Below the pieces are notes generated by a model. That model worked only from the letters and a program-made list of their open reading frames with translations. It was not told the origin of the DNA and searched no databases. Both the position numbers and the translations under genes were made by a program. A DNA stretch of 64,000 nt from Chryseobacterium fluminis (lineage in GTDB: Bacteria; Bacteroidota; Bacteroidia; Flavobacteriales; Weeksellaceae), in assembly GCF_026314945.1 (NCBI RefSeq), contig NZ_CP111121.1, forward strand, positions 2,294,001-2,358,000, read 5' to 3'. The first letter of the stretch is position 1. Every line of letters begins with the position of its first letter. Positions 1-64,000 of the stretch are shown here, in pieces.

Positions 1-801
1 ATATTTTCCGTCAATTTTTCCTTTGAACAGTTTATTCCCGGGTCCAGTCTGCTCTACCTTTTCCGAACCTGAAATCAGATTTTTACCATAAATACTCAGG
101 TATTTTTCAAGTTCTTTATAGGTAAATTCAAGTTCATGACTTCCCAGATCGTCCAATGCCCTCATCGCATGGTTAGAACATCTGCCTGCCACAAAAGTAA
201 TTTTATCCTTACCAAAAAAATACCGGATACCCTTCAAAGTATGTTCTATGAAACAATCTTCATACATTGCAATTTGATCCTGAATCTCCTCTGATGGATT
301 TTTTTCAGATTTTAATTTCAAAAGAAAGTCATTCACTCTTTTTTTTACTCTACTTTGAATCAAACCATTGACTGTTTTCCTGCTCTCTGCCTGAAATAAA
401 TCTTCAGCATTGATAAAATTTCCCGTCCTTAGATCAAAATTCTTCCAATCTTCAAATTCTTCAGGATAAGCTCCAGAAGCTTCACCATGAATACCCATTG
501 TTAAGATATTTTTAGACGTTTCCAGTTTCTCCCAATCATAGAAGTAAACATAGTTGGAATAAGAATTGGTTGCGGTAGAGGCCAGTTTAAAAGGATTTCC
601 ACCAGAATTCGGAATATATTCCAGTTCTTTCACCTGCAGAAATGTATTGATCTTATCGGCAATTGCTGGATTTCCTGCATAAGTAACCACAGGAAATACA
701 AAGTTTTCAGATTTTGGCGGCAGGTTATTTATTTTCACTTCTTTCTGCTGCGAAAAGCCTAACCCTGAAATCAGTAAGAAAAATACAATACTTTTTTTCA
801 C
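1..801 (-). CDS. secreted hypothetical protein, 3' end outside window
   Basis: A reading frame stays open from a GTG at 801 down to position 1, so the C-terminus lies outside the window. The visible 267 residues begin VKKSIVFFLLISGLGFSQQ, a clear signal peptide, and continue as a soluble domain. The layout recalls DUF3298/RsiV-like periplasmic proteins, but I do not recognise it with certainty. The GTG overlaps the stop of the upstream 55-aa gene by one base (TAGTG), which suggests translational coupling and is why I chose it. It is the third gene of the HMG-CoA reductase operon. Confidence 0.7.
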   Translation of the reverse strand, partial: MKKSIVFFLLISGLGFSQQKEVKINNLPPKSENFVFPVVTYAGNPAIADKINTFLQVKELEYIPNSGGNPFKLASTATNSYSNYVYFYDWEKLETSKNILTMGIHGEASGAYPEEFEDWKNFDLRTGNFINAEDLFQAESRKTVNGLIQSRVKKRVNDFLLKLKSEKNPSEEIQDQIAMYEDCFIEHTLKGIRYFFGKDKITFVAGRCSNHAMRALDDLGSHELEFTYKELEKYLSIYGKNLISGSEKVEQTGPGNKLFKGKIDGKY

Positions 802-968
802 TATTTTGATTTTAAGTACATTAAAATGAACTTAGCAACCAACGTAGAGATTCCCAAAATGATAAACAGGTTGGAAAATCTTTTGGAACTCCTGAATCCG
901 GGATGCTCAGTTTTTTTTAAAAAGAATCCGAAAATCAGAAATACGATGGGAATAATAATCTGCAGCAT
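801..968 (-). CDS. small membrane protein (55 aa)
   Basis: This short gene starts at an ATG whose A is also the last base of the HMG-CoA reductase stop (TGATG) and ends in a TAG that overlaps the next gene's GTG. The product has two hydrophobic stretches (about residues 2-17 and 34-50) around a basic middle (KKTEHPGFRSSKR), so two short membrane helices are likely. No function can be read from it. Tight overlap on both sides argues that it is a real, co-translated gene. Confidence 0.65.
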   Translation of the reverse strand: MLQIIIPIVFLIFGFFLKKTEHPGFRSSKRFSNLFIILGISTLVAKFILMYLKSK

Positions 969-2296
969 CAGTTTCCTCTCAAACGGTTAAATTCATTGAT
1001 CACTTCGTGGTGGGTCACCGTTTTATCTTTAAAATAAGTGACAAAATGCTGTTTTTCCTCTTCTGTTGCACCCATTTGGTTCAGGATATTCAGCAAATGC
1101 ATTTTCATATGTCCTTTCTGGATTCCCGTGGTTATCAGAGAGCGTAGTGCTCCGAAATTCTGAGCCAGTCCTGAAACCGCCAGAATACTCATTAATTCCT
1201 GAGCAGACGGTTTCCCCAGCAGTGCCAGTGAAAATTTTACCAACGGATGGAGATTCGTCAGCCCTCCCACGACTCCCACTGATATCGGAAGATCGATCCA
1301 GAATCTGAATATTCCGTTGTCTGTAGTGCAGTGCGTCAGTGAAGCATATTTCCCGTCTCTGGCCGCATAGGCGTGTGCACAGGCTTCTGTGGCCCTGAAA
1401 TCGTTTCCGGTTGCAATTACCACAGCGTCTACCCCATTCATGATGCCTTTATTGTGAGTAGTAGCACGGAAAGGCTCGATCTCCGCAATGGTTACTGCCT
1501 GTTTGAATTTTCTTGCAAATTCTTCGTTGGAAATACCACTGTCATCTTTCAGATCTTCTATGTTACATGAAACCTCAGCCCTTACAATACAGTCCGGAGT
1601 GAAATTGGAAAGAATGTTCATGACGATCTGCAGAGAATTCTTTTCATCCTGCGTGAAATTTTCATCGATTGCCACTTCCTGTTTTAACGTTTTCCCAAAC
1701 TGTTCCAGGCAGGAATTGATAAAATTGGCACCCATGGAATCCACCGTATCAAAACTTGCCTTAAGCTGGTAATAATTGGGCATTTCGGACGTTTTATCCA
1801 CTAATTTGATATCTAAAATCCCGCCGCCGCGATTTCTCATATTCGCCGTAATATCGTTAGTAGCTTCGATTAACTTTTTCTTTAAGTTAAAATTAAAAAA
1901 GTGAAGCAGTTTATGAGATTCGACATTGAAAATAAAATGGGTATGACCCAGTTTCTCATTATTGATGATGGTTGTTTTAAAACCGCCTTTATCGATCCAG
2001 AATTTCGCTGCTTTTGAAGCGGCAGCTACTACGGAACTCTCTTCCACAGCCATCGGAAGCGCAAATAGCTTTCCGTCAATCAGGAAATTCGGAGCAATTC
2101 CGTAAGGCATATAGAAATTGGAAATTGTATTTTCAGAAAATTCATCATGAAGCTTCTGCAAATCAGCATTATCGTTCCAGTATTGATTTAAAATATTCTG
2201 ATATTCGGAGTTACCTTCGAGATATTCGTTTACGAGCCAATCGATTTTCCCCTGTTTTGTCAATTTGGAAAAACCTTCAACGGGTTTATGATTCAT
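968..2296 (-). CDS. mvaA: hydroxymethylglutaryl-CoA reductase, class II
   Basis: The 442-aa product is a class II (bacterial) HMG-CoA reductase. It carries the EESSVVAAAS segment early, the HNKGIMNGVDAVVIATGND segment in the middle, and SVGVVGGLTNLHP near the end. The enzyme interconverts HMG-CoA and mevalonate; Flavobacteriia make isoprenoids by the mevalonate pathway, so a biosynthetic role is expected although this class was first named degradative. The length is normal for the family. It heads a three-gene operon with overlapping stop and start codons. The ATG at 2296 gives a normal N-terminus. Confidence 0.93.
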   Translation of the reverse strand: MNHKPVEGFSKLTKQGKIDWLVNEYLEGNSEYQNILNQYWNDNADLQKLHDEFSENTISNFYMPYGIAPNFLIDGKLFALPMAVEESSVVAAASKAAKFWIDKGGFKTTIINNEKLGHTHFIFNVESHKLLHFFNFNLKKKLIEATNDITANMRNRGGGILDIKLVDKTSEMPNYYQLKASFDTVDSMGANFINSCLEQFGKTLKQEVAIDENFTQDEKNSLQIVMNILSNFTPDCIVRAEVSCNIEDLKDDSGISNEEFARKFKQAVTIAEIEPFRATTHNKGIMNGVDAVVIATGNDFRATEACAHAYAARDGKYASLTHCTTDNGIFRFWIDLPISVGVVGGLTNLHPLVKFSLALLGKPSAQELMSILAVSGLAQNFGALRSLITTGIQKGHMKMHLLNILNQMGATEEEKQHFVTYFKDKTVTHHEVINEFNRLRGN

Positions 2297-2643
2297 AGGA
2301 TTTATTATTTCTATTGCGCTGATTGCATTTTTTTAAGACTTAACGCATAAATTAATGACCGTAAATATACTAATTTTGTGTCTTTCATCTGTGGATAACT
2401 TTACTGAAAAGATATTGACATTTATCAATTTTAGAACTAGATTTGAAAAAGAAAATTAGAATTAAAAACCGTAAAATGATGTTTTTTTAAACATCTATTA
2501 CGTTGTTAAAAAAAAACTACATTAAAACATTGTTGGTTGAAAATTTCCGGTTTTGTTTTTGTATATTCTTACTTTGTTTTGACGATGCTGAATCTGACGA
2601 CAGATGTTTGTACCTCTGAATTTTTATAAAAAATAAATAATGT
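2297..2643. other. divergent intergenic region
   Basis: This AT-rich 347-bp region separates two divergent genes and must hold both promoters. On the minus strand a TATATTTA near 2360 is a near match to TAnnTTTG for mvaA. On the plus strand TTACTTTG near 2570 is a near match for the radical SAM gene. Neither is clean and no RNA gene or repeat is evident. Confidence 0.35.
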
Positions 2644-3903
2644 ATGAATTTTGACCGCCTGAAAGAAAAACTTGAAATTCTTGCTGATGCTGCGAAATAT
2701 GATGTTTCGTGCTCATCCAGCGGGGGTTCCAGAAAGAATAAAAAAGGCGCTTTGGGAGACAGCTCTGCAAGCGGGATCTGTCATACCTATACAGAGGACG
2801 GACGATGTGTTTCGCTTCTGAAAATTCTATTGACCAATCATTGTATTTACGACTGCGCATACTGTGTTTCCCGAAGTTCAAATGATATCAAAAGAGCAGC
2901 ATTCACTGTGGAAGAAGTTGTAGATTTAACCATCAATTTTTACCGAAGAAATTATATTGAAGGTTTATTTTTAAGTTCCGGGATATTCAAAAATGCAGAT
3001 ACCACCATGGAACGTCTGGTCCGTGTAGCGAAAAAACTCCGTCTTGAAGAAAATTTCAACGGATACATCCATTTAAAATCGATTCCCGGAGCCAGTGATG
3101 AGCTGATGCAGGAAGCGGCCTTATATGCAGACCGGTTATCCATTAATCTTGAAATTCCTACCGAAAGCGGACTGAAATTGTTGGCGCCTGAAAAAAACAG
3201 ACAGGACATGCTCAATCCGATGAAATATATTCAGAATGGAATTGCCCAGTATAAAGATGAAAAGAAAATTTTCAGAAAAACACCAAAATTTGCTCCGGCA
3301 GGGCAATCTACACAGATGATTGTGGGAGCGACCAATGAAAATGATTTACAGATCATAAAAGTGGCAGATCATTTTTATAAAAATTTTAATCTGAAAAGGG
3401 TATATTATTCCGGCTATGTTCCGGTTTTAGAGGACAAAAGATTACCGTCCCTAACTACTGAAGTGCCGATGCTTCGTGAAAACAGGCTATATCAGTCGGA
3501 TTGGCTGATGCGTTTTTACGGCTTTAAAGCGGAAGAAATTCTGGATCCTACGATGCCTTTCCTGGATCTGGAAGTTGATCCGAAACTGAGTTGGGCGTTG
3601 CGAAACCTGGACCAATTTCCCGTGAATCTTCAGACTGCCGATTACCAGATGATTTTAAGAATTCCGGGCATTGGTGTGAAAACGGCGAAAAAAATTGTCA
3701 GTGCAAGACGTTTCCAGGTTTTGAATATCGACCATTTAAAAAAATTGGGTGCCGCAGTAAACCGGGCAAAATATTTTATAGATTTTAATGCCGGCAATGC
3801 CTACCTTAAGTTTTTAACGGATCAGAATCTGAAGAAGTTACTGATCGGAGGAAGCTCTTCAAAGTTTCATAATCAGTTTTCACAGCAGTTGACTTTATTT
3901 TAA
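2644..3903 (+). CDS. radical SAM protein of the putative DNA modification/repair family
   Basis: The 419-aa product has a radical SAM CxxxCxxC motif (C67, C71, C74 in CIYDCAYC). Near the C-terminus it has a helix-hairpin-helix segment, LRIPGIGVKTAKKIVSARRF, typical of DNA-binding proteins. This matches the TIGR03916 family (putative DNA modification/repair radical SAM protein), whose chemistry is not established. In other genomes its partner is a DUF4130/TIGR03915 protein, which is found here at 4555-5313. The cluster binds a [4Fe-4S] centre by family rule. A DNA target is inferred from the HhH motif only. Confidence 0.88.
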   Translation: MNFDRLKEKLEILADAAKYDVSCSSSGGSRKNKKGALGDSSASGICHTYTEDGRCVSLLKILLTNHCIYDCAYCVSRSSNDIKRAAFTVEEVVDLTINFYRRNYIEGLFLSSGIFKNADTTMERLVRVAKKLRLEENFNGYIHLKSIPGASDELMQEAALYADRLSINLEIPTESGLKLLAPEKNRQDMLNPMKYIQNGIAQYKDEKKIFRKTPKFAPAGQSTQMIVGATNENDLQIIKVADHFYKNFNLKRVYYSGYVPVLEDKRLPSLTTEVPMLRENRLYQSDWLMRFYGFKAEEILDPTMPFLDLEVDPKLSWALRNLDQFPVNLQTADYQMILRIPGIGVKTAKKIVSARRFQVLNIDHLKKLGAAVNRAKYFIDFNAGNAYLKFLTDQNLKKLLIGGSSSKFHNQFSQQLTLF

Positions 3904-3906
3904 AGG

Positions 3907-4335
3907 ATGAGAACTAAAAAAGCCCGGAGTTATGATGACCAAAAAATAAAAGATATTGAAAAAGCTGCTTCAAAATTTCGCCAGTCATTCATGTCTAATT
4001 CCAAATGGATCAGATTGATCGAAACAATAGTCGACCATGCTGATGAATTCAAAAAAATTCAGTTTAAAAAAATTCAGAATGACCGTATCGGAGAACTTTA
4101 TCTCACCCATGAAAGTACTTTTGAATTTGATTATTGGCAGACCGGTTTTGAAGGAAACAGTTCTTTCGGGGGATGGCTGGAATACAGAGAAATAGAATAT
4201 CTTATTTTTCCAAAAATTATTAATTCCGATCGCGTTCAGGATCTGGAAAGCATCAAATTAATCATCGAAAAAACAGGCATGTTTCACTGTGAAACTGATG
4301 AGAAGGAGATTAAACTGATCTGCTACAAAGAATAA
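3907..4335 (+). CDS. hypothetical protein between the radical SAM/DUF4130 pair
   Basis: The 142-aa soluble product begins with a basic N-terminus and has no signal peptide. A SNSKWIRLIE segment and a late EIEYLIFPKIINSD segment resemble small DUF6678-like proteins, but that is a weak recollection. It starts three bases after the radical SAM stop with AGG just before the ATG, so it is co-transcribed. The usual partner gene of the radical SAM enzyme comes after it, which makes this an inserted third member. Function unknown. Confidence 0.7.
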   Translation: MRTKKARSYDDQKIKDIEKAASKFRQSFMSNSKWIRLIETIVDHADEFKKIQFKKIQNDRIGELYLTHESTFEFDYWQTGFEGNSSFGGWLEYREIEYLIFPKIINSDRVQDLESIKLIIEKTGMFHCETDEKEIKLICYKE

Positions 4336-4452
4336 CGTTTATGATTATCATAAAACAAACGGTTACCGCTGAAAATCCAAATAACAGATTTTCTTATTAA
4401 TAACATCCACGGCACATCATTAAATACAAAAACGTATAAATAAATACTTCTC

Positions 4453-4524
4453 AAATTATTACATTATTACATTGTTATATTGTTATATTGTTATATTGTT
4501 AAATTATCAGATTATCAGATTATT
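4453..4524. repeat. degenerate 8-bp tandem repeat, nine units
   Basis: Nine head-to-tail octamers follow the pattern RNATTRTY: AAATTATT, ACATTATT, ACATTGTT, three ATATTGTT, AAATTATC, AGATTATC, AGATTATT. It ends about 30 bp before the DUF4130 start, in the 219-bp gap between that gene and the one upstream. Copy number could vary by slippage and alter spacing or expression. Confidence 0.85.
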
Positions 4525-4554
4525 AAAATCATCAACCCTCTATATTAAAAAATC

Positions 4555-5313
4555 ATGACCACCCTACTCTACGACGGCAGTTTCGACGGATTTTTCACTG
4601 CTATATTTGAAGTTTTCGAATACCGGTATCAGGAGGTGGAAATTGCAAGCCGGGAGAGATTCCATCAGGAAAATATTTTTGCTGAAATTCATGAGGTGAT
4701 CACGCAGAATGATAAATCCGAAAGAGTTCTGAATAAATTGGAGAAGAATATCGGGAAGCCCGGAATTCATGACCTGCTTAAAGTCTTTTTATCGGAAGAT
4801 CCCGGACTGGAACAGCTCATTCTGTCGGCTGTACGGCAGTCTGTAAAATATCCTGAAGAAAATATTCTGCAAAATTACGCTGACAGTGATATTTTGAAAA
4901 TCGCAAAATTATGCAAATCCGTCAGTCGCGAAAGACACCGGATGACGGCCTTCGTTCGTTTTGAAAAAATGCAGGATGAGGTATTTTTTGCTAAAATTGA
5001 CCCCGACTTCAATGTTCTTCCATTAATCCGGAAACATTTTAAAGACCGTTATCAGGATCAGAAGTGGATGATTTATGATCTGAAAAGAAATTACGGACTC
5101 TTTTATGATCTGCAAGATTGTGACTTCTTTTATCCGGATGAAAAATTAGACCTCAACAAGTATCAGCAGAAATTCCACGATCAGGAAACACAATACCAGA
5201 CGCTTTGGCAACGGTATTTTACGAAGACCAATATTGTAGAAAGAAAGAATATGAAACTGCACATCCAGCATGTCCCGAGGAGATACTGGAAATATCTCAC
5301 AGAAAAACATTAG
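4555..5313 (+). CDS. DUF4130 / TIGR03915-type DNA metabolism protein
   Basis: The 252-aa product starts TTLLYDGSFDGFFTAIFEVF, the signature opening of the TIGR03915 (SAM-associated, DUF4130) family. That family occurs next to TIGR03916 radical SAM proteins and is described as a probable DNA metabolism protein. The fold resembles a uracil-DNA-glycosylase-related family, though no catalytic residue can be assigned from sequence alone. The ATG follows an AT-rich repeat tract and has no Shine-Dalgarno, as is common in this phylum. Confidence 0.85.
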   Translation: MTTLLYDGSFDGFFTAIFEVFEYRYQEVEIASRERFHQENIFAEIHEVITQNDKSERVLNKLEKNIGKPGIHDLLKVFLSEDPGLEQLILSAVRQSVKYPEENILQNYADSDILKIAKLCKSVSRERHRMTAFVRFEKMQDEVFFAKIDPDFNVLPLIRKHFKDRYQDQKWMIYDLKRNYGLFYDLQDCDFFYPDEKLDLNKYQQKFHDQETQYQTLWQRYFTKTNIVERKNMKLHIQHVPRRYWKYLTEKH

Positions 5314-5417
5314 CTTTCTGATCGATCTGGCTGAGTTCTTTTTCTTATTCAACAATTCCACCAATGAATATCTTAAATCCCGGAGGAATATGTATTATTG
5401 TAAAAACATCAGACACC

Positions 5418-6293
5418 ATGAAAAAAATAATATTTCTATCCGTTTTAGCAATAATTACAGGCTGCAGCAAAGAAAAATCCGGGAACACGTATCTATCAGA
5501 ATCTGCTGAGCAAAAAGATTTGAATCATGAAAATTCTGTGAAAATTCATCAGGGCAAAAATACAGTCAGAGAAAGGTTTTCGCCACCAAAAGGGTATCGC
5601 TGGGTTGAAGAGCAGCCCGGTTCCTTCGGATATTTTATTGAAAATTTCAAGCTGAAACCTTATGGAAGCCCGATTCTGAAATATGACGGAAATCCCATTG
5701 CTACCCAAAATCTTCATGAAGCCGTTTTTGATATTGATACAGGAAATAAAGACCTTCAGCAATGCGCTGACGCCGTGATCCGTCTGCGGGCAGAATATTT
5801 ATTTAGAGCTCAAAAACCTGATGCTGTAAAATTTCATTTCACCAGCGGGCACCTCGTTTCATGGAATGATTATAAAAGCGGAATACGGGCTTTTGTCAGC
5901 GGAAATTCTGTAAGTTTCAGAAAGACCGCTGCTGCTGACGGCTCGTACGAAAATTTCAGGAAGTATCTGGATCTGATTTTCAATTACGCAGGTACGATTT
6001 CATTATATTCAGAAACAGTCCGTGTTACGAAAAATTCATATTTGAAAACCGGTGATATTTTAATCACTCCCGGAAGTCCCGGCCATGTGGTTTTTATTGC
6101 CGGAGTCTGCGAAAATAAAGAAGGCAAAAGACTGTTTCTGCTGAGCGAGGGCTTCACCCCAGCTCAATCGATTCACCTGTTATCCAATCCTTTTGAAAAA
6201 AACATCTCACCATGGTATGATCTGGATGTAAATTCTCAGGAAACCAAAACAGCGAGGTACATTTTTAAACCAACAAATTTTAGACATTTTTAA
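5418..6293 (+). CDS. DUF4846 lipoprotein
   Basis: The start at 5418 gives MKKIIFLSVLAIITGCSK, a lipoprotein signal with lipobox ITGC; an earlier in-frame start at 5364 would add residues in front of the signal peptide and is rejected. The mature part contains PPKGYRWVEEQPGSFGYFIENFKLKP and the late PGSPGHVVFIAGVCEN segment that mark DUF4846. The product is about 291 aa. Members are membrane-anchored periplasmic proteins of unknown function. It is probably a separate unit from pfkA downstream. Confidence 0.85.
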   Translation: MKKIIFLSVLAIITGCSKEKSGNTYLSESAEQKDLNHENSVKIHQGKNTVRERFSPPKGYRWVEEQPGSFGYFIENFKLKPYGSPILKYDGNPIATQNLHEAVFDIDTGNKDLQQCADAVIRLRAEYLFRAQKPDAVKFHFTSGHLVSWNDYKSGIRAFVSGNSVSFRKTAAADGSYENFRKYLDLIFNYAGTISLYSETVRVTKNSYLKTGDILITPGSPGHVVFIAGVCENKEGKRLFLLSEGFTPAQSIHLLSNPFEKNISPWYDLDVNSQETKTARYIFKPTNFRHF

Positions 6294-6348
6294 TCATTTA
6301 TATTCAAAACTCTTATCATGTTACTGCGATTATCTGAACTTGTTTTTG

Positions 6349-6356
6349 TAGATTTG
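6349..6356 (+). promoter_or_regulatory. pfkA promoter -7 element (TAnnTTTG)
   Basis: TAGATTTG matches the Bacteroidota -7 consensus exactly and lies 20 bp before the pfkA ATG, giving a very short leader. No convincing -33 TTG is seen. Confidence 0.5.
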
Positions 6357-6376
6357 TGTTCGAAATTTTTTACTAG

Positions 6377-7363
6377 ATGAAAGAGAGTGCGGTAAAGAAA
6401 ATTGCAGTTCTTACCTCCGGAGGCGATTCTCCGGGTATGAATGCAGCATTAAGAGCGGTAGTGCGAACTGCAAATTATTATAATATCGAATGTTACGGAG
6501 TAAGAGAAGGCTACAATGGGCTTATCAACAATGATTTCCTGAAAATGGGGCCTCGTTCCGTAAAAAATATAATCAATCAGGGCGGAACCATTCTGAAATC
6601 TGCCAGATCCATGGAATTTAAAACTAAAGAAGGTCGCCAGAAGGCTTACGACAACTGCGTAAAGCTTGGCATAGACGGTTTGGTTTGTATCGGTGGAGAC
6701 GGAACTTTCACGGGGGCTAAGATCTTTAATGAAGAATTCGGAATCCGAGTTATCGGAGTACCCGGAACCATTGATAATGATATTTTCGGAACCGATAATA
6801 CCATCGGATACGATACTGCTTTGAATACGGCCATGGAAGCTATCGACAAAATCCGTGACACGGCAACTTCTCACAACAGAGTTTTCTTTGTAGAGGTTAT
6901 GGGTCGTGATGCCGGTTTTATTGCTTTAAACAGCGGACTGGCAACCGGAGCTCTGGACATTTTAATTCCTGAACGTAAAGACAGCATTGATGAGCTTTTT
7001 GCCAATTTCAGAAATGCTGAAAAAACCGGAAAAGCGTCAAGTATCGTCGTGGTGGCGGAAGGAGAAAAGCTGGCCAATATTTATGAGCTGGCCGAAAAAA
7101 CGAAAAAGGAGTTTCCTGATTATGACATTCGTGTTGCCATTTTAGGCCATATCCAGAGAGGAGGTTCTCCGAGCTGTGCTGACAGAGTCTTAGCCAGCAG
7201 GCTGGGTTATGGTGCAGTAACAGGATTAATGGAAGGACAGACTAACGTGATGGCTGGTATGCGTTCCAATGATATGGTGTATACACCTATTGAAGAAGCC
7301 ATTAAAAAACATAATGAAATCAATAAGGATCTTTTATTGATCTCAGAAATCTTAGCAATCTAA
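6377..7363 (+). CDS. pfkA: 6-phosphofructokinase
   Basis: The 328-aa product is an ATP-type phosphofructokinase converting fructose 6-phosphate to fructose 1,6-bisphosphate. Visible motifs are the N-terminal VLTSGGDSPGMNAALRAVVR loop, the GGDGTFTGA nucleotide loop, the catalytic GTIDNDIFGTDNTIGYDTA segment, and the later EVMGRDAGFIAL and LGHIQRGGSP segments. Length is typical. It is followed after 30 bp by gapA, so the two glycolytic genes form an operon ended by the terminator at 8428. Confidence 0.97.
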   Translation: MKESAVKKIAVLTSGGDSPGMNAALRAVVRTANYYNIECYGVREGYNGLINNDFLKMGPRSVKNIINQGGTILKSARSMEFKTKEGRQKAYDNCVKLGIDGLVCIGGDGTFTGAKIFNEEFGIRVIGVPGTIDNDIFGTDNTIGYDTALNTAMEAIDKIRDTATSHNRVFFVEVMGRDAGFIALNSGLATGALDILIPERKDSIDELFANFRNAEKTGKASSIVVVAEGEKLANIYELAEKTKKEFPDYDIRVAILGHIQRGGSPSCADRVLASRLGYGAVTGLMEGQTNVMAGMRSNDMVYTPIEEAIKKHNEINKDLLLISEILAI

Positions 7364-7372
7364 TATTTTTAA

Positions 7373-8404
<1,032 letters not shown>

Positions 8405-8427
8405 TATTAAAGTATTTCGCTTTACAT

Positions 8428-8457
8428 AAAAAAACCTTCCGTCCGGAAGGTTTTTTT
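8428..8457. terminator. bidirectional intrinsic terminator between gapA and the hydrolase gene
   Basis: A perfect hairpin has an A7CCTTCC arm, a GTCC loop and a GGAAGG arm running into T7. The A-run on one side and T-run on the other let it serve both the pfkA-gapA operon and the convergent gene at 8480-9187. Confidence 0.92.
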
Positions 8458-8479
8458 ATTTTCAATATAATGAAATACT

Positions 8480-9187
8480 TTATAAAAAGGCTTTTTCATA
8501 GCTGTTAATAATATCTGTCCAGATTTTCTGATCACTTTTTTCAATATACTGCAGGGCATTATGAGAGGCAAGTCCTTCTCTGAACGCTACCCTTTCGTTA
8601 CTGAAGTTATCAGCATTTAACCTAATCATGCTTCCGGCAAAAACCCGGTCATAGGGATTATTAAAATTATACCATCTTTTAAGATTCAGTTTTTGAACAG
8701 GTATAAAATCCGGAAGCCTCTGAACACCGAGCTGACTGCCCGCTGTAATTAAAGTAATATCTTTATAAATTTGTCCGTTATTTTCCGAAAGAAAAAGATC
8801 ATAACATATCAATGAGCCCAAACTGTGAGCATAAATGACATGGCAACCTGTATTCTGAATTTCTTTTTTCAGAAATTCCCTTAAATTCATTCTTAATTCC
8901 GGGTATCGGAAAAACTCCACTACCATATCCAGATAATCATCCTTAAAACTTTCTACTCCTTTCATCCGGTTGCTTTCATAAAGAAAAACGTTTTTCAGAA
9001 ATTTCCAGTAATCTGTTATTGTAGCTTCCTGTTTTTCAAAATAGTGATCGAAAACAGGAAAACTTATATTGGTATTCGTCACTTTACGTTCTATTGCTGC
9101 TTTCCATTCCTGTTTCCAGTCTTTTCGAGATCCTGGATTGTCTTTACCTCCGATACCATGGAGACATAATACATTTAGTTTATTCAT
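8480..9187 (-). CDS. alpha/beta-hydrolase-like protein
   Basis: The 235-aa cytoplasmic product begins MNKLNVLCLHGIGGKDN, with the LHGIGG oxyanion-type turn of alpha/beta hydrolases, and has a nucleophile elbow in IYAHSLGSLICYDL (GxSxG variant AHSLG). A later NNPYDRVFAG could supply the acidic residue and ASHNALQYI the histidine, both by inference. The substrate is unknown. It stands alone and converges on gapA. Confidence 0.7.
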   Translation of the reverse strand: MNKLNVLCLHGIGGKDNPGSRKDWKQEWKAAIERKVTNTNISFPVFDHYFEKQEATITDYWKFLKNVFLYESNRMKGVESFKDDYLDMVVEFFRYPELRMNLREFLKKEIQNTGCHVIYAHSLGSLICYDLFLSENNGQIYKDITLITAGSQLGVQRLPDFIPVQKLNLKRWYNFNNPYDRVFAGSMIRLNADNFSNERVAFREGLASHNALQYIEKSDQKIWTDIINSYEKAFL

Positions 9188-9371
9188 GGTTATATTTTAT
9201 TAATCAGTTAAATTCCTGACTGCACTTTGTGTTATAAACATTTTACAGTAACAGAAATTTTGTTAACTGATGATCACTTTTCAGACAAAGGTGAAAAATT
9301 TCAGGATACGAAAACATAACCCTTTTGTGTAATTTTCGGATGAGAACAGGCGATCGGAAATCTGCAGACAA

Positions 9372-9397
9372 AAAAGCCTCCCGATCACGAGAGGCTA
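9372..9397 (-). terminator. intrinsic terminator of a short minus-strand transcript
   Basis: Read on the minus strand, AGCCTC-T-CG-TGAT-CG-G-GAGGCT forms a hairpin followed by T6G. It lies between two divergent genes, so it does not terminate either annotated neighbour and implies a small transcript of its own. Confidence 0.65.
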
Positions 9398-9440
9398 TAG
9401 TTTATCATTTTCAAACAACTAAAAAGAAAAAGGTAAACTA

Positions 9441-9476
9441 TTACTGTTTATGTAAAATTATTACGGAGAAGTACAT
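9441..9476 (-). CDS. possible 11-aa leader peptide / small RNA
   Basis: On the minus strand a strong AAAGGAG sequence stands five bases before an ATG encoding MYFSVIILHKQ, followed by tandem TAA TAG stops and then the terminator at 9372-9397. GGAGA and TCTCC pair around the start and would hide the ribosome site. It could be a micropeptide, or the transcript could be a small RNA. The rest of the 463-bp gap (9188-9650) shows no other gene. Confidence 0.3.
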   Translation of the reverse strand: MYFSVIILHKQ

Positions 9477-9648
9477 ACCATCTCCTTTTATAATTATTTA
9501 ATATACCTATAGTTAAAAATTTATTGATTTAAAAACAGAAGATAGGGCGATATCGGCTACAAAAATTAAACAGCTGATGAAAGTTAAGTTTTCACGGTTA
9601 TCAGATGTGCAAAGTTTCAAATTTTATCAAAGCAAAAAAATCCCCCTT

Positions 9649-9675
9649 TTGTGGTATTTTCTCTGGTTAATTTTG
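9649..9675 (+). promoter_or_regulatory. promoter of the PAS-LuxR gene
   Basis: TTG at 9649-9651 and TAATTTTG at 9668-9675 match the Bacteroidota -33/-7 pair with 16 bp between them. The -7 element lies downstream of the earlier in-frame GTG at 9651, so that GTG cannot be the start and the ATG at 9702 is preferred. Confidence 0.6.
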
Positions 9676-9701
9676 CTACTTTTAACGTCAAAACAAGTTT
9701 A

Positions 9702-10475
9702 ATGAAAGATGTAGAGAAGAAACATCCTTTGATAGAAGTCTGGGACACCTATCCCGGCGTCCGGCAAAACGGAAAAAAAGATCTTAGTATCCCTCCTATT
9801 GAACGTATCATCGGTGAAATGTTCGCGATTGGTGAATATTACTATTATGTTCTCAATCTTACCAACAGTACCCTGTCTTATCATCATGAAAATATTTTAA
9901 AACTGCATGGTTTAAAAAAATATCCTGAAAACCTGAAAGAAGTGATTGATCTTACCCACCCGGATGATATTGAATTTGTCATGAAAGCCGAACAGACCGT
10001 TATCCAAAAAATGATGGAAATAGGCTTACAGCATCAGCTGTATACAAAATCAAGTTACTGTTTCCGAATGAAAACAGCCGGTGGAAAATATGAATTATTT
10101 CATCATCAGGCTATTCCGACCATGGAAGATGAAAACGGACAACTGATACAGTCTATAAATATTCATACCAATATTAACCATATTACCAAGGAAAATCCCC
10201 GTACCGTTCTGATATCAGGGATAGGGCACAGAAAAGATTTTCACCAGGTTAAGCTCGACCGTACCCTTGATGATGAACTGATGGAAAACCTTTCCAACCG
10301 GGAAACTGAAATTCTATCATTGATTGCCAAAGGATATTCAGGACCTGAAATAGCGAAAATGCTTATTTTATCAGAACATACGGTACGTACACACCGGAAA
10401 AACATTCTGAGAAAGACCAGGTCCAGAAACAGCAAAGAACTTCTTAAAAAGGCTTTTGAAAACGGACTGATATAA
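9702..10475 (+). CDS. PAS-domain LuxR-family transcriptional regulator
   Basis: The 257-aa product has a PAS-like N-terminal part (residues about 30-165, with YYYYVLNLTNSTLSYHHENI and the DLTHPDDIEFV segment) and a C-terminal LuxR helix-turn-helix (LSNRETEILSLIAKGYSGPE, then SEHTVRTHRKNIL). It has no receiver domain, so it probably senses a ligand or redox state through the PAS fold. The ATG at 9702 is chosen because the promoter lies just upstream of it. It is monocistronic; the next gene is 140 bp away. Confidence 0.85.
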   Translation: MKDVEKKHPLIEVWDTYPGVRQNGKKDLSIPPIERIIGEMFAIGEYYYYVLNLTNSTLSYHHENILKLHGLKKYPENLKEVIDLTHPDDIEFVMKAEQTVIQKMMEIGLQHQLYTKSSYCFRMKTAGGKYELFHHQAIPTMEDENGQLIQSINIHTNINHITKENPRTVLISGIGHRKDFHQVKLDRTLDDELMENLSNRETEILSLIAKGYSGPEIAKMLILSEHTVRTHRKNILRKTRSRNSKELLKKAFENGLI

Positions 10476-10614
10476 TCATCATCCTGACTTTGATACAGTA
10501 AATATTTTATTAAAATCGGGATGACATCATAATGGTGATCCTGGACTACGGTTAAAATTAAACTGATAAATCTCACAGCGGAATTTCGGCTCAAAACTTG
10601 TATTTTTATCTATA

Positions 10615-11811
10615 ATGGAAAGAGCCAGTTTACAGCCACGTTTTAAGGATTCACAGCATTTTAGAGATTTCTGGACAAAAGGCAACGGAAGACATCTGAT
10701 TGAGTTTTCGGGTGCACAGGTGAATTTTAATGACTTTGAAAAATTCTCACCCTATTTTTATCACATCGATCAGGTGGGTGATGAGGTTGTGAAAGATGTA
10801 TATTTCAACAAAAAATATGCGGAAGCTTCAAGAGAAATCGAAAATTATATCCGAAATGGTGTCCGGGAAGACGATGAGGTCTGGGACAGTGTAAAAAATC
10901 TCTTTTTACAGACTCAGCATGTTCCCGACTGGCTGGATTACGGTCTTTTAAAAAGTGGGGCAGAATTATGCATGAGGAGTAACCTTGACTCTTTAATTTC
11001 GCTCCGGGATTACTGCCTGATGGGAGGTTATGATTACGCCTACCTCAACAAACCTCTTATTGTCACCGAAGCACTGAAGAAAGGAGCCGTGAAAAGGCTT
11101 TCCGAAACACTGGACTTTTGGGTTAACGTGACAAGGTACGATGCCCTGGAAATCCATAAGAAAGGTTATGAATTCGCCATAAAGACCCGTCTGATCCATT
11201 CTTATGCAAGACTTTCCATCAAGAAACATTATAAAGACTGGGATACCGAAAACTGGGGCGAACCTATCAATTCATGGGATATGATGGCTACTTATATAGG
11301 CTTCAGTCTGGTTTTTCTTCACAGTCTGAAAAAACTGGGAAATACTTTTTCCATAGAAGAAGAAAAAGGGCTTTTCCATCTCTGGAAGTATGTAGGATAT
11401 CTTTTGGGAATTCCTCAAAATTTACTGCCTAACGATAAAAAACAGGCTACAGAATATTTTTATTTGTGGACTTCTGTACAGCCTTCGTCAGATAAAGATT
11501 CTGTTTTACTTGCACATTCTCTCCTGAATGAATCTTTGGAAAACCCTATTTTAAAATATTCTTTTCAGAGAAAAAATTTAAGGTACCTGCACCTGTGCTG
11601 TACATGGTATCTGCTGGACGATGAAGTCTGCCGGAGACTGCAGATCCCGGATGTGAAAAACAAAAAGCTTTTTCCGAAAACAAAGTGGCTCATTAATAAA
11701 GTGTATGATCGCCTGGTGAGCCGTGAGGCCAGAATCCGGAAGGGAAATAAAGACCAGATGAAAGTTCTGGGAGATTATCTCAGCATCACAAAGAATTCAA
11801 ATTTTCATTAG
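10615..11811 (+). CDS. DUF2236 oxygenase (MpaB / rubber-oxygenase-like)
   Basis: The 398-aa product carries the family hallmark TRLIHSYARLSI, then WGEPINSWDMMATYIGFSLV. In latex-clearing protein (Lcp) the histidine of the equivalent RLIH-type segment ligands a b-type heme. Relatives include the fungal MpaB oxygenase domain. There is no signal peptide, so a cytoplasmic location is likely, unlike secreted Lcp enzymes. The substrate cannot be predicted. It stands alone between the PAS-LuxR gene and recA. Confidence 0.8.
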   Translation: MERASLQPRFKDSQHFRDFWTKGNGRHLIEFSGAQVNFNDFEKFSPYFYHIDQVGDEVVKDVYFNKKYAEASREIENYIRNGVREDDEVWDSVKNLFLQTQHVPDWLDYGLLKSGAELCMRSNLDSLISLRDYCLMGGYDYAYLNKPLIVTEALKKGAVKRLSETLDFWVNVTRYDALEIHKKGYEFAIKTRLIHSYARLSIKKHYKDWDTENWGEPINSWDMMATYIGFSLVFLHSLKKLGNTFSIEEEKGLFHLWKYVGYLLGIPQNLLPNDKKQATEYFYLWTSVQPSSDKDSVLLAHSLLNESLENPILKYSFQRKNLRYLHLCCTWYLLDDEVCRRLQIPDVKNKKLFPKTKWLINKVYDRLVSREARIRKGNKDQMKVLGDYLSITKNSNFH

Positions 11812-11894
11812 TTTTCCAAACCCGAAAAAGGATAACTTCCCCATCCACTGGCAAAAGAACTCTATTCTAGAACATATCCTAAAACAGATATATA

Positions 11895-11935
11895 ATTAAG
11901 CGAAGCCGCATGGAAAGGGCATTGCCCTGATCGTC
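11895..11935. repeat. degenerate copy of a GC-rich element
   Basis: The stretch from GCGAAGCCGCATGG through GGAAAGGGCATTGCCCTGAT closely resembles the end of the GC-rich element at 21836-21972 (GGAGAGGGCACGCCCTGAT). It contains a GGGC/GCCC hairpin. The remaining gap before recA shows nothing else but its promoter. Confidence 0.45.
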
Positions 11936-12078
11936 ATTCACAGCTATAATAATGGCATTTAAGTACATCTGTCACAGCTTTGTCCGCTAATGCGATCTCA
12001 CCGAAAATTTTATCATTTTTTAACTATAAAATCAGCTCTTAAAAGCAAATAATATTAGTTTTTAAGTGTAAATTTTTG

Positions 12079-12086
12079 TAAATTTG
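12079..12086 (+). promoter_or_regulatory. recA promoter -7 element
   Basis: TAAATTTG is an exact TAnnTTTG match 20 bp upstream of the recA ATG. No LexA-type palindrome is obvious around it. Confidence 0.5.
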
Positions 12087-12106
12087 ATTAATTATTTAAA
12101 AGACAG

Positions 12107-13114
12107 ATGAGTAATACTGATGATAAGAAAAAAGCACTGGCACTGGTGCTTGACAAGCTAGATAAAACATACGGAAAAGGAACAGTAATGACTTTAGGGG
12201 ATGACGCTGTAGACAATACCATTGAAGTTATTCCTTCCGGATCTTTAGGATTGGACATCGCTCTTGGAGTGGGTGGATATCCCAGAGGCAGAATTATCGA
12301 AATCTACGGCCCTGAATCTTCAGGGAAAACCACTTTAACACTTCACGCAATCGCAGAAGCTCAAAAAGCGGGAGGTATTGCTGCATTCATCGATGCAGAA
12401 CATGCTTTCGACAGAGGCTATGCAGGGAAACTGGGAATCGATTTGGAAAACCTTATTATTTCTCAGCCGGATAACGGTGAACAGGCACTGGAAATTGCCG
12501 ACAACCTGATCCGTTCAGGGGCTATCGACATTGTTGTTATTGACTCTGTAGCTGCCCTTACCCCAAAAGCGGAGATTGAAGGCGAAATGGGAGACTCTAA
12601 GATGGGTCTTCACGCAAGACTGATGTCACAGGCATTGAGAAAACTGACGGCTACGATTTCCAGAACCAAATGTACGGTTATCTTCATCAACCAGTTGAGA
12701 GAGAAAATCGGAGTTATGTTTGGAAACCCTGAAACGACAACCGGAGGTAATGCGCTGAAGTTCTACGCTTCTGTAAGAGTAGACATCAGAAAAGCAAGTG
12801 CTCCTATTAAAAACGGAGATGAAGCTGTAGGAAGCCGTGTAAAAGTGAAAATTGTAAAAAACAAAGTAGCCCCACCTTTCAAACAGGCAGAATTCGACAT
12901 TATGTACGGAGAAGGCGTGTCTAAGACAGGAGAAATTCTTGATCAGGCTGTAGAGCAGGCAATTGTTAAGAAAAGCGGCTCATGGTTCAGCTATGAAGAG
13001 ACAAAGCTCGGACAGGGACGTGATGCGGTAAAAGATGTGTTAAAAGACAATCCTGAACTTTCTGAAGAATTGGAAAACAAAATCAAGGATGCCATTGCTA
13101 ATAAAAAGCAATAA
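12107..13114 (+). CDS. recA: recombinase RecA
   Basis: The 335-aa product has the Walker A loop [10 protein letters not shown], Walker B region [12 protein letters not shown], and the L2-loop region [27 protein letters not shown]. It catalyses ATP-dependent strand exchange and stimulates LexA-type cleavage where such repressors exist. The C-terminus is short and acidic, as in other Bacteroidota. It is monocistronic, with its own promoter and a strong terminator. Confidence 0.98.
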
Positions 13115-13134
13115 TATTTGAAACATATTAACAG

Positions 13135-13166
13135 AATCGGCGAAGCTAAGCTTCGCCGATTTTTGT
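13135..13166. terminator. recA terminator, possibly bidirectional
   Basis: AATCGGCGAAGC and GCTTCGCCGATT form a perfect 12-bp stem around TAA, followed on the plus strand by TTTG and more T. It lies just before the end of the convergent peptidase gene. Confidence 0.92.
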
Positions 13167-13172
13167 TTTTCA

Positions 13173-16064
13173 CTAAGGTTGGTCATCCGTTAGCTCAAAA
13201 CCCCAGTCTATTCCCTTCTGTGTGGCAGGAACCCCTCTGGTCATCCAGGCCGGAGCTTTAGCACCTTTAAGATAATAATCAAAGAACTGCTGTTCCCGGA
13301 TCTGTATATCTTTTCTGTTCTGGCGCTTCATCAGGTTGTGATCATCCCCGTTATAATTCAGAAGCCAGGCCGGTTTCCCGAGACGGCGCAGTGCGGTAAA
13401 CATTTCAATACCCTGATACCATGGCACTGCCCCATCCTTATCATTACTCATAATAACAACCGGAGTTTTTACTTTATCGATCATAAACAGCGGTGAATTC
13501 TTAATATACAGATCCGGTGCTTCCCACAGGTTTTTCCCTAACCTGCTCTGCGACTTTTCATACTGAAACTGTCGGTTCATCCCCGAAGTCCATCTGATTC
13601 CTCCGTATGCAGAAGTCATATTTACGACCGGAGCTCCACTCCACGCAGCGGCATACATATCGGTATGAGCAATAAGATAGGCTACCTGATAACCACCCCA
13701 GCTTTGTCCCTGAATTCCTATTTTGGCACCATCTACCCATGTATTCTGTTTCAGCTTTTCTACACCCGAATTAATATACTCCATTGCCGATTCCCCGGGA
13801 AGGCCGTCGGTATAGGAAATATCCGGTGTGAAAACCAGGTATCCGTTACTCACAAAGTAAGAAATATTTAATCGTGAGGGCGTGGGGGCCGGAGCTACAT
13901 ACCTGTTCAGATTATCAGAAAGTTTTTCGTAGAAATAAACGATCATCGGATATTTTTTGTCAGGATTAAAATTTTCCGGCTTGTATAAAACTCCTGTGGA
14001 CGAATTTCCTTTTGGCGTTGTCCAGTTTATCAACTCATTGGTTCCCCAATTATAATGATTTTGTTGCGGATTGGTATTGCTTAGCTTATCCTGACGGGAG
14101 AAATCTGATGTTGTAAAAATATTCGGAGAAGCAGTATAGGATTCTTTAACCAAAATATATTCTTCCGCATTTTTTGCTTTCTGAAGACTCCGGTATCCCC
14201 AGACATTTTCCATCTGAATTTTTTTGGGATCCTCTTTCGAATGAACTGAGGTTTTAAAAATTCCGTTTGCTTTGGTCGTATTATCAAAGGCTGACAGATA
14301 AAGAGAAGTTTTCCGGTTTATACTTTTAACATCTTTATCCAGATCGTAGGTATCAAATGTTATTTTATTTTTACGTCCGAATCCGTTCGTTATATTTCTT
14401 GGTTTTTTTGAGCCGTTCAGGAAAAACTCCCAAAGATCAAACCGGTCTTTAATAATGACAGATTCATCGTTATCCGTCCAGGATGCGATTCCATAAGGAT
14501 CCGGAAAGTCGGGCATATCAAATTCCTCGTCCACGAAAGAAAACGGTACTTCTGTATTAAGAGGAAGGGTCTGTTGTGTTTTCACGTTATAGCTGAACCA
14601 TTTTCCTTTTTCCCTGTCAAAAATCACCGCGAATTTACCTAACGGGGAGACCGTTACCGAACCATTCAGATTCCGTATGATCTCTGTCCTTTCTCCTGTT
14701 TTATGATCAATAAGGTAATAGGTTTTCTTCACCGAGCCTTCCCACTGCGAGGAGATCCGGTTATGTAAACTGGTAATCCCCAGCGTAAATTCAGCATTTC
14801 CATCGTTTACCAATCGTAAAGTATCCAGATCTTCGCCCTCAATATTTCTGAAGAAATCCGGCTTTTCTGTCTGCATTACTGCTGCATAGGATTTTTTCAG
14901 ATCATTTTTCAGTTCTTTCAACTGTACGGTCTGCAGATAATCATCTTTATAATTCCAGATATCTACAACGGCATGATCGTTTGCAATCATCGCCGTATCT
15001 TTTGCAACAGGTTTGGGAGCCACACCAAAATACAGCTGTTTCCCGTTCTTGCTGAATACAGGTAAACGGTTTTCGGAAATGACCCAATTTTTTTTCATTG
15101 CCGCATGGTCACCGGCTACCGTTTGCTTTTTATCAGTTTTAAAATTAAAATAATACAACTGATACTCTTTCACCAGATCATTCTGCGCAGAAGAAGTTCC
15201 TACAAATGCAAGCTGATTACCTTCTTCATCAAAAGACAGCTGTAAAAAATCACCCTCCATTTCCGAAATTTTATTAACGGCACCTGTCTGCAGGTTGACT
15301 ACCTGTACCGACTCAAGCGGATATTTTTTAGGCTTTGATGGGTCAACAGCCTTTTTATCCGCAGTTTTATCATCTGCTGAATCCTTCTTTTCTTTTGTAT
15401 CCTTATTTTTCTCTTCAGGCTTCTTAGTGACAAAAACGAGTTGCTTCCCGTTCTTACTGAATTCATAGCGGGATACATTTTCCCAAACCGTACTCTTCCC
15501 AGTGATCAGATTCCGTATTACCAACTGTAAGGGTTTGGCATTTTTATCATCTTCTGCCTTTCCGTCTCCATCTTTATCAGAAGAATCAACAGAAGATTTA
15601 TCTTTTAGATTTTCCAGAAGATAGGCAACATAGGAACCTCCTTTCTCAGGAATTTTAAAACCTTTGACATTAGGAATTTTTTCTGTCCTGCCACTCAAAA
15701 AATCCACGATCGCCAGGCTGTCTTTTGTGAGTTTATTCTGTTTCAGTTTTTTATCCTTTACCGCTTTTATATCTTTGTATAATGGGCGGATCTGAAAAAT
15801 GCCAAACCTGGAATCGTGGGTAAATTCCATTTTCGCCGCTCTCGGAAACTTTCTGGAGTTTTTACTCTTTACCGAATATAAAAAAAGATCGGAATTTCCC
15901 TCCTGAACATCCACTGCGTAAGCAATCCATTTCCCGTCATTTGAGATTTTCCTGGCCCCTATATTTTGCCAGCTGTCGTAAACAGAATGGTCTAAAGGCT
16001 TTTTCTGTGCATCCATAAAACACGTCATGATGAGCAGAATAAATACTGTACATTTCAACTTCAT
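13173..16064 (-). CDS. secreted S9-family (prolyl oligopeptidase-type) peptidase
   Basis: The 963-aa product starts with a signal peptide (MKLKCTVFILLIMTCFMDAQ), continues as a long beta-propeller-like region with an Asp/Lys-rich insertion (about residues 165-250), and ends in an alpha/beta-hydrolase domain. The catalytic serine lies in GIQGQSWGGYQVA, the aspartate in MSNDKDGAVPW and the histidine in NGDDHNLM. It is expected to cleave peptides in the periplasm or outside the cell. The length is at the long end for the family. Confidence 0.9.
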   Translation of the reverse strand: MKLKCTVFILLIMTCFMDAQKKPLDHSVYDSWQNIGARKISNDGKWIAYAVDVQEGNSDLFLYSVKSKNSRKFPRAAKMEFTHDSRFGIFQIRPLYKDIKAVKDKKLKQNKLTKDSLAIVDFLSGRTEKIPNVKGFKIPEKGGSYVAYLLENLKDKSSVDSSDKDGDGKAEDDKNAKPLQLVIRNLITGKSTVWENVSRYEFSKNGKQLVFVTKKPEEKNKDTKEKKDSADDKTADKKAVDPSKPKKYPLESVQVVNLQTGAVNKISEMEGDFLQLSFDEEGNQLAFVGTSSAQNDLVKEYQLYYFNFKTDKKQTVAGDHAAMKKNWVISENRLPVFSKNGKQLYFGVAPKPVAKDTAMIANDHAVVDIWNYKDDYLQTVQLKELKNDLKKSYAAVMQTEKPDFFRNIEGEDLDTLRLVNDGNAEFTLGITSLHNRISSQWEGSVKKTYYLIDHKTGERTEIIRNLNGSVTVSPLGKFAVIFDREKGKWFSYNVKTQQTLPLNTEVPFSFVDEEFDMPDFPDPYGIASWTDNDESVIIKDRFDLWEFFLNGSKKPRNITNGFGRKNKITFDTYDLDKDVKSINRKTSLYLSAFDNTTKANGIFKTSVHSKEDPKKIQMENVWGYRSLQKAKNAEEYILVKESYTASPNIFTTSDFSRQDKLSNTNPQQNHYNWGTNELINWTTPKGNSSTGVLYKPENFNPDKKYPMIVYFYEKLSDNLNRYVAPAPTPSRLNISYFVSNGYLVFTPDISYTDGLPGESAMEYINSGVEKLKQNTWVDGAKIGIQGQSWGGYQVAYLIAHTDMYAAAWSGAPVVNMTSAYGGIRWTSGMNRQFQYEKSQSRLGKNLWEAPDLYIKNSPLFMIDKVKTPVVIMSNDKDGAVPWYQGIEMFTALRRLGKPAWLLNYNGDDHNLMKRQNRKDIQIREQQFFDYYLKGAKAPAWMTRGVPATQKGIDWGFELTDDQP

Positions 16065-16222
16065 TATTAAATAATTTAGGGCTTAAAAGTAAGGCATTTC
16101 ATTGACAAATTTGTAATGCAGTCGTGTTTTTTGCCTGAAGATGAGACTGAAAGATCAATATTACATGGCACGCTTGGGGGGCAACTTTCTCCATTCAGGT
16201 ATTACTTCAAACAAAACCAAAT

Positions 16223-16285
16223 GCAGAATTTTCTGCTTGAATTTCCTGTGTCCACCAAAAAATGTCAAAATGTCACTTTTCGTCA
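16223..16285 (+). promoter_or_regulatory. candidate heat-shock control region of htpG
   Basis: Upstream of htpG are a GCAGAA-TT-TTCTGC palindrome (16223-16236) and three GTCA repeats: TGTCA at 16263, TGTCA at 16271 and CGTCA at 16281. No CIRCE element and no TAnnTTTG are seen, which suggests a special sigma factor or repressor. The rest of the 271-bp gap shows no gene. Confidence 0.35.
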
Positions 16286-16335
16286 AACGGTATTTTTTTT
16301 GAGTTAATGGTAGGAAATTAAAAACAAAAATTATT

Positions 16336-18228
16336 ATGACTAAAGGAAATATTAACGTATCAGTGGAAAATATTTTCCCGCTTATCAAAAAATTTCTTTA
16401 CAGTGACCATGAAATATTCCTGAGAGAACTGATATCCAATGCAACGGATGCTACCTTAAAACTAAAGCACTTAACAAGTATCGGAGAGGCTAAGGTAGAT
16501 TACGGAAATCCAAAGCTTGAAGTAAAAATTGATAAAGAGAACAAAACCCTTCATATTATTGATCAGGGAATCGGAATGACGGCTGAAGAGGTTGAAAAAT
16601 ATATCAACCAGGTCGCTTTTTCAGGGGCTGAAGAATTTCTGGAAAAATACAAGGATTCTGCTAAAGATTCGGGAATTATAGGCCACTTCGGTCTAGGATT
16701 TTATTCGGCATTCATGGTGGCTGAAAAAGTTGAGATCGTAACAAAATCGTACAAAGAGGAGCCGGCAGTCCGCTGGATCTGCGACGGAAGTCCTGAATTT
16801 ACGTTGGAAGAAACATCGGATAAGACCGAAAGGGGAACTGAAATTATCCTTCACATTGCAGAAGATTCTACTGAGTTCTTAGAAGAAGGAAGGATCCGTG
16901 AGTTATTGCTGAAATATAATAAATTCATGCCTGTTCCTATTAAATTCGGAACAAAAACCCATACGCTTCCTTTACCTGAAGATGCTCCCGAAGATGCTGT
17001 CGCAGAGACTGAAGAGGTAGACAACATCATCAACAACCCTACTCCGGCATGGACGATTGCTCCCAGCGAACTGACCAGTGAGGATTATATGAAATTCTAC
17101 CACGAACTGTATCCTATGCAGTTTGAAGAGCCTTTATTCAATATTCACCTTAATGTAGATTATCCGTTCAATTTAACCGGAGTTCTATTCTTCCCGAAAC
17201 TGAACAACAGCTTAAATATTGATAAAGATAAAATACAGTTATACCAGAATCAGGTTTTTGTAACTGATGAAGTGAAGGGAATCGTTCCTGACTTCTTAAT
17301 GCTGCTTCGCGGTGTCATTGACTCTCCGGATATTCCTTTGAATGTATCCCGTTCTTATTTGCAGGCTGATGGTGCGGTGAAGAAAATTTCTTCCTATATC
17401 ACTAAAAAAGTAGCCGACAAAATGTCTTCATTAATCAATGAAAACCGTGAAGATTACGAGAAAAAATGGAATGACATCAAAGTTGTGATTGAATATGGAA
17501 TCGTAACTGAAGAAAAATTTGCTGAAAAATCAGACAAATTTACGCTTTACCCGACGACTGACGGAAAATACTTCCTATGGAGCGAACTGGAAGAAAAGAT
17601 TAAGCCTAACCAGACCGATAAAGACGGAAATACGATCGTTCTTTATGCATCAAATGCTGATGAGCAACACAGCTATATTCAATCGGCGAAAGATAAAGGG
17701 TATGAAGTTCTGCTTTTAGATTCTCCGATCATTTCTCACGTTATCCAGAAACTGGAAACATCAAAAGATAAAATTTCTTTTGTAAGAGTAGATGCGGATC
17801 ATGTGAATAATCTGATTAAAAAGGATGAACCTGTCATTTCAAAATTAAATGACACTGAAAAAGAGTCGCTGAAAAAAAATGTTGAAGAAACGATCAGTGA
17901 TTCCAAATTCACCGTTCAGCTGGAAGATCTGGACAGTTCTGATGCTCCTTTTACGATCACCCAGCCTGAATTCATGAGAAGAATGAAAGAAATGCAGGCT
18001 ACAGGCGGCGGCGGAATGTTCGGAATGGGCGGTTTTCCTGAAATGTACAACCTGGTAGTGAACTCCAACAGCGAATTGGCCAATCAGATTCTGAAAACTG
18101 AGGACACTGAAGAAAAGCAGGGTTTAATAAAATATGCTCTGGATCTTGCCAAACTCTCACAGAATTTACTGAAAGGAAAAGAGCTTACGGACTTTATCCA
18201 AAGAAGTTATAAACAACTGGAGAAATAA
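16336..18228 (+). CDS. htpG: molecular chaperone HtpG (Hsp90)
   Basis: The 630-aa product is bacterial Hsp90. The GHKL ATPase motifs are visible: LISNATDATLKL, IIDQGIGMTAEEV and GHFGLGFYSAFMVAEKV. The middle domain contains GVIDSPDIPLNVSRSYLQ. A Gly/Met-rich ATGGGGMFGMGGFPEM stretch near residue 560 is characteristic of Bacteroidota HtpG. It acts as an ATP-driven cytosolic chaperone. It has its own terminator. Confidence 0.97.
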   Translation: MTKGNINVSVENIFPLIKKFLYSDHEIFLRELISNATDATLKLKHLTSIGEAKVDYGNPKLEVKIDKENKTLHIIDQGIGMTAEEVEKYINQVAFSGAEEFLEKYKDSAKDSGIIGHFGLGFYSAFMVAEKVEIVTKSYKEEPAVRWICDGSPEFTLEETSDKTERGTEIILHIAEDSTEFLEEGRIRELLLKYNKFMPVPIKFGTKTHTLPLPEDAPEDAVAETEEVDNIINNPTPAWTIAPSELTSEDYMKFYHELYPMQFEEPLFNIHLNVDYPFNLTGVLFFPKLNNSLNIDKDKIQLYQNQVFVTDEVKGIVPDFLMLLRGVIDSPDIPLNVSRSYLQADGAVKKISSYITKKVADKMSSLINENREDYEKKWNDIKVVIEYGIVTEEKFAEKSDKFTLYPTTDGKYFLWSELEEKIKPNQTDKDGNTIVLYASNADEQHSYIQSAKDKGYEVLLLDSPIISHVIQKLETSKDKISFVRVDADHVNNLIKKDEPVISKLNDTEKESLKKNVEETISDSKFTVQLEDLDSSDAPFTITQPEFMRRMKEMQATGGGGMFGMGGFPEMYNLVVNSNSELANQILKTEDTEEKQGLIKYALDLAKLSQNLLKGKELTDFIQRSYKQLEK

Positions 18229-18230
18229 AG

Positions 18231-18267
18231 AGAAACGGTGTAGATAATCTACACCGTTTCTTTTTTG
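18231..18267. terminator. htpG terminator, shared with the convergent gene
   Basis: AGAAACGGTGTAGA and TCTACACCGTTTCT form a perfect 14-bp stem around TAA, followed by T6. The right arm overlaps the last codons of the convergent small membrane protein gene. Confidence 0.93.
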
Positions 18268-18560
18268 TTGTTTTTCTTCCATTGTAAGATGAGACCTATC
18301 AAGAATACTACCAGAACAATGAGCTGTATATAGAAATATTTGTCGTCTTTATCAAATGCCTGAACAGCACCTAATATCATTAAAAAAACATAGGATATAA
18401 TTTCATTCTTCCTTTTTTGCTTCCATGCTAAAACTGAGAAAACAATGAGAGCAGCAAAATAAATAATTTGAAAAATAATTCTGGAAGTATCATCTTTAAC
18501 AAATATTGGAGCAATAAAAAGTATTCCTAATATTATTATATAAATATATACATTTTTCAT
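18249..18560 (-). CDS. small integral membrane protein (103 aa)
   Basis: The product has four hydrophobic segments (about residues 4-21, 27-46, 54-68 and 76-94) separated by short charged loops, with a lysine-rich C-terminus (KKNNKKETV). No known family is recognised. Its last codons form part of the htpG terminator hairpin. Confidence 0.65.
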   Translation of the reverse strand: MKNVYIYIIILGILFIAPIFVKDDTSRIIFQIIYFAALIVFSVLAWKQKRKNEIISYVFLMILGAVQAFDKDDKYFYIQLIVLVVFLIGLILQWKKNNKKETV

Positions 18561-18650
18561 ATTTAAAGGTACGTTTTTCTATTTGTAGTTTTTTAATTCT
18601 ATAATTAAGATCGAAACAGTACTAGTAGCTAGCACTGTTTCGCTTCTAGG

Positions 18651-19310
18651 TTATCCGTGCATACATGTATGATAATCTGCTTCAGCATCGGCATTACAGG
18701 CTATCATAACTGCAGTAGCTGCTGCACCAGCAAGGACCGCTCCGGCACCAAATGATATTGCTCCACCAACAACCGCCACGGTCATACTCATTGCATAATT
18801 ACGCATACATCTTCTGCTTGCCGTTGCAAATTTAGTCTGGCAATCTGCTTTAAGAACAGTCCCTAGCTGATTCAGCTGAGCATCAATTTCTTCTGTGACA
18901 AGCATATGTCTTTCTTCTTTACTATACTTGGAATAGAACTCCGAATTGTTCTTAATAAAAAAGTTTGCATTCGATTCCTGTTCCTGATATAACGCAATAA
19001 ACTGATCTATATTTTTAACATTAGCATTTTTGTAAAGTAATTTAAGATCATCAATGGTTTTCACTTTTTCCAGCCCTGCTTGAATCATTGAAAAATTAGC
19101 ACCTTTTTCCTGATTCAGCAAATCCTTAATCTTGGTTTCAATAATCAATTGATTTTTAATGTAACCTGATAAAGTGTTGAGATCGGAAGTTAAATAGTTT
19201 TCTGTTGCTTTTTTGTTCTGATCATTTTGGGCAGATAACTCCTCATTGTTGTTACAGGATTGTACAACCAGTAGGAAAAGTATTCCTACAATAGATAATT
19301 GCTATTTCAT
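18651..19310 (-). pseudogene. lipoprotein gene with nonsense codon at position 3
   Basis: Reading from ATG at 19310 gives [27 protein letters not shown], a textbook lipoprotein signal with lipobox VQSC interrupted by TAG at 19304-19302. The frame is then open for 217 codons to 18651. The mature region is largely helical and ends with a Gly/Ala-rich hydrophobic segment (VGGAISFGAGAVLAGAAATA) bordered by cysteines. Without the signal, only an internal start such as TTG at 19148 could be used, giving a cytoplasmic product. I call it a recent pseudogene; sequencing error or stop readthrough remain possible. Confidence 0.65.
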
Positions 19311-19400
19311 TTTTTTGTTTTTTACGTTTGGTAAAAGTATACAACAGATATATCACCCCACTTAGAATTTTTTTGTATCTTTTTTGCATTTTTTATGTAC

Positions 19401-19435
19401 ACAGGTTGTAGACCTGTTTCTTTTTTATATTTTTG
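19401..19435 (+). promoter_or_regulatory. promoter with palindromic operator for the XRE regulator
   Basis: ACAGGT-TGTAG-ACCTGT (19401-19417) surrounds a TTG -33 element (19406-19408), and TATTTTTG (19428-19435) is an exact -7 element 19 bp further on. A palindrome over the -33 suggests autorepression. The divergent broken lipoprotein gene starts 90 bp away and could share the site. Confidence 0.6.
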
Positions 19436-19450
19436 TAAAAAAACGCTGAT

Positions 19451-19834
19451 ATGCAAAAAGAAAAATTACGTATTGCCAGAAAAAGAAAGGGATATACGCA
19501 GCAGCAGATCGCCGATGTGATCGCTACGGACGTTTCCAATTACAGCAGAAAAGAAAGTGGTGATGTCAAGATCATCAGAGATGAATGGGAGAAAATAGCC
19601 CACTTTTTAAACCTCCCCCTGGAGGAAATTTACGAGGAAGAAGAAGCTAAAGTTATTGTTAATAATGACCATCCGGTATATAATGATAATGCCTCTTCAT
19701 CATCAGGGATCACGACGCAATTTAACAATATTTCAATGTCTGTTATTCAGAGTCTTCAGGACTATATTTCCCTGTTAAAGCAGGAAATCGACAGACTGAA
19801 TGAAGAGTTAAAAACATTAAAAAGTAAAAAATAA
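19451..19834 (+). CDS. XRE-family transcriptional regulator
   Basis: The 127-aa product has an N-terminal helix-turn-helix (KLRIARKRKGYTQQQIADVI, then VSNYSRKESGDVKI) of the Cro/C1 type, residues 4-62. A serine-rich linker follows, then a C-terminal coiled coil (about 98-127, IQSLQDYISLLKQEIDRLNEE) probably for dimerisation. It is flanked by its own palindromic promoter and a terminator, so it is a single-gene unit. Confidence 0.88.
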   Translation: MQKEKLRIARKRKGYTQQQIADVIATDVSNYSRKESGDVKIIRDEWEKIAHFLNLPLEEIYEEEEAKVIVNNDHPVYNDNASSSSGITTQFNNISMSVIQSLQDYISLLKQEIDRLNEELKTLKSKK

Positions 19835-19842
19835 CAACAGAT

Positions 19843-19870
19843 CGGGATGAATGTATCATCCCGGTTTTTT
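19843..19870 (+). terminator. terminator after the XRE regulator
   Basis: CGGGATGA and TCATCCCG pair around ATGTA and are followed by GT7, a classic intrinsic terminator. Confidence 0.85.
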
Positions 19871-20260
19871 TACATCTTATCTTCCTTTCAATTCGGAAGA
19901 ACTTCAATATACCCTCATCAGGAAAATCGAATCATGTTATCTGTAATTAATCAATCTATACCGGTTTTATTCCGGATAGGGTACTGTCTTTATTATTTTG
20001 GATCCAACACTTAAATTATATCAGTTCTACACTTGCTTTATAAAAGATCACCTAAGTTTTTAAAACTGAAGTGATCTTAATTTCTAATATCAACTTAATA
20101 CCAGGCGTTAATCGTGTACTTATTCTGCCGAAATGATTTTTTAAGGCATCAAATTTCCTGACGGATGTAAAAATCCAGAAATAAACGGTCATCTGACCTG
20201 AATCATTGGAAATTTTACAGCTGTGAAAACAGAAATCTGAGAATTTCCAGAAAGCTGAAT
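19871..20260. other. 390-bp intergenic region
   Basis: No coding frame is convincing here. The one clear structure is the long imperfect palindrome at 20044-20078, listed separately. Confidence 0.5.
20044..20078. repeat. 35-bp nested palindrome
   Basis: AAGATCAC-cta-AGTTTT-T-AAAACT-gaa-GTGATCTT: two nested perfect stems of 8 and 6 bp separated by a symmetric 3-base mismatch. No long T-run follows on either strand, so it is not a typical terminator. No gene adjoins it closely. Confidence 0.8.
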
Positions 20261-20557
20261 CTACAACTCATTCAGAGGGTCCCAAAATATTTTTTTAAAG
20301 TTCTTAATTCTGAGATTTTCCACTACAATACCTTCAGCCTCCAGTTTTTTCCGGAACTCGGGAACAGATAACGTTCCTGAACCTGAAATGACACGGTGGG
20401 CAGGAACATCTTCCGGGCAGCCTCCCATCGCTTTTCCGACATGGCGGGCATGATTCGGGTATCCTACGGCTTTTGCAATAGCTCCGTAGCTCGTTACTTT
20501 ACCTTTGGGGATTAATCTTGTAATTTCCCAAACCTGCTGTTTAAAAATCTCGTCCAT
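20261..20557 (-). CDS. alkyltransferase-like (ATL) DNA repair protein
   Basis: The 98-aa product is the DNA-binding domain of O6-methylguanine-DNA methyltransferase (VTSYGAIAKAVGYPNHARHVG, then GCPEDVPAHRVISGSG). The alkyl-acceptor cysteine of the PCHR motif is replaced by alanine (PAHR, A53). It therefore cannot self-alkylate. Known ATL proteins bind O6-alkylguanine and pass the lesion to nucleotide-excision repair. The arginine finger region (residues 36-40) is present. The size is typical. Confidence 0.9.
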   Translation of the reverse strand: MDEIFKQQVWEITRLIPKGKVTSYGAIAKAVGYPNHARHVGKAMGGCPEDVPAHRVISGSGTLSVPEFRKKLEAEGIVVENLRIKNFKKIFWDPLNEL

Positions 20558-20718
20558 TTCTAAAAATTAATACCATTTAAAAGTAAGAAATAAATGGGTC
20601 TGGTAAAATATTTCAGATGAAGATTCATCTGTATGATCTCATTTCTCACATTCCTTACCATACATCAAGACAGGTCCCGTTTATATGTTTTAACTTTATC
20701 ATACTAAATTAACAAACT

Positions 20719-21510
20719 ATGGCAAATTTAAAAGGAAAAGTGATTATTGTAACCGGAGCAGCCATGGGGCTGGGATTGGCAGCAGCAGAAGTTCTGGCCG
20801 CCAAAGGCGCCGATCTCAGCCTGGTAGATTATAATGATGAGGCTTTACACAAAACGAAAGAGGAGTTACAGAAAAAATTTCCGGAAACTAAATTTGTGAC
20901 TGTTGCAGCGGATGTTTCCGTGGAAGAACATGTAAAAAAGTATGTGGATGAAACGGTAAAAGTGTTCGGAAAAGTTGACGGTCTTTACAACAATGCAGGA
21001 ATTGAAGGCAAGCAGGCCCCAATGATTGACTACGACATTGATGTTTTCAAAAAAGTAATTGATATTAATCTTCTCGGGGTGTATTACGGAATGAAATACG
21101 TAATTCCCGAGTTACAGAAAAACAGAGGCGGAAGAATTGTAAATGTAGCTTCTGTAGGAGGCATCCGCGGAGTTATCAACCAGACTGCCTATGTAGCTAC
21201 AAAGCATGCCGTAGCCGGAATGACAAAAAACGCAGCCCTGGAATACGGGAAGGATAATATTCTCACCAATGCCATTGCTCCCGGTGCCATTCTGACCCCA
21301 ATGGTTGCAGAAGCTTTCAGACAGGTAAATCCTGAAGATCCTAAGGCTGCTGAAAACGAATATGCATCCCGAAACCCAACGAGAAAATTAGGTAATCCTA
21401 CCGATGTGGGAAATCTGGTTGCTTATCTGCTGAGTGACGAAAACGGATATGTTTCCGGACAGATCATCGCAATCGACGGCGGGGAATCCAATATGTACGG
21501 AAATCCGTAG
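20719..21510 (+). CDS. SDR-family oxidoreductase
   Basis: The 263-aa classical short-chain dehydrogenase has the Rossmann motif VTGAAMGLG, the NNAG motif, catalytic serine in NVASVGG, and YVATK (catalytic Tyr and Lys). An aspartate after the second beta strand (LVDYNDE) favours NAD over NADP. The substrate is unknown; glucose-1-dehydrogenase-like annotations are common for such proteins but unproven. It is a single-gene unit. Confidence 0.88.
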   Translation: MANLKGKVIIVTGAAMGLGLAAAEVLAAKGADLSLVDYNDEALHKTKEELQKKFPETKFVTVAADVSVEEHVKKYVDETVKVFGKVDGLYNNAGIEGKQAPMIDYDIDVFKKVIDINLLGVYYGMKYVIPELQKNRGGRIVNVASVGGIRGVINQTAYVATKHAVAGMTKNAALEYGKDNILTNAIAPGAILTPMVAEAFRQVNPEDPKAAENEYASRNPTRKLGNPTDVGNLVAYLLSDENGYVSGQIIAIDGGESNMYGNP

Positions 21511-21541
21511 ATCAGAAAATAATAGAATTTAATTTTTGTTA

Positions 21542-21586
21542 GTGCTGAGATTGCCTGTCTTCTGACGGGCAATTTCGTTTCAGCAC
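21542..21586 (+). terminator. nested hairpins after the SDR gene
   Basis: An inner stem ATTGCC-t-GTC / GAC-g-GGCAAT (21550-21573) sits inside an outer stem GTGCTGA / TCAGCAC (21542-21548, 21580-21586). Only a few T follow. It may end the SDR transcript. More hairpins (CGGC/GCCG near 21590, AGCAC/GTGCT near 21630) follow before the next small gene. Confidence 0.5.
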
Positions 21587-21688
21587 ATCGGCCAGTCTGC
21601 CGAAAAACCTATTTCTATCTCGGTTCAGCACGTACTGTGCTAACTTGCACAATTTTTGGACTTCACCATCATGCATAAACCATTTATT

Positions 21689-21835
21689 ATGAAAAAATCA
21701 TTTTTCAGCTTTTTGAACAGGCTTAACAAAGCGGTACTTCCAAAATTAAGTGATAAAGATCCTCATACACTAACCAAATTTCAGAAAGGAATTCTGGCCT
21801 ATCGGTATTTCGTGCTGGTGAATTCCCTGGACTGA
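21689..21835 (+). CDS. conserved 48-aa small protein
   Basis: The frame encodes MKKSFFSFLNRLNKAVLPKL, then a charged middle, and ends AYRYFVLVNSLD. I recall very similar 48-aa proteins across Chryseobacterium and other Flavobacteriia, usually hypothetical or mis-named SsrA-binding protein; real SmpB is about 150 aa, so that name is wrong. A start six codons upstream (21671) is possible but the MKK start fits relatives better. The protein is basic with an amphipathic N-terminal helix. It directly abuts the GC-rich element. Confidence 0.65.
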   Translation: MKKSFFSFLNRLNKAVLPKLSDKDPHTLTKFQKGILAYRYFVLVNSLD

Positions 21836-21972
21836 TCTCTGCGTGAGGGATCCGGAGGGTGCGGGCGAAGCCTGCAGTCCTGATGTCCGACAGCAGGACC
21901 GTAACGAAGTGGAGCCCGGAGGAGCCCGACCTCAGGAGAGGATCGAGCATTGGAGAGGGCACGCCCTGATCT
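21836..21972. repeat. GC-rich structured element
   Basis: This block, beginning GCGTGAGGGATCCGGAGGG and ending GAGGGCACGCCCTGATC, is visibly far richer in G+C than its AT-rich surroundings. It contains strong stems (GTCCTG/CAGGAC near 21877-21898, GGGC/GCCC at 21957-21965). It starts directly after the stop of the 48-aa gene. A shorter related copy lies at 11895. I recall elements starting with GTGAGGGAT beside genes in other Flavobacteriia, but cannot name the family. It may be a REP-like repeat or a structured RNA. Confidence 0.6.
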
Positions 21973-22056
21973 TATTCTTTACGATAACCGATATCTGCTC
22001 CTTCACAACATAAAAGATCTTAAGAAGCATGACGGCTGAACATCTAAATCCAGAGT

Positions 22057-22084
22057 AAAAAAAACGCCCCATAATGGAGCGTTT
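22057..22084 (-). terminator. terminator of the deoxyhypusine-synthase-like gene
   Basis: On the minus strand AAACGCTCC and GGGGCGTTT pair around ATTAT and run into eight T. Confidence 0.85.
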
Positions 22085-22122
22085 ATAAGAATCTAAGCTT
22101 CTGACTTCCGTCTTAAGCCCTA

Positions 22123-23094
22123 TTAATTTTCTAAAATATAAGAGAACATCAGCGGTGCACAGATGGTGGCATCACTTTCAACGATAAATTTCGGTGTCGT
22201 GATATCCAGTTTACCCCATGTAATTTTTTCATTCGGAACCGCTCCGGAATATGAACCGTAAGAAGTCGTTGAATCTGAAATCTGACAGAAATATGACCAG
22301 AACGGAATGTCATGCATTTCCATATCCTGGTACAACATCGGAACCACGCAGATCGGAAAATCTCCTGCGATTCCCCCGCCAATCTGGAAGAATCCTACTC
22401 CTTTTCCACCGGAATTTTTCGTATACCAATCGGCAAGATACGTCATATACTCTATTCCCGATTTCATGGTAGTCGCCTTCAATTCACCTTTGATACAGTA
22501 AGACGCGAAGATATTACCCATGGTAGAATCTTCCCATCCCGGAACTACGATCGGCAGATTTTTTTCTGCGGCTGCGATCATCCATGAATTTTCTCTCGGA
22601 ATTTCGTAATACTGCTCCAAAACTCCTGAAAGAATCATTTTATACATAAATTCGTGAGGAAAATACCTTTCTCCTTTGGCTTCCGCATCTTTCCAGATCT
22701 CTACGATATGCTTCTGTAATCTTCTGAAAGCCTCTTCTTCAGGGATACAGGTATCGGTAACCCTGTTCAGCCCTCTTTCCAGGAGATCCCACTCGTCCTG
22801 AGCGGTCAGATCTCTGTAATGAGGAACCCTTTCGTAATGGGAATGGGCCACCAGGTTCATTAAGTCTTCTTCAAGGTTGGCTCCTGTACAGGAAATGAAA
22901 TCCACTTTATCCTGACGGATCATCTCGGCAAGAATTTTCCCCAGCTCTGCAGTAGACATTGCCCCTGCCAGTGTAATCATCATTTTTCCGCCTTCCTTAA
23001 GATGGGCCACGTATCCTTTGGAAGCATCTACCAATGCTGCTGCATTGAAGTGCAGGTAATATTTTTCTATGAATTCAGTAATAGGCTTGTTCAT
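22123..23094 (-). CDS. deoxyhypusine synthase family protein
   Basis: The 323-aa product belongs to the deoxyhypusine synthase fold. Visible parts are MMITLAGAMSTAELG, ISCTGANLEEDLMNLV and, near the end, NEKITWGKLD, whose lysine corresponds to the active-site lysine of the eukaryotic enzyme. Bacteria have no eIF5A, and characterised bacterial relatives act in polyamine metabolism, for example as homospermidine synthases. An NAD-dependent aminobutyl transfer is therefore inferred, not shown. No polyamine genes lie next to it. Confidence 0.88.
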   Translation of the reverse strand: MNKPITEFIEKYYLHFNAAALVDASKGYVAHLKEGGKMMITLAGAMSTAELGKILAEMIRQDKVDFISCTGANLEEDLMNLVAHSHYERVPHYRDLTAQDEWDLLERGLNRVTDTCIPEEEAFRRLQKHIVEIWKDAEAKGERYFPHEFMYKMILSGVLEQYYEIPRENSWMIAAAEKNLPIVVPGWEDSTMGNIFASYCIKGELKATTMKSGIEYMTYLADWYTKNSGGKGVGFFQIGGGIAGDFPICVVPMLYQDMEMHDIPFWSYFCQISDSTTSYGSYSGAVPNEKITWGKLDITTPKFIVESDATICAPLMFSYILEN

Positions 23095-23122
23095 ATTTTT
23101 TTAATTTTTGCAAAGATAAAAC

Positions 23123-23767
23123 TTAAAAACGGAATGAAGCAGCTGCACTTAAAGAAACTCTTTGTAAACCTTCTTTTTGATCATCGTTGAAGTGAATCGT
23201 CTGGTTATTGAATGTCATTTTTGATAATGTTCCTCCTGTTAATCCAAGTTTTGGACCGATAAGAATATTTTTAGTAACCGCATACTGATAGGCAACATTA
23301 ACTTCCGCCCCTAAATTATTTCCTTTCCCGGTTACAGGACCGGTCACTGTTTTATAAGAGATGATTCCTATTCCGAAATCCATCAACAGCTTATGTCTTG
23401 TTTCTTCGTTATAGTTGGAATACATTAAAGCGGGACCCCAGAATGTAATCTGATCCTCGGTACTCACATTCGCTGAAACCCTGTTTCCATTCTGATCAGT
23501 GACACTCAGTCTTCCGTCACTGGAAGCATGATAACTGGAATATTTTAAACCGATTCCAACATTTTTAACATTGTAATAGGCGGAAACATCGAAATTGAGA
23601 CCGCTTTTCAGCCCTTTGATATAATTCCGTTCGTCATTGCTGATCCCTGCGGGCATTGCTGCAGTTCTCCAGGCATATCCTACGGAAGGAATAATTGAAA
23701 ATTTTTGCTGGGCAGATGCTACTGCCGATACCGAAAATAATCCTAATACTATTAGTTTTTTAATCAT
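23123..23767 (-). CDS. outer membrane beta-barrel protein
   Basis: The 214-aa product has a signal peptide (MIKKLIVLGLFSVSAVASAQ) and alternating polar/hydrophobic strands. It ends SLSAAASFRF with the C-terminal phenylalanine used by the BAM machinery. The size suggests an 8-10 strand barrel. No transport or enzymatic motif is seen. Confidence 0.8.
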   Translation of the reverse strand: MIKKLIVLGLFSVSAVASAQQKFSIIPSVGYAWRTAAMPAGISNDERNYIKGLKSGLNFDVSAYYNVKNVGIGLKYSSYHASSDGRLSVTDQNGNRVSANVSTEDQITFWGPALMYSNYNEETRHKLLMDFGIGIISYKTVTGPVTGKGNNLGAEVNVAYQYAVTKNILIGPKLGLTGGTLSKMTFNNQTIHFNDDQKEGLQRVSLSAAASFRF

Positions 23768-23881
23768 GTGTAAATTTTCGGCAAAAATAAGATTTTATTG
23801 CAGAAGTCATTCTGTTTTTTCAGATAAAAGAAGCTCTTACTAAACAGGATCTGTTGAAATCCACTTAACATGCATCGTTTC

Positions 23882-24274
23882 TTAATACCGGAACTTCCTG
23901 TTTTCTTTTTTATCGGAAAGCTTCTTTTTGGTATCGAGCCTTTTCTGCTTCTGAGCCTTTGACGGTTTTGTAGCGTATCTTTTTTTAGGAACAATAAGGG
24001 ACTGAGCTACGATATCCTGAATTTTTTCAATAGCTTTATTTTTGTTCATTAACTGGGTTCTGCTTTCTGAAACCGTCATGAATAAATAGCCGTCGGCATT
24101 GATCCTGTTCTTGAGTTTACTGGTGATTAAAGATTTCTGGTCATCATTAAAAAACTCAGACTTTTCCACATTCCACAGAACGGTAACAGCAGTTTCCACC
24201 TTATTTACGTTCTGCCCTCCTGCTCCGCTGCTGCGGGAGGTTTTAAAAGTAAGCTCTTTTGAAAAATCTTCCAT
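23882..24274 (-). CDS. arfB: alternative ribosome-rescue factor ArfB
   Basis: The 130-aa product has the GGQ motif in SSGAGGQNVNKVE (residues 19-21), which hydrolyses peptidyl-tRNA on stalled ribosomes. Its very basic C-terminal tail (KKRYATKPSKAQKQKRLDTK) enters the empty mRNA channel. The short length and missing codon-recognition domain distinguish it from release factors RF1/RF2. Confidence 0.92.
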   Translation of the reverse strand: MEDFSKELTFKTSRSSGAGGQNVNKVETAVTVLWNVEKSEFFNDDQKSLITSKLKNRINADGYLFMTVSESRTQLMNKNKAIEKIQDIVAQSLIVPKKRYATKPSKAQKQKRLDTKKKLSDKKENRKFRY

Positions 24275-24314
24275 TTTTTGTTACATAATAAGTTTCAGAA
24301 CAAAGATAAGCGAC

Positions 24315-25343
24315 TTACACTAAATTTCTTAATGCCATTCGGTTTACTTTGCCGTTCGGTGTTCTGGGGATTTCTTCTACAAAAATAATTTCTTTCGGCT
24401 TATGATAACTTTTATCAAACGGTATGGATCCTACTTTGTTTACGAGAGCTTCTGATTTTTTTCCTTCGATAACCAATATAAGTTTCTGTCCTAAACTTTC
24501 ATCAGGTTTCCCTAAGAAAACAGCTTCGTTAGGAATTTCTTTTTTTACAAGCGCCTCCAGCTGCTCGGGAAATATTTTAGCTCCTCCGGAATTAATCACA
24601 TGATCGATCCGTCCTAAAAACCTGAACTGATTTTCATTTTTAATTTCAACCAGATCATTCGTCTGAAGTATTTCAGCATTCAGATCAGGTGCAGAAATTC
24701 TGAGACATCCTCTCTCATCGGTTGAAATAGAAATATTCTCAAAAACGGTAAAGTAATCTTCCGGAGCAGGAAAAACCTGTTTTAATCCGATGTGGGATAA
24801 GGTTTCCGACATTCCATATGTTTCGAATATTTTAATTGCCGGCAGTGGCTTGATGGTGGTTAACCTGCTGTAAATTTTGGTTTTTAAATTTTCAGAGACT
24901 GCGGCTCCGCCGATAATCAAATTTCGGACAAGATGAAGCTGATCTAATGAGTTTTCCACCTGCAAAGGCGTCATGGCACAGAAATCTACAGGCTCCGTAA
25001 GGTTTTCAAGAGGTTTCAGAGAAGGTTCTGTAACCATTAATTTTAATTTTCTTTCCACGGATCGTACGATCATCATTTTTCCGGAAATATACTCTACCGG
25101 AAGACAGATCAAAGCGGTATCCCCACTTTTAAGCCCTAAAAAATGGCAGGTCATCACTGCAGAACTGATCATTTTCTTTTTTTCGATTTCAAAGACTTTG
25201 GGTGTTCCCGTAGATCCGGAGGTCTGCACCCATACCTTTCCGGAATGTGAAAACCATTCTTCAAGAAAAGTTCTGATTTTTTTTTCAAATTCTGTCCGGA
25301 ATGATAATTTATTAATATTGAGATTATTGAAATCTATCTGCAT
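24315..25343 (-). CDS. menE: AMP-binding acyl-CoA ligase, MenE-like
   Basis: The 342-aa product is a short adenylate-forming enzyme: P-loop QTSGSTGTPKVFE, IFETYGMSETLSHIG, and the C-terminal PRTPNGKVNRMALRN with the catalytic lysine. Its small size and N-terminus fit O-succinylbenzoate-CoA ligase (menaquinone synthesis) in Bacteroidota. No other men gene is in view, so the substrate is inferred. The start at 25343 (MQIDFNNLNI) is preferred over an in-frame start 30 codons upstream, which would overlap the tRNA promoter. Confidence 0.8.
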   Translation of the reverse strand: MQIDFNNLNINKLSFRTEFEKKIRTFLEEWFSHSGKVWVQTSGSTGTPKVFEIEKKKMISSAVMTCHFLGLKSGDTALICLPVEYISGKMMIVRSVERKLKLMVTEPSLKPLENLTEPVDFCAMTPLQVENSLDQLHLVRNLIIGGAAVSENLKTKIYSRLTTIKPLPAIKIFETYGMSETLSHIGLKQVFPAPEDYFTVFENISISTDERGCLRISAPDLNAEILQTNDLVEIKNENQFRFLGRIDHVINSGGAKIFPEQLEALVKKEIPNEAVFLGKPDESLGQKLILVIEGKKSEALVNKVGSIPFDKSYHKPKEIIFVEEIPRTPNGKVNRMALRNLV

Positions 25344-25394
25344 AATTTCTGTGAATAAAATGAAATGTAAATTTAAAAAAAATTTAAAAAGTTC

Positions 25395-25424
25395 TTGCAG
25401 ATCATGAAAAAAGCTGTAAATTTG
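25395..25424 (+). promoter_or_regulatory. promoter of the first tRNA-Gln
   Basis: TTG at 25395-25397 and TAAATTTG at 25417-25424 are separated by 19 bp, an ideal Bacteroidota promoter 18 bp before the tRNA. Confidence 0.7.
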
Positions 25425-25441
25425 CATCACCAAAATAAAAC

Positions 25442-25512
25442 AGACCTATAGTGTAACGGTAACACTCCGGTTTTTGGTACCGTCATTCGGGGTTCGAATC
25501 CCTGTGGGTCTA
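25442..25512 (+). tRNA. tRNA-Gln (TTG), copy 1
   Basis: A 71-nt cloverleaf: acceptor AGACCTA/TGGGTCT, D arm GTGTAACGGTAACAC, anticodon loop TTTTGGT giving TTG, T arm CGGGG-TTCGAAT-CCCTG, discriminator A. CCA is not encoded. Confidence 0.95.
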
Positions 25513-25514
25513 CA

Positions 25515-25544
25515 AACCATCCTTTTTGAGGATGGTTTTTTTTT
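25515..25544 (+). terminator. terminator of tRNA-Gln copy 1
   Basis: AACCATCC and GGATGGTT pair around TTTTTGA and run into T9. Confidence 0.88.
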
Positions 25545-25644
25545 GCTGTTTTAAAGCAGCCGGATCAAATTTTTTTTACACTTTTTTAAACAAGGTATTT
25601 GTAAATAATAAAAAAAACTGTAAATTCGTATCACCAAAATAAAC

Positions 25645-25715
25645 AGACCTATAGTGTAACGGTAGCACTCCGGTTTTTGGTACCGTCAGTCGGGGTTCGA
25701 ATCCCTGTGGGTCTA
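25645..25715 (+). tRNA. tRNA-Gln (TTG), copy 2
   Basis: It differs from copy 1 at two positions (A to G in the D arm, T to G in the variable loop) and has the same TTG anticodon. A near copy of the promoter lies upstream (TAAATTCG), so the whole transcription unit was duplicated. Confidence 0.95.
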
Positions 25716-25717
25716 CA

Positions 25718-25745
25718 AACCATCCTTTTTGAGGGTGGTTTTTGT
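25718..25745 (+). terminator. terminator of tRNA-Gln copy 2
   Basis: AACCATCC pairs with GGGTGGTT (one G-T pair) and is followed by T-rich sequence. Confidence 0.8.
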
Positions 25746-25879
25746 TTTAAGCTTGAGCGCGCGCTTAACAAGTTAATTAAGGATCATGGATCATGAACTA
25801 TTCAACCAGATATTCCGATAACAGTAATTTTAATAATTCTTTCTCAGCTGACATCTGGTAAAATTACATTTATTAATCT

Positions 25880-27246
<1,367 letters not shown>

Positions 27247-27276
27247 CAAACCAATCTAATCATTCTAATGGCGGAG

Positions 27277-29475
27277 TTAATCTCCTAATTCCAACTGATT
27301 TTTCACTAAATGAAAATAATCTGCCTTATTTTGAACTAATTCCTGATGATTTCCATTTTCAACAATTTCACCATTTTTTAATACAATAATTTGGTCTGCA
27401 TTTTTGACAGTAGATAATCTATGAGCAATTATTACTACAGTTTTTCCTTTGAAGAAATCCTGTAAGTTATCATGTATTATTTTTTCATTATCAGCATCTA
27501 AAGCAGAAGTGGCTTCATCAAAAAAAATATAATGTGGATTTTTGTAAACTGCCCTCGCAATCAGTATTCTTTGTTTTTGCCCCCCTGAAATACCATTACC
27601 TGATGCTCCCAGTTTGGTATTATATCCTAATGGTAGAGATTCAATAAAATTTCCTATATTGGCAATTTTAACAGATTGTTGAAGTTTATTTTTATCAATA
27701 TTTATATTTCCTGTTGCAATATTTCTTTCTATGGTATCAGAAAAAATAAAACCATCCTGCATTACAACTCCACAATTCTCTCTGATGCTTTTTGCAGAGA
27801 GCGTATTTATTTCAATAGAATTATATAAAATTTCCCCTTGTGATGCCTCATAAAACTTTAGTAACAACTTCATTAATGTTGTTTTTCCACTACCACTTGC
27901 TCCAACAATGGCTGTAATCTTTCCTTCAGGAATAAATAAATTTATATCCTTTAGTACGTAGGGAGATTTTAAACCCTCATATTGGAAACTTACATTATTA
28001 AATTCAATACCATGCTTTATTTCATTATCAGGTTTAAAGTCTAACTTCCTTTGTTCAGGCTCTTCCTCTATAGGATGGTTTTGAACTTCGTTCAGCCTTT
28101 CTAAGCTTAGCCTTGCATCTTGAAGAGAACGAAAAAAGCTGACTAATTGGTTTACAGGAGAGTTCATTTGACCTACTATGTAAGATACCCCTAATAATTC
28201 CCCTAAAGACATTTTTCCTTTTACTACAAGTATTGCTGTTAAAAATGTTACTACAATATTTTTTAATTGATTGATAAACTCAAAGCCTGATATCTGAAAT
28301 TGGTCTATACGCAATATCCTGCTATTGATTTTGAATAATCTATTTTGGATGTCCTCCCATTCTTTTCTTTTAAAATCTTCAAATTGGTTAAGCTTCATTT
28401 CTGTAACTCCTCCAATAATTTCATAAATGGATTCTGTATTTTTACTTTTTTCCTGAAACTTAAAGTAGTCTGATATTTTTCTTTTTTTCAGCCAATAAAA
28501 AGACCATAACAATGATACAACAGTTAGTAATATATAAGCAAGTAGAACATATAAATTATAGTACCATAAAACCCCAAAGAAGACAATAAATGTTATCATT
28601 GAAAAAAATGTAAGCAGACTTTGTGAAGTCAAAAAGTGCTCAATTCTTTCATTATCCTGTATTCTTTGATTAAAATCGCCTGTCATTTTGGTATCAAAAA
28701 ATTTCAGAGGTAATTGAAGTAGTTTTTTTAGAAAATCAGAAATGATGGTAATGCTTAGCTTAGTTCCAACATACAGCATCAGCCAATTTCTAATTATTTC
28801 AAAAGTAATAACTCCTAAAAACAATGCCAATTGTGCTAATAATATTATTGATATAAAATTTAAATCTTTTCCACTAACCCCTTTATCTATAAGGGCTTGG
28901 GTTAAAAAGGGAAATGTAAGAGTAATGCAACTACCTAAAAGCAAAAGCAAAAACATAAAAATTAATTGCTTTTTGTATGGAGTTAAGTATTTTAAAACAA
29001 AATTTAATCCTATATACTTATTAACAGGAGGATTTAACTTATAAAAATCTTCTGTAGGTTCAAGAAATAGTGCAACACCTTTATCATTATCTGAAATCCA
29101 ATGCTCTTTAAATTTTTCTTCATTTAGAACAACAAAACCATGTGCAGGGTCAGCCAAGTGATATTGCTTCTTCCTAGTGAAAAAATTTACAGTTATCTTT
29201 CTTAGTACAACAAAATGATTTTGATTCCAGTGTAAAATACATGGAAAAAGTTCTTTTCTTTCAAATAATTTTTCTGGGGTTGATTTAACTGAAAGTGTAT
29301 TTAATCCTATTTTTGCAGAGGCTTCTGATATCCCCAATAAGGATACTCCCTCACGAGTTATAAAAGAATTGTCTCTTAAATATTGTAAAGGATAAATTCT
29401 ATCATACTCACTTGCTATCATTGCCAAACAAGCTGGACCACAATCCATCTTGTCATGTTGAGCCACAAACTTCAT
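27277..29475 (-). CDS. C39-peptidase ABC exporter (PCAT) of the RiPP cluster
   Basis: The 732-aa product has an N-terminal C39 peptidase (Cys12 in KMDCGPACLAMI, His in HWNQNHFVVL, Asp in LADPAHG). About six membrane helices follow (residues 165-440). The ATPase has Walker A GASGSGKTTLMKLL, signature SGGQKQRILIARA, Walker B HYIFFDEATSALD and IIAHRLSTVK. Such proteins cut double-glycine leaders and export the core peptide. It is the last gene of the minus-strand RiPP operon, 13 bp after the previous gene; its natural substrates are the three GG peptides at 33.8-34.5 kb. Confidence 0.95.
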   Translation of the reverse strand: MKFVAQHDKMDCGPACLAMIASEYDRIYPLQYLRDNSFITREGVSLLGISEASAKIGLNTLSVKSTPEKLFERKELFPCILHWNQNHFVVLRKITVNFFTRKKQYHLADPAHGFVVLNEEKFKEHWISDNDKGVALFLEPTEDFYKLNPPVNKYIGLNFVLKYLTPYKKQLIFMFLLLLLGSCITLTFPFLTQALIDKGVSGKDLNFISIILLAQLALFLGVITFEIIRNWLMLYVGTKLSITIISDFLKKLLQLPLKFFDTKMTGDFNQRIQDNERIEHFLTSQSLLTFFSMITFIVFFGVLWYYNLYVLLAYILLTVVSLLWSFYWLKKRKISDYFKFQEKSKNTESIYEIIGGVTEMKLNQFEDFKRKEWEDIQNRLFKINSRILRIDQFQISGFEFINQLKNIVVTFLTAILVVKGKMSLGELLGVSYIVGQMNSPVNQLVSFFRSLQDARLSLERLNEVQNHPIEEEPEQRKLDFKPDNEIKHGIEFNNVSFQYEGLKSPYVLKDINLFIPEGKITAIVGASGSGKTTLMKLLLKFYEASQGEILYNSIEINTLSAKSIRENCGVVMQDGFIFSDTIERNIATGNINIDKNKLQQSVKIANIGNFIESLPLGYNTKLGASGNGISGGQKQRILIARAVYKNPHYIFFDEATSALDADNEKIIHDNLQDFFKGKTVVIIAHRLSTVKNADQIIVLKNGEIVENGNHQELVQNKADYFHLVKNQLELGD

Positions 29476-29488
29476 ACTATTATTTTTC

Positions 29489-30367
29489 CTAATCTATGAA
29501 AGAAATATAATTATCAATTACTTTTTTATATTGCTCATTATTAGTATAAAACAGATAATTCTTCAAAAAATATTTTTCAATATTTAAAGGAAATTGGGCA
29601 TTAAAAAATTCCAAATCATCTATATAATATTTTTTATGAACAGAATCGTATTGGAGCTTATTGATGTCTAAATTATAATGCTTAAACATAAAATTTAAAA
29701 GAAAATCATTTTTTTTGTGGTAATTAATAAGGGCAAAGAAAAGAGTTTCAAAAAAATGATTTACAGTTGATTCTATTAATAATGAAATTTGAGATTTAAA
29801 AAATTCCATTTCATTTTTCCTGAAAAAGTATGGATTATCAGTATCTTGTAATGATAAATCAGATGCAAAATTTTCAATATACTTATTAAGAGACTGCCAA
29901 TTTTCAGACTTGATATTAACTTTAATAATATTGGTTATTTGCTCTATCTTACCATATAAAGCATCTGTATAAGATTTATCAAATAAATTCTCTAATGAAA
30001 TAATTGATTTCTCTAAAAGGGTTGCTGATTCTGAAAAATTATTTTTTTTATACTCTTTATATGCTAACAATGGGGCTTCAAAGCAACTAAAGTTTTCATA
30101 CTCTTTACTTAGCTTACTTTTTACAGCATTCATTTTTTCAAGAAAATAATCCCCATAGGGTAAATCACTTGACCTATATTGCTCAAATGCTAAGTCCCCT
30201 TCATGGAACATCAGATTTAATAACAACTTATCATTAAAGTTTTCTTTAAAATCCTCACTTTCTAAAAATGTCCAAAAAATATGTGATTGATTTGAACTTT
30301 CAACATTTTCTTTCGCTAAAATTTTATTCTTTTTAAGTTCAAATATATTTTCAATTTCAGTTAGCAT
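29489..30367 (-). CDS. unknown protein of the RiPP cluster (292 aa)
   Basis: The product is soluble, Asn/Lys/Phe-rich and mostly helical, without signal peptide or recognisable motif. It overlaps the radical SAM gene by 11 bp upstream and is followed at 13 bp by the exporter, so it is firmly in the operon. It might be a helper of the maturase, a leader-recognition protein or an immunity factor; none of these can be chosen from sequence. Confidence 0.85.
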   Translation of the reverse strand: MLTEIENIFELKKNKILAKENVESSNQSHIFWTFLESEDFKENFNDKLLLNLMFHEGDLAFEQYRSSDLPYGDYFLEKMNAVKSKLSKEYENFSCFEAPLLAYKEYKKNNFSESATLLEKSIISLENLFDKSYTDALYGKIEQITNIIKVNIKSENWQSLNKYIENFASDLSLQDTDNPYFFRKNEMEFFKSQISLLIESTVNHFFETLFFALINYHKKNDFLLNFMFKHYNLDINKLQYDSVHKKYYIDDLEFFNAQFPLNIEKYFLKNYLFYTNNEQYKKVIDNYISFID

Positions 30368-31706
30368 ATTCTTTAGATTTTCTTAAATAATAGTGTAATA
30401 ACATTTTCTCTTCCATATTAAATTTGAATGTTGGACAAGCAACATCTCCATTTATCCATGATTTTGGACAAGCACCAGCACAAACTGCATAAAAGTTACA
30501 ATCAATACAATAACTGTATTTTCTATTTTCAATATTTTTATTGAAATTTCTCATTTCACTGTCCTTATTAATAGGTTCCTCAGACAATAAGTTACCTTCA
30601 ATATAATTATCGTTTTGATATGCAGGAGTATATGGTAATTCATAACATGAAAAAATATTACCAAAAGCATCAATAACTTCTGAATTTTCTACACCTACCA
30701 TGCAAGGAACAGCTTGTCTTTCAGGTAAACTTACTTGAATTTCTCCTCCCAAGTCATTTATCTTTAAAATCCAATCTATTTCTTTTGATGAAAAGTCATC
30801 CATTGTTAAGCTATCTTTTTCATTAGCTCTATTTCCTCCCCAATCAAAAACTGGAGAAAATGTAAAGTGTACTTTTTTAATTAATCCAAGTTCATCAAAA
30901 AGGTCAATTAACTGGTCAACAGATTCAACATTCTCATTATTAATATTCAATCTTATGTTGATATTTGGTTGATATCTATCAAAAGTTTCACTATTTAAAC
31001 ACTTAATTATGTTTTGCATGATTATATTATAAGAACCATCTCCTCCTTTTGTCATCCTTCTTTTGTCATGAAGTTCTTTTGTCCCATCAAGAGTGATTTG
31101 AAAATGTTTAATATTGCAGTCAACCACTAATTTTTCAAATAAATCTGGCTTTAATAAAACACCATTAGTTATAATATCAGCTTTATAGTGCACCTCATTT
31201 TCCTTGCAAAATTTAGTTATTTTTTCTGAAAAATCCAATATTGGTTTTGCCGCTAGTAGAGGTTCCCCTCCATACCAAGTAACTGAAAGTAATTTATAGT
31301 TATGTGTTTTAACTGTAGTTGCTATTCTTTCAAAAGACTTTTGTACTAAATCATCATTCATTTTTATCTTAGAATGAGATTGTCCACAATAATGACAGCC
31401 TAATTGACAGTTTCCTGTGGGCTGAATTGTAAAACTAATACCATCCTTTTTCTTTAACATATACTTATTTTCCTCTAGTATCGTTGATATTTCTTTTTCT
31501 TCATCTAAAACCAAAATTTTGTATTTTAGCAATAAATTAATTACTCTAAAATCAACTTTTTCAAAGTCAGATTTTTGAATATTATCTAGAATGTTTTCTT
31601 TTACAACAATCATATTTCCTGTTCTTGTGGAAAAAATTGCAACATCCTTCATATTGCTTTCTGAAGGAATTTCACTTTTTACTATATAATTTGAAACTTT
31701 AAACAT
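30357..31706 (-). CDS. radical SAM/SPASM peptide maturase
   Basis: The 449-aa product starts with a domain of about 90 residues that may bind the leader peptide. The radical SAM core follows, with CQLGCHYC (C100, C104, C107), TWYGGEPLLA and DIITNGVLL. The C-terminal SPASM domain has cysteines in PCMVGVENSEV, IFSCYELP and CIDCNFYAVCAGACPKSW for auxiliary [4Fe-4S] clusters. Such enzymes install thioether or C-C crosslinks in ribosomal peptides; it resembles the GG-Bacteroidales maturase class. It is the only modifying enzyme in the cluster, beside three Cys-rich GG precursors. Confidence 0.92.
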   Translation of the reverse strand: MFKVSNYIVKSEIPSESNMKDVAIFSTRTGNMIVVKENILDNIQKSDFEKVDFRVINLLLKYKILVLDEEKEISTILEENKYMLKKKDGISFTIQPTGNCQLGCHYCGQSHSKIKMNDDLVQKSFERIATTVKTHNYKLLSVTWYGGEPLLAAKPILDFSEKITKFCKENEVHYKADIITNGVLLKPDLFEKLVVDCNIKHFQITLDGTKELHDKRRMTKGGDGSYNIIMQNIIKCLNSETFDRYQPNINIRLNINNENVESVDQLIDLFDELGLIKKVHFTFSPVFDWGGNRANEKDSLTMDDFSSKEIDWILKINDLGGEIQVSLPERQAVPCMVGVENSEVIDAFGNIFSCYELPYTPAYQNDNYIEGNLLSEEPINKDSEMRNFNKNIENRKYSYCIDCNFYAVCAGACPKSWINGDVACPTFKFNMEEKMLLHYYLRKSKEYAN

Positions 31707-31708
31707 AT

Positions 31709-33799
31709 TTACTCATTTTTTAATCTTTCGTTTTCTGATGTGTCTATTTTTTTATTATTTTTTTTGATTTCTTTTCCTTTGTCAAAATTATAAGTTAATC
31801 CTAAAACAACTTGTTGCCAGCTGTAATCTTTTTTATTTAGTGAAAAATATTTCTGATTTATAGCTTCAACTTTATTGAAATAAGTACCTAAGACATCCCT
31901 TACAGTGAGAGAAAAAACCAATTTTTCATTCAGAAATTTAGCAGTATATTTAATATCAGTCTTAAAACCTTGTGAAACTTTATATAAATCATAATAAGAA
32001 GGGGTGTAATAAGAATTTTGAATAATAAATGAACCTAAACTTTTAAAATTAAATACATTACTCAAAATAGAACTTAATTCTAAGTTATTGTTATCAAACG
32101 TAACTCCTAAGATATTTCCCTTATTCTTATTATTTTGTAAATTCAATTTTACATTAATATACCACCATTTATTTAATGATTTAGCATAGGTGGAATTAAT
32201 TCCCCAACTGTATGAATCATAATTCTGAGGAATATAATTAATCAAATTTCCATCTACAAAAGTTATGTTTTCAATATTATTTTTATTGTAACTGTAGAAA
32301 GGGGTAATATATAAGATATTATTATAAACATAATTTAATTCAATATTATATCTTATTTGATTTTGAAGATTTGGATTTCCTTTTATAATTTCATTGAAAG
32401 ATGTATAATAAAAATATGGAAGTATATTATTAAATGGAACTCTATCAATTTTTTTTGAAGCAGAAAAAGAAATAGTATTCTTTTTATTGAATTGATAGCC
32501 TGCATACAAAGATGGAAAAAAATCCAGGTTATTCTGTTGTTGATTTACTTCAAGATTATATTTAACATCTCTAATAAAATATTCTAATCTATTTCCTATT
32601 TTCAAATCAATTTTATTGATTTTTTTGTTCCATTCCAAATATTGAGCATAAACAGTTTCATTGAAATCAAAAGTAAGTTCTGTGCTATTTGTACTTATGT
32701 TTTGATTAGATGTACCTAAAGAATTAACTGCCCTTAGGCCAAACTTTAAATTACTTCCATCTTCAAAAGAATATCCTCCTGAAACATTAGCGATAAAATT
32801 TTTGGAAATATTGTTGTTAATATTATAAATATTGAAGACTTCTTGATTTTCAGAAGAACTTCTAAAATCTCTCTTTGAATTATTTTTAGAATAATAGTAA
32901 TATAAATAGCTGTCTAAACTGATTTTTTTGTTTTTAAGATTATGATATAAACTTCCTGCAAAATCATTCTCAAAATCTTTTCGTGTTTTACTGGATATTA
33001 ATGAGGAATCTATATTATTTTTATTAAAAAAAGTTTGCTCTACTGTACCAGGAACATCATTATATATATTGGTATAACTAAAGTCTATCCCAATATTTTG
33101 GTTGTCATTAATTTCATAATTAGATGATATTCCAAAATAATTTACTTTGCGAGATGCTAGTGTAGTACTTAAAAGATTATAGTTGTAATTCTCTAACTCT
33201 TGAAAGGCATCATCTTTCAATATTTTGTTATCATGGTTAAAAGAATAATTTAAAATTGTCGAGAATTTATTTTTATTATATGTTAAATTATTGGAACCAA
33301 AATTTGATACCTGCTTGTTAGCCACTGTGGTATTATATAGAAAGTTCCCTGACAGACCTTGATTTTTCCATTTGTCCAAAACTATATTTATAACTGCATC
33401 ATATTTTGAATCATACATTGAAGAAGCGTTACTAATAAGTTCTATTTTTTTTGCCTTACTAACAGGAATGTTACTTATTGATAATGAACTTTCTCTACCA
33501 TTAACTAATATTAGAACATTCTTTTTTCCTAGAACACTTATGCTTCCATCTTCTATAGAAATTTTTGGCATATATTCTAGTGCATCTTTTAATGTAAGGT
33601 TATTATAGATGGGATTACTATCAATATTCAATACTGTCTTATCCCTCTCATTAGTAATTCCCTTTTTTATAGTTGTTATTACGACCTCATCAATGGCTTT
33701 CTCTTTTATAGTGTCTTTTTTTGTTTGAGAAAAGCATATAACAGAGGATATAAATAATAATAATATTGAAAGAAACTTATATAACAATTTTTTTTCCAT
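31709..33799 (-). CDS. TonB-dependent-receptor-like outer membrane barrel in the RiPP cluster
   Basis: The 696-aa product has a signal peptide (SILLLFISSVICFSQ), a plug-like domain (IDEVVITTIKKGITNERDKT through ELISNASSMYDSKYDAVINI, residues about 36-140) and a long barrel rich in Asn/Tyr strands. There is no CarboxypepD-like or SusC-type N-terminal extension. It starts inside the last codons of precursor peptide 3 (23-bp overlap) and ends 2 bp before the maturase, so it is co-translated with them. It may carry the peptide across the outer membrane, take it back with a bound metal, or give immunity. Confidence 0.85.
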   Translation of the reverse strand: MEKKLLYKFLSILLLFISSVICFSQTKKDTIKEKAIDEVVITTIKKGITNERDKTVLNIDSNPIYNNLTLKDALEYMPKISIEDGSISVLGKKNVLILVNGRESSLSISNIPVSKAKKIELISNASSMYDSKYDAVINIVLDKWKNQGLSGNFLYNTTVANKQVSNFGSNNLTYNKNKFSTILNYSFNHDNKILKDDAFQELENYNYNLLSTTLASRKVNYFGISSNYEINDNQNIGIDFSYTNIYNDVPGTVEQTFFNKNNIDSSLISSKTRKDFENDFAGSLYHNLKNKKISLDSYLYYYYSKNNSKRDFRSSSENQEVFNIYNINNNISKNFIANVSGGYSFEDGSNLKFGLRAVNSLGTSNQNISTNSTELTFDFNETVYAQYLEWNKKINKIDLKIGNRLEYFIRDVKYNLEVNQQQNNLDFFPSLYAGYQFNKKNTISFSASKKIDRVPFNNILPYFYYTSFNEIIKGNPNLQNQIRYNIELNYVYNNILYITPFYSYNKNNIENITFVDGNLINYIPQNYDSYSWGINSTYAKSLNKWWYINVKLNLQNNKNKGNILGVTFDNNNLELSSILSNVFNFKSLGSFIIQNSYYTPSYYDLYKVSQGFKTDIKYTAKFLNEKLVFSLTVRDVLGTYFNKVEAINQKYFSLNKKDYSWQQVVLGLTYNFDKGKEIKKNNKKIDTSENERLKNE

Positions 33800-33995
33800 T
33801 TAATGTGTAATTGCTACAAGATATTAATGCAGGATTTGGGTATTTTACTTTAGTCTTTGATGAGAAAGTTCCACATGATTGTAATTTTTGACAGTTGTTT
33901 CCTCCTTTAATATACATCGTAGTTGAATCTTGTAAAATTTCAAAATCTGATACAGATTTTAATAATATTAATTTATTAAATAATTTGATGTTCAT
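33777..33995 (-). CDS. RiPP precursor peptide 3 (72 aa, GG leader)
   Basis: The N-terminal leader ends in YIKGG, the cut site for C39 peptidases. The core starts NNCQKLQSCGTF, keeping the C-x5-C and CGTF pattern of the other two precursors, then diverges into a longer tail with one more cysteine (LISCSNYTL). Its stop overlaps the start of the TonB-like barrel gene. The leader is diverged (KLILLKSVSDFEILQDS). Confidence 0.85.
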   Translation of the reverse strand: MNIKLFNKLILLKSVSDFEILQDSTTMYIKGGNNCQKLQSCGTFSSKTKVKYPNPALISCSNYTLNGKKIVI

Positions 33996-34067
33996 GACAA
34001 TAAAATAATATGATAATTAACTAAATAAGGGCTAAAAAAGCCCTTATAATAATATTTCAGAAAAATA

Positions 34068-34274
34068 TTAAAGATTTAGTGTAGGAGATATTGTAGTGTC
34101 TCTATCCCCAGACTTGTATTTCTCTTTACAGTCTACAAAAGTTCCACATGATGTTAAATTAGGACAATCTCCTCCTCCTTTAATCTTAGTAAGTTCGCAA
34201 TCTTTTATAACTTCCAAAAGATTGTCAGATTTAGCTAATCCTGCTAATCTTGCATGTAGTTGCATTGATTTCAT
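34068..34274 (-). CDS. RiPP precursor peptide 2 (68 aa, GG leader)
   Basis: Leader MKSMQLHARLAGLAKSDNLL continues to VIKDCELTKIKGG. The core GDCPNLTSCGTFVDC shows two C-x5-C steps and is followed by a polar tail ending DTTISPTLNL. It is a close paralogue of precursor 1, 26 bp downstream of it. Cleavage after GG by the cluster's exporter is expected; crosslink sites are unknown. Confidence 0.92.
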   Translation of the reverse strand: MKSMQLHARLAGLAKSDNLLEVIKDCELTKIKGGGDCPNLTSCGTFVDCKEKYKSGDRDTTISPTLNL

Positions 34275-34300
34275 AAAAATATATTTTAATTAAGTTATAT

Positions 34301-34507
34301 TTATAATCCCACTGTAGGAGAAATAGTTGTATCCTTATCCCCAGATTTGTATACATTGGCGCAATCCACAAATGTAGTACATGAAGTAAGTTTAGGACAA
34401 TCTCCTCCTCCTTTAACCTTTGATAGTTCGCAATCTTTTATAACTTCTAAAAGATTTTCAGATTTAGCTAATTTTGCCAATCTGTTGTGTAATTGTTTTG
34501 ATTTCAT
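34301..34507 (-). CDS. RiPP precursor peptide 1 (68 aa, GG leader)
   Basis: First gene of the RiPP operon. Leader MKSKQLHNRLAKLAKSENLL ends in SKVKGG; the core is GDCPKLTSCTTFVDC plus a tail ending DTTISPTVGL. Its leader is nearly identical to that of precursor 2. The leader itself also holds one cysteine (IKDCELS). Confidence 0.92.
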   Translation of the reverse strand: MKSKQLHNRLAKLAKSENLLEVIKDCELSKVKGGGDCPKLTSCTTFVDCANVYKSGDKDTTISPTVGL

Positions 34508-34592
34508 AAAAATGTTTGTTTAAATTAGCATTTATTACATTCAAATATGAATTAATATTTTAAATTAAACAATATCAATCCTTAATTTAAAA

Positions 34593-34656
34593 CAAATATA
34601 AATAATTCACACTTGAATGTATTCCGTATAGACATAAATTTTAAATCTATACATTC
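34593..34656. promoter_or_regulatory. divergent control region: RiPP promoter and palindromes
   Basis: On the minus strand TATATTTG (34600-34593) is an exact -7 element for the RiPP operon, about 85 bp before precursor 1. Further out lie GTATAGA (34626-34632) and TCTATAC (34646-34652), and an overlapping pair GAATGTA (34615-34621) and TACATTC (34650-34656). The nested inverted repeats sit between the RiPP operon and the divergent metallopeptidase gene and could be a shared operator. Confidence 0.5.
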
Positions 34657-34692
34657 GACATAAATATAATTATATACTCTTATTAATTTCTC

Positions 34693-35583
34693 ATGAATTG
34701 TAAAAAATTATTTAGTCTTTTCATCATGCTTAGTATTAACTATAATGTTTACTCACAGCAATCAAAATTCGAGATAATAAATTTAGCTCGATTAGAAGTC
34801 AAAATAATCGATAATGCTTTTGTAGAAACTGATTCTGTTAAAAATCGAAATCTTATTATTAACAAATTATTTATACCTCATAAAAATTTTTGGAATAGTT
34901 ATATGGGAAGTAAGAATGAATTTATTGAATGGTACGAAAATAATATGCTTCAATACAAAAACAAGAAGATAAATGCTAAAAAATTAAGTCGAGAATTAAA
35001 AAATATTAAATACACTATGTCTAAAATGACAGGATATAAACCTACAGGAACCTGGTATATTATATATGGTGCAGCTTGGACAGATTTAGGAGGTCTCGCT
35101 GATGGAACCATGTTAATAGATTTAGCTCATAAAAACAATTTTTCAATAGAACAGATCGCTAAATTTTTTCCTCATGAATTATCGCATCAAGTTTATTTTA
35201 ATCAGAATAGGTTTAATGATATTACCGCACTTAAAAGCATTATCGACGAAGGGCTAGCTGTATACGTTAACCAGGTTTACTGGGAAAATAAATATTCACT
35301 TGCTGAAAATTTAGGATATTCTGAGAATGAACTGAAAAAATGTATTGAAAATGAAAATTTAATTAACGAGTTCTTTGATATTAATAAATTTTCTACAGAT
35401 AAAGAAATAATTAATCAGTTCAGAAGCAGAAATTTTTCAATTTTACCTGAAAAATTACCTGGAGCGATAGGATACTACATTGGGTACAATATTGTTAAAA
35501 ATTATGTTAGAAAAAATGGTAAAGATTCATGGAAAAGAATATATACAGAATCACCATTATCAGTTTATAACGCAAGTCTCTAA
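34693..35583 (+). CDS. secreted zinc metallopeptidase-like protein
   Basis: The 296-aa product has a signal peptide (FSLFIMLSINYNVYSQQ), an HExxH motif in FFPHELSHQVYF and a downstream glutamate in SIIDEGLAVYVNQ, the pattern of gluzincin-type proteases such as DUF2268 proteins. It is divergent from the RiPP operon across a palindromic region, so it may process, degrade or resist the peptide product, but that is inference. The start ATG at 34693 fits the signal peptide. Confidence 0.75.
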   Translation: MNCKKLFSLFIMLSINYNVYSQQSKFEIINLARLEVKIIDNAFVETDSVKNRNLIINKLFIPHKNFWNSYMGSKNEFIEWYENNMLQYKNKKINAKKLSRELKNIKYTMSKMTGYKPTGTWYIIYGAAWTDLGGLADGTMLIDLAHKNNFSIEQIAKFFPHELSHQVYFNQNRFNDITALKSIIDEGLAVYVNQVYWENKYSLAENLGYSENELKKCIENENLINEFFDINKFSTDKEIINQFRSRNFSILPEKLPGAIGYYIGYNIVKNYVRKNGKDSWKRIYTESPLSVYNASL

Positions 35584-35639
35584 ATAACCGAAAATAATAT
35601 CAGCATCTATATCAACATTAACGAAACCGAAATTCCATT

Positions 35640-35687
35640 ACATGAACAAACCATAAAAACGGTGAATAATCCAATAATTATTTTCAT
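35640..35687 (-). pseudogene. stub of a small lipoprotein gene
   Basis: From ATG at 35687 the frame encodes MKIIIGLFTVFMVCSCN, the same signal peptide as the intact lipoprotein at 37998-38369, then loses similarity at a junction near 35639. Its ATG overlaps the stop of the preceding lipoprotein gene (ATGA). Confidence 0.7.
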
Positions 35688-36235
35688 TTTCTTTTTTTCT
35701 CAATACAATTTTCCATTTTCTGGCTAGAAATATCAATAGTATCATGATGCTGATTTACCTTTAGTTGACAGATTTCGTCAATGCCAGTATGTTGATAACC
35801 TATTCTATAAGCATTTTCAACAATTGGGAAATCAATTGTTTTATCATTTTTAAGAATGATAGAATCTGAATATACAGTATTGGCCTGTTGAACTATCTCT
35901 AATATTACTTTATCTTCTGCGCCTTTTCTATATTTTAAAAAAATTGGAATTTTAGATGCGGCTAAAGTTGTTTTTAATATTACAGCCTCTTTTTTTAAGT
36001 TTTCAAAATTGATTTTAAAATATACTATATTATCCTGCAAATGATCTTTCCAAATAGCTGAGTCCACCAGAATCTTTTTTTCATTATAGGCCAATTGCAT
36101 ATTTTCAAATTTTTGAAATTGCACATTGAAAACAAGAGGTTTCTTAACCTCTTGTTGGCTTGAATATTCATTTTGCTTTTTACAACCATTGAATAATACT
36201 ATTGCTAATACAATAACACTATTTTTTATTTTTAC
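35684..36235 (-). CDS. lipoprotein without a clear start codon
   Basis: The frame open from 36235 encodes NSVIVLAIVLFNGCKKQNEY, a lipoprotein signal with lipobox LFNGC, then a beta-rich domain of about 150 aa ending CIEKKRK. No ATG/GTG/TTG precedes the signal: the codons before it read GTA AAA ATA AAA, and the next upstream ATG runs into TAA two codons later. It may be start-less and dead, use an ATA-type start, or be made from GTG at 36124 without a signal. A decayed second copy lies at 38366-38810. A periplasmic inhibitor role is only a guess from its neighbours. Confidence 0.55.
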   Translation of the reverse strand, partial: VKIKNSVIVLAIVLFNGCKKQNEYSSQQEVKKPLVFNVQFQKFENMQLAYNEKKILVDSAIWKDHLQDNIVYFKINFENLKKEAVILKTTLAASKIPIFLKYRKGAEDKVILEIVQQANTVYSDSIILKNDKTIDFPIVENAYRIGYQHTGIDEICQLKVNQHHDTIDISSQKMENCIEKKRK

Positions 36236-36310
36236 TTAAGTCATATTTCGTTACTGCTTTAAAATATTAGTAATAATTTCCTATTATTAAAGTATTTGGG
36301 ATACTTGAAT

Positions 36311-36470
36311 AGCCATTAATTTCTTGAAACAGTTAAAACATCATCTTTATCAGCATATCGATTTATATTGCCTGTTTTAGCACCAATATTTTTCCAGAAG
36401 TATCCAAATGCGTGACATGCAAGATTAATTTCTTTTGCAACTCTCAGAACAAATTGATTCAATGTTTACC
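36311..36470 (-). pseudogene. GH19-like (chitinase/endolysin) C-terminal remnant
   Basis: On the minus strand the frame gives INLACHAFGYFWKNIGAK, then NINRYADKDDVLTVSR. This matches the family pattern LACHSAGWFW...INKYADKDD..SVSR of GH19-like hydrolases. A frameshift follows and the next frame continues EINGYSS. No catalytic region remains. The rest of 36236-36806 shows nothing else. Confidence 0.65.
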
Positions 36471-36806
36471 TTGATTTTGTTCAGAAAAGAATCTAGATGA
36501 TCTTAACTTTTGAAAATGACTGTTTTTACATGTATTCCAATAATATTTCTATACTTTAAAAGTAGCCAAATTAAAATCAAAGACAAGGTGTATTAATTTG
36601 AATCACTTTACAAGTATAAAGAAAATCTGAGATTTTTCTTACAGTAAAAACACTGTGATTTTTCAAGGTTTGTAAAAATATTTAATAAAAATAATCCATC
36701 TCATAATTGAAACGGATTATATAAGTTAGTATTATTGATATAAAAATTATTTTATTACTTTGAATATTCAAGTTTAAAAATTCATTTTTAAATAATCATA
36801 TTCATT

Positions 36807-37721
36807 TTAAGGCTTTTGGTTAAATTCATATAATTCATAATACTCAATTAATTTATTTTTATATTCATTTTCTAATTGTAGATAAATGTAAAAAATCCAT
36901 TCTTTTGTATATATATAATGGGTAAGGAATGAACGTCTAAAAGATTTTTTTTGATTCACGTAATTTTCCCAATCTGAATGATACTTTTCAAAAGCAGATA
37001 AATTTTCAGTGTCTGTGCTTTTTATTTTGTTATGAAGTTTTTGATAAATATTACCAATCTCTTTTTTCCATGACTCTTCTTCAATTCCAAAATTTTTAAT
37101 TACATCTTCATCACTGCCTGCTCCATTATCAAATTTTTTTATTCTACTTAATGAAGCTTTACAAGAATCTGATAGAGCAATAGAATCTTTAGAATTATTT
37201 TGGACTTGTGGCTTATTAAATGTTTTTGCAGATTCTTTTTTAGAATCACAACTCAATAGTAGAAAAAGCATTATAAAAACAGGTAATATTCCTGTTTTAA
37301 GGAAGCCTTGAAAAGCAGTAATATACTCATTATAATCAGAATATTTTTTGCTTGGAAATGGCGACCAATCATCGTTTACAAAAATATCAGCCTCCATAGC
37401 TCTACGCTTAATCAAGCTTCTCTCCTCATTCCCGTTTGAAAATCTTCGGGTCAAGAAAGCTTTAAAAATCTCTTCTTTTGTTAATTTTTCCACTCCTTTA
37501 TTAATTGTATTTTCTAATGTTTCACCATAACCACCATTGAAAATTGCCATTAATAATCCATCGTATTCTCTTTGCAAAAGCTTAACTTTAATACCTTTTG
37601 TCTTTGAATCTCCAAGTCCATTTTCCAGCAATTTAGTTTTTGCCATAACATCATCATATAAAAGCCTTTCTGCCTGAGCCTCCGTAATGCCATTTTTCCA
37701 TTTTATCCCAGTAAAGCTCAT
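36807..37721 (-). CDS. chimera: GH24 lysozyme C-terminus fused to a lipoprotein
   Basis: Residues 1-125 match the C-terminal part of phage-type lysozyme (GITEAQAERLLYDDV, then EYDGLLMAIFNGG, then SLIKRRAMEADIF); the N-terminal catalytic Glu region is absent and is replaced by an IS remnant in another frame. Around residue 140 a lipoprotein signal appears mid-protein (KTGILPVFIMLFLLLSCDSK), followed by about 150 helical residues with a KYHSDWENYVNQ segment that recalls LprI-type lysozyme inhibitors. I infer a deletion that joined a toxin gene to its lipoprotein neighbour. It is probably non-functional as a unit. Confidence 0.6.
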   Translation of the reverse strand: MSFTGIKWKNGITEAQAERLLYDDVMAKTKLLENGLGDSKTKGIKVKLLQREYDGLLMAIFNGGYGETLENTINKGVEKLTKEEIFKAFLTRRFSNGNEERSLIKRRAMEADIFVNDDWSPFPSKKYSDYNEYITAFQGFLKTGILPVFIMLFLLLSCDSKKESAKTFNKPQVQNNSKDSIALSDSCKASLSRIKKFDNGAGSDEDVIKNFGIEEESWKKEIGNIYQKLHNKIKSTDTENLSAFEKYHSDWENYVNQKKSFRRSFLTHYIYTKEWIFYIYLQLENEYKNKLIEYYELYEFNQKP

Positions 37722-37820
37722 CTGCCAATTTAACCAACGGATGTTCCATATTAATCAGTTCCGTAAGCCTCGTCTTAAATAAATTCTGCTGTAAATCTGG
37801 TTCTATTTTTCCTAACATTT
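37690..37820 (-). pseudogene. IS5-like transposase N-terminal remnant
   Basis: About 40 residues (GKIEPDLQQNLFKTRLTELI, then MEHPLVKLADELYWDKMEK) match the start of IS5-type transposases, with similarity to but not identity with the copy at 26.5-27.2 kb. It ends abruptly inside the lysozyme fragment. Confidence 0.7.
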
Positions 37821-37997
37821 TGCCGCTTTTTATGCCCTTAAAATACAATTTCCTGCAATTTGACACAACCTTTTTCAAGAATTTCTGAACCCAGAAATAC
37901 ATAACCAGATTGTTACATTAATTTTAAGGGCTAACTAAATAATGTCCCCAAAATAATGATAAAGAGTCGCCTCATATTAAAATGTGGCGACTTACTA

Positions 37998-38369
37998 TTA
38001 TTTATCCATCGCTTTAATTTCTGGTGAAGTTGGCGGTAAATGTTGAAATTTATAAGTATGCATCTTATCCTCGAAAACATCAAATTTACTCAATGGAACT
38101 GTATCTGTAACAGATTTAACAAAATGGAAAGTTTTAATATCAACAATATTCTTTAATTGATAAGTACTATCCTTATAAAAAACCAAATCAAAAAATCGAA
38201 ATTGATTATTTTGTGAATTTTTCTCGTTAATAATATCAATTTCTCTCTTTAAATAAATATTACCTTGCTGGTCTTCATATAGTATATTATCTTTAATATT
38301 TTTCATTTTTTTCTGTTGGCTACATGAACAAACCATAAAAACAGTGAATAATCCAATAATTATTTTCAT
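37998..38369 (-). CDS. small lipoprotein (123 aa)
   Basis: The ATG at 38369 gives MKIIIGLFTVFMVCSCSQQK, a lipoprotein signal with lipobox VCSC; an earlier in-frame start would put a basic tail before it. The mature part is about 105 aa, beta-rich and acidic. It is the intact version of the stub at 35640-35687. It sits among hydrolase fragments, so an immunity-type role is possible but unproven. Confidence 0.7.
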   Translation of the reverse strand: MKIIIGLFTVFMVCSCSQQKKMKNIKDNILYEDQQGNIYLKREIDIINEKNSQNNQFRFFDLVFYKDSTYQLKNIVDIKTFHFVKSVTDTVPLSKFDVFEDKMHTYKFQHLPPTSPEIKAMDK

Positions 38370-38810
38370 TTTCTTCTTTCTCAATACAATTTTCCATTTT
38401 CTGACTAGAAATATCAATAGTATCATGATGCTGATTTACCTTGAGTTGACAGATCTCATCAACACCAGTATGTTGATAGCCTATTCTATAAGCATTTTCA
38501 ACAATTGGGAAATCATTTGTTTTTCATTTTTAAGAATGACAGAATCAGAATATACAGTATTGGCCTGTTGACTATCTCTAGGATCACTTTATTTTCTGCT
38601 CCTTTTCTATATTTCAAAAAAATTGGGATTTTAGATGCGACTAAAGTTGTTTTTAATATTACAGCCTCTTTTTTAAGTTTCAAAATTAATTTTAAAATAT
38701 ACTATACTATCTGCAAATGATCATTCCAAATAACTGAGTCCACCAGAATCTTTTTTTCATTATAGGCCAATTGCATGCTTTCAAATTTTTGAAATTGCAC
38801 ATTGAAAGAA
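38366..38810 (-). pseudogene. decayed copy of the 35.7-36.2 kb lipoprotein
   Basis: The nucleotide sequence follows 35684-36130 almost base for base (for example ATCAATAGTATCATGATGCT in both) but has several single-base indels near 38520, 38565, 38675 and 38690 that break the frame. It sits directly upstream of the intact small lipoprotein, the same order as in the other copy. Confidence 0.85.
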
Positions 38811-38989
38811 GCCGTCTCATTTAGAATGAGACGGCTTCTATATAATTAATAGAGTAAAAAAATCACTTTATTACTTTATACTTTTTAAGAAATTCCATTT
38901 TTTCTTCAGGTAATGATTTACTCACTAAATTATCTCCATCTGTTCTAAAAAGATGATATTCTTCATTTATATTTTTAACATAAGAACTA

Positions 38990-39697
38990 TTATATCAATT
39001 CATAACTATCGTAAACGATATTACAATTTTTATTTATACTCCATATTTTCCAGAATCCTTTCCGAATATTTTTCTCAGAAATATTCCATTTACCATTTTC
39101 AAATTTTGAAACTTTGAAATGCCCTGTTACGTCTGACGGAGACCAAGTTTCCTCATATTTTTCTTTTAAAATTAAAAGATCTTTGTCCCAAAAATACTTT
39201 TCCAAATAAAATTCTGATAATCCACTATGCCATTTTGAACATATTTCTTTTTTAGCATCTAAAAATGTAGGGTTATATATGTTATCTAAATCTTTATAGT
39301 GTTTAAAATGATTGTTACTCTTATCAAATAACCAAAAAGAAAAAGAACTATTATAATTTCCTTCGTAGTTTAATAAACTAATATCATTTTGCCCATCAAA
39401 ATTAACATCATTATCTATAGAAAAAAAAATATTTTTTTCATACATCTGTATTGTGTCAATTTTTATTTCCTGAATTTTTTTTCCTCCAACATCAGTAATG
39501 ACAATTTTTTCACATTTAATAATATCAGGCTTTGAAGGGTCTTTAATATAAAATAGATCAAATTTATATGATTTGTTTGATAACTGCTTATGCAAAGTAT
39601 TGGTTGCCTGGACAGGCTTATCATTTACATTTTTATGTTGTTTTTCTTTACAATTTAAAAACAATATGAATAAAGATAAAAAAGATAATATTTTCAT
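38990..39697 (-). CDS. lipoprotein, possible lysozyme/PG-hydrolase inhibitor
   Basis: The 235-aa product starts MKILSFLSLFILFLNCKEK (lipobox FLNC). Its centre, DNDVNFDGQNDISLLNYEGN, resembles the calcium-binding repeat and core of XAC2610/PliI-like lysozyme inhibitors. Its ATG overlaps the stop of the upstream hydrolase gene by four bases (ATGA), the classic layout of a toxin gene followed by its immunity gene. The inhibitor role is inferred from these two facts. Confidence 0.7.
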   Translation of the reverse strand: MKILSFLSLFILFLNCKEKQHKNVNDKPVQATNTLHKQLSNKSYKFDLFYIKDPSKPDIIKCEKIVITDVGGKKIQEIKIDTIQMYEKNIFFSIDNDVNFDGQNDISLLNYEGNYNSSFSFWLFDKSNNHFKHYKDLDNIYNPTFLDAKKEICSKWHSGLSEFYLEKYFWDKDLLILKEKYEETWSPSDVTGHFKVSKFENGKWNISEKNIRKGFWKIWSINKNCNIVYDSYELI

Positions 39698-40440
39698 AGA
39701 TCAAAATTTAAGATGCCATTTATTCTAAATTTCTTGACATTCTGTTCATTTGGAAGTAAGACAGGGTGATCTTTAAAAAACTTAGCAATCGCTTTTTCGT
39801 GGAAAATAAAAGATGTCCCATTTCCTGCTCTCATAATATGGACATATCTAATTTTCGTTTTATTCTGGAGCTGCAACCAATAATATTGTCTTGCCATAAA
39901 CCATTTTGGATCATGGCTCGCATTATTAGGATCATCAGTATCCATATCCAAATCCGCCCAATAACCTTGACCCTCCCAGTCTCTAAAACAGGTTTTAGGA
40001 CTAGCTGAAAACACATTATTTACGATAAAATTCTTTAATTTCAAAAATTTAGGTACTCTCTTCTCTTTGAAATCTTTCGTTTCCGTATAAGATTTTATAG
40101 TAAAATTACCATATTTTACACTTCCATATTCGTCACCAACACCAAAATAAAAAGTACATAACTTATAATCTGGTTGTTTTAATCGATATGCGGTAGATGC
40201 CTTCATCCCGTCCCAACTATCAAATCCATTAAGTCTTACCCTATTATAATAAACCCATGCTATATCATACAGAGCTTCATTACCAAGTTGACTTTCACAC
40301 AAAATAGTTGAAATAAATTTTTCCTTTTCAACTTCAGATATTTTTAATTGGGGGACACTTTCTTTAACGCACTCTTCATTTACTTTTGTTTTAGATGAAT
40401 ACTTTAATCCAAATTCATTAGTTTTTGCAGATAAGGCCAT
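39694..40440 (-). CDS. putative cell-wall hydrolase / effector
   Basis: From ATG at 40440 the 248-aa product has no signal peptide. A segment EKEKFISTILCESQLGNEAL, then YDIAWVYYNRVR, resembles SleB/cell-wall-hydrolase and transglycosylase-like folds, where the Glu is catalytic. The C-terminal half is rich in Trp and Tyr. It overlaps the preceding frameshifted gene by 23 bp and the following lipoprotein by 4 bp. A secreted antibacterial effector paired with that lipoprotein is the best reading. Confidence 0.6.
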   Translation of the reverse strand: MALSAKTNEFGLKYSSKTKVNEECVKESVPQLKISEVEKEKFISTILCESQLGNEALYDIAWVYYNRVRLNGFDSWDGMKASTAYRLKQPDYKLCTFYFGVGDEYGSVKYGNFTIKSYTETKDFKEKRVPKFLKLKNFIVNNVFSASPKTCFRDWEGQGYWADLDMDTDDPNNASHDPKWFMARQYYWLQLQNKTKIRYVHIMRAGNGTSFIFHEKAIAKFFKDHPVLLPNEQNVKKFRINGILNFDL

Positions 40441-40800
40441 CACAAACAATTGTCATTTCAAACTCAAAGTCTCCCTCAAAAATACTTTTTGACAATTTAT
40501 CCAGATCAGTTTTATTAAAAGGATAAGTAACTCGCGTATTTCCACTTGTCAGAATCTGAACAGTTCCACTGTCTACAGCTTCTGATCCTACAATTTCCAC
40601 TTCAACTAAGAACAACTGTGCTTTTTCACTTCCTAAATTTGATGCATAAACGTCAAAAATCAAATTTATTTTTTCTTTTTCATCTGTATAAGAAATATAT
40701 TTTATATTTAGTGTTTTTTTTGAGGATACCCCACTCCATTTGTATTATTTAACCCCAATGCTTTTATTTTTGGAATTTCTAATTTTTTTATAGGTTTCAA
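40418..40800 (-). pseudogene. beta-rich protein interrupted by a -1 frameshift at A8
   Basis: From a TTG at 40800 the frame reads KPIKKLEIPKIKALGLNNTN through VGYPQKK and hits a stop. One base back at the run of eight A (about 40714-40721) the frame continues TLNIKYISYTDEKEKINLIF and on to MTIVCDGLICKN at 40418, about 127 residues in all. The codons at the run are A-AAA-AAA, which is also a -1 slippery site. It may be a homopolymer deletion or programmed frameshifting. No family is recognised; the fold looks immunoglobulin-like. Confidence 0.55.
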
Positions 40801-40873
40801 AATTTGTAAATTTTAATTATTAAAAAAAGAAATAGCGGCAGTTACACCGCCATTTCTCCAAGTTAATTTAAGA

Positions 40874-41513
40874 TTAATCCAAAGTACTTGTTTCCTTATC
40901 TCCATGAGATAACAGAATATCTCTCTGCTCAAAACTCGTTTCAAACTCCAGCTCTTTTGGATTTTCACAATTATTTGTATCAGTTTCCGGAAAGATTGGA
41001 CGCGGATGTTCAACCGGTAATCCCGTAGATTTATCCTGAAAAATAGTAAGTGTTGTTGGAACTCTCGTAATCCAGTATTTCCCTTGAGGCTCTCCGGTAG
41101 GCTGTCTCATTTCATCTACAATAGACATGTACATTGGATCCCCGATCACCGGCACAGCTCCACCATTCCAGATCAATCCCGTTTCAAGGAAGAACTGCAC
41201 AGCGGCTTCAAAGCCGGGTTTTACGGTAACAATAATTCTTGCCATACCTGCCTGTAAGAAACTTCTGAATAGAGGGTCTACACTTTCAGTAAGGTAAAAT
41301 TCCTGCCAGCTTTTACGGTTTGCCCAATAGTTCTGAAAAGCGTCTGTGACGCATTGTTGTTTGTAGACATTTGTGTAAATTTGTTTTAGTTTTATAAAAG
41401 GTTGAGATTTGAAGCCTCTTTTTATTAGAGTATCTTCAGGTTTTAGCCTTATTTTTTTAGGTGGTATTCAGGCTAAGATATGTCCATCATGAGTTTTAAT
41501 TTTGAGTTTCATT
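40874..41513 (-). pseudogene. unknown protein with in-frame TGA at codon 15
   Basis: ATG at 41513 gives KLKIKTHDGHILA, then TGA (41471-41469). The same frame runs on open for nearly 200 codons: IPPKKIRLKPEDTLIKRGF, later YWANRKSWQEFYLTESVDPL and ARIIVTVKPGFEAAVQFF, ending at 40874. Internal starts such as ATG at 41245 could express only the C-terminal 123 aa. The family is not recognised. It is first in the minus-strand series leading into the hydrolase and lipoproteins. Confidence 0.6.
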
Positions 41514-42019
41514 TTCTGTGTCTTCTATAATGCAAATATCAATCAGGAAAGCGACGAAACTTGACGTATTAAATTAATTTACAGATATTTTAAATAATTT
41601 TGTAATGTATCGGAAGCCTGCAAAAAGAAATTTTCAAATCAAATAACATAATAAAAAAATCCATATTAAATATGCAATATGAACTTATGTGTGTTATTTC
41701 TCGTATAGCTAATTTATAACCGATCTTGAACGAGGTTCTATGTTTTCTTTTCAAAAAACCGGAGCAAATAAGCTCAGTCTTTCGGATGTTACCCACGATA
41801 CATGTAACCGTCATTTGCCTTTATACTGCTAGTCCAGAGATATAAAAACAAACCTTTGATCTCGTAACTACCAGCTCTTTAGTATGATGTGGCAGAAATA
41901 ACGTTAAAAGCTTTGGTCATGTCAAATATTGGTATTAAATTTGATTTTAATGATATTTATCAGTATTTTTAATTTTGATTGAAAGCATTTTATTATAAGT
42001 CCTATAAATTTATCCGATC
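41514..42019. other. 506-bp intergenic region with pilin 1 promoter
   Basis: This marks the border between the AT-rich island and the pilus locus. The only clear element is TAATTTTG at 41970-41977, an exact -7 match 42 bp before the first pilin. A 74-codon minus-strand frame at 41590-41814 has no coding character and is ignored. Confidence 0.5.
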
Positions 42020-42562
42020 ATGAAAAAACAAATTGTTATCGCTGCGCTCTCTATAGGAGCCATCGCTTTGGGAACCCACTGGGTTCCGGCACAAAATTCT
42101 GAGCAAGTGAGTACATCCGTAAATATTATTTTAGCCGATGTGATTGCAATGGACGCAGGTTCTGCCGCTTTAGCAGGCAATGTAGATTTTAATTATGGAA
42201 ATACGAAGGATTATAATTCATCAAAAAGTGTGACTGTTCCCAACAGCTTAGTCATCATTTCCTCTAAAAACTTCGATGTAAAAGTAAAATCAGAAGGCGC
42301 AAACTTTGTAAGCGGCGCGAACGTAATTCCGGTTGATATATTAAAGGTGAAAGCAACACCGGGCGGAAATTTAACAGGAACTCTGAATGAGGTCACTTTA
42401 TCGACCAACGACCAGGTGCTGGTGAGTAATGCAGGCTTAGGTGCCAAACAATCTTTAAATATTGCCTATTCTATTTCAGCAGAAAAAGCATCGACGGTAC
42501 TGCTCGGGAAACCTCAGGGAACCTATACGCAAACCGTAACGTATACCGCGACTGCTTTATAA
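42020..42562 (+). CDS. pilin-like subunit 1 (diverged)
   Basis: The 180-aa product has a signal peptide ending PAQ, then an N-terminal strand rich in alternating hydrophobic residues (STSVNIILADVIAMDAG). The C-terminus is GTYTQTVTYTATAL, like the last strand of spore-coat-U/archaic chaperone-usher pilins. It is the most diverged of five paralogues in this locus and lacks the repeated upstream palindrome. A minor or first subunit role is possible. Confidence 0.75.
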   Translation: MKKQIVIAALSIGAIALGTHWVPAQNSEQVSTSVNIILADVIAMDAGSAALAGNVDFNYGNTKDYNSSKSVTVPNSLVIISSKNFDVKVKSEGANFVSGANVIPVDILKVKATPGGNLTGTLNEVTLSTNDQVLVSNAGLGAKQSLNIAYSISAEKASTVLLGKPQGTYTQTVTYTATAL

Positions 42563-42588
42563 TAAAAACAAACAGTAATTTTATATAC

Positions 42589-42621
42589 GCCCTCAGCACG
42601 CAAAGTGTTGAGGGCTTCTTT
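42589..42621 (+). terminator. terminator after pilin 1
   Basis: GCCCTCA and TGAGGGC pair, with CAC/GTG extending the stem, followed by TTCTTT. The same sequence recurs after pilin 3 and after the pilin stub at 52018. Confidence 0.8.
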
Positions 42622-42647
42622 ATGTAAAAACATAAATCAATAATCCG

Positions 42648-42715
42648 TGTAGTTATTTTACTACATGAACTTCCATTTTCCACTACAGAGAAATTTTATC
42701 GCCTCCGTAGATTTG
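42648..42715 (+). promoter_or_regulatory. pilin 2 promoter with repeated operator
   Basis: TGTAGT-TATTTT-ACTACA (42648-42665), a further ACTACA exactly 22 bp on (42682), then TAGATTTG (42708-42715), an exact -7 element. No TTG is present near -33, so an activator bound at the palindrome is likely. Confidence 0.7.
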
Positions 42716-42766
42716 TCATGTTCAAAGGAGAACAATTAAACAAAATAAAAATTAAATACTACTGTC

Positions 42767-43312
42767 ATGATAAAACAAATCGCCATCGCAGCCTTAACTA
42801 TCGGAGCATTCATCTTAGGAACTAACAATGTTCAGGCTCAGAATACCACCGCCACCACTACGGTAAGCATCACTCTGAATGATGTCATCTCTATCGATGC
42901 GGGAAGTACGGCCATTACCGGTGCTGTTGCCTTCAACTATGCTACTGCTGCGGATTATAATTCGGAAAAGACAGTAGCCCAGGCCAACGCCCTGAAAGTG
43001 ACTTCAACCAAAAACTTTAATGTAAAAGTAAAAGCAGGCGGTGCGAGCTTCGTGAACGGAACCAGCCTGATCCCGGTAGATGTTTTAACCATCAAAGCTG
43101 CCGCAGCTTCAGGAACTATGGGAGGAACAAAAAGTGCTGTGGTTTTATCGGCAACGGATCAGACTTTAGTGACCAATGCTCCGCTTGGAAGCGCCTTGAC
43201 TCTGAATCTGGACTACACCATTCCTGCCACAAAATCATCTTCTTCGGATATTTTAGGGAAACCGGCCGGAACGTACACGCAAACGGTAACGTATACTGCG
43301 ACTGCTTTATAA
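42767..43312 (+). CDS. pilin-like subunit 2
   Basis: The 181-aa product has signal peptide MIKQIAIAALTIGAFILGTN to VQAQ, an N-terminal donor-strand-like segment (TTTVSITLNDVISIDAGS) and the C-terminal GTYTQTVTYTATAL. It is secreted and expected to be polymerised by the chaperone and usher at 53.8-57.5 kb. It differs from pilin 3 at only two residues (S/N in GTSLIP, T/A in LVTNAP). Low charge and high Ala/Thr fit a structural subunit. Confidence 0.78.
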   Translation: MIKQIAIAALTIGAFILGTNNVQAQNTTATTTVSITLNDVISIDAGSTAITGAVAFNYATAADYNSEKTVAQANALKVTSTKNFNVKVKAGGASFVNGTSLIPVDVLTIKAAAASGTMGGTKSAVVLSATDQTLVTNAPLGSALTLNLDYTIPATKSSSSDILGKPAGTYTQTVTYTATAL

Positions 43313-43490
43313 TAAAAATAAATAAAATTATAAGCTCTCAATATTAAAAAGTGTTGAGGCTTCTATTAACTAATAGGTGTAATTATTTGATCCGATCCTT
43401 CTCTGTAACCTGACTTTACACGTCTGAAAAAGGATTAAAAAAACAATAAAAGTAAAATTTTTTATATATTAATATTTTGTGATTTGGTGT

Positions 43491-43522
43491 TTCAAAGGCT
43501 TCCTACAGGAGGCCTTTGATTT
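43491..43522 (+). terminator. terminator after pilin 2
   Basis: TCAAAGGC-tt-CCT-ac-AGG-ag-GCCTTTGA followed by TTTT. An almost identical hairpin follows pilin 4 at 52948. Confidence 0.75.
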
Positions 43523-43641
43523 TAAAATAAATTTGCAAAAACCTGGAAAATTTTAAATCAACTAAAGCAGTTTACGAGATCAAACTCACATTGTTTAGTT
43601 GTGATACACTTGCTTTTCTATGTAAACCAATGAATAATCCG

Positions 43642-43710
43642 TGTAGTTATTTTACTACAAGAACTTCCATTTTCCACTACAGAGAAAATTTTATCGCCGC
43701 CGTAGATTTG
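43642..43710 (+). promoter_or_regulatory. pilin 3 promoter with repeated operator
   Basis: Same layout as for pilin 2: TGTAGT-N6-ACTACA (43642-43659), ACTACA at 43676, TAGATTTG at 43703-43710. Confidence 0.7.
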
Positions 43711-43762
43711 TCATGTTCAAAAGAGAACAATTAGACAAAAATAAAAATTAAATACTACTGTC

Positions 43763-44308
43763 ATGATAAAACAAATCGCCATCGCAGCCTTAACTATCGG
43801 AGCATTCATACTGGGAACTAATAATGTTCAGGCTCAGAATACTACCGCAACCACTACGGTAAGCATCACCCTGAATGATGTCATTTCTATCGATGCGGGA
43901 AGTACGGCCATTACCGGTGCTGTTGCCTTCAACTATGCTACTGCTGCGGATTATAATTCGGAAAAGACAGTAGCCCAGGCCAACGCCCTGAAAGTGACTT
44001 CAACCAAAAACTTTAATGTAAAAGTAAAAGCAGGCGGTGCGAGCTTCGTGAACGGAACCAACCTGATCCCGGTAGATGTTTTAACCATCAAAGCTGCCGC
44101 AGCTTCAGGAACTATGGGAGGAACAAAAAGTGCAGTTGTTTTATCGGCAACAGATCAGACTTTAGTGGCCAATGCTCCTCTTGGAAGCGCCTTGACTCTG
44201 AATCTGGACTACACCATTCCTGCCACAAAATCATCTTCTTCTGATATTTTAGGGAAACCGGCCGGAACGTATACGCAAACCGTGACGTATACCGCGACTG
44301 CTTTATAA
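43763..44308 (+). CDS. pilin-like subunit 3
   Basis: This 181-aa protein is almost identical to subunit 2, with Asn in GTNLIP and Ala in LVANAP. Signal peptide, N-terminal strand and C-terminal beta strand are conserved. It is followed by the CCCTCA/TGAGGG terminator, after which the array is interrupted by the AraC-to-GLPGLI insert. Confidence 0.78.
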   Translation: MIKQIAIAALTIGAFILGTNNVQAQNTTATTTVSITLNDVISIDAGSTAITGAVAFNYATAADYNSEKTVAQANALKVTSTKNFNVKVKAGGASFVNGTNLIPVDVLTIKAAAASGTMGGTKSAVVLSATDQTLVANAPLGSALTLNLDYTIPATKSSSSDILGKPAGTYTQTVTYTATAL

Positions 44309-44334
44309 TAAAAACAAACAGTAATTTTATATAC

Positions 44335-44366
44335 GCCCTCAACACGCAAAGTGTTGAGGGCTTTCT
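44335..44366 (+). terminator. terminator after pilin 3
   Basis: GCCCTCA-ACAC-gcaaa-GTGT-TGAGGGC followed by TTTCTC. Similarity to the other inter-pilin spacers stops just after it. Confidence 0.8.
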
Positions 44367-44533
44367 CTAACTAATATGTCTAGTTATTTTGATGTAATCA
44401 ACTTTAAATGATACCTCTTTGTAAACTGACTTTACATGTCTGGAAAAGTCTTGATCTTTAACAATGCCCACAGAAATACTTCCGCTCTAATTTTGTAAGA
44501 AACGTTAGGATTATCAGCTTCTGTTATAAGTGT

Positions 44534-45448
44534 TTAATGAAATAAATATCTAAATTCTAAAGGGGAAACGTTTGTCTTGCTCTTGAACAGCTTGCTGAAG
44601 GACTGAGGATGCTCAAAGCCCAACTCGAATGCAATTTCACTTATGGAAAGGTTTGTCGTGGATAATTTTTCCTTAGCTTTTTCGATGATTGCATTTTGAA
44701 TGTATTGTTGTGTATTTAGTCCTGTAAATGAGCGCAGCATATCACTCAAATAGCGTTGGGAGAACTTTAATTCAGTACTGACATATTTTACGGATGGCAA
44801 GCCGTTTCTCAGGCCGTTTTCTTCTTGGAAATATCTATTTAAAAGGCTTTCCAGAGAAGCAATGATGTCGTGATTAACTGCTTTTCTCGTAATAAACTGC
44901 CTGTTGTAAAAACGGTTGCTGTAATTTAATAATAATTCTACCTGCGATACCAAAATATCTTGGCTGAAATGGTCAATGGTATTGGCTAATTCATTAGCTA
45001 TTATAGCAAATAAATTAGCAATAATCTCTTTTTCTTTTGCCGATAAAAACAAGGCTTCTGAAACATCATAAGAGAAAAATCCATATTGATTGATTGTCTT
45101 TCCCAACGAATAATTTCGGATGAAATCCGGATGGAAATACAAAGCAATTCCTTCATAACTTTCCAGTTCTTCCGGTGGAAAGACGATTTGTTTTGGTTTC
45201 AGGAACGCCAATCCGCCTTCTTCAAAATCGTAAAAGCCCTGTCCGTATTTGATCTGTCCTTTAAAAGTAGGCTTAAAGGAAATTTTGTAAAAATCAAGGC
45301 TAACCTTTTGGCCTTTTGGAAACATGCCAAGCGAAACATTATTGTAATCCACCAAGGTGATCAATGGGTGCGAAGGCGCGGGAAATCCCAGCACACGAAC
45401 CAATTGCGATATACTGTTAATATTATTGATATTAGATTGTTGTCCCAT
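44534..45448 (-). CDS. AraC-family transcriptional regulator
   Basis: The 304-aa product has a cupin-like sensor region and a C-terminal AraC double helix-turn-helix (FSQRYLSDMLRSFTGLNTQQ to NLSISEIAFELGFEHPQSF, then FKSKTNVSPLEFR). The reductases at 45466-46203 and 46215-47192 lie on the same strand directly upstream of it, 17 bp before its start, so they form one unit and it probably controls them. There is no reason to link it to the pilins except position. Confidence 0.88.
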   Translation of the reverse strand: MGQQSNINNINSISQLVRVLGFPAPSHPLITLVDYNNVSLGMFPKGQKVSLDFYKISFKPTFKGQIKYGQGFYDFEEGGLAFLKPKQIVFPPEELESYEGIALYFHPDFIRNYSLGKTINQYGFFSYDVSEALFLSAKEKEIIANLFAIIANELANTIDHFSQDILVSQVELLLNYSNRFYNRQFITRKAVNHDIIASLESLLNRYFQEENGLRNGLPSVKYVSTELKFSQRYLSDMLRSFTGLNTQQYIQNAIIEKAKEKLSTTNLSISEIAFELGFEHPQSFSKLFKSKTNVSPLEFRYLFH

Positions 45449-45465
45449 TTCTTTTACGAATTTAA

Positions 45466-46203
45466 TTAATTTTGTTTTGAAGGACGAATCACAATGTCAC
45501 CAATTTCAACATCGTTTGGCTGGCTTACTGCATAAATGACAGCGTTGGCAATGGCGATGGGATCTATAGCAATTTGCTCCATTCCTTTCTGAATTGCTTT
45601 TTTCATTTCCTCGTTTTTGATGTTATCTGCAAAATCTGTTTTCACAAATCCGGGCGAAATCCCAGTAATGCGTATGTTTCCGTCTGACTCCTGACGAAAC
45701 GCTTCTGCAATCGTACGAATGGCATTTTTAGTTCCTGCATAAATGCTCTGCATTGGGACAATCTTTATTCCTGAAGTTGAAATAATATTGACGATATGTC
45801 CCGATCGTTGGTGTTTGAAAACGGGAATTGCCGCCGCCATCCCGTATAAAACGCCTTTGAGATTAATGTCTATCATTTCTTCCCAACCGTCAATATCCAA
45901 TTCGTCAAAACGGCTTAACTGGCTTACGCCTGCGTTGTTCACAATGACATCTAATTTTCCATATCTTTCAACTGCTGTATTTACTAGCCGTATCAGATCG
46001 GCTTTATTTTTTACGTCAGTTTGAACAAAGATGGCTTCACCACCTTTGCTTTTTATTTGAGCAGCAATATGTTGCAATTCGATTGTCCGTCTAGCACCCA
46101 AGGCAATCTTGGCTCCATTCTTTGCTAATTCTATGGCGATGGCTTTCCCCATTCCGCTGCTTGCACCTGTAATGGCGACAACTTTTCCTTTAATATTTTC
46201 CAT
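45466..46203 (-). CDS. SDR-family NAD(P)-dependent oxidoreductase
   Basis: The 245-aa short-chain dehydrogenase has VAITGASSGMGKAIA, VNNAGVSQL, NIISTSG (catalytic Ser) and SIYAGTKNAI (Tyr/Lys). A basic residue after beta 2 (LGARR) suggests NADP preference. The start lies 11 bp after the aldo/keto reductase stop. The substrate is unknown; such pairs often handle small aldehydes or ketones. Confidence 0.9.
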   Translation of the reverse strand: MENIKGKVVAITGASSGMGKAIAIELAKNGAKIALGARRTIELQHIAAQIKSKGGEAIFVQTDVKNKADLIRLVNTAVERYGKLDVIVNNAGVSQLSRFDELDIDGWEEMIDINLKGVLYGMAAAIPVFKHQRSGHIVNIISTSGIKIVPMQSIYAGTKNAIRTIAEAFRQESDGNIRITGISPGFVKTDFADNIKNEEMKKAIQKGMEQIAIDPIAIANAVIYAVSQPNDVEIGDIVIRPSKQN

Positions 46204-46214
46204 TGCTGTTTGTT

Positions 46215-47456
<1,242 letters not shown>

Positions 47457-48165
47457 CAACCATCGGAGAACTATCTGCGTAATACTCTTATCCTATCGAC
47501 TTGAAAGTTCATGTAATAGTTTATTTTTGAAAAGATTGTTTTTACCCTGAACGAAAGGAGTTCGGACTCCACCTGTAAACCGTCTGCATTTCTGTTTTTT
47601 TGAGAAAATAGGTGGGCTTCACCTAGTAATTTATATGGCCAAGATTATGTAATAATAGAATTACAAATAAGTTTTGGTTCTCACATTCAGCAGTGCTTTA
47701 GAATAAGAGTTTGGTGAAAAGTAATCTGAATATGTTAACAAAAAAGAAAAAACAATGTTCTTAGAAAAATAACAAAACTCTTTGTAGAAAGCTTTTTAAA
47801 ACTGTCAGGAGCTGCAAATTTCGATGAATTAATTATAATAAAGATAAAGGTGTATTTTAACTAAAATTTGGAAATTACAGACGGGTTAGAAATACAACGG
47901 ACAATCATCTTAAAAAACGATTTATCTCAATCAAGATAGCCAAGGCATGATAAATCTAATACTTAAAAACCTAAAAAACAGAGAAGTAGCGTTGAAAAAA
48001 AATTATTTAGTATGCATTAGTGTATTCTAAAATGATTCCTTTATCAAAGATCCTTGACAGACATTAAAAATATCATATATTATAAAGTCCGTAATTTAAA
48101 AATGTAATTAATTTGGATTAAAAGCTTATATTTATTCTTTAAATTGGGTAACTTAATTTATATAC
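47457..48165. other. 709-bp intergenic region
   Basis: AT-rich sequence between the reductase unit and the envelope-sugar genes. I see no coding frame, RNA gene or clear promoter match. Confidence 0.4.
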
Positions 48166-49215
48166 ATGAAAATTTCTAAAAAAGATATTAATGCCATTAG
48201 AAGGTCTGTAATGCAACGTCTTACAAAAAATGTCGGGAAATCACAGCCGGTAACAGGCAATAAAAAAGATTTGATTGTAAGAAAAGTATTGATTACCAGA
48301 CCTAACCACCGCTTAGGAAATCTATTAATTATTACACCTTTACTTTGTGAGGTTCATTCTCTTTTTCCGGATAGTAAAATTGATCTTTTTGTAAAAGGTA
48401 ATATAGCACCTTCTATTTTTAAAAACTACACTTATATAGATAGGATTATCCAACTTCCTAAAAAACCTTTCAGTAACTTATTTCAATATTTAAAGGGTTG
48501 GGCTTTATTAAAAACCAGAAAATATGATCTTGTTATTAACTCAGCAACAGGATCTTCGTCAGGAAGATTATCAACATTGTTCGCACGCTCCCAACATAAA
48601 GTTTTTGGTGATTTTAATGAAGAATTAAATGTGAAATATTCTGACTACAGGCATTTAGCCAAAAATTCGATATATAATCTGAGAGATTATTTATCAAAAC
48701 TGGGGTTTAACGAAATTACAACAACGATTCCTGACTTATATTTAAATTTGGAGCAAAGTGAGATCTTGGCTGGAAAGGATAAATTAAAGAATTTGGTCCA
48801 AAACAGCAGAGATACAATTTGTCTTTTTACTAATGCTACAGGTGAAAAGTGCTATTCTCAAGAATGGTGGGAAGAGTTTTATGATAAGTTAAAAAAGAAT
48901 TTTTCTGAATATAATATTATTGAGCTCTTACCTGTGGAAAATATATCAAAACTTAATTTTACAATTCCTCATTTTTACAGCCGGGATATTCGTGAAATGA
49001 GCGGTTTTCTTAAAAATGTCACTCTTTTCATCGCAGCCGATAATGGGGTGATGCACTTAGCAAGTGCAACCGGAATTCCTACAATTGGGTTATTTTCTGT
49101 GAGTGCTGAAGAAGAGTACGCACCATATAATGGAAAGAGTTGTTCCGTAAATACCAATCATACTGATACTGATAAAATGATGCAGTTAATTCACATGATT
49201 CTAGAAAAGAGATAA
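48166..49215 (+). CDS. glycosyltransferase family 9 (heptosyltransferase-like)
   Basis: The 349-aa product has the GT9 N-terminus VLITRPNHRLGNLLIITPLL and the C-terminal nucleotide-sugar site (TLFIAADNGVMHLASATGIP, then TIGLFSVS). Such enzymes add heptose or similar sugars to lipopolysaccharide core on the cytoplasmic face of the membrane. It leads a three-gene envelope set with the kinase-like and PAP2 genes. Confidence 0.88.
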   Translation: MKISKKDINAIRRSVMQRLTKNVGKSQPVTGNKKDLIVRKVLITRPNHRLGNLLIITPLLCEVHSLFPDSKIDLFVKGNIAPSIFKNYTYIDRIIQLPKKPFSNLFQYLKGWALLKTRKYDLVINSATGSSSGRLSTLFARSQHKVFGDFNEELNVKYSDYRHLAKNSIYNLRDYLSKLGFNEITTTIPDLYLNLEQSEILAGKDKLKNLVQNSRDTICLFTNATGEKCYSQEWWEEFYDKLKKNFSEYNIIELLPVENISKLNFTIPHFYSRDIREMSGFLKNVTLFIAADNGVMHLASATGIPTIGLFSVSAEEEYAPYNGKSCSVNTNHTDTDKMMQLIHMILEKR

Positions 49216-49235
49216 TTAAGAATAATAAATTAAAG

Positions 49236-49997
49236 ATGAAGGTATTTTTTGCAAATGAATTTTCTCGGTATAATGAAGAAATTATTCTTACAATAAGAAA
49301 TTTTAAGAATGGCGGAACCATGATAGGTGACGGTCACAGGAATGTAATTAAAGTTTTTAAAATTAGTGACCGTTTAATTAACTTTAAATCCTTCAAACAG
49401 CATAATATAATCAACAGACATGTTTATAAATTTTATAGAAAATCTAAGGCAAGAAGGTCTTTTGAGTACGCATTATTTCTGTTAGATAAAAAATTTTATA
49501 CTCCAACCCCGATAGCCTACATCGAAAATCATGATTTTATCGGTCTGACGTCGAGTTACTATATAAGTGAACAACTTGAAAATTCCTTGATGTTGAACGA
49601 AATTCTTAACAATAAGGATTTTCCTGACAGAGAAGAAATTATTAAAGGATATGCAGCACTCATGTATAATTTACATGAAAACGGTATTGAGTTTATCGAT
49701 AATTCTGCAGGAAACTTTTTAATAAGAAAAGAGGAAGGGACCTATCGTTTTTATATTGTTGATTTAAACAGAATGAATTTTTATGATCATATTGAAATAA
49801 ATAAAAGGCTTAAAAATTTCGCAAGGTTCACACTTGATAATGAAATTATGAATATAATAAGCAAGGAATATGCATTGTTATCAGGATTATCAGCAGAATA
49901 TTGTCTAAAGAAAATAAGTGATGCATCAAATAAACTGCTTTTTAAAAGGAAGGTAAAAAAAGTTTTAAAATTTTATAAATACATTATCAGGATTTAA
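49236..49997 (+). CDS. lipopolysaccharide kinase (InaA/Kdo-kinase-like)
   Basis: The 253-aa product has a kinase-type catalytic loop, MYNLHENGIEFIDNSAGNFL (Asp and Asn), and a metal-binding Asp in FYIVDLNRMNF. This small eukaryote-like kinase pattern is typical of LPS core kinases. It starts 20 bp after the glycosyltransferase stop. Phosphorylation of a core sugar is inferred from the neighbour. Confidence 0.8.
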   Translation: MKVFFANEFSRYNEEIILTIRNFKNGGTMIGDGHRNVIKVFKISDRLINFKSFKQHNIINRHVYKFYRKSKARRSFEYALFLLDKKFYTPTPIAYIENHDFIGLTSSYYISEQLENSLMLNEILNNKDFPDREEIIKGYAALMYNLHENGIEFIDNSAGNFLIRKEEGTYRFYIVDLNRMNFYDHIEINKRLKNFARFTLDNEIMNIISKEYALLSGLSAEYCLKKISDASNKLLFKRKVKKVLKFYKYIIRI

Positions 49998-50081
49998 ATA
50001 AAAACAGCCGGTATTATACTATTAAATATAATTATCATAGAATGAAATCAGTTTCAGAAATTACATAAAAACTTTCATCAT

Positions 50082-50681
50082 ATGAAATCAACTCTTGAAT
50101 ACTTGAATCGCATTGATACAGAATTATTTCTGGTGATTAATGAAAAACATAATGCTTTCTTTGATACCATAATGTTTTGGGCAAGTGATAAATTGTTTTG
50201 GTTTCCATTTTATGCGATATTATTAATCTTTTTAATTAGACTATATAAAAAATTTACAATTTATATTCTGCTGGCAATTGCGGCTACCATAACTTTGTGT
50301 GACCAAACAGCCTCGGGGCTTCTGAAAAATTTGATTAAGCGGTTGCGGCCTTCTCATGAACCTGCCTTGGTTCCATTTATCCACTTAAGCGATGCTGGGC
50401 CAGGTGGAAATTATGGTTTTGTATCATCTCATAGTGCCAATGCATTTGGACTTGTCACATTTCTTTTCTTCTTACTACCCGCAAGGTATAATTGGCTCAA
50501 AATTATTTTACTTTTTTGGGCTTTGCTAGTTTCTTACAGTAGAATCTACAATGGTGTGCATTATCCATTTGATATCCTTGGTGGCGCGTTTGTAGGTATT
50601 CTTGCAGGCTGTCTTATCTGGATCATATTTAAATCTATATTTAAAACTAAAACTTTTAATAATAAAGAGGAAAGTAGTTAA
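50082..50681 (+). CDS. PAP2-family membrane phosphatase
   Basis: The 199-aa product has several membrane helices and the three PAP2 motifs: KNLIKRLRPSHEP, YGFVSSHSANAFG and SYSRIYNGVHYPFDILGG (catalytic His and Asp). Related proteins dephosphorylate lipid A or undecaprenyl pyrophosphate. With the GT9 and kinase genes it probably trims envelope lipid phosphates. Confidence 0.88.
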   Translation: MKSTLEYLNRIDTELFLVINEKHNAFFDTIMFWASDKLFWFPFYAILLIFLIRLYKKFTIYILLAIAATITLCDQTASGLLKNLIKRLRPSHEPALVPFIHLSDAGPGGNYGFVSSHSANAFGLVTFLFFLLPARYNWLKIILLFWALLVSYSRIYNGVHYPFDILGGAFVGILAGCLIWIIFKSIFKTKTFNNKEESS

Positions 50682-50714
50682 TTATATTTATATTGAAATT
50701 ACCCAAGAACATTT

Positions 50715-50774
50715 ATGAAAACAATAATGTTATTTTGCTTTTTTATCGGAAGTTTTTTCACCGCTACCGCATGA
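50715..50774 (+). pseudogene. truncated 5' copy of the GLPGLI gene
   Basis: ATG at 50715 encodes MKTIMLFCFFIGSFFTATA and a stop. Its first 15 codons and about 25 bp of leader duplicate the start of the gene at 51011. The 236 bp that follow show no other feature. Confidence 0.8.
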
Positions 50775-51010
50775 ATCCTTTCGTGTGGTTGTCTGAAAGA
50801 TTTCTCAACACTTAAGTTAATTAAGTAATATGCTTTACACAGAAGAAGTGCACATAAGCTTTTTGAAAATCTTTGATTTCACCTGCTGATGAGTTCCAGA
50901 TTATTAGTCTTTTACATTGCAATCCAAAATTGCTAATTTTCTCGGAACTCTTTTCCTGAATAAGTTTAAACAACTGCAATATTTGTATTGAAATTATCCA
51001 AAGAATATTT

Positions 51011-51841
51011 ATGAAAACAATAATGTTATTTTGCTTTTTTATCGGAAGTTTTTTCCATGCCCAAACGCATCGGTATATTTATGAATTACAATTAAAAATG
51101 GATTCGACCGAAGAAGAGCATCAAAAGTTCTATATGCTATTGGATATTAATAAAGACGAAACCAAATTTTATGGAAGAAATCTTTTAACCGCAGATTCTT
51201 TAAATAAAAAATTCGGTAATCTCGATCATAAGCATGTTGACATGACAGGACAGGTTATCAAGAGAAAAAAAGGTTCCTTTAATAATGAAAATTTTATCAA
51301 TATCAAATTTGGTTATTATTCTTATAAAACTACCGATATCATTAATTGGAAAATTGAAAATGATATAAAAAAATATAATGATTTTAATCTTCAAAAAGCT
51401 ACAGCCGACTTTGGTGGACGGCATTGGATCGCCTGGTTCAATAAAGATATTCCTTTTAGTGAAGGACCTTATAAGTTTCATGGCTTGCCTGGTTTAATTT
51501 TTGAAATTCAGGATGATAAAAATAATTATATATATAAGCTTGTTATAAATCAAAACTATTCAGAAAATTTTACAACAGATGATTTTTTGGAATCAAATTT
51601 TGGAAACAAAGCCGTTGTTATCACTGAACAACAAAAGAGAAAATTACTTTTGGATTTTTATAATGATCCTTTTTCTTTTGAAAGAGCAAATTTCTTAAAT
51701 AGCCCTGATCTGAATATTAATATCGGAGGAAAGCAAATCAGCAATATCGAGGAACTAAATACGCAGGTAAAGAGTCTGCAGGAAATTATAAGGAAATATA
51801 ATAATCCCGTGGAAGTTAATAAAGCTATAAATTACAAGTAA
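51011..51841 (+). CDS. GLPGLI-family secreted protein
   Basis: The 276-aa product has a signal peptide (MKTIMLFCFFIGSFFHAQ) and the family-naming motif in YKFHGLPGLIFEIQD. GLPGLI proteins (TIGR01200) are periplasmic or outer-membrane-associated Bacteroidota proteins of unknown function. It stands 330 bp after the PAP2 gene, behind its own truncated duplicate. Confidence 0.92.
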   Translation: MKTIMLFCFFIGSFFHAQTHRYIYELQLKMDSTEEEHQKFYMLLDINKDETKFYGRNLLTADSLNKKFGNLDHKHVDMTGQVIKRKKGSFNNENFINIKFGYYSYKTTDIINWKIENDIKKYNDFNLQKATADFGGRHWIAWFNKDIPFSEGPYKFHGLPGLIFEIQDDKNNYIYKLVINQNYSENFTTDDFLESNFGNKAVVITEQQKRKLLLDFYNDPFSFERANFLNSPDLNINIGGKQISNIEELNTQVKSLQEIIRKYNNPVEVNKAINYK

Positions 51842-51957
51842 ATTGTAAAGCACAGTATAATTTGATGAATAATCTGAAAAATGATCAGCAAATATTCAAA
51901 ATGAAATTTTTCTTATATTTATTTTTCATATATCTTTTTCATTATTTTGCTCACAAA

Positions 51958-52018
51958 ATTTAGGAAAACCGGCCGTAACCTACGCAAACCGCAACCTATT
52001 ACGGCAACTGCTTTATAA
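51958..52018 (+). pseudogene. 3' stub of a further pilin gene
   Basis: TTTAGGAAAACCGGCCGTAAC onward matches the last 60 bp of the pilin genes with small deletions, ending in the same GCTTTATAA. The spacer after it, including the CCCTCA/TGGGGG hairpin at about 52049-52075, is the normal inter-pilin spacer. It marks the right edge of the insert that splits the array. Confidence 0.8.
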
Positions 52019-52103
52019 TAAAAACAAACAGTAATTTTATATACGCCCTCAACACGCAAAGTGTTGGGGGCTTCTTTATGTAAAAACATAAATGAATAAT
52101 CCG

Positions 52104-52172
52104 TGTAGTTATTTTACTACATGAACTTCCATTTTCCACTACAGAGAAAATTTTATCGCCGCCGTAGATTTG
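52104..52172 (+). promoter_or_regulatory. pilin 4 promoter with repeated operator
   Basis: TGTAGT-N6-ACTACA (52104-52121), ACTACA at 52138, TAGATTTG at 52165-52172, identical in layout to pilins 2 and 3. Confidence 0.7.
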
Positions 52173-52224
52173 TCATGTTCAAGAGAGAACAATTAAATAA
52201 AAATAAAAATTAAATACTACTGTC

Positions 52225-52770
52225 ATGATAAAACAAATCGCCATCGCAGCCTTAACTATCGGAGCATTCATACTGGGAACTAATAATGTTCAAGCTCAGA
52301 ATACTACCGCAACCACTACGGTAAGCATCACGCTGAATGATGTCATCTCTATCGATGCGGGAAGTACTGCCATTACCGGTGCTGTTGCCTTTAACTATGT
52401 TACTGCTGCGGATTATAACTCGGAAAAGACAGTAGCCCAGGCCAACGCCCTGAAAGTAACCTCAACAAAGAACTTTAATGTAAAGGTAAAAGCAGGCGGT
52501 GCGAGCTTCGTGAACGGAACCAATCTGATCCCGGTAGATGTGTTGACCATCAAGGCTTCAGCAGCTGCAGGAACCATGGGTGGAACAAAAAGCGCAGTTG
52601 TTTTATCGGCAACGGATCAGACTTTAGTGACCAATGCTCCGCTTGGAAGCGCCTTGACCCTGAATCTGGACTACACTATTCCTGCCGCAAAATCATCTTC
52701 TTCGGATATTTTAGGGAAACCGGCCGGAACGTACACGCAAACGGTAACGTATACTGCGACTGCTTTATAA
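52225..52770 (+). CDS. pilin-like subunit 4
   Basis: This 181-aa paralogue differs from subunit 2 at a handful of residues (NYVTAAD, KASAAAGTMG, IPAAKSS). Signal peptide and both terminal strands are unchanged. The spacer after it matches the spacer after pilin 2, so pilins 4-5 are a duplicated block of pilins 2-3. Confidence 0.78.
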   Translation: MIKQIAIAALTIGAFILGTNNVQAQNTTATTTVSITLNDVISIDAGSTAITGAVAFNYVTAADYNSEKTVAQANALKVTSTKNFNVKVKAGGASFVNGTNLIPVDVLTIKASAAAGTMGGTKSAVVLSATDQTLVTNAPLGSALTLNLDYTIPAAKSSSSDILGKPAGTYTQTVTYTATAL

Positions 52771-52947
52771 TAAAAATAAATAAAATTATAAGCTCTCAAT
52801 ATTAAAAAGTGTTGAGGCTTCTATTAACTAATAGGTGTAATTATTTTGATCCGATCCTTCTCTGTAACCTGAATTTACACGTCTGAAAAAGGATTAAAAA
52901 AAAATCAAAAGTAAAGTTTTCATATTAATATTTTGTGATTTGGTGTA

Positions 52948-52980
52948 TCAAAGGCTTCCGCAGGGGGCCTTTGATTTTTT
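52948..52980 (+). terminator. terminator after pilin 4
   Basis: TCAAAGGC-ttCCgcaGGgg-GCCTTTGA followed by T6. Confidence 0.8.
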
Positions 52981-53104
52981 AAAATAAATTTTGCAAAAAC
53001 CTGGAAAATTTTAAATCAACTAAAGCATTTTACGAGATCAAACTCACGTTGTTTAGTTGTGATACACTTGCTTTTCTATGTGAACCCGATGAACGAATAA
53101 TCAG

Positions 53105-53173
53105 TGTAGTTATTTTACTACATGAACTTCCATTTTCCACTACAGAGAAAATTTTATCGCCGCCGTAGATTTG
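53105..53173 (+). promoter_or_regulatory. pilin 5 promoter with repeated operator
   Basis: TGTAGT-N6-ACTACA (53105-53122), ACTACA at 53139, TAGATTTG at 53166-53173. Confidence 0.7.
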
Positions 53174-53225
53174 TCATGTTCAAGAGAGAACAATTAAACA
53201 AAAATAAAAATTAAATACTACTGTC

Positions 53226-53771
53226 ATGATAAAACAAATCGCCATCGCAGCATTAACTATCGGAGCATTCATACTGGGAACTAATAATGTTCAGGCTCAG
53301 AATACTACCGCAACCACTACGGTAAGCATCACCCTGAATGATGTCATCTCTATCGATGCGGGAAGTACTTCCATTACCGGTGCTGTTGCCTTTAACTATG
53401 CTACTGCTGCGGATTATAACTCGGAAAAGACAGTGGCCCAGGCCAATGCCCTGAAAGTAACCTCAACCAAGAACTTTAATGTAAAAGTAAAAGCAGGCGG
53501 TGCGAGCTTCGTGAACGGAACCAATCTGATCCCGGTAGATGTTTTAACCATCAAAGCTGCCGCAGCTTCCGGAACCATGGGCGGAACAAAAAGCGCAGTT
53601 GTTTTATCGGCAACAGATCAGACTTTAGTGGCTAATGCTCCTCTTGGAAGTGCCTTGACCCTGAACCTGGATTACACTATTCCAGCGGCGAAATCATCTT
53701 CTTCTGATATTTTAGGAAAACCGGCCGGAACGTATACACAAACCGTGACGTATACCGCAACTGCTTTATAA
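53226..53771 (+). CDS. pilin-like subunit 5
   Basis: This 181-aa paralogue differs from the others at GSTSITG and shares LVANAP with subunit 3 and IPAAKSS with subunit 4. This mosaic pattern suggests gene conversion among copies. It lies 78 bp before the chaperone gene, closest to the assembly genes. Confidence 0.78.
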   Translation: MIKQIAIAALTIGAFILGTNNVQAQNTTATTTVSITLNDVISIDAGSTSITGAVAFNYATAADYNSEKTVAQANALKVTSTKNFNVKVKAGGASFVNGTNLIPVDVLTIKAAAASGTMGGTKSAVVLSATDQTLVANAPLGSALTLNLDYTIPAAKSSSSDILGKPAGTYTQTVTYTATAL

Positions 53772-53816
53772 ATAAAATTTTTTAGCTTTTTAAAGTTTCT
53801 TTGTTACGTTTTTTAG

Positions 53817-53824
53817 TAGTTTTG
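53817..53824 (+). promoter_or_regulatory. chaperone-usher operon promoter -7 element
   Basis: TAGTTTTG is an exact TAnnTTTG match 25 bp before the chaperone start. The TGTAGT/ACTACA operator is absent here, so assembly genes and subunits may be controlled separately. Confidence 0.5.
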
Positions 53825-53849
53825 AGAATCTTTATTAAAAATTTAAACC

Positions 53850-54650
53850 ATGCGCAAGTTTATTCATCTTTTCATTTTCTTTATCCTTACAGGGTCTTCT
53901 TCCCTTCTGGCACAAAGTATCTCTATGTCTCCCACCCGACTGTTTTTTACCGGTAATCCAGGAGAAAAAGTGACACAGACCGTCACACTTCAAAACAGTT
54001 CGGATAAGGATTATGTTTTCAATCTCAACTATAAAGATTGGGTTAGAGAAGAAGACGGTAATAAGGTTTATCTTGAGGCAGGGAGCTCAAAAACTTCTAA
54101 TGCCTCCTGGATGTCTACCTTAGAAAACGCAGTAACAGTTCCTGCAAAAAGCACAAAGGAGATTGTAGTAACCATGCAGATTCCGGCAAACGCCTCAAAG
54201 TCTGCCGTTACCAACAGCATGTTGTTTTTCACGCAACTACCCCAGCAGGCAGATCAGGCACGCATTCAGAATGGTATTGGTATCATCACCTTATTTGAGG
54301 TGGGACTTCACATCTTTTATACACCGCCGGGCAACCATATAAAAAGTTTGGATATTACCAATATAGCAGAGGCGAGTAAAGATAATGCAGGAAACAGAAA
54401 AGTCGCAGTAAGCATCCATAACGATGGAAATACCATCAATGATGCCACCGTTGAGTTTGAACTGACCAATACAGACAGTGGTAAGGAAATAAAATTACCT
54501 GCCATTTCGATCTCTATGCTTCCCAATACCGACCAGGTCGTTCAATTTTCTTTACCAGAGAACATTTCAGGGAACTACCTTGGCGTGGTAATTATCAAAA
54601 TGGCAGGATCCAATGATTTACGCGTAGGCGAAAAAAACTTTAAACTTTAA
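53850..54650 (+). CDS. periplasmic pilus chaperone-like protein
   Basis: The 266-aa product has a signal peptide (FIFFILTGSSSLLAQ) followed by SISMSPTRLFFTGNPGEKVT and VTLQNSSDKDYVFNLNYKDW, the first strands of a PapD-like immunoglobulin domain. A second Ig-like domain starts near residue 160. The size fits a two-domain chaperone that caps subunits in the periplasm. It is first in the operon with the usher-like and tip genes (gap 9 bp). Confidence 0.72.
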   Translation: MRKFIHLFIFFILTGSSSLLAQSISMSPTRLFFTGNPGEKVTQTVTLQNSSDKDYVFNLNYKDWVREEDGNKVYLEAGSSKTSNASWMSTLENAVTVPAKSTKEIVVTMQIPANASKSAVTNSMLFFTQLPQQADQARIQNGIGIITLFEVGLHIFYTPPGNHIKSLDITNIAEASKDNAGNRKVAVSIHNDGNTINDATVEFELTNTDSGKEIKLPAISISMLPNTDQVVQFSLPENISGNYLGVVIIKMAGSNDLRVGEKNFKL

Positions 54651-54659
54651 ACTTAAGTC

Positions 54660-57464
54660 TTGAAACCACAAAATAGAATATCGATATCAATCCTAAGAAG
54701 AACAATCTTATTTTTTGTACTTGTTCTTCTGCATTTTTCCTTGGCTTATGCGCAGGAGAAGAAGGATATACAAATCTATTTTGAAAATGACCGTGTAGCT
54801 GTAGAGAAGGGTTACACTTTTACTAATTTCCTTGTCATTGAGAATAAAAGTTCTGAAGAAATTACCATTCAGAATATTTTGCCTCAGGAACAATATCCGG
54901 GTTTGCTTTTCTATCCCAAAAATGACTTTACCTTAGGTGCCGGTCAGTCTAAAAATCTCCCGGTGAAACTGATCGCCAATGTGGATTTCATGAAACTGAA
55001 ATCCAATGAGATCAAATTTCAGGTTTCGTACACCAGTTCAACGGTCACCAGAACTGAAAGCGCCTCTTTCTCCGTGGACAAAGACGAGAACAAAAACATC
55101 GCAATTTATACGGCCTCATACGAAAATTTCATTAATCCTGCTGCGCCCGACTCTTCAATCCTGCTGGTTGTAGAAAACCAAGGCTACAGTAAACGATCCG
55201 TTAAAATTGATCTGCAATCTATTCCTGATGGTTTGGAAATGATGCCGAAACAACAGACGGTATCTCTGGAGGGTTTAGAAAAACAAACCGTCGAGATCAA
55301 AATTGCGGTCAGAAGACAGAATACGCTTTTTCCGGAATTTAATATTAATGCAATCGCCACAGACCTGCTTACTAATGAAATCGTGGGAAGCAACACGCTC
55401 CACATAGTCATTTTATCAAGCAACAGACAAATTGCCCGCGGAAATGAAGCGATGAGCGGGAGTAATTTTGCAGAAATGAGCTATAACGCAAACAGTTCAG
55501 GTTTCAATTTTCTTCAATTGCGAGGAAACACAGCATTCAGAGTGACCGAAAATCTGAAATCGCGCTTCAATATCGGTACGGACTACTACCTTGAAGACGG
55601 CCGTTATAACATTTATGACACCTGGCTGGAACTGGAAAGAAAAAATACGGTATTCCGGGTGGGAAATGTTAATAGCAGTGATTACGACTACCCGGTTTTC
55701 GGGAGAGGTGGGAAAGTTTCTACCAAATTTGGTAACAATAATCAGATTGAAATTCTTGCGCTGGAAAATAATTACAATCTGTACGGTACTTATTTCCAAC
55801 AAACAAAAGGATCTACCATGGCAGGTGCTAAATATGCTTTTGGGAATGCCAAATCTTTCAATGGGAAGGTATCTTATCTATTCGACCATGATCCGCGTTT
55901 TAACGTAGATACTCAGGTGGCGAACGGAGTATCATCATTTTTAGTTAATGATAAACACATCATCCGCACGGAGGTAGGCCTGAGCCACGAAAAAGGCCTT
56001 TCGAACAGAGATGAAAATGCAGGCGCTTTAATAGGGGCTAACTACGAAGGGAAAGTGGGAAAATGGGATATCCAATCTATTAATTCTTTTGCCACCAAAA
56101 GTTATGCAGGGATCAAACGGGGATCTTTTCTGTCAAATCAGCGGATTGGCCGCCAGTTTTCTGATTCTCAGCGGGCTTTTATACAATATCAGAATTCGCA
56201 GGTAGACCCTGAGTTTCTGAGTTACCAGAACGCGCCTATTCAACCTGGGAATACCGCTAATCTGCGTTATTATTTCAACAGTACAGAAACTTTGGGGTTA
56301 GGTTACCAGTTTTCTTTAAAGAAATGGAATTTTCTACTTTCGCCAAAGGTTGAAAGACAAAAAACAGCCAGTTTTTATACATCTCAAGAACTCTTTTCTT
56401 ACCGGCTGGAGACCAACATAAGCACTACATTGGGTGCTCACGTACTGAACTGGACGGCGGAATATTCTTATTCAAAACAGAACGACAGGGCCGATTGGTT
56501 CAACAGTCTGAAAACAACCTTGTCCTATAGGTATAAATCCTTCTCCCTGAACGGAACAGCCCAATGGAACGCAAACAATGTATTCGACTTAAATTCTTAT
56601 TATGATGTAGACCGTAATTTTGCTAACTACAATGTATATGCCTCGTATAATTTCCAGATGCTTAATAACAATCTGACCGGATCTTTTTCAGCCGGAACAT
56701 CCTATTCGGAACTTTACAAAAACTTAAACAGCAATGTGATTGGTAATCTGGAATATAAGATCTCACCTTCCTGGTCCACCACAGGTTATTTTAATTTTTC
56801 CGGTTATAAATCTACAGCTGTTTATGCGAGCAGTGGCAATTATTACCAGTTCAGAGTGGGGATCAGAAAATATTTTACCACTGCTACGGCCCTTGGAAAT
56901 CATAAAGTGACATTCCAGTTATTTGAAGATAAAAATTTCAACGGACTTCCTGAAGCCGGTGAACCGGTACTTGCCAATGAAATAGTAAAACTGGACAATT
57001 TTGTTGCACAGACGGATAAAAACGGAAAAGTAGTTTTTCAGAATGTACCGGAAGGCATCTACACCCTGAAGGTGAACGAAAGTGCGGGTGCACGATTGAT
57101 GATGGATCCCGTAATTATGGTAGATACCAATATCAACCGCAAAGTAGGCTTGGTAAAAAACATCAAAGTAAGCGGGAAATTAACAGAGATCAAACAGGCC
57201 TATGATGTTTTGGAAACGGATGTAACCGGAATAGTAGTGTATGCAAAAAGTGAAGATGGCACGATCTATACCGCCGTGGTTAACCAGAAAAATGAGTTTG
57301 AGTTTTTCCTGAAAGACGGAATATACGACGTCTATATTGAAAATGACAAATACAGCTATACACAACCCACCCAGACCATTCAGGTGACAAAAGAAGGTTA
57401 TTCAAAACCCGTGGTTTTTGAATATAAGAAGAAAGACACTACCATTAAGGTTAAAAAGTTTTAA
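54660..57464 (+). CDS. usher-like outer membrane protein (934 aa)
   Basis: The start is probably TTG at 54660 (MKPQNRISIS, then signal ILFFVLVLLHFSLAYAQ). Residues 30-250 form two Ig-like domains. Residues about 265-760 form a large barrel with VFRVGNVNSSDYDYPVFGRG, which recalls the FRLG...VPFRG region of ushers. The C-terminal part has SdrD-B/carboxypeptidase-regulatory-like folds (FQLFEDKNFNGLPEAGEPVL, then VPEGIYTLKV). Usher function is inferred from architecture and from its place between chaperone and tip genes. Confidence 0.7.
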   Translation: MKPQNRISISILRRTILFFVLVLLHFSLAYAQEKKDIQIYFENDRVAVEKGYTFTNFLVIENKSSEEITIQNILPQEQYPGLLFYPKNDFTLGAGQSKNLPVKLIANVDFMKLKSNEIKFQVSYTSSTVTRTESASFSVDKDENKNIAIYTASYENFINPAAPDSSILLVVENQGYSKRSVKIDLQSIPDGLEMMPKQQTVSLEGLEKQTVEIKIAVRRQNTLFPEFNINAIATDLLTNEIVGSNTLHIVILSSNRQIARGNEAMSGSNFAEMSYNANSSGFNFLQLRGNTAFRVTENLKSRFNIGTDYYLEDGRYNIYDTWLELERKNTVFRVGNVNSSDYDYPVFGRGGKVSTKFGNNNQIEILALENNYNLYGTYFQQTKGSTMAGAKYAFGNAKSFNGKVSYLFDHDPRFNVDTQVANGVSSFLVNDKHIIRTEVGLSHEKGLSNRDENAGALIGANYEGKVGKWDIQSINSFATKSYAGIKRGSFLSNQRIGRQFSDSQRAFIQYQNSQVDPEFLSYQNAPIQPGNTANLRYYFNSTETLGLGYQFSLKKWNFLLSPKVERQKTASFYTSQELFSYRLETNISTTLGAHVLNWTAEYSYSKQNDRADWFNSLKTTLSYRYKSFSLNGTAQWNANNVFDLNSYYDVDRNFANYNVYASYNFQMLNNNLTGSFSAGTSYSELYKNLNSNVIGNLEYKISPSWSTTGYFNFSGYKSTAVYASSGNYYQFRVGIRKYFTTATALGNHKVTFQLFEDKNFNGLPEAGEPVLANEIVKLDNFVAQTDKNGKVVFQNVPEGIYTLKVNESAGARLMMDPVIMVDTNINRKVGLVKNIKVSGKLTEIKQAYDVLETDVTGIVVYAKSEDGTIYTAVVNQKNEFEFFLKDGIYDVYIENDKYSYTQPTQTIQVTKEGYSKPVVFEYKKKDTTIKVKKF

Positions 57465-57474
57465 ATTTAGAAGT

Positions 57475-58911
57475 ATGAAAACGATCAGGGCTTTTTTAAT
57501 AGGAATTTTTACCGTGTTCTGCGGGACAACAGTCATGAAAGCTCAGGATGTGTACCTGTCGATTCCTGAAAATAATATTTTTAACAGGACTGAATTTACC
57601 TCAGTACCTACCAGAGTTATGGCGAACGCCAACAGGACAAACTGGGATTATGCCTTTTTTGGATTAGCGCCTGTAGCTCCTACATTTACCTCAATGTCCG
57701 GACCTACTTTTACACACTCTTCTTCCTCATCTACTTTACCCGGCTCTACTCTTCTGTGGCAATTGGAAAGTATGGGCGGGCAGCTGCCATCTACCGGATT
57801 TTCGGGTTCTTTACCCGGTTTTCAGTCATTCAGTACGAGCGCTGTAAAATGGTTTGAACCGCCCGGGTCCGTTCTTTTCGGAGGGGGATTCAACAGGGGA
57901 AATATCAATTTTACGTTTAAAATACCGTCTGCCCAGTTTTCCGCCAATGCCTACCGGGCCGGGAATTACTCCATGGATATCATTCAAAATTATAATGATT
58001 TCACGCCACGTAACTTTAAAACCATTTTAGTCATTCCGTCATCCATCAGATGGCTCACCACGTCTTTAACAAAATACATAGAAATATCTTCCCTGAATGA
58101 GTACCGGATTACAGGCACGAGGGTGTTGAATCTGGATAATGCGGAAATCGCACATACGGTAGATTTTAATTTATGGGCGAAAGCTGCTTCCACAAATATT
58201 CAGTTTACTTCTTCTAAAGGTGTTCCGGGAATCCGAAATATAGCAACCGTTAAATTGGGCAGCAATGGATCTGCACTCACAACGAAGCCCCTATCTAATG
58301 ATTTTCAGAATTTTTCCGCTTCTACTTTCAATGTTGTGGGTGGAAACAGAAGCAGTTTTACTCCAGAGCTTTATGTGTCTGCGGAAGATTTGAAAAACTC
58401 TTTTTTTGAAGCCGGAACTTATACTTTTGAACTGAACCTTAATGCCAGAAGTACAGATAATTCTATTAACAGTTTGCAAAATACAGCGGTCCAGGTAAAG
58501 GTGCTTCCCCGGTCGGAGATCACGATCCCGAGCTCCGGGCGGAATGTAAACTTCAATTTCAACACAGCCGCCCAGTATGCTGAAGGTCAGTCACAAGTGA
58601 TTCCAAACCAAATTATATTGTCCAATAATGAGAGTTTTGAACTCTATGTAAAATCCGATGAAAATTATTTCAAGAAAGGTGGCCTGCAGACCGATATTAA
58701 TTCCAATATATTACAAATCGGTATGGATGGAAGTTCTGTAAATGCTCCCTTGTCCAAAACTCCCCAAAAAATACTCTTTAACGGCACACCGGTTTTAGAC
58801 CGGCAACTGAACGTGATATACACCATACCCGCTACGGGTGCCCAAAGTCTGGTAGGGAAAGAAAATACCACATACTCTATTAATGTTTATTATAGCTTTA
58901 CGGCAATTTAA
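57475..58911 (+). CDS. two-domain pilus tip / adhesin-like protein
   Basis: ATG at 57475 gives MKTIRAFLIGIFTVFCGTTV, a signal peptide; an earlier in-frame start would overlap the usher gene. The N-terminal 300 residues are Ser/Thr/Phe-rich and unique. The last 140 residues match the pilins: VNFNFNTAAQYAEGQSQVIP against VAFNYATAADYNSEKTVAQA, and LNVIYTIPATGAQSLVGKEN...YSINVYYSFTAI against the pilin end. A unique binding domain plus a pilin domain is the layout of chaperone-usher tip adhesins. Confidence 0.75.
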   Translation: MKTIRAFLIGIFTVFCGTTVMKAQDVYLSIPENNIFNRTEFTSVPTRVMANANRTNWDYAFFGLAPVAPTFTSMSGPTFTHSSSSSTLPGSTLLWQLESMGGQLPSTGFSGSLPGFQSFSTSAVKWFEPPGSVLFGGGFNRGNINFTFKIPSAQFSANAYRAGNYSMDIIQNYNDFTPRNFKTILVIPSSIRWLTTSLTKYIEISSLNEYRITGTRVLNLDNAEIAHTVDFNLWAKAASTNIQFTSSKGVPGIRNIATVKLGSNGSALTTKPLSNDFQNFSASTFNVVGGNRSSFTPELYVSAEDLKNSFFEAGTYTFELNLNARSTDNSINSLQNTAVQVKVLPRSEITIPSSGRNVNFNFNTAAQYAEGQSQVIPNQIILSNNESFELYVKSDENYFKKGGLQTDINSNILQIGMDGSSVNAPLSKTPQKILFNGTPVLDRQLNVIYTIPATGAQSLVGKENTTYSINVYYSFTAI

Positions 58912-59564
58912 CAATACTTTCTAAACTTTTCTAAAAAATTCCTTCTGACAGAAAGATCATTTTAACATTAATAATCAATAGCCGGATCAGCACCATTAAT
59001 ACGTTAAAAAGTATCCGGCAAAATAAACCGGTATTTTTCATTGCTTAATATTTGTGATGATCAGGATGACCGATACAGGTTTTCTATTATGAATATTGCT
59101 AAGGAAAAGTTGATCTTGCTGCTTCCAGTAATGCGTTTCTGAATCAGATTTATCTTCAGACTTCTCACTTTCTTTTAGACGCAGACGATTATGAAAGCAA
59201 TCAGAAAGTCTTAAAAGAATCACAGATCCAAAAAATATCGAAGCAGCGGAATGCCACGGCAGCTTGAAAGCACTGCACCAGTCCGACTTCAATGTGATCA
59301 TTGTGGATGATTACGATAGGCTTGAAAACATTAAAAAATAAACAATATAATTCCGGCACTTCCGATGTAGTGCCGGATATTGCTTTTGTACAGCCCGCCG
59401 TGACACAATGACAGGATGTGTGTGACAAATTAAAATAGAAAATCGGCTTCTGAAGCGGATCCGCATGAAACCGATGTACCAGGTTTTACCCACCTTAAAA
59501 AATTCTGAGAAGAAAACTGCAGTAAATAAGAAATTTCATCTGTGAAGTCAGCACACACGAAATA
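58912..59564. other. intergenic region with two hairpins and possible receiver-domain debris
   Basis: GCCGGAT/ATCCGGC (58981-59019) is a weak long-loop pair. TCCGGCACT/AGTGCCGGA (59352-59377) is a strong 9-bp stem without a T-run. Between them, short frames read FLLDADDYESNQKVLKE (near 59155-59205) and ALHQSDFNVIIVDDYD (near 59265-59320), which look like broken pieces of a response-regulator receiver domain. Confidence 0.35.
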
Positions 59565-59890
59565 AAAAATTTTGATTGCTGAAGATAATTATGTTAATTT
59601 GCTTCTTACTAAAATCTTATTTAAAGGATATTTTTCTACGCACTTTAATTATCAGTGTAAAAGATGAGACCAAAGCAGTTGAGAGATATCCGGATGCTCC
59701 GGCTCGATGGCATTGAAGCAACAAAAAAATAAGAGCGATGTAAAAAAGTATTGGAATTCCTTACGTTGGCTGCCTGCAGACTTCCTGCTAAAAAGGAAAT
59801 GCCTGCAAGCCGGAATACAGGACTTTTAGCCGAACCCTGCCAGATCAGATAGGATCCGGAAATGGTTTGGCAAAAAATAGGAAAGTAAAG
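59565..59890 (+). pseudogene. decayed response-regulator receiver domain
   Basis: Frames on the plus strand give ILIAEDNYVNLLLTKILF-like sequence near 59570, LDGIEATKK near 59702 and CLQAGIQDF near 59800, in the right order and spacing for a CheY-like receiver (ADDN..., DGIEATK..., CLxAGxxDxLxKP). Stops and frameshifts separate them. It lies just upstream of an intact kinase/regulator pair and is probably the relic of a hybrid kinase. Confidence 0.55.
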
Positions 59891-59948
59891 CACAAAATCA
59901 GCTTTAAAAATATTGAAGTAGAAATTTTTTCACATTTATACTTACATT

Positions 59949-60680
59949 ATGGACGACCTTATCAAGGAACTGCAGATAAAAATCGAAAAACTGGAAAACG
60001 AAATCAGTTTCAAGAACGGACTGATCTCGATCTTATCTCATGACCCCAAAGAACTGTTTGGAAATTTTCTGTGGCTTACAGAAGCGCTGGAACAGAAGAC
60101 CATCAATGAGGAAGATTTTTTTAAGCTGCTGCCGCACGTAAAAAGTGATGCCCGGAAGAATCTGCAAACCGTTCAGGACAGCATTGCCTGGTTAAAAACA
60201 CAATACGGAGACTTTAAGATTAAGCCGGTAACAATCATGGTGACGGATCTTTTTCACCATTTAGAAGAAAAATACGCTGCCAAATTAAAAGAAAAAAACA
60301 TTACATTTCATTTTAAAGGAGATCACCACGCATTTCTTACGACCGATCGATTGTTGCTCGAATATGTTTTGGAAAAAATTTTGGACAATGCAATAAAATA
60401 CTCTTTTCCGGAAAAACACATTCATTTACAAGCAGTTACAGAACCAGGTCAGGTCATACTTTCTGTAATTGATTTCGGAACGGGAATAGATGAAAAGTAT
60501 TTATCTGCGATCTATACTTATGATAATCCGATATTCCAGGGAACTGCCGGAGAAAAAGGAGTGGGATTAAGTTTGAAAATTGTAAAAAATTTTATATCCT
60601 TGATGCACGGAAACATCGACATCATTTCGTCTGAAAATAACGGAACCACTGTTTCCCTTTTTCTACCTAACTTTAAATAA
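59949..60680 (+). CDS. sensor histidine kinase (cytoplasmic)
   Basis: The 243-aa product starts with a coiled coil (KELQIKIEKLENEISFKNGL), then the phospho-acceptor His31 in ISILSHDPKELFGNFLWL. The ATPase domain follows with an N box (EKILDNAIKYSF), G1 (VIDFGTGIDEKY) and G2 (AGEKGVGLSLKIVKNFI). No membrane segment or sensor domain is present, so it must get its signal from a partner protein or the cytoplasm. Its stop is followed immediately by the regulator's ATG. Confidence 0.9.
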   Translation: MDDLIKELQIKIEKLENEISFKNGLISILSHDPKELFGNFLWLTEALEQKTINEEDFFKLLPHVKSDARKNLQTVQDSIAWLKTQYGDFKIKPVTIMVTDLFHHLEEKYAAKLKEKNITFHFKGDHHAFLTTDRLLLEYVLEKILDNAIKYSFPEKHIHLQAVTEPGQVILSVIDFGTGIDEKYLSAIYTYDNPIFQGTAGEKGVGLSLKIVKNFISLMHGNIDIISSENNGTTVSLFLPNFK

Positions 60681-61328
60681 ATGAAGGATTTAAAAGTAAA
60701 TGTTCGTATTGTTGTAGCAGATGATCATGGGATTGTCCGGATGGGTTTGATACAAACGATCAAACGATTCAGGCCCGATGCCATAATTTCAGAAGTAGAG
60801 GATTATAAATCGCTGTACAAAGTAATTCAGAATGAAGAACTGGATCTCGCTATTATGGACGTTAATATGCCTAATGGTACTGTTCAGGAAGCAATAAATT
60901 ACATAAAAATTCACCAGCCTGAATTAAAAATTCTGATCTTTTCTTCACAGGACGAAGAGCTGTATGGGATGCGTTACCTGAAGATGGGCGCCGGAGGCTA
61001 CCTGAGCAAGCAAAGCTCCAGTGAAGTAATCGAGGCTGCTTTAACAGCGATGCTTACTAAAGGCCGATATGTCAGTGAGAATGTAAAAGAGGCAATGTTT
61101 TTAGAATCATTAACCGGAGCAACGAAAAATTCTCCTTTTGAGGCTCTGTCAGACCGCGAACTGGAAATTGCCAATAAGCTCGCGGAAGGCCTTCCCCTTA
61201 AAGAAATTTCCAATCAGCTTAACCTCCATTCATCCACGATCAGCACTTACAAAAACAGGCTGTTTGAGAAGCTGAAAATACGATCCATACCCGAATTGGT
61301 AGAGATTCTAAGAATGTATAATCAGTAA
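60681..61328 (+). CDS. NarL/LuxR-type response regulator
   Basis: The 215-aa product has a receiver domain (VVADDHGIVRMG; phospho-acceptor Asp60 in LAIMDVNMPNG; Lys in AGGYLSKQSS) and a C-terminal LuxR helix-turn-helix (LSDRELEIANKLAEGLPLKE, then HSSTISTYKNRLFEKL). It begins at the base after the kinase stop, so the two are cognate. Its position behind the pilus genes makes it a candidate to bind the palindromes upstream of the pilins. Confidence 0.92.
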   Translation: MKDLKVNVRIVVADDHGIVRMGLIQTIKRFRPDAIISEVEDYKSLYKVIQNEELDLAIMDVNMPNGTVQEAINYIKIHQPELKILIFSSQDEELYGMRYLKMGAGGYLSKQSSSEVIEAALTAMLTKGRYVSENVKEAMFLESLTGATKNSPFEALSDRELEIANKLAEGLPLKEISNQLNLHSSTISTYKNRLFEKLKIRSIPELVEILRMYNQ

Positions 61329-61691
61329 ATATCCTATCATTTCTGCCTTATTATCCCGCGGAATCAGAGGAATTTTTTACAACATGATAAAACTGACCGG
61401 CACCTGTATGAGAAAAGATATAGCCAAAAAATGAAATTACCAGACTCCATATAATGGATTGGTAGGATGATATTATAACATCAGTCGAGTCAATTGGGAA
61501 CGATATTTATCTATTAATTGTATTCAATAAAAAATTATAACCGGTGAAAAACAAATTGAGCATGTAATAGAGAAAAGGGTTTTAGTGAAAATGACTGGAA
61601 AATTATAAATTTAATTTTTAAAACGAATATATAAATGGGAGAGTGTCTCTTTTTTTTCACAGCACTTCCAAACACTGGTCAATAGGCGTTT
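61329..61691. other. 363-bp intergenic region
   Basis: No gene is visible. GAGA-GTG-TCTC followed by T8 (about 61640-61657) is a short possible terminator for the two-component operon. Confidence 0.35.
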
Positions 61692-62645
61692 CTATTTATT
61701 TAATTTTTCCAATTCCGGCAGTTCACTTTTGTACTTTTCAACATCCCAAACTAAATTCCAGTTTTTAATATAATCAGAGATTGGACCTAAACCTACTTCT
61801 GCCCTCCTTTTATCTACATTGTCAGGATCGATTAATGGTAAAATATATTGAGTCTGGGTATTTGGATTGGTTCCTATCTGGCTTCCGTAAATTTGCTTTC
61901 TACCTTCTCTGATTTCTATTCTGTCAATTAACAATGCTAATGAACCCGGACTTGCATTTCCTTTTGTCACCGCTTCCTTCATCATCGGTAAATATTTTTT
62001 CTGTGTTTCTAAATCTGAATGTTGAATTACAAGAAATAATGCACTGTTGGCTTGTGCACCAACTTTATCTTTTCCAACCCAACCTTTTTCATCTAATATT
62101 TTTCTTACTTTTAATAGATTTACTGAGTCTTTCTGATTGGTGATTTTCCAAAGTTCCTGCATTTCTTTGGAATCCTGACCGAATTTTTTTTGAGTTTCAT
62201 ACATTTGAGTTCTGTATTTTTGGTCTTCGTCAAGAATTGCCAGTAGTTCAGTCTTCAATGGTTTGTCATAATTTGCTTCTATTAACTCTATTTTTTTCTC
62301 TAACTTTTCTATTGTTTTCCCCCATTCTTTTTTTGAATGTAAATTTTCTAAATCAGTATCAGAATTTAAGTGCTTTAAATTTGTCCATCCTTGGTCTACT
62401 GACAGGTTCAACCATTTAAATGCCTGTTTTGTATTTCCTGCTAAAGATGATGCGCATGCGCCATTATATAAGTGATTGGGATTTTTGCTTTCAATTTTAA
62501 AAGCTTTGTTGTACAACTCCGTAGACATTTTATAATCTTTTGCATCATATAATTGATTTGCCTCACTTATTAATTTCGAATAGTCCTGAGCATTAATGCC
62601 TGTGAATAAAAATAATAATAACAAAGTATAGATATTGTTTCTCAT
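61692..62645 (-). CDS. secreted TPR / DUF6624 protein
   Basis: The 317-aa product has a signal peptide (IYTLLLLFLFTGINAQ) and one or two TPR-like repeats (SEANQLYDAKDYKMSTELYN, then HLYNGACASSLAGNTKQAFK). The DUF6624-type domain follows (ELLAILDEDQKYRTQMYETQ, then LFLVIQHSDLETQKKYLPMM). Such proteins are common in Flavobacteriia, with no known function. It is a single gene in its orientation here. Confidence 0.8.
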   Translation of the reverse strand: MRNNIYTLLLLFLFTGINAQDYSKLISEANQLYDAKDYKMSTELYNKAFKIESKNPNHLYNGACASSLAGNTKQAFKWLNLSVDQGWTNLKHLNSDTDLENLHSKKEWGKTIEKLEKKIELIEANYDKPLKTELLAILDEDQKYRTQMYETQKKFGQDSKEMQELWKITNQKDSVNLLKVRKILDEKGWVGKDKVGAQANSALFLVIQHSDLETQKKYLPMMKEAVTKGNASPGSLALLIDRIEIREGRKQIYGSQIGTNPNTQTQYILPLIDPDNVDKRRAEVGLGPISDYIKNWNLVWDVEKYKSELPELEKLNK

Positions 62646-62910
62646 TTTTCTGTATTGAATTTAGGTATTCAGTTTTTTTAAAATCTCTGATAACGTTTTT
62701 GCCGCTTCACGATATTGCCGAAAAGCCAACTGATTTCTTTCTACCAAGATAATGTTTCTCTATGAAAACCAAAAGTTTCTGTAGAGGCTTTCAGAATTTT
62801 GATGAAGGGGCTGCTGTTAATGTAATATCCAATACATTTACCAATAATGATAAGTCAACGTTAATGCTTTTAATCTTTCTGCCCACTAATGCAACCCTTT
62901 GTGGCAGAAG

Positions 62911-63375
62911 TCACTTTTTCTGCAAGTTCTTGAGAATTTTTTCTTTATCGTGTTTTGATAAAAGATCTAATATTTCATATTGAGTAAATTCTTGCTCAAC
63001 ATTTTTATATTCTTTAGTGTATTTTGTTTTATTGGCATAATCTTTATCCTTTAAAAAATCTTCTTCCAGGATAATTATTATATAGGTATTTTTAGTTCCC
63101 TCATTTGGTTTTGAGACTGGTGGCGGCGGATTATTATCCGGTCCAGATTTCTTGTAATCAGCAGAAACCAGAAATTTTTCAATTTTTTTATTAAGAGTTT
63201 TCAGATCAATTTTTTCTCCGAAATTTGTTTCTCCGTTACTGTCAATTCTTATTATTCCATTTCCTTTAAATTCGAAAATAACGATTGAATGAATTCCATC
63301 GGTTTTTTGAGCAATCAAATTAGATAGACAGAAGGAAATAAAAGTCAAAGTCAAAAATAATTTCAGTTTATTCAT
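62911..63375 (-). CDS. small secreted hypothetical protein
   Basis: ATG at 63375 gives MNKLKLFLTLTFISFCLSNL to IAQ, a signal peptide; an in-frame start 15 codons upstream would add a basic tail and is rejected. The mature 130 residues include a proline run (NNPPPPVSKP) and a lysine-rich C-terminus. No family is recognised. The gap to the next gene (62646-62910) holds only a doubtful minus-strand frame. Confidence 0.7.
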   Translation of the reverse strand: MNKLKLFLTLTFISFCLSNLIAQKTDGIHSIVIFEFKGNGIIRIDSNGETNFGEKIDLKTLNKKIEKFLVSADYKKSGPDNNPPPPVSKPNEGTKNTYIIIILEEDFLKDKDYANKTKYTKEYKNVEQEFTQYEILDLLSKHDKEKILKNLQKK

Positions 63376-63491
63376 TTTCTTGTTGCGGAATGTGATTTTG
63401 TCATTTCTGTTAACTTTCAAATATACGCATTACATCAATCTGATTTATCTTATTGAAGCTATTTATCTACATACATAAATTTATTTTGATC

Positions 63492-64000
63492 TTAATTTTT
63501 TACAGGGTTACCTTTTTCCATCCATTCTTTCATTCCTGCCGAGAAATTTTTCACATTCACAAAACCGTTTTTCTTCAGTAAAGAATAAGCAATCGTCGCT
63601 CTATCACCACTTTGACAATGGATAACGATTTGCTTGTCATGGGAAATTTCATCAAGATTATCTTCTAAAGTTCCTACAAAAACGTTCTCGGCATTTTCAA
63701 TACGACCAGCCTCATATTCAGTTTTATTTCTTACATCTACTATCTGGGCATCATTTCTGTTCAGATAAGATTTGAATTCCTCGATATCAATAATATCAGC
63801 CGTCTGCAATTCCATACCTAAACTATCAATACTGTCAACGTAGCCCATCATCTGATCCATCCCGATTCTCATCAGTTTTCTGGTAAGATCCTCCATTTGT
63901 TCATCTTGGGCAGCTAAAATAAACGGCTCCGAATAATCTATGATCCAACCCATCCACGTCGAAAAGGAATTATTCCCCTGAATATTGATGCTGTTTGGTA
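63492..64000 (-). CDS. rhodanese-domain protein, 5' end outside window
   Basis: The frame stays open past an internal ATG at 63953 to the window edge (SINIQGNNSFSTWMGWIIDY), so only the C-terminal 169 residues are seen. A rhodanese domain covers the last 100 residues, with active-site loop IHCQSGDRATIA (Cys as sulfur acceptor). The upstream part looks like a second, inactive rhodanese copy as found in MBL-fold/rhodanese persulfide-dioxygenase-like proteins of this phylum. That full architecture is inferred. Confidence 0.8.
   Translation of the reverse strand, partial: PNSINIQGNNSFSTWMGWIIDYSEPFILAAQDEQMEDLTRKLMRIGMDQMMGYVDSIDSLGMELQTADIIDIEEFKSYLNRNDAQIVDVRNKTEYEAGRIENAENVFVGTLEDNLDEISHDKQIVIHCQSGDRATIAYSLLKKNGFVNVKNFSAGMKEWMEKGNPVKN

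Follow-up and report, generated by a model that had tools for sequence, protein, structure and literature searches.

A probable horizontally acquired radical-SAM thioether-type RiPP operon in Chryseobacterium

The window (the whole 64,000-nucleotide stretch of DNA that was analysed) contains a seven-gene operon that we read, with a probability of roughly 0.7, as a radical-SAM thioether-type RiPP operon gained by horizontal transfer. The operon is real and intact and probably produces small peptides rich in cysteine, which it would cross-link, trim and export; its crosslink, its product and the role of its outer-membrane barrel are inferred. On the best reading, it looks like an undescribed variant within the known radical-SAM thioether RiPPs, carried on a modular export chassis of double-glycine (GG) leader, C39 exporter and barrel. 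The novelty would lie in this branch of maturases and the TPR-like partner that goes with it, in the C-x3..5-C substrates and in the barrel within the modular chassis. If true, Bacteroidota would possess an undescribed radical-SAM peptide chemistry, easy to test on its short and simple C-x3..5-C substrates and served by a dedicated partner, and the locus would offer a testable answer to how GG-type RiPPs pass the outer membrane in Gram-negative Bacteroidota.

In the proposed mechanism, the N-terminal domain of the maturase would bind the leader, and radical chemistry would link sulfurs of the core Cys, spaced C-x3..5-C in the family and C-x5-C-x5-C here, to a carbon of a nearby residue such as Thr, Ser or Asp, possibly with the TPR-like protein as a helper holding either the precursor or the enzyme. 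As the peptide is exported to the periplasm, the C39 domain would cleave it behind KGG, and the PF14905 barrel would handle it at the outer membrane. Activity of the product against neighbouring bacteria is our default guess.

Organization of the operon

The earlier note had described seven minus-strand genes, and an ORF check found all seven, real and intact, exactly where it had placed them. Its parts list of a radical SAM/SPASM RiPP cluster with three GG precursors, a C39 exporter and a TonB-receptor-like barrel was also supported:

27277..29475, minus strand: C39 peptidase/ABC exporter (PF03412 2e-31, PF00664, PF00005; landmark residues)
29489..30367, minus strand: probable TPR-like partner protein, 292 aa (no Pfam family over cut-off)
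30357..31706, minus strand: radical SAM/SPASM peptide maturase (CQLGCHYC, seven conserved C-terminal Cys)
31709..33799, minus strand: outer-membrane beta-barrel of the TonB-dependent-receptor type (PF14905 1e-47; alignment with eight relatives)
33777..33995, minus strand: precursor peptide 3 (pre3), 72 aa, diverged core NNCQKLQSCGTF... (ORF, 40% to pre1)
34025..34047, no strand assigned: palindrome with a perfect 9-bp stem between pre2 and pre3 (terminator-like score on the plus strand only)
34068..34274, minus strand: precursor peptide 2 (pre2), 68 aa, core GDCPNLTSCGTFVDC... (ORF, 79% identity to pre1)
34301..34507, minus strand: precursor peptide 1 (pre1), 68 aa, leader ...IKDCELSKVKGG, core GDCPKLTSCTTFVDC... 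(ORF, database relatives, dN/dS)

As computed from the ORF coordinates, pre1 and pre2 are separated by 26 bp and pre2 and pre3 by 72 bp containing the palindrome; pre3 overlaps the barrel gene by 23 bp, 2 bp separate barrel and maturase, the maturase and TPR-like genes overlap by 11 bp, and 13 bp precede the exporter. These distances uphold the description of the genes as contiguous, but genes overlap at only two of the six junctions. Calling the system complete was too strong, since no immunity protein, regulator, HlyD or TolC was recognised among the seven genes.

The palindrome might be an attenuator; it was not significant, because three terminator-like sites were found against 2.4 expected from shuffled sequences. 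A promoter scan limited to the sigma-70 type did not rise above shuffles either (59 found, 53.2 expected), and the Rfam scan returned two tRNAs and nothing else. The GldB/DUF2268-like protease gene at 34693-35583 (plus strand) was considered as a further member of the system and rejected, as no ORF of the 21 fetched loci had it as best query at E<=1e-3.

Precursor peptides

None of the three precursors matched a Pfam or NCBIfam family over cut-off. The differences between the 79% identical pre1 and pre2 fell on codon positions 1, 2 and 3 at 13, 8 and 27 sites, with dN of 0.18 and dS of 0.83, indicating that both are selected as proteins, beyond what chance ORFs would show. The protein database holds five pre1 relatives besides pre1 itself (E 5e-31 to 1e-19). 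All three peptides do carry KGG as first proposed; the tie of pre3 to pre1 is weak, with 40% identity across residues 5-50 (E 2e-4).

KGG closes the leaders and is preceded in pre1 and pre2 by Val/Ile at −4, Leu at −7 and Glu at −8, residues that fit the double-glycine leader consensus. At the site where the window peptides read KGG-GDC, relatives show KGG-LDNC and KGG-ADC, which argues that cleavage most likely falls after KGG and that the extra Gly of the window peptides belongs to the core. Both pre1 and pre2 follow the core spacing C-x5-C-x5-C exactly, while pre3 has one C-x5-C step followed by a gap of 18 and is without the third regularly spaced Cys. The candidate acceptor also varies, with Gln in pre3 where pre1 and pre2 carry Thr, and no acceptor residue is invariant.

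Related clusters in other genomes

The maturase was found at E<=1e-70 in 24 of 173 same-genus genomes (Chryseobacterium, the window's own included), the other 23 proteins being 32-41% identical to that of the window; no other genome among the 173 carries a close copy. The counts were 11 of 395 in the order sample and 4 of 395 in the class sample, again including the window's genome, with at most four first-look candidates scored per genome. Maturases 53-88% identical to the window's exist in the protein database, and a scan of genome contigs gave 17 pattern matches, none of them confirmed.

Fifteen of 21 fetched relatives keep precursor, maturase and C39 exporter on one strand; three of the fetched clusters (L022, L023 and L043) are near-identical, so that locus counts do not represent independent events. 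In all 15, the region upstream of the maturase encodes a Cys-containing peptide with a GG leader. The first peptide search demanded Cys, and its repetition without that demand returned 25 leader-like peptides in the 15 loci, each with 2-5 Cys after GG, along with three more ORFs in L051 that resemble chance ORFs. The leaders of these relatives align with those of the window. Six loci (L024, L047, L048, L054, L055 and L056) have other layouts, and neither search recognised such a leader peptide in them.

At least one C-x3..5-C step was present in 22 of 22 peptides compared, the other gaps being 1 and 6-18. Loops close to CPNLTSC of the window were CPNLTKC in L041 and CPNLRTC in L049, even though both loci lack the TPR-like gene and their maturases share 42% and 41% identity with that of the window. 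The C-x5-C core had been proposed to set the system apart; judged by these 22 peptides, it is one instance of a C-x3..5-C core shared throughout the family. Clusters that combine similar barrel, precursor, maturase and exporter genes with C-x3..5-C cores are found both in Chryseobacterium and in two genomes of another genus. Of the 15 relatives with conserved layout, 2 lack the TPR-like gene and 4 lack the barrel, which the other 11 have, as counted with partner and barrel profiles that include sequences from the counted loci; for the barrel, Pfam PF14905 matches bear this out in eight genomes. Neither gene is thus indispensable across the family.

Maturase and the nature of the crosslink

The maturase matched PF04055 over the Pfam cut-off (1e-13), and its radical SAM CxxxCxxC and SPASM Cys are invariant in the alignment, although the Pfam SPASM model reached only 11.3 of 21.5 bits. 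TIGR04085 was over cut-off in three relatives and was absent from the best 25 of 55 NCBIfam matches of the window maturase; none of those 25 reached its cut-off. The best of these, TIGR04463 ('rSAM_vs_C_rich'), covers most of the maturase (residues 36-438) but scored 196.4 of 525 bits, and membership was rejected; it was also the best match of the three relatives scanned (213-231 bits, all below 525). Nor did the maturase pass the ranthipeptide (CteB/PapB) models, with PapB at 112 of 340 and SCIFF at 60 of 425 bits. TIGR04148 was absent from the best 25 of 55 matches and reached 52.8 of 300 bits in the relative L041.

The best PDB matches of the maturase structural model were 5why and 5wgg, both of a thioether maturase, at 18% identity. 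Nearly as high scored anSME (25.4) and TigE (23.9), neither of which is known to form a thioether. A similar fold at 18% identity is not enough to establish the chemistry of the enzyme. Secondary structure and full-length structure matches, the latter from a whole-protein comparison, are consistent with an RRE-like N-terminal domain, a probable leader-binding module.

Cys thioethers are the likeliest chemistry, and we put somewhat better than even odds on the maturase forming Cys sulfur-to-carbon links at a Thr/Ser/Asp-type residue. The main competing explanation keeps the same operon and assigns the maturase some other radical chemistry (cyclophane formation, epimerisation, cyclopropane formation or other), with the Cys forming disulfides after export. 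It draws on anSME and TigE following within 1.5-3 Z of the first two PDB entries, on sub-cut-off NCBIfam matches that range over cyclophane and other families, and on Cys pairs 3-5 residues apart, which would suit disulfides too. However, all 25 leader-like peptides from the 15 relatives have at least two Cys after GG in the search that did not demand Cys, and several of those cores contain no aromatic residues. We regard other chemistry as unlikely, though worth keeping in view.

The 292-aa protein encoded next to the maturase had been listed as unknown, and indeed no Pfam family matched it over cut-off; it is nevertheless probably TPR-like and probably a dedicated partner of the maturase. 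In a profile search scoring at most 13 first-look candidates per genome, 18 of 19 strong matches adjoined this maturase type, 13 of them being in the query profile itself, whose 14 rows include partner proteins from 13 of the 19 strong genomes. Among strong matches outside the profile, 5 of 6 adjoined the maturase.

Exporter and outer-membrane barrel

GG precursors are encoded beside a C39-ABC exporter with Cys, His and Asp in place. Its landmarks, the catalytic residues among them, are Cys12 in QHDKMDCGPAC, H82/H87, ADP at 108, Walker A at 525 and ISGGQ at 629. The barrel begins with a signal peptide and a plug-like region, both seen by eye in the alignment with eight relatives; the Plug model itself was unmatched in the window barrel and reached 21.3 of 23.9 bits in L041. 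A phmmer search of the barrel against PDB sequences gave no match. The claim that a built-in barrel distinguishes this system found no support, since barrels occur in 11 of 15 relatives and in a lanthipeptide cluster of the same genome.

We examined the neighbours of C39 exporters in 12 genomes chosen for carrying the maturase, using 36 of 38 C39 matches (fragments of 82 and 127 aa were dropped) and defining nearby as on the same strand within 6 kb for HlyD and 10 kb for the barrel. The count drew on 19 matches to HlyD and 17 to the barrel, namely the ones close to exporters and a few more, chosen from listings that reached down to about E 2e-9 for HlyD (234 matches in all) and about E 1.5e-11 for the barrel (248 in all), so that weaker ones could be missed. 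Among the matches listed, HlyD was nearby in 13 cases, the barrel in 12, both in 0 and neither in 11 (Fisher p 0.002 for HlyD versus barrel over all 36). Without the 12 maturase clusters (n=24), the matches listed gave 13, 3, 0 and 8, respectively (p 0.08). Three of the 12 maturase clusters had neither nearby among the matches listed, which counts against the barrel as a required exit.

The split is compatible with the barrel standing in for the HlyD/TolC route and, to the same degree, with a receptor accompanying exporters that lack HlyD. A barrel serving as peptide exit and one serving as cognate receptor or importer each have a little less than an even chance. More speculative, and on balance doubtful, is the general proposal that the PF14905 barrel rather than HlyD/TolC is the Bacteroidota outer-membrane gate of a portable GG, C39 and barrel RiPP chassis that takes different maturases, here a radical SAM enzyme with a TPR-like partner and a new C-x3..5-C crosslink.

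A receptor role would also suit a methanobactin-like product, a metal- or nutrient-capturing peptide that is exported and then re-imported through the barrel as a TonB-dependent importer. Methanobactin clusters carry TonB-type receptors, and the present operon combines Cys-rich peptides with a TonB-receptor-type barrel that has a plug-like region ahead of it, as seen by eye. Yet the seven genes include no inner-membrane importer or metal regulator, the core spacing varies widely among relatives, unlike a single metal site, and a barrel of the same family belongs to the lanthipeptide cluster. Metal capture is improbable as an explanation of the operon; methanobactin genome mining is the topic of PMC3621798.

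Comparison with known systems

The operon resembles CteB/SCIFF-type ranthipeptide systems in the best PDB matches of its maturase model (5why, 5wgg), in the radical SAM and SPASM domains, in the probable leader-binding N-terminal domain and in a Cys-core precursor. It departs from them in the 18% identity and the SCIFF score (60 of 425 bits), and in having a GG leader, a C39 exporter, a barrel and the C-x5-C-x5-C core. With the GG-Bacteroidales type (TIGR04148/TIGR04149) it shares the GG leader, a radical SAM enzyme and the Bacteroidota host. Membership was rejected, as none of the three precursors matched TIGR04149 at E<=5, and no pseudo-rSAM was found among the seven genes; the original caution that the cluster is not clearly of this type proved sound.

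Bacteroidetes ATP-grasp RiPP loci include a C39 ABC exporter, a SPASM enzyme, a PF14905 barrel and a TPR protein among their associated families, and an export role has been predicted for TonB-receptor-related proteins in graspetide loci (PMC8939145). HlyD is common in those loci, according to the same source, and absent in the window cluster. Graspetide or grasp-with-spasm membership was rejected, with no ATP-grasp in the seven genes, three neighbours and nine further flanking proteins. A grasp-with-spasm locus elsewhere in the genome (L080) encodes an exporter 55% identical to the window's. A literature search over titles and abstract starts, with most subscription journals outside its coverage, found no paper on this layout without ATP-grasp, which leaves absence unproven.

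The same genome also carries a class I lanthipeptide cluster (L079) with LanB, two LanC-like proteins, a luciferase-like oxidoreductase and GG precursors. It shares with the window cluster the GG precursors, a PF14905 barrel, a 66% identical C39 exporter and no HlyD nearby among the matches listed, but relies on LanB and the two LanC-like proteins, not on radical SAM, for maturation. One lanthipeptide precursor of this genome matched TIGR04149 (30 bits, cut-off 25).

Island context

The sequence to the left of the operon contains the following features:

25442-25513 and 25645-25716, plus strand: two tandem tRNA-Gln genes, ~1.3 kb before the G+C drop
25916-26446, plus strand: transposase remnant, integrase-core fragment
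26899-27153, minus strand: transposase remnant, IS5-type fragment

The tRNA-Gln genes come first and are followed by the fragments of two transposases; from about 27000 onward, G+C per kb drops from 36-45% to 23-31%, averaging 27.0% over the cluster versus 38.4% in window positions 1-25000. The tRNA-Gln pair is a likely island border, and the cluster looks as if it lies on a horizontally acquired island. The transposase fragments and the tRNA pair at the border, together with the loss from pre3 of a third regularly spaced Cys and the lack of a close copy in 173 same-genus genomes, might suggest that the operon is decaying and rides silently on this island. That reading is very improbable against seven of seven intact frames and purifying selection on pre1 and pre2. 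A plasmid search found one Rhizobium plasmid (32%). Of five genes to the right of the cluster (36807-41245), one, phage-lysozyme-like, was over the Pfam cut-off.

Other RiPP loci of the genome

The genome that carries the window (G000) contains two further RiPP loci of interest here:

G000:C2:3955500-3974000, class I lanthipeptide cluster (L079)
G000:C2:2514000-2530000, grasp-with-spasm locus (L080)

Six near-identical GG precursors, containing ...QSCGQCSCGGNTVV..., are encoded in the lanthipeptide cluster together with a LanB, two LanC-like proteins, a luciferase-like oxidoreductase, a PF14905 barrel and a C39 exporter. At the grasp-with-spasm locus, a 197-aa ORF passed TIGR04192 with a match confined to model positions 125-318, and the 337-aa ORF preceding it matched no family, so that the ATP-grasp gene of L080 may be broken or rearranged.

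Variation among related clusters

Several loci with maturase relatives in other genomes carry additional genes. A divergent regulator of 559-584 aa, combining TPR and an AraC-type HTH, lies close to the operon at six of these loci (L022, L045, L049, L050, L053 and L058); HTH_18 scored above the cut-off in two of the six regulators and slightly below it in the other four. In the window, that place is taken by a gene for a GldB/DUF2268-like protease. An additional small protein gene is located between the TPR-like gene and the exporter gene in L044, L045 and L057, with a Pfam match to DUF2807 in the first two and a product in L057 that clusters with them by sequence. In both L051 and L052, the gene directly before the barrel gene lies on the same strand and encodes a FeeM-like N-acyl amino acid synthase, with PF21926 scoring above the cut-off.

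The maturases of L054 and L056 are more distant (33% and 32%) and their multi-gene layout differs: both loci contain a small second ORF with weak likeness to the maturase and a 665-676-aa protein, which in L056 gave a weak cyclase/TED-like match, and an exporter resembling that of the window was not found in the fetched stretches of either. Partial sequences closely related to the maturase and to the TPR-like protein are also recorded under the name Mycoplasma sp. (MAG) (P0003 and P0150); these are probably mis-binned Bacteroidota DNA.

Duplications within the window

To the right of the RiPP cluster, a 493-bp duplication (35639-36131 and 38321-38807, 93.5%) spans small ORFs. Four 181-aa secreted-type proteins, 97-99% identical, are encoded at 42767-44308 and 52225-53771 and originated by a ~1.8-kb duplication with 94% DNA identity; a more distant fifth copy is found at 42020, and large surface-type proteins are encoded close to the copies, at 53850-58911.
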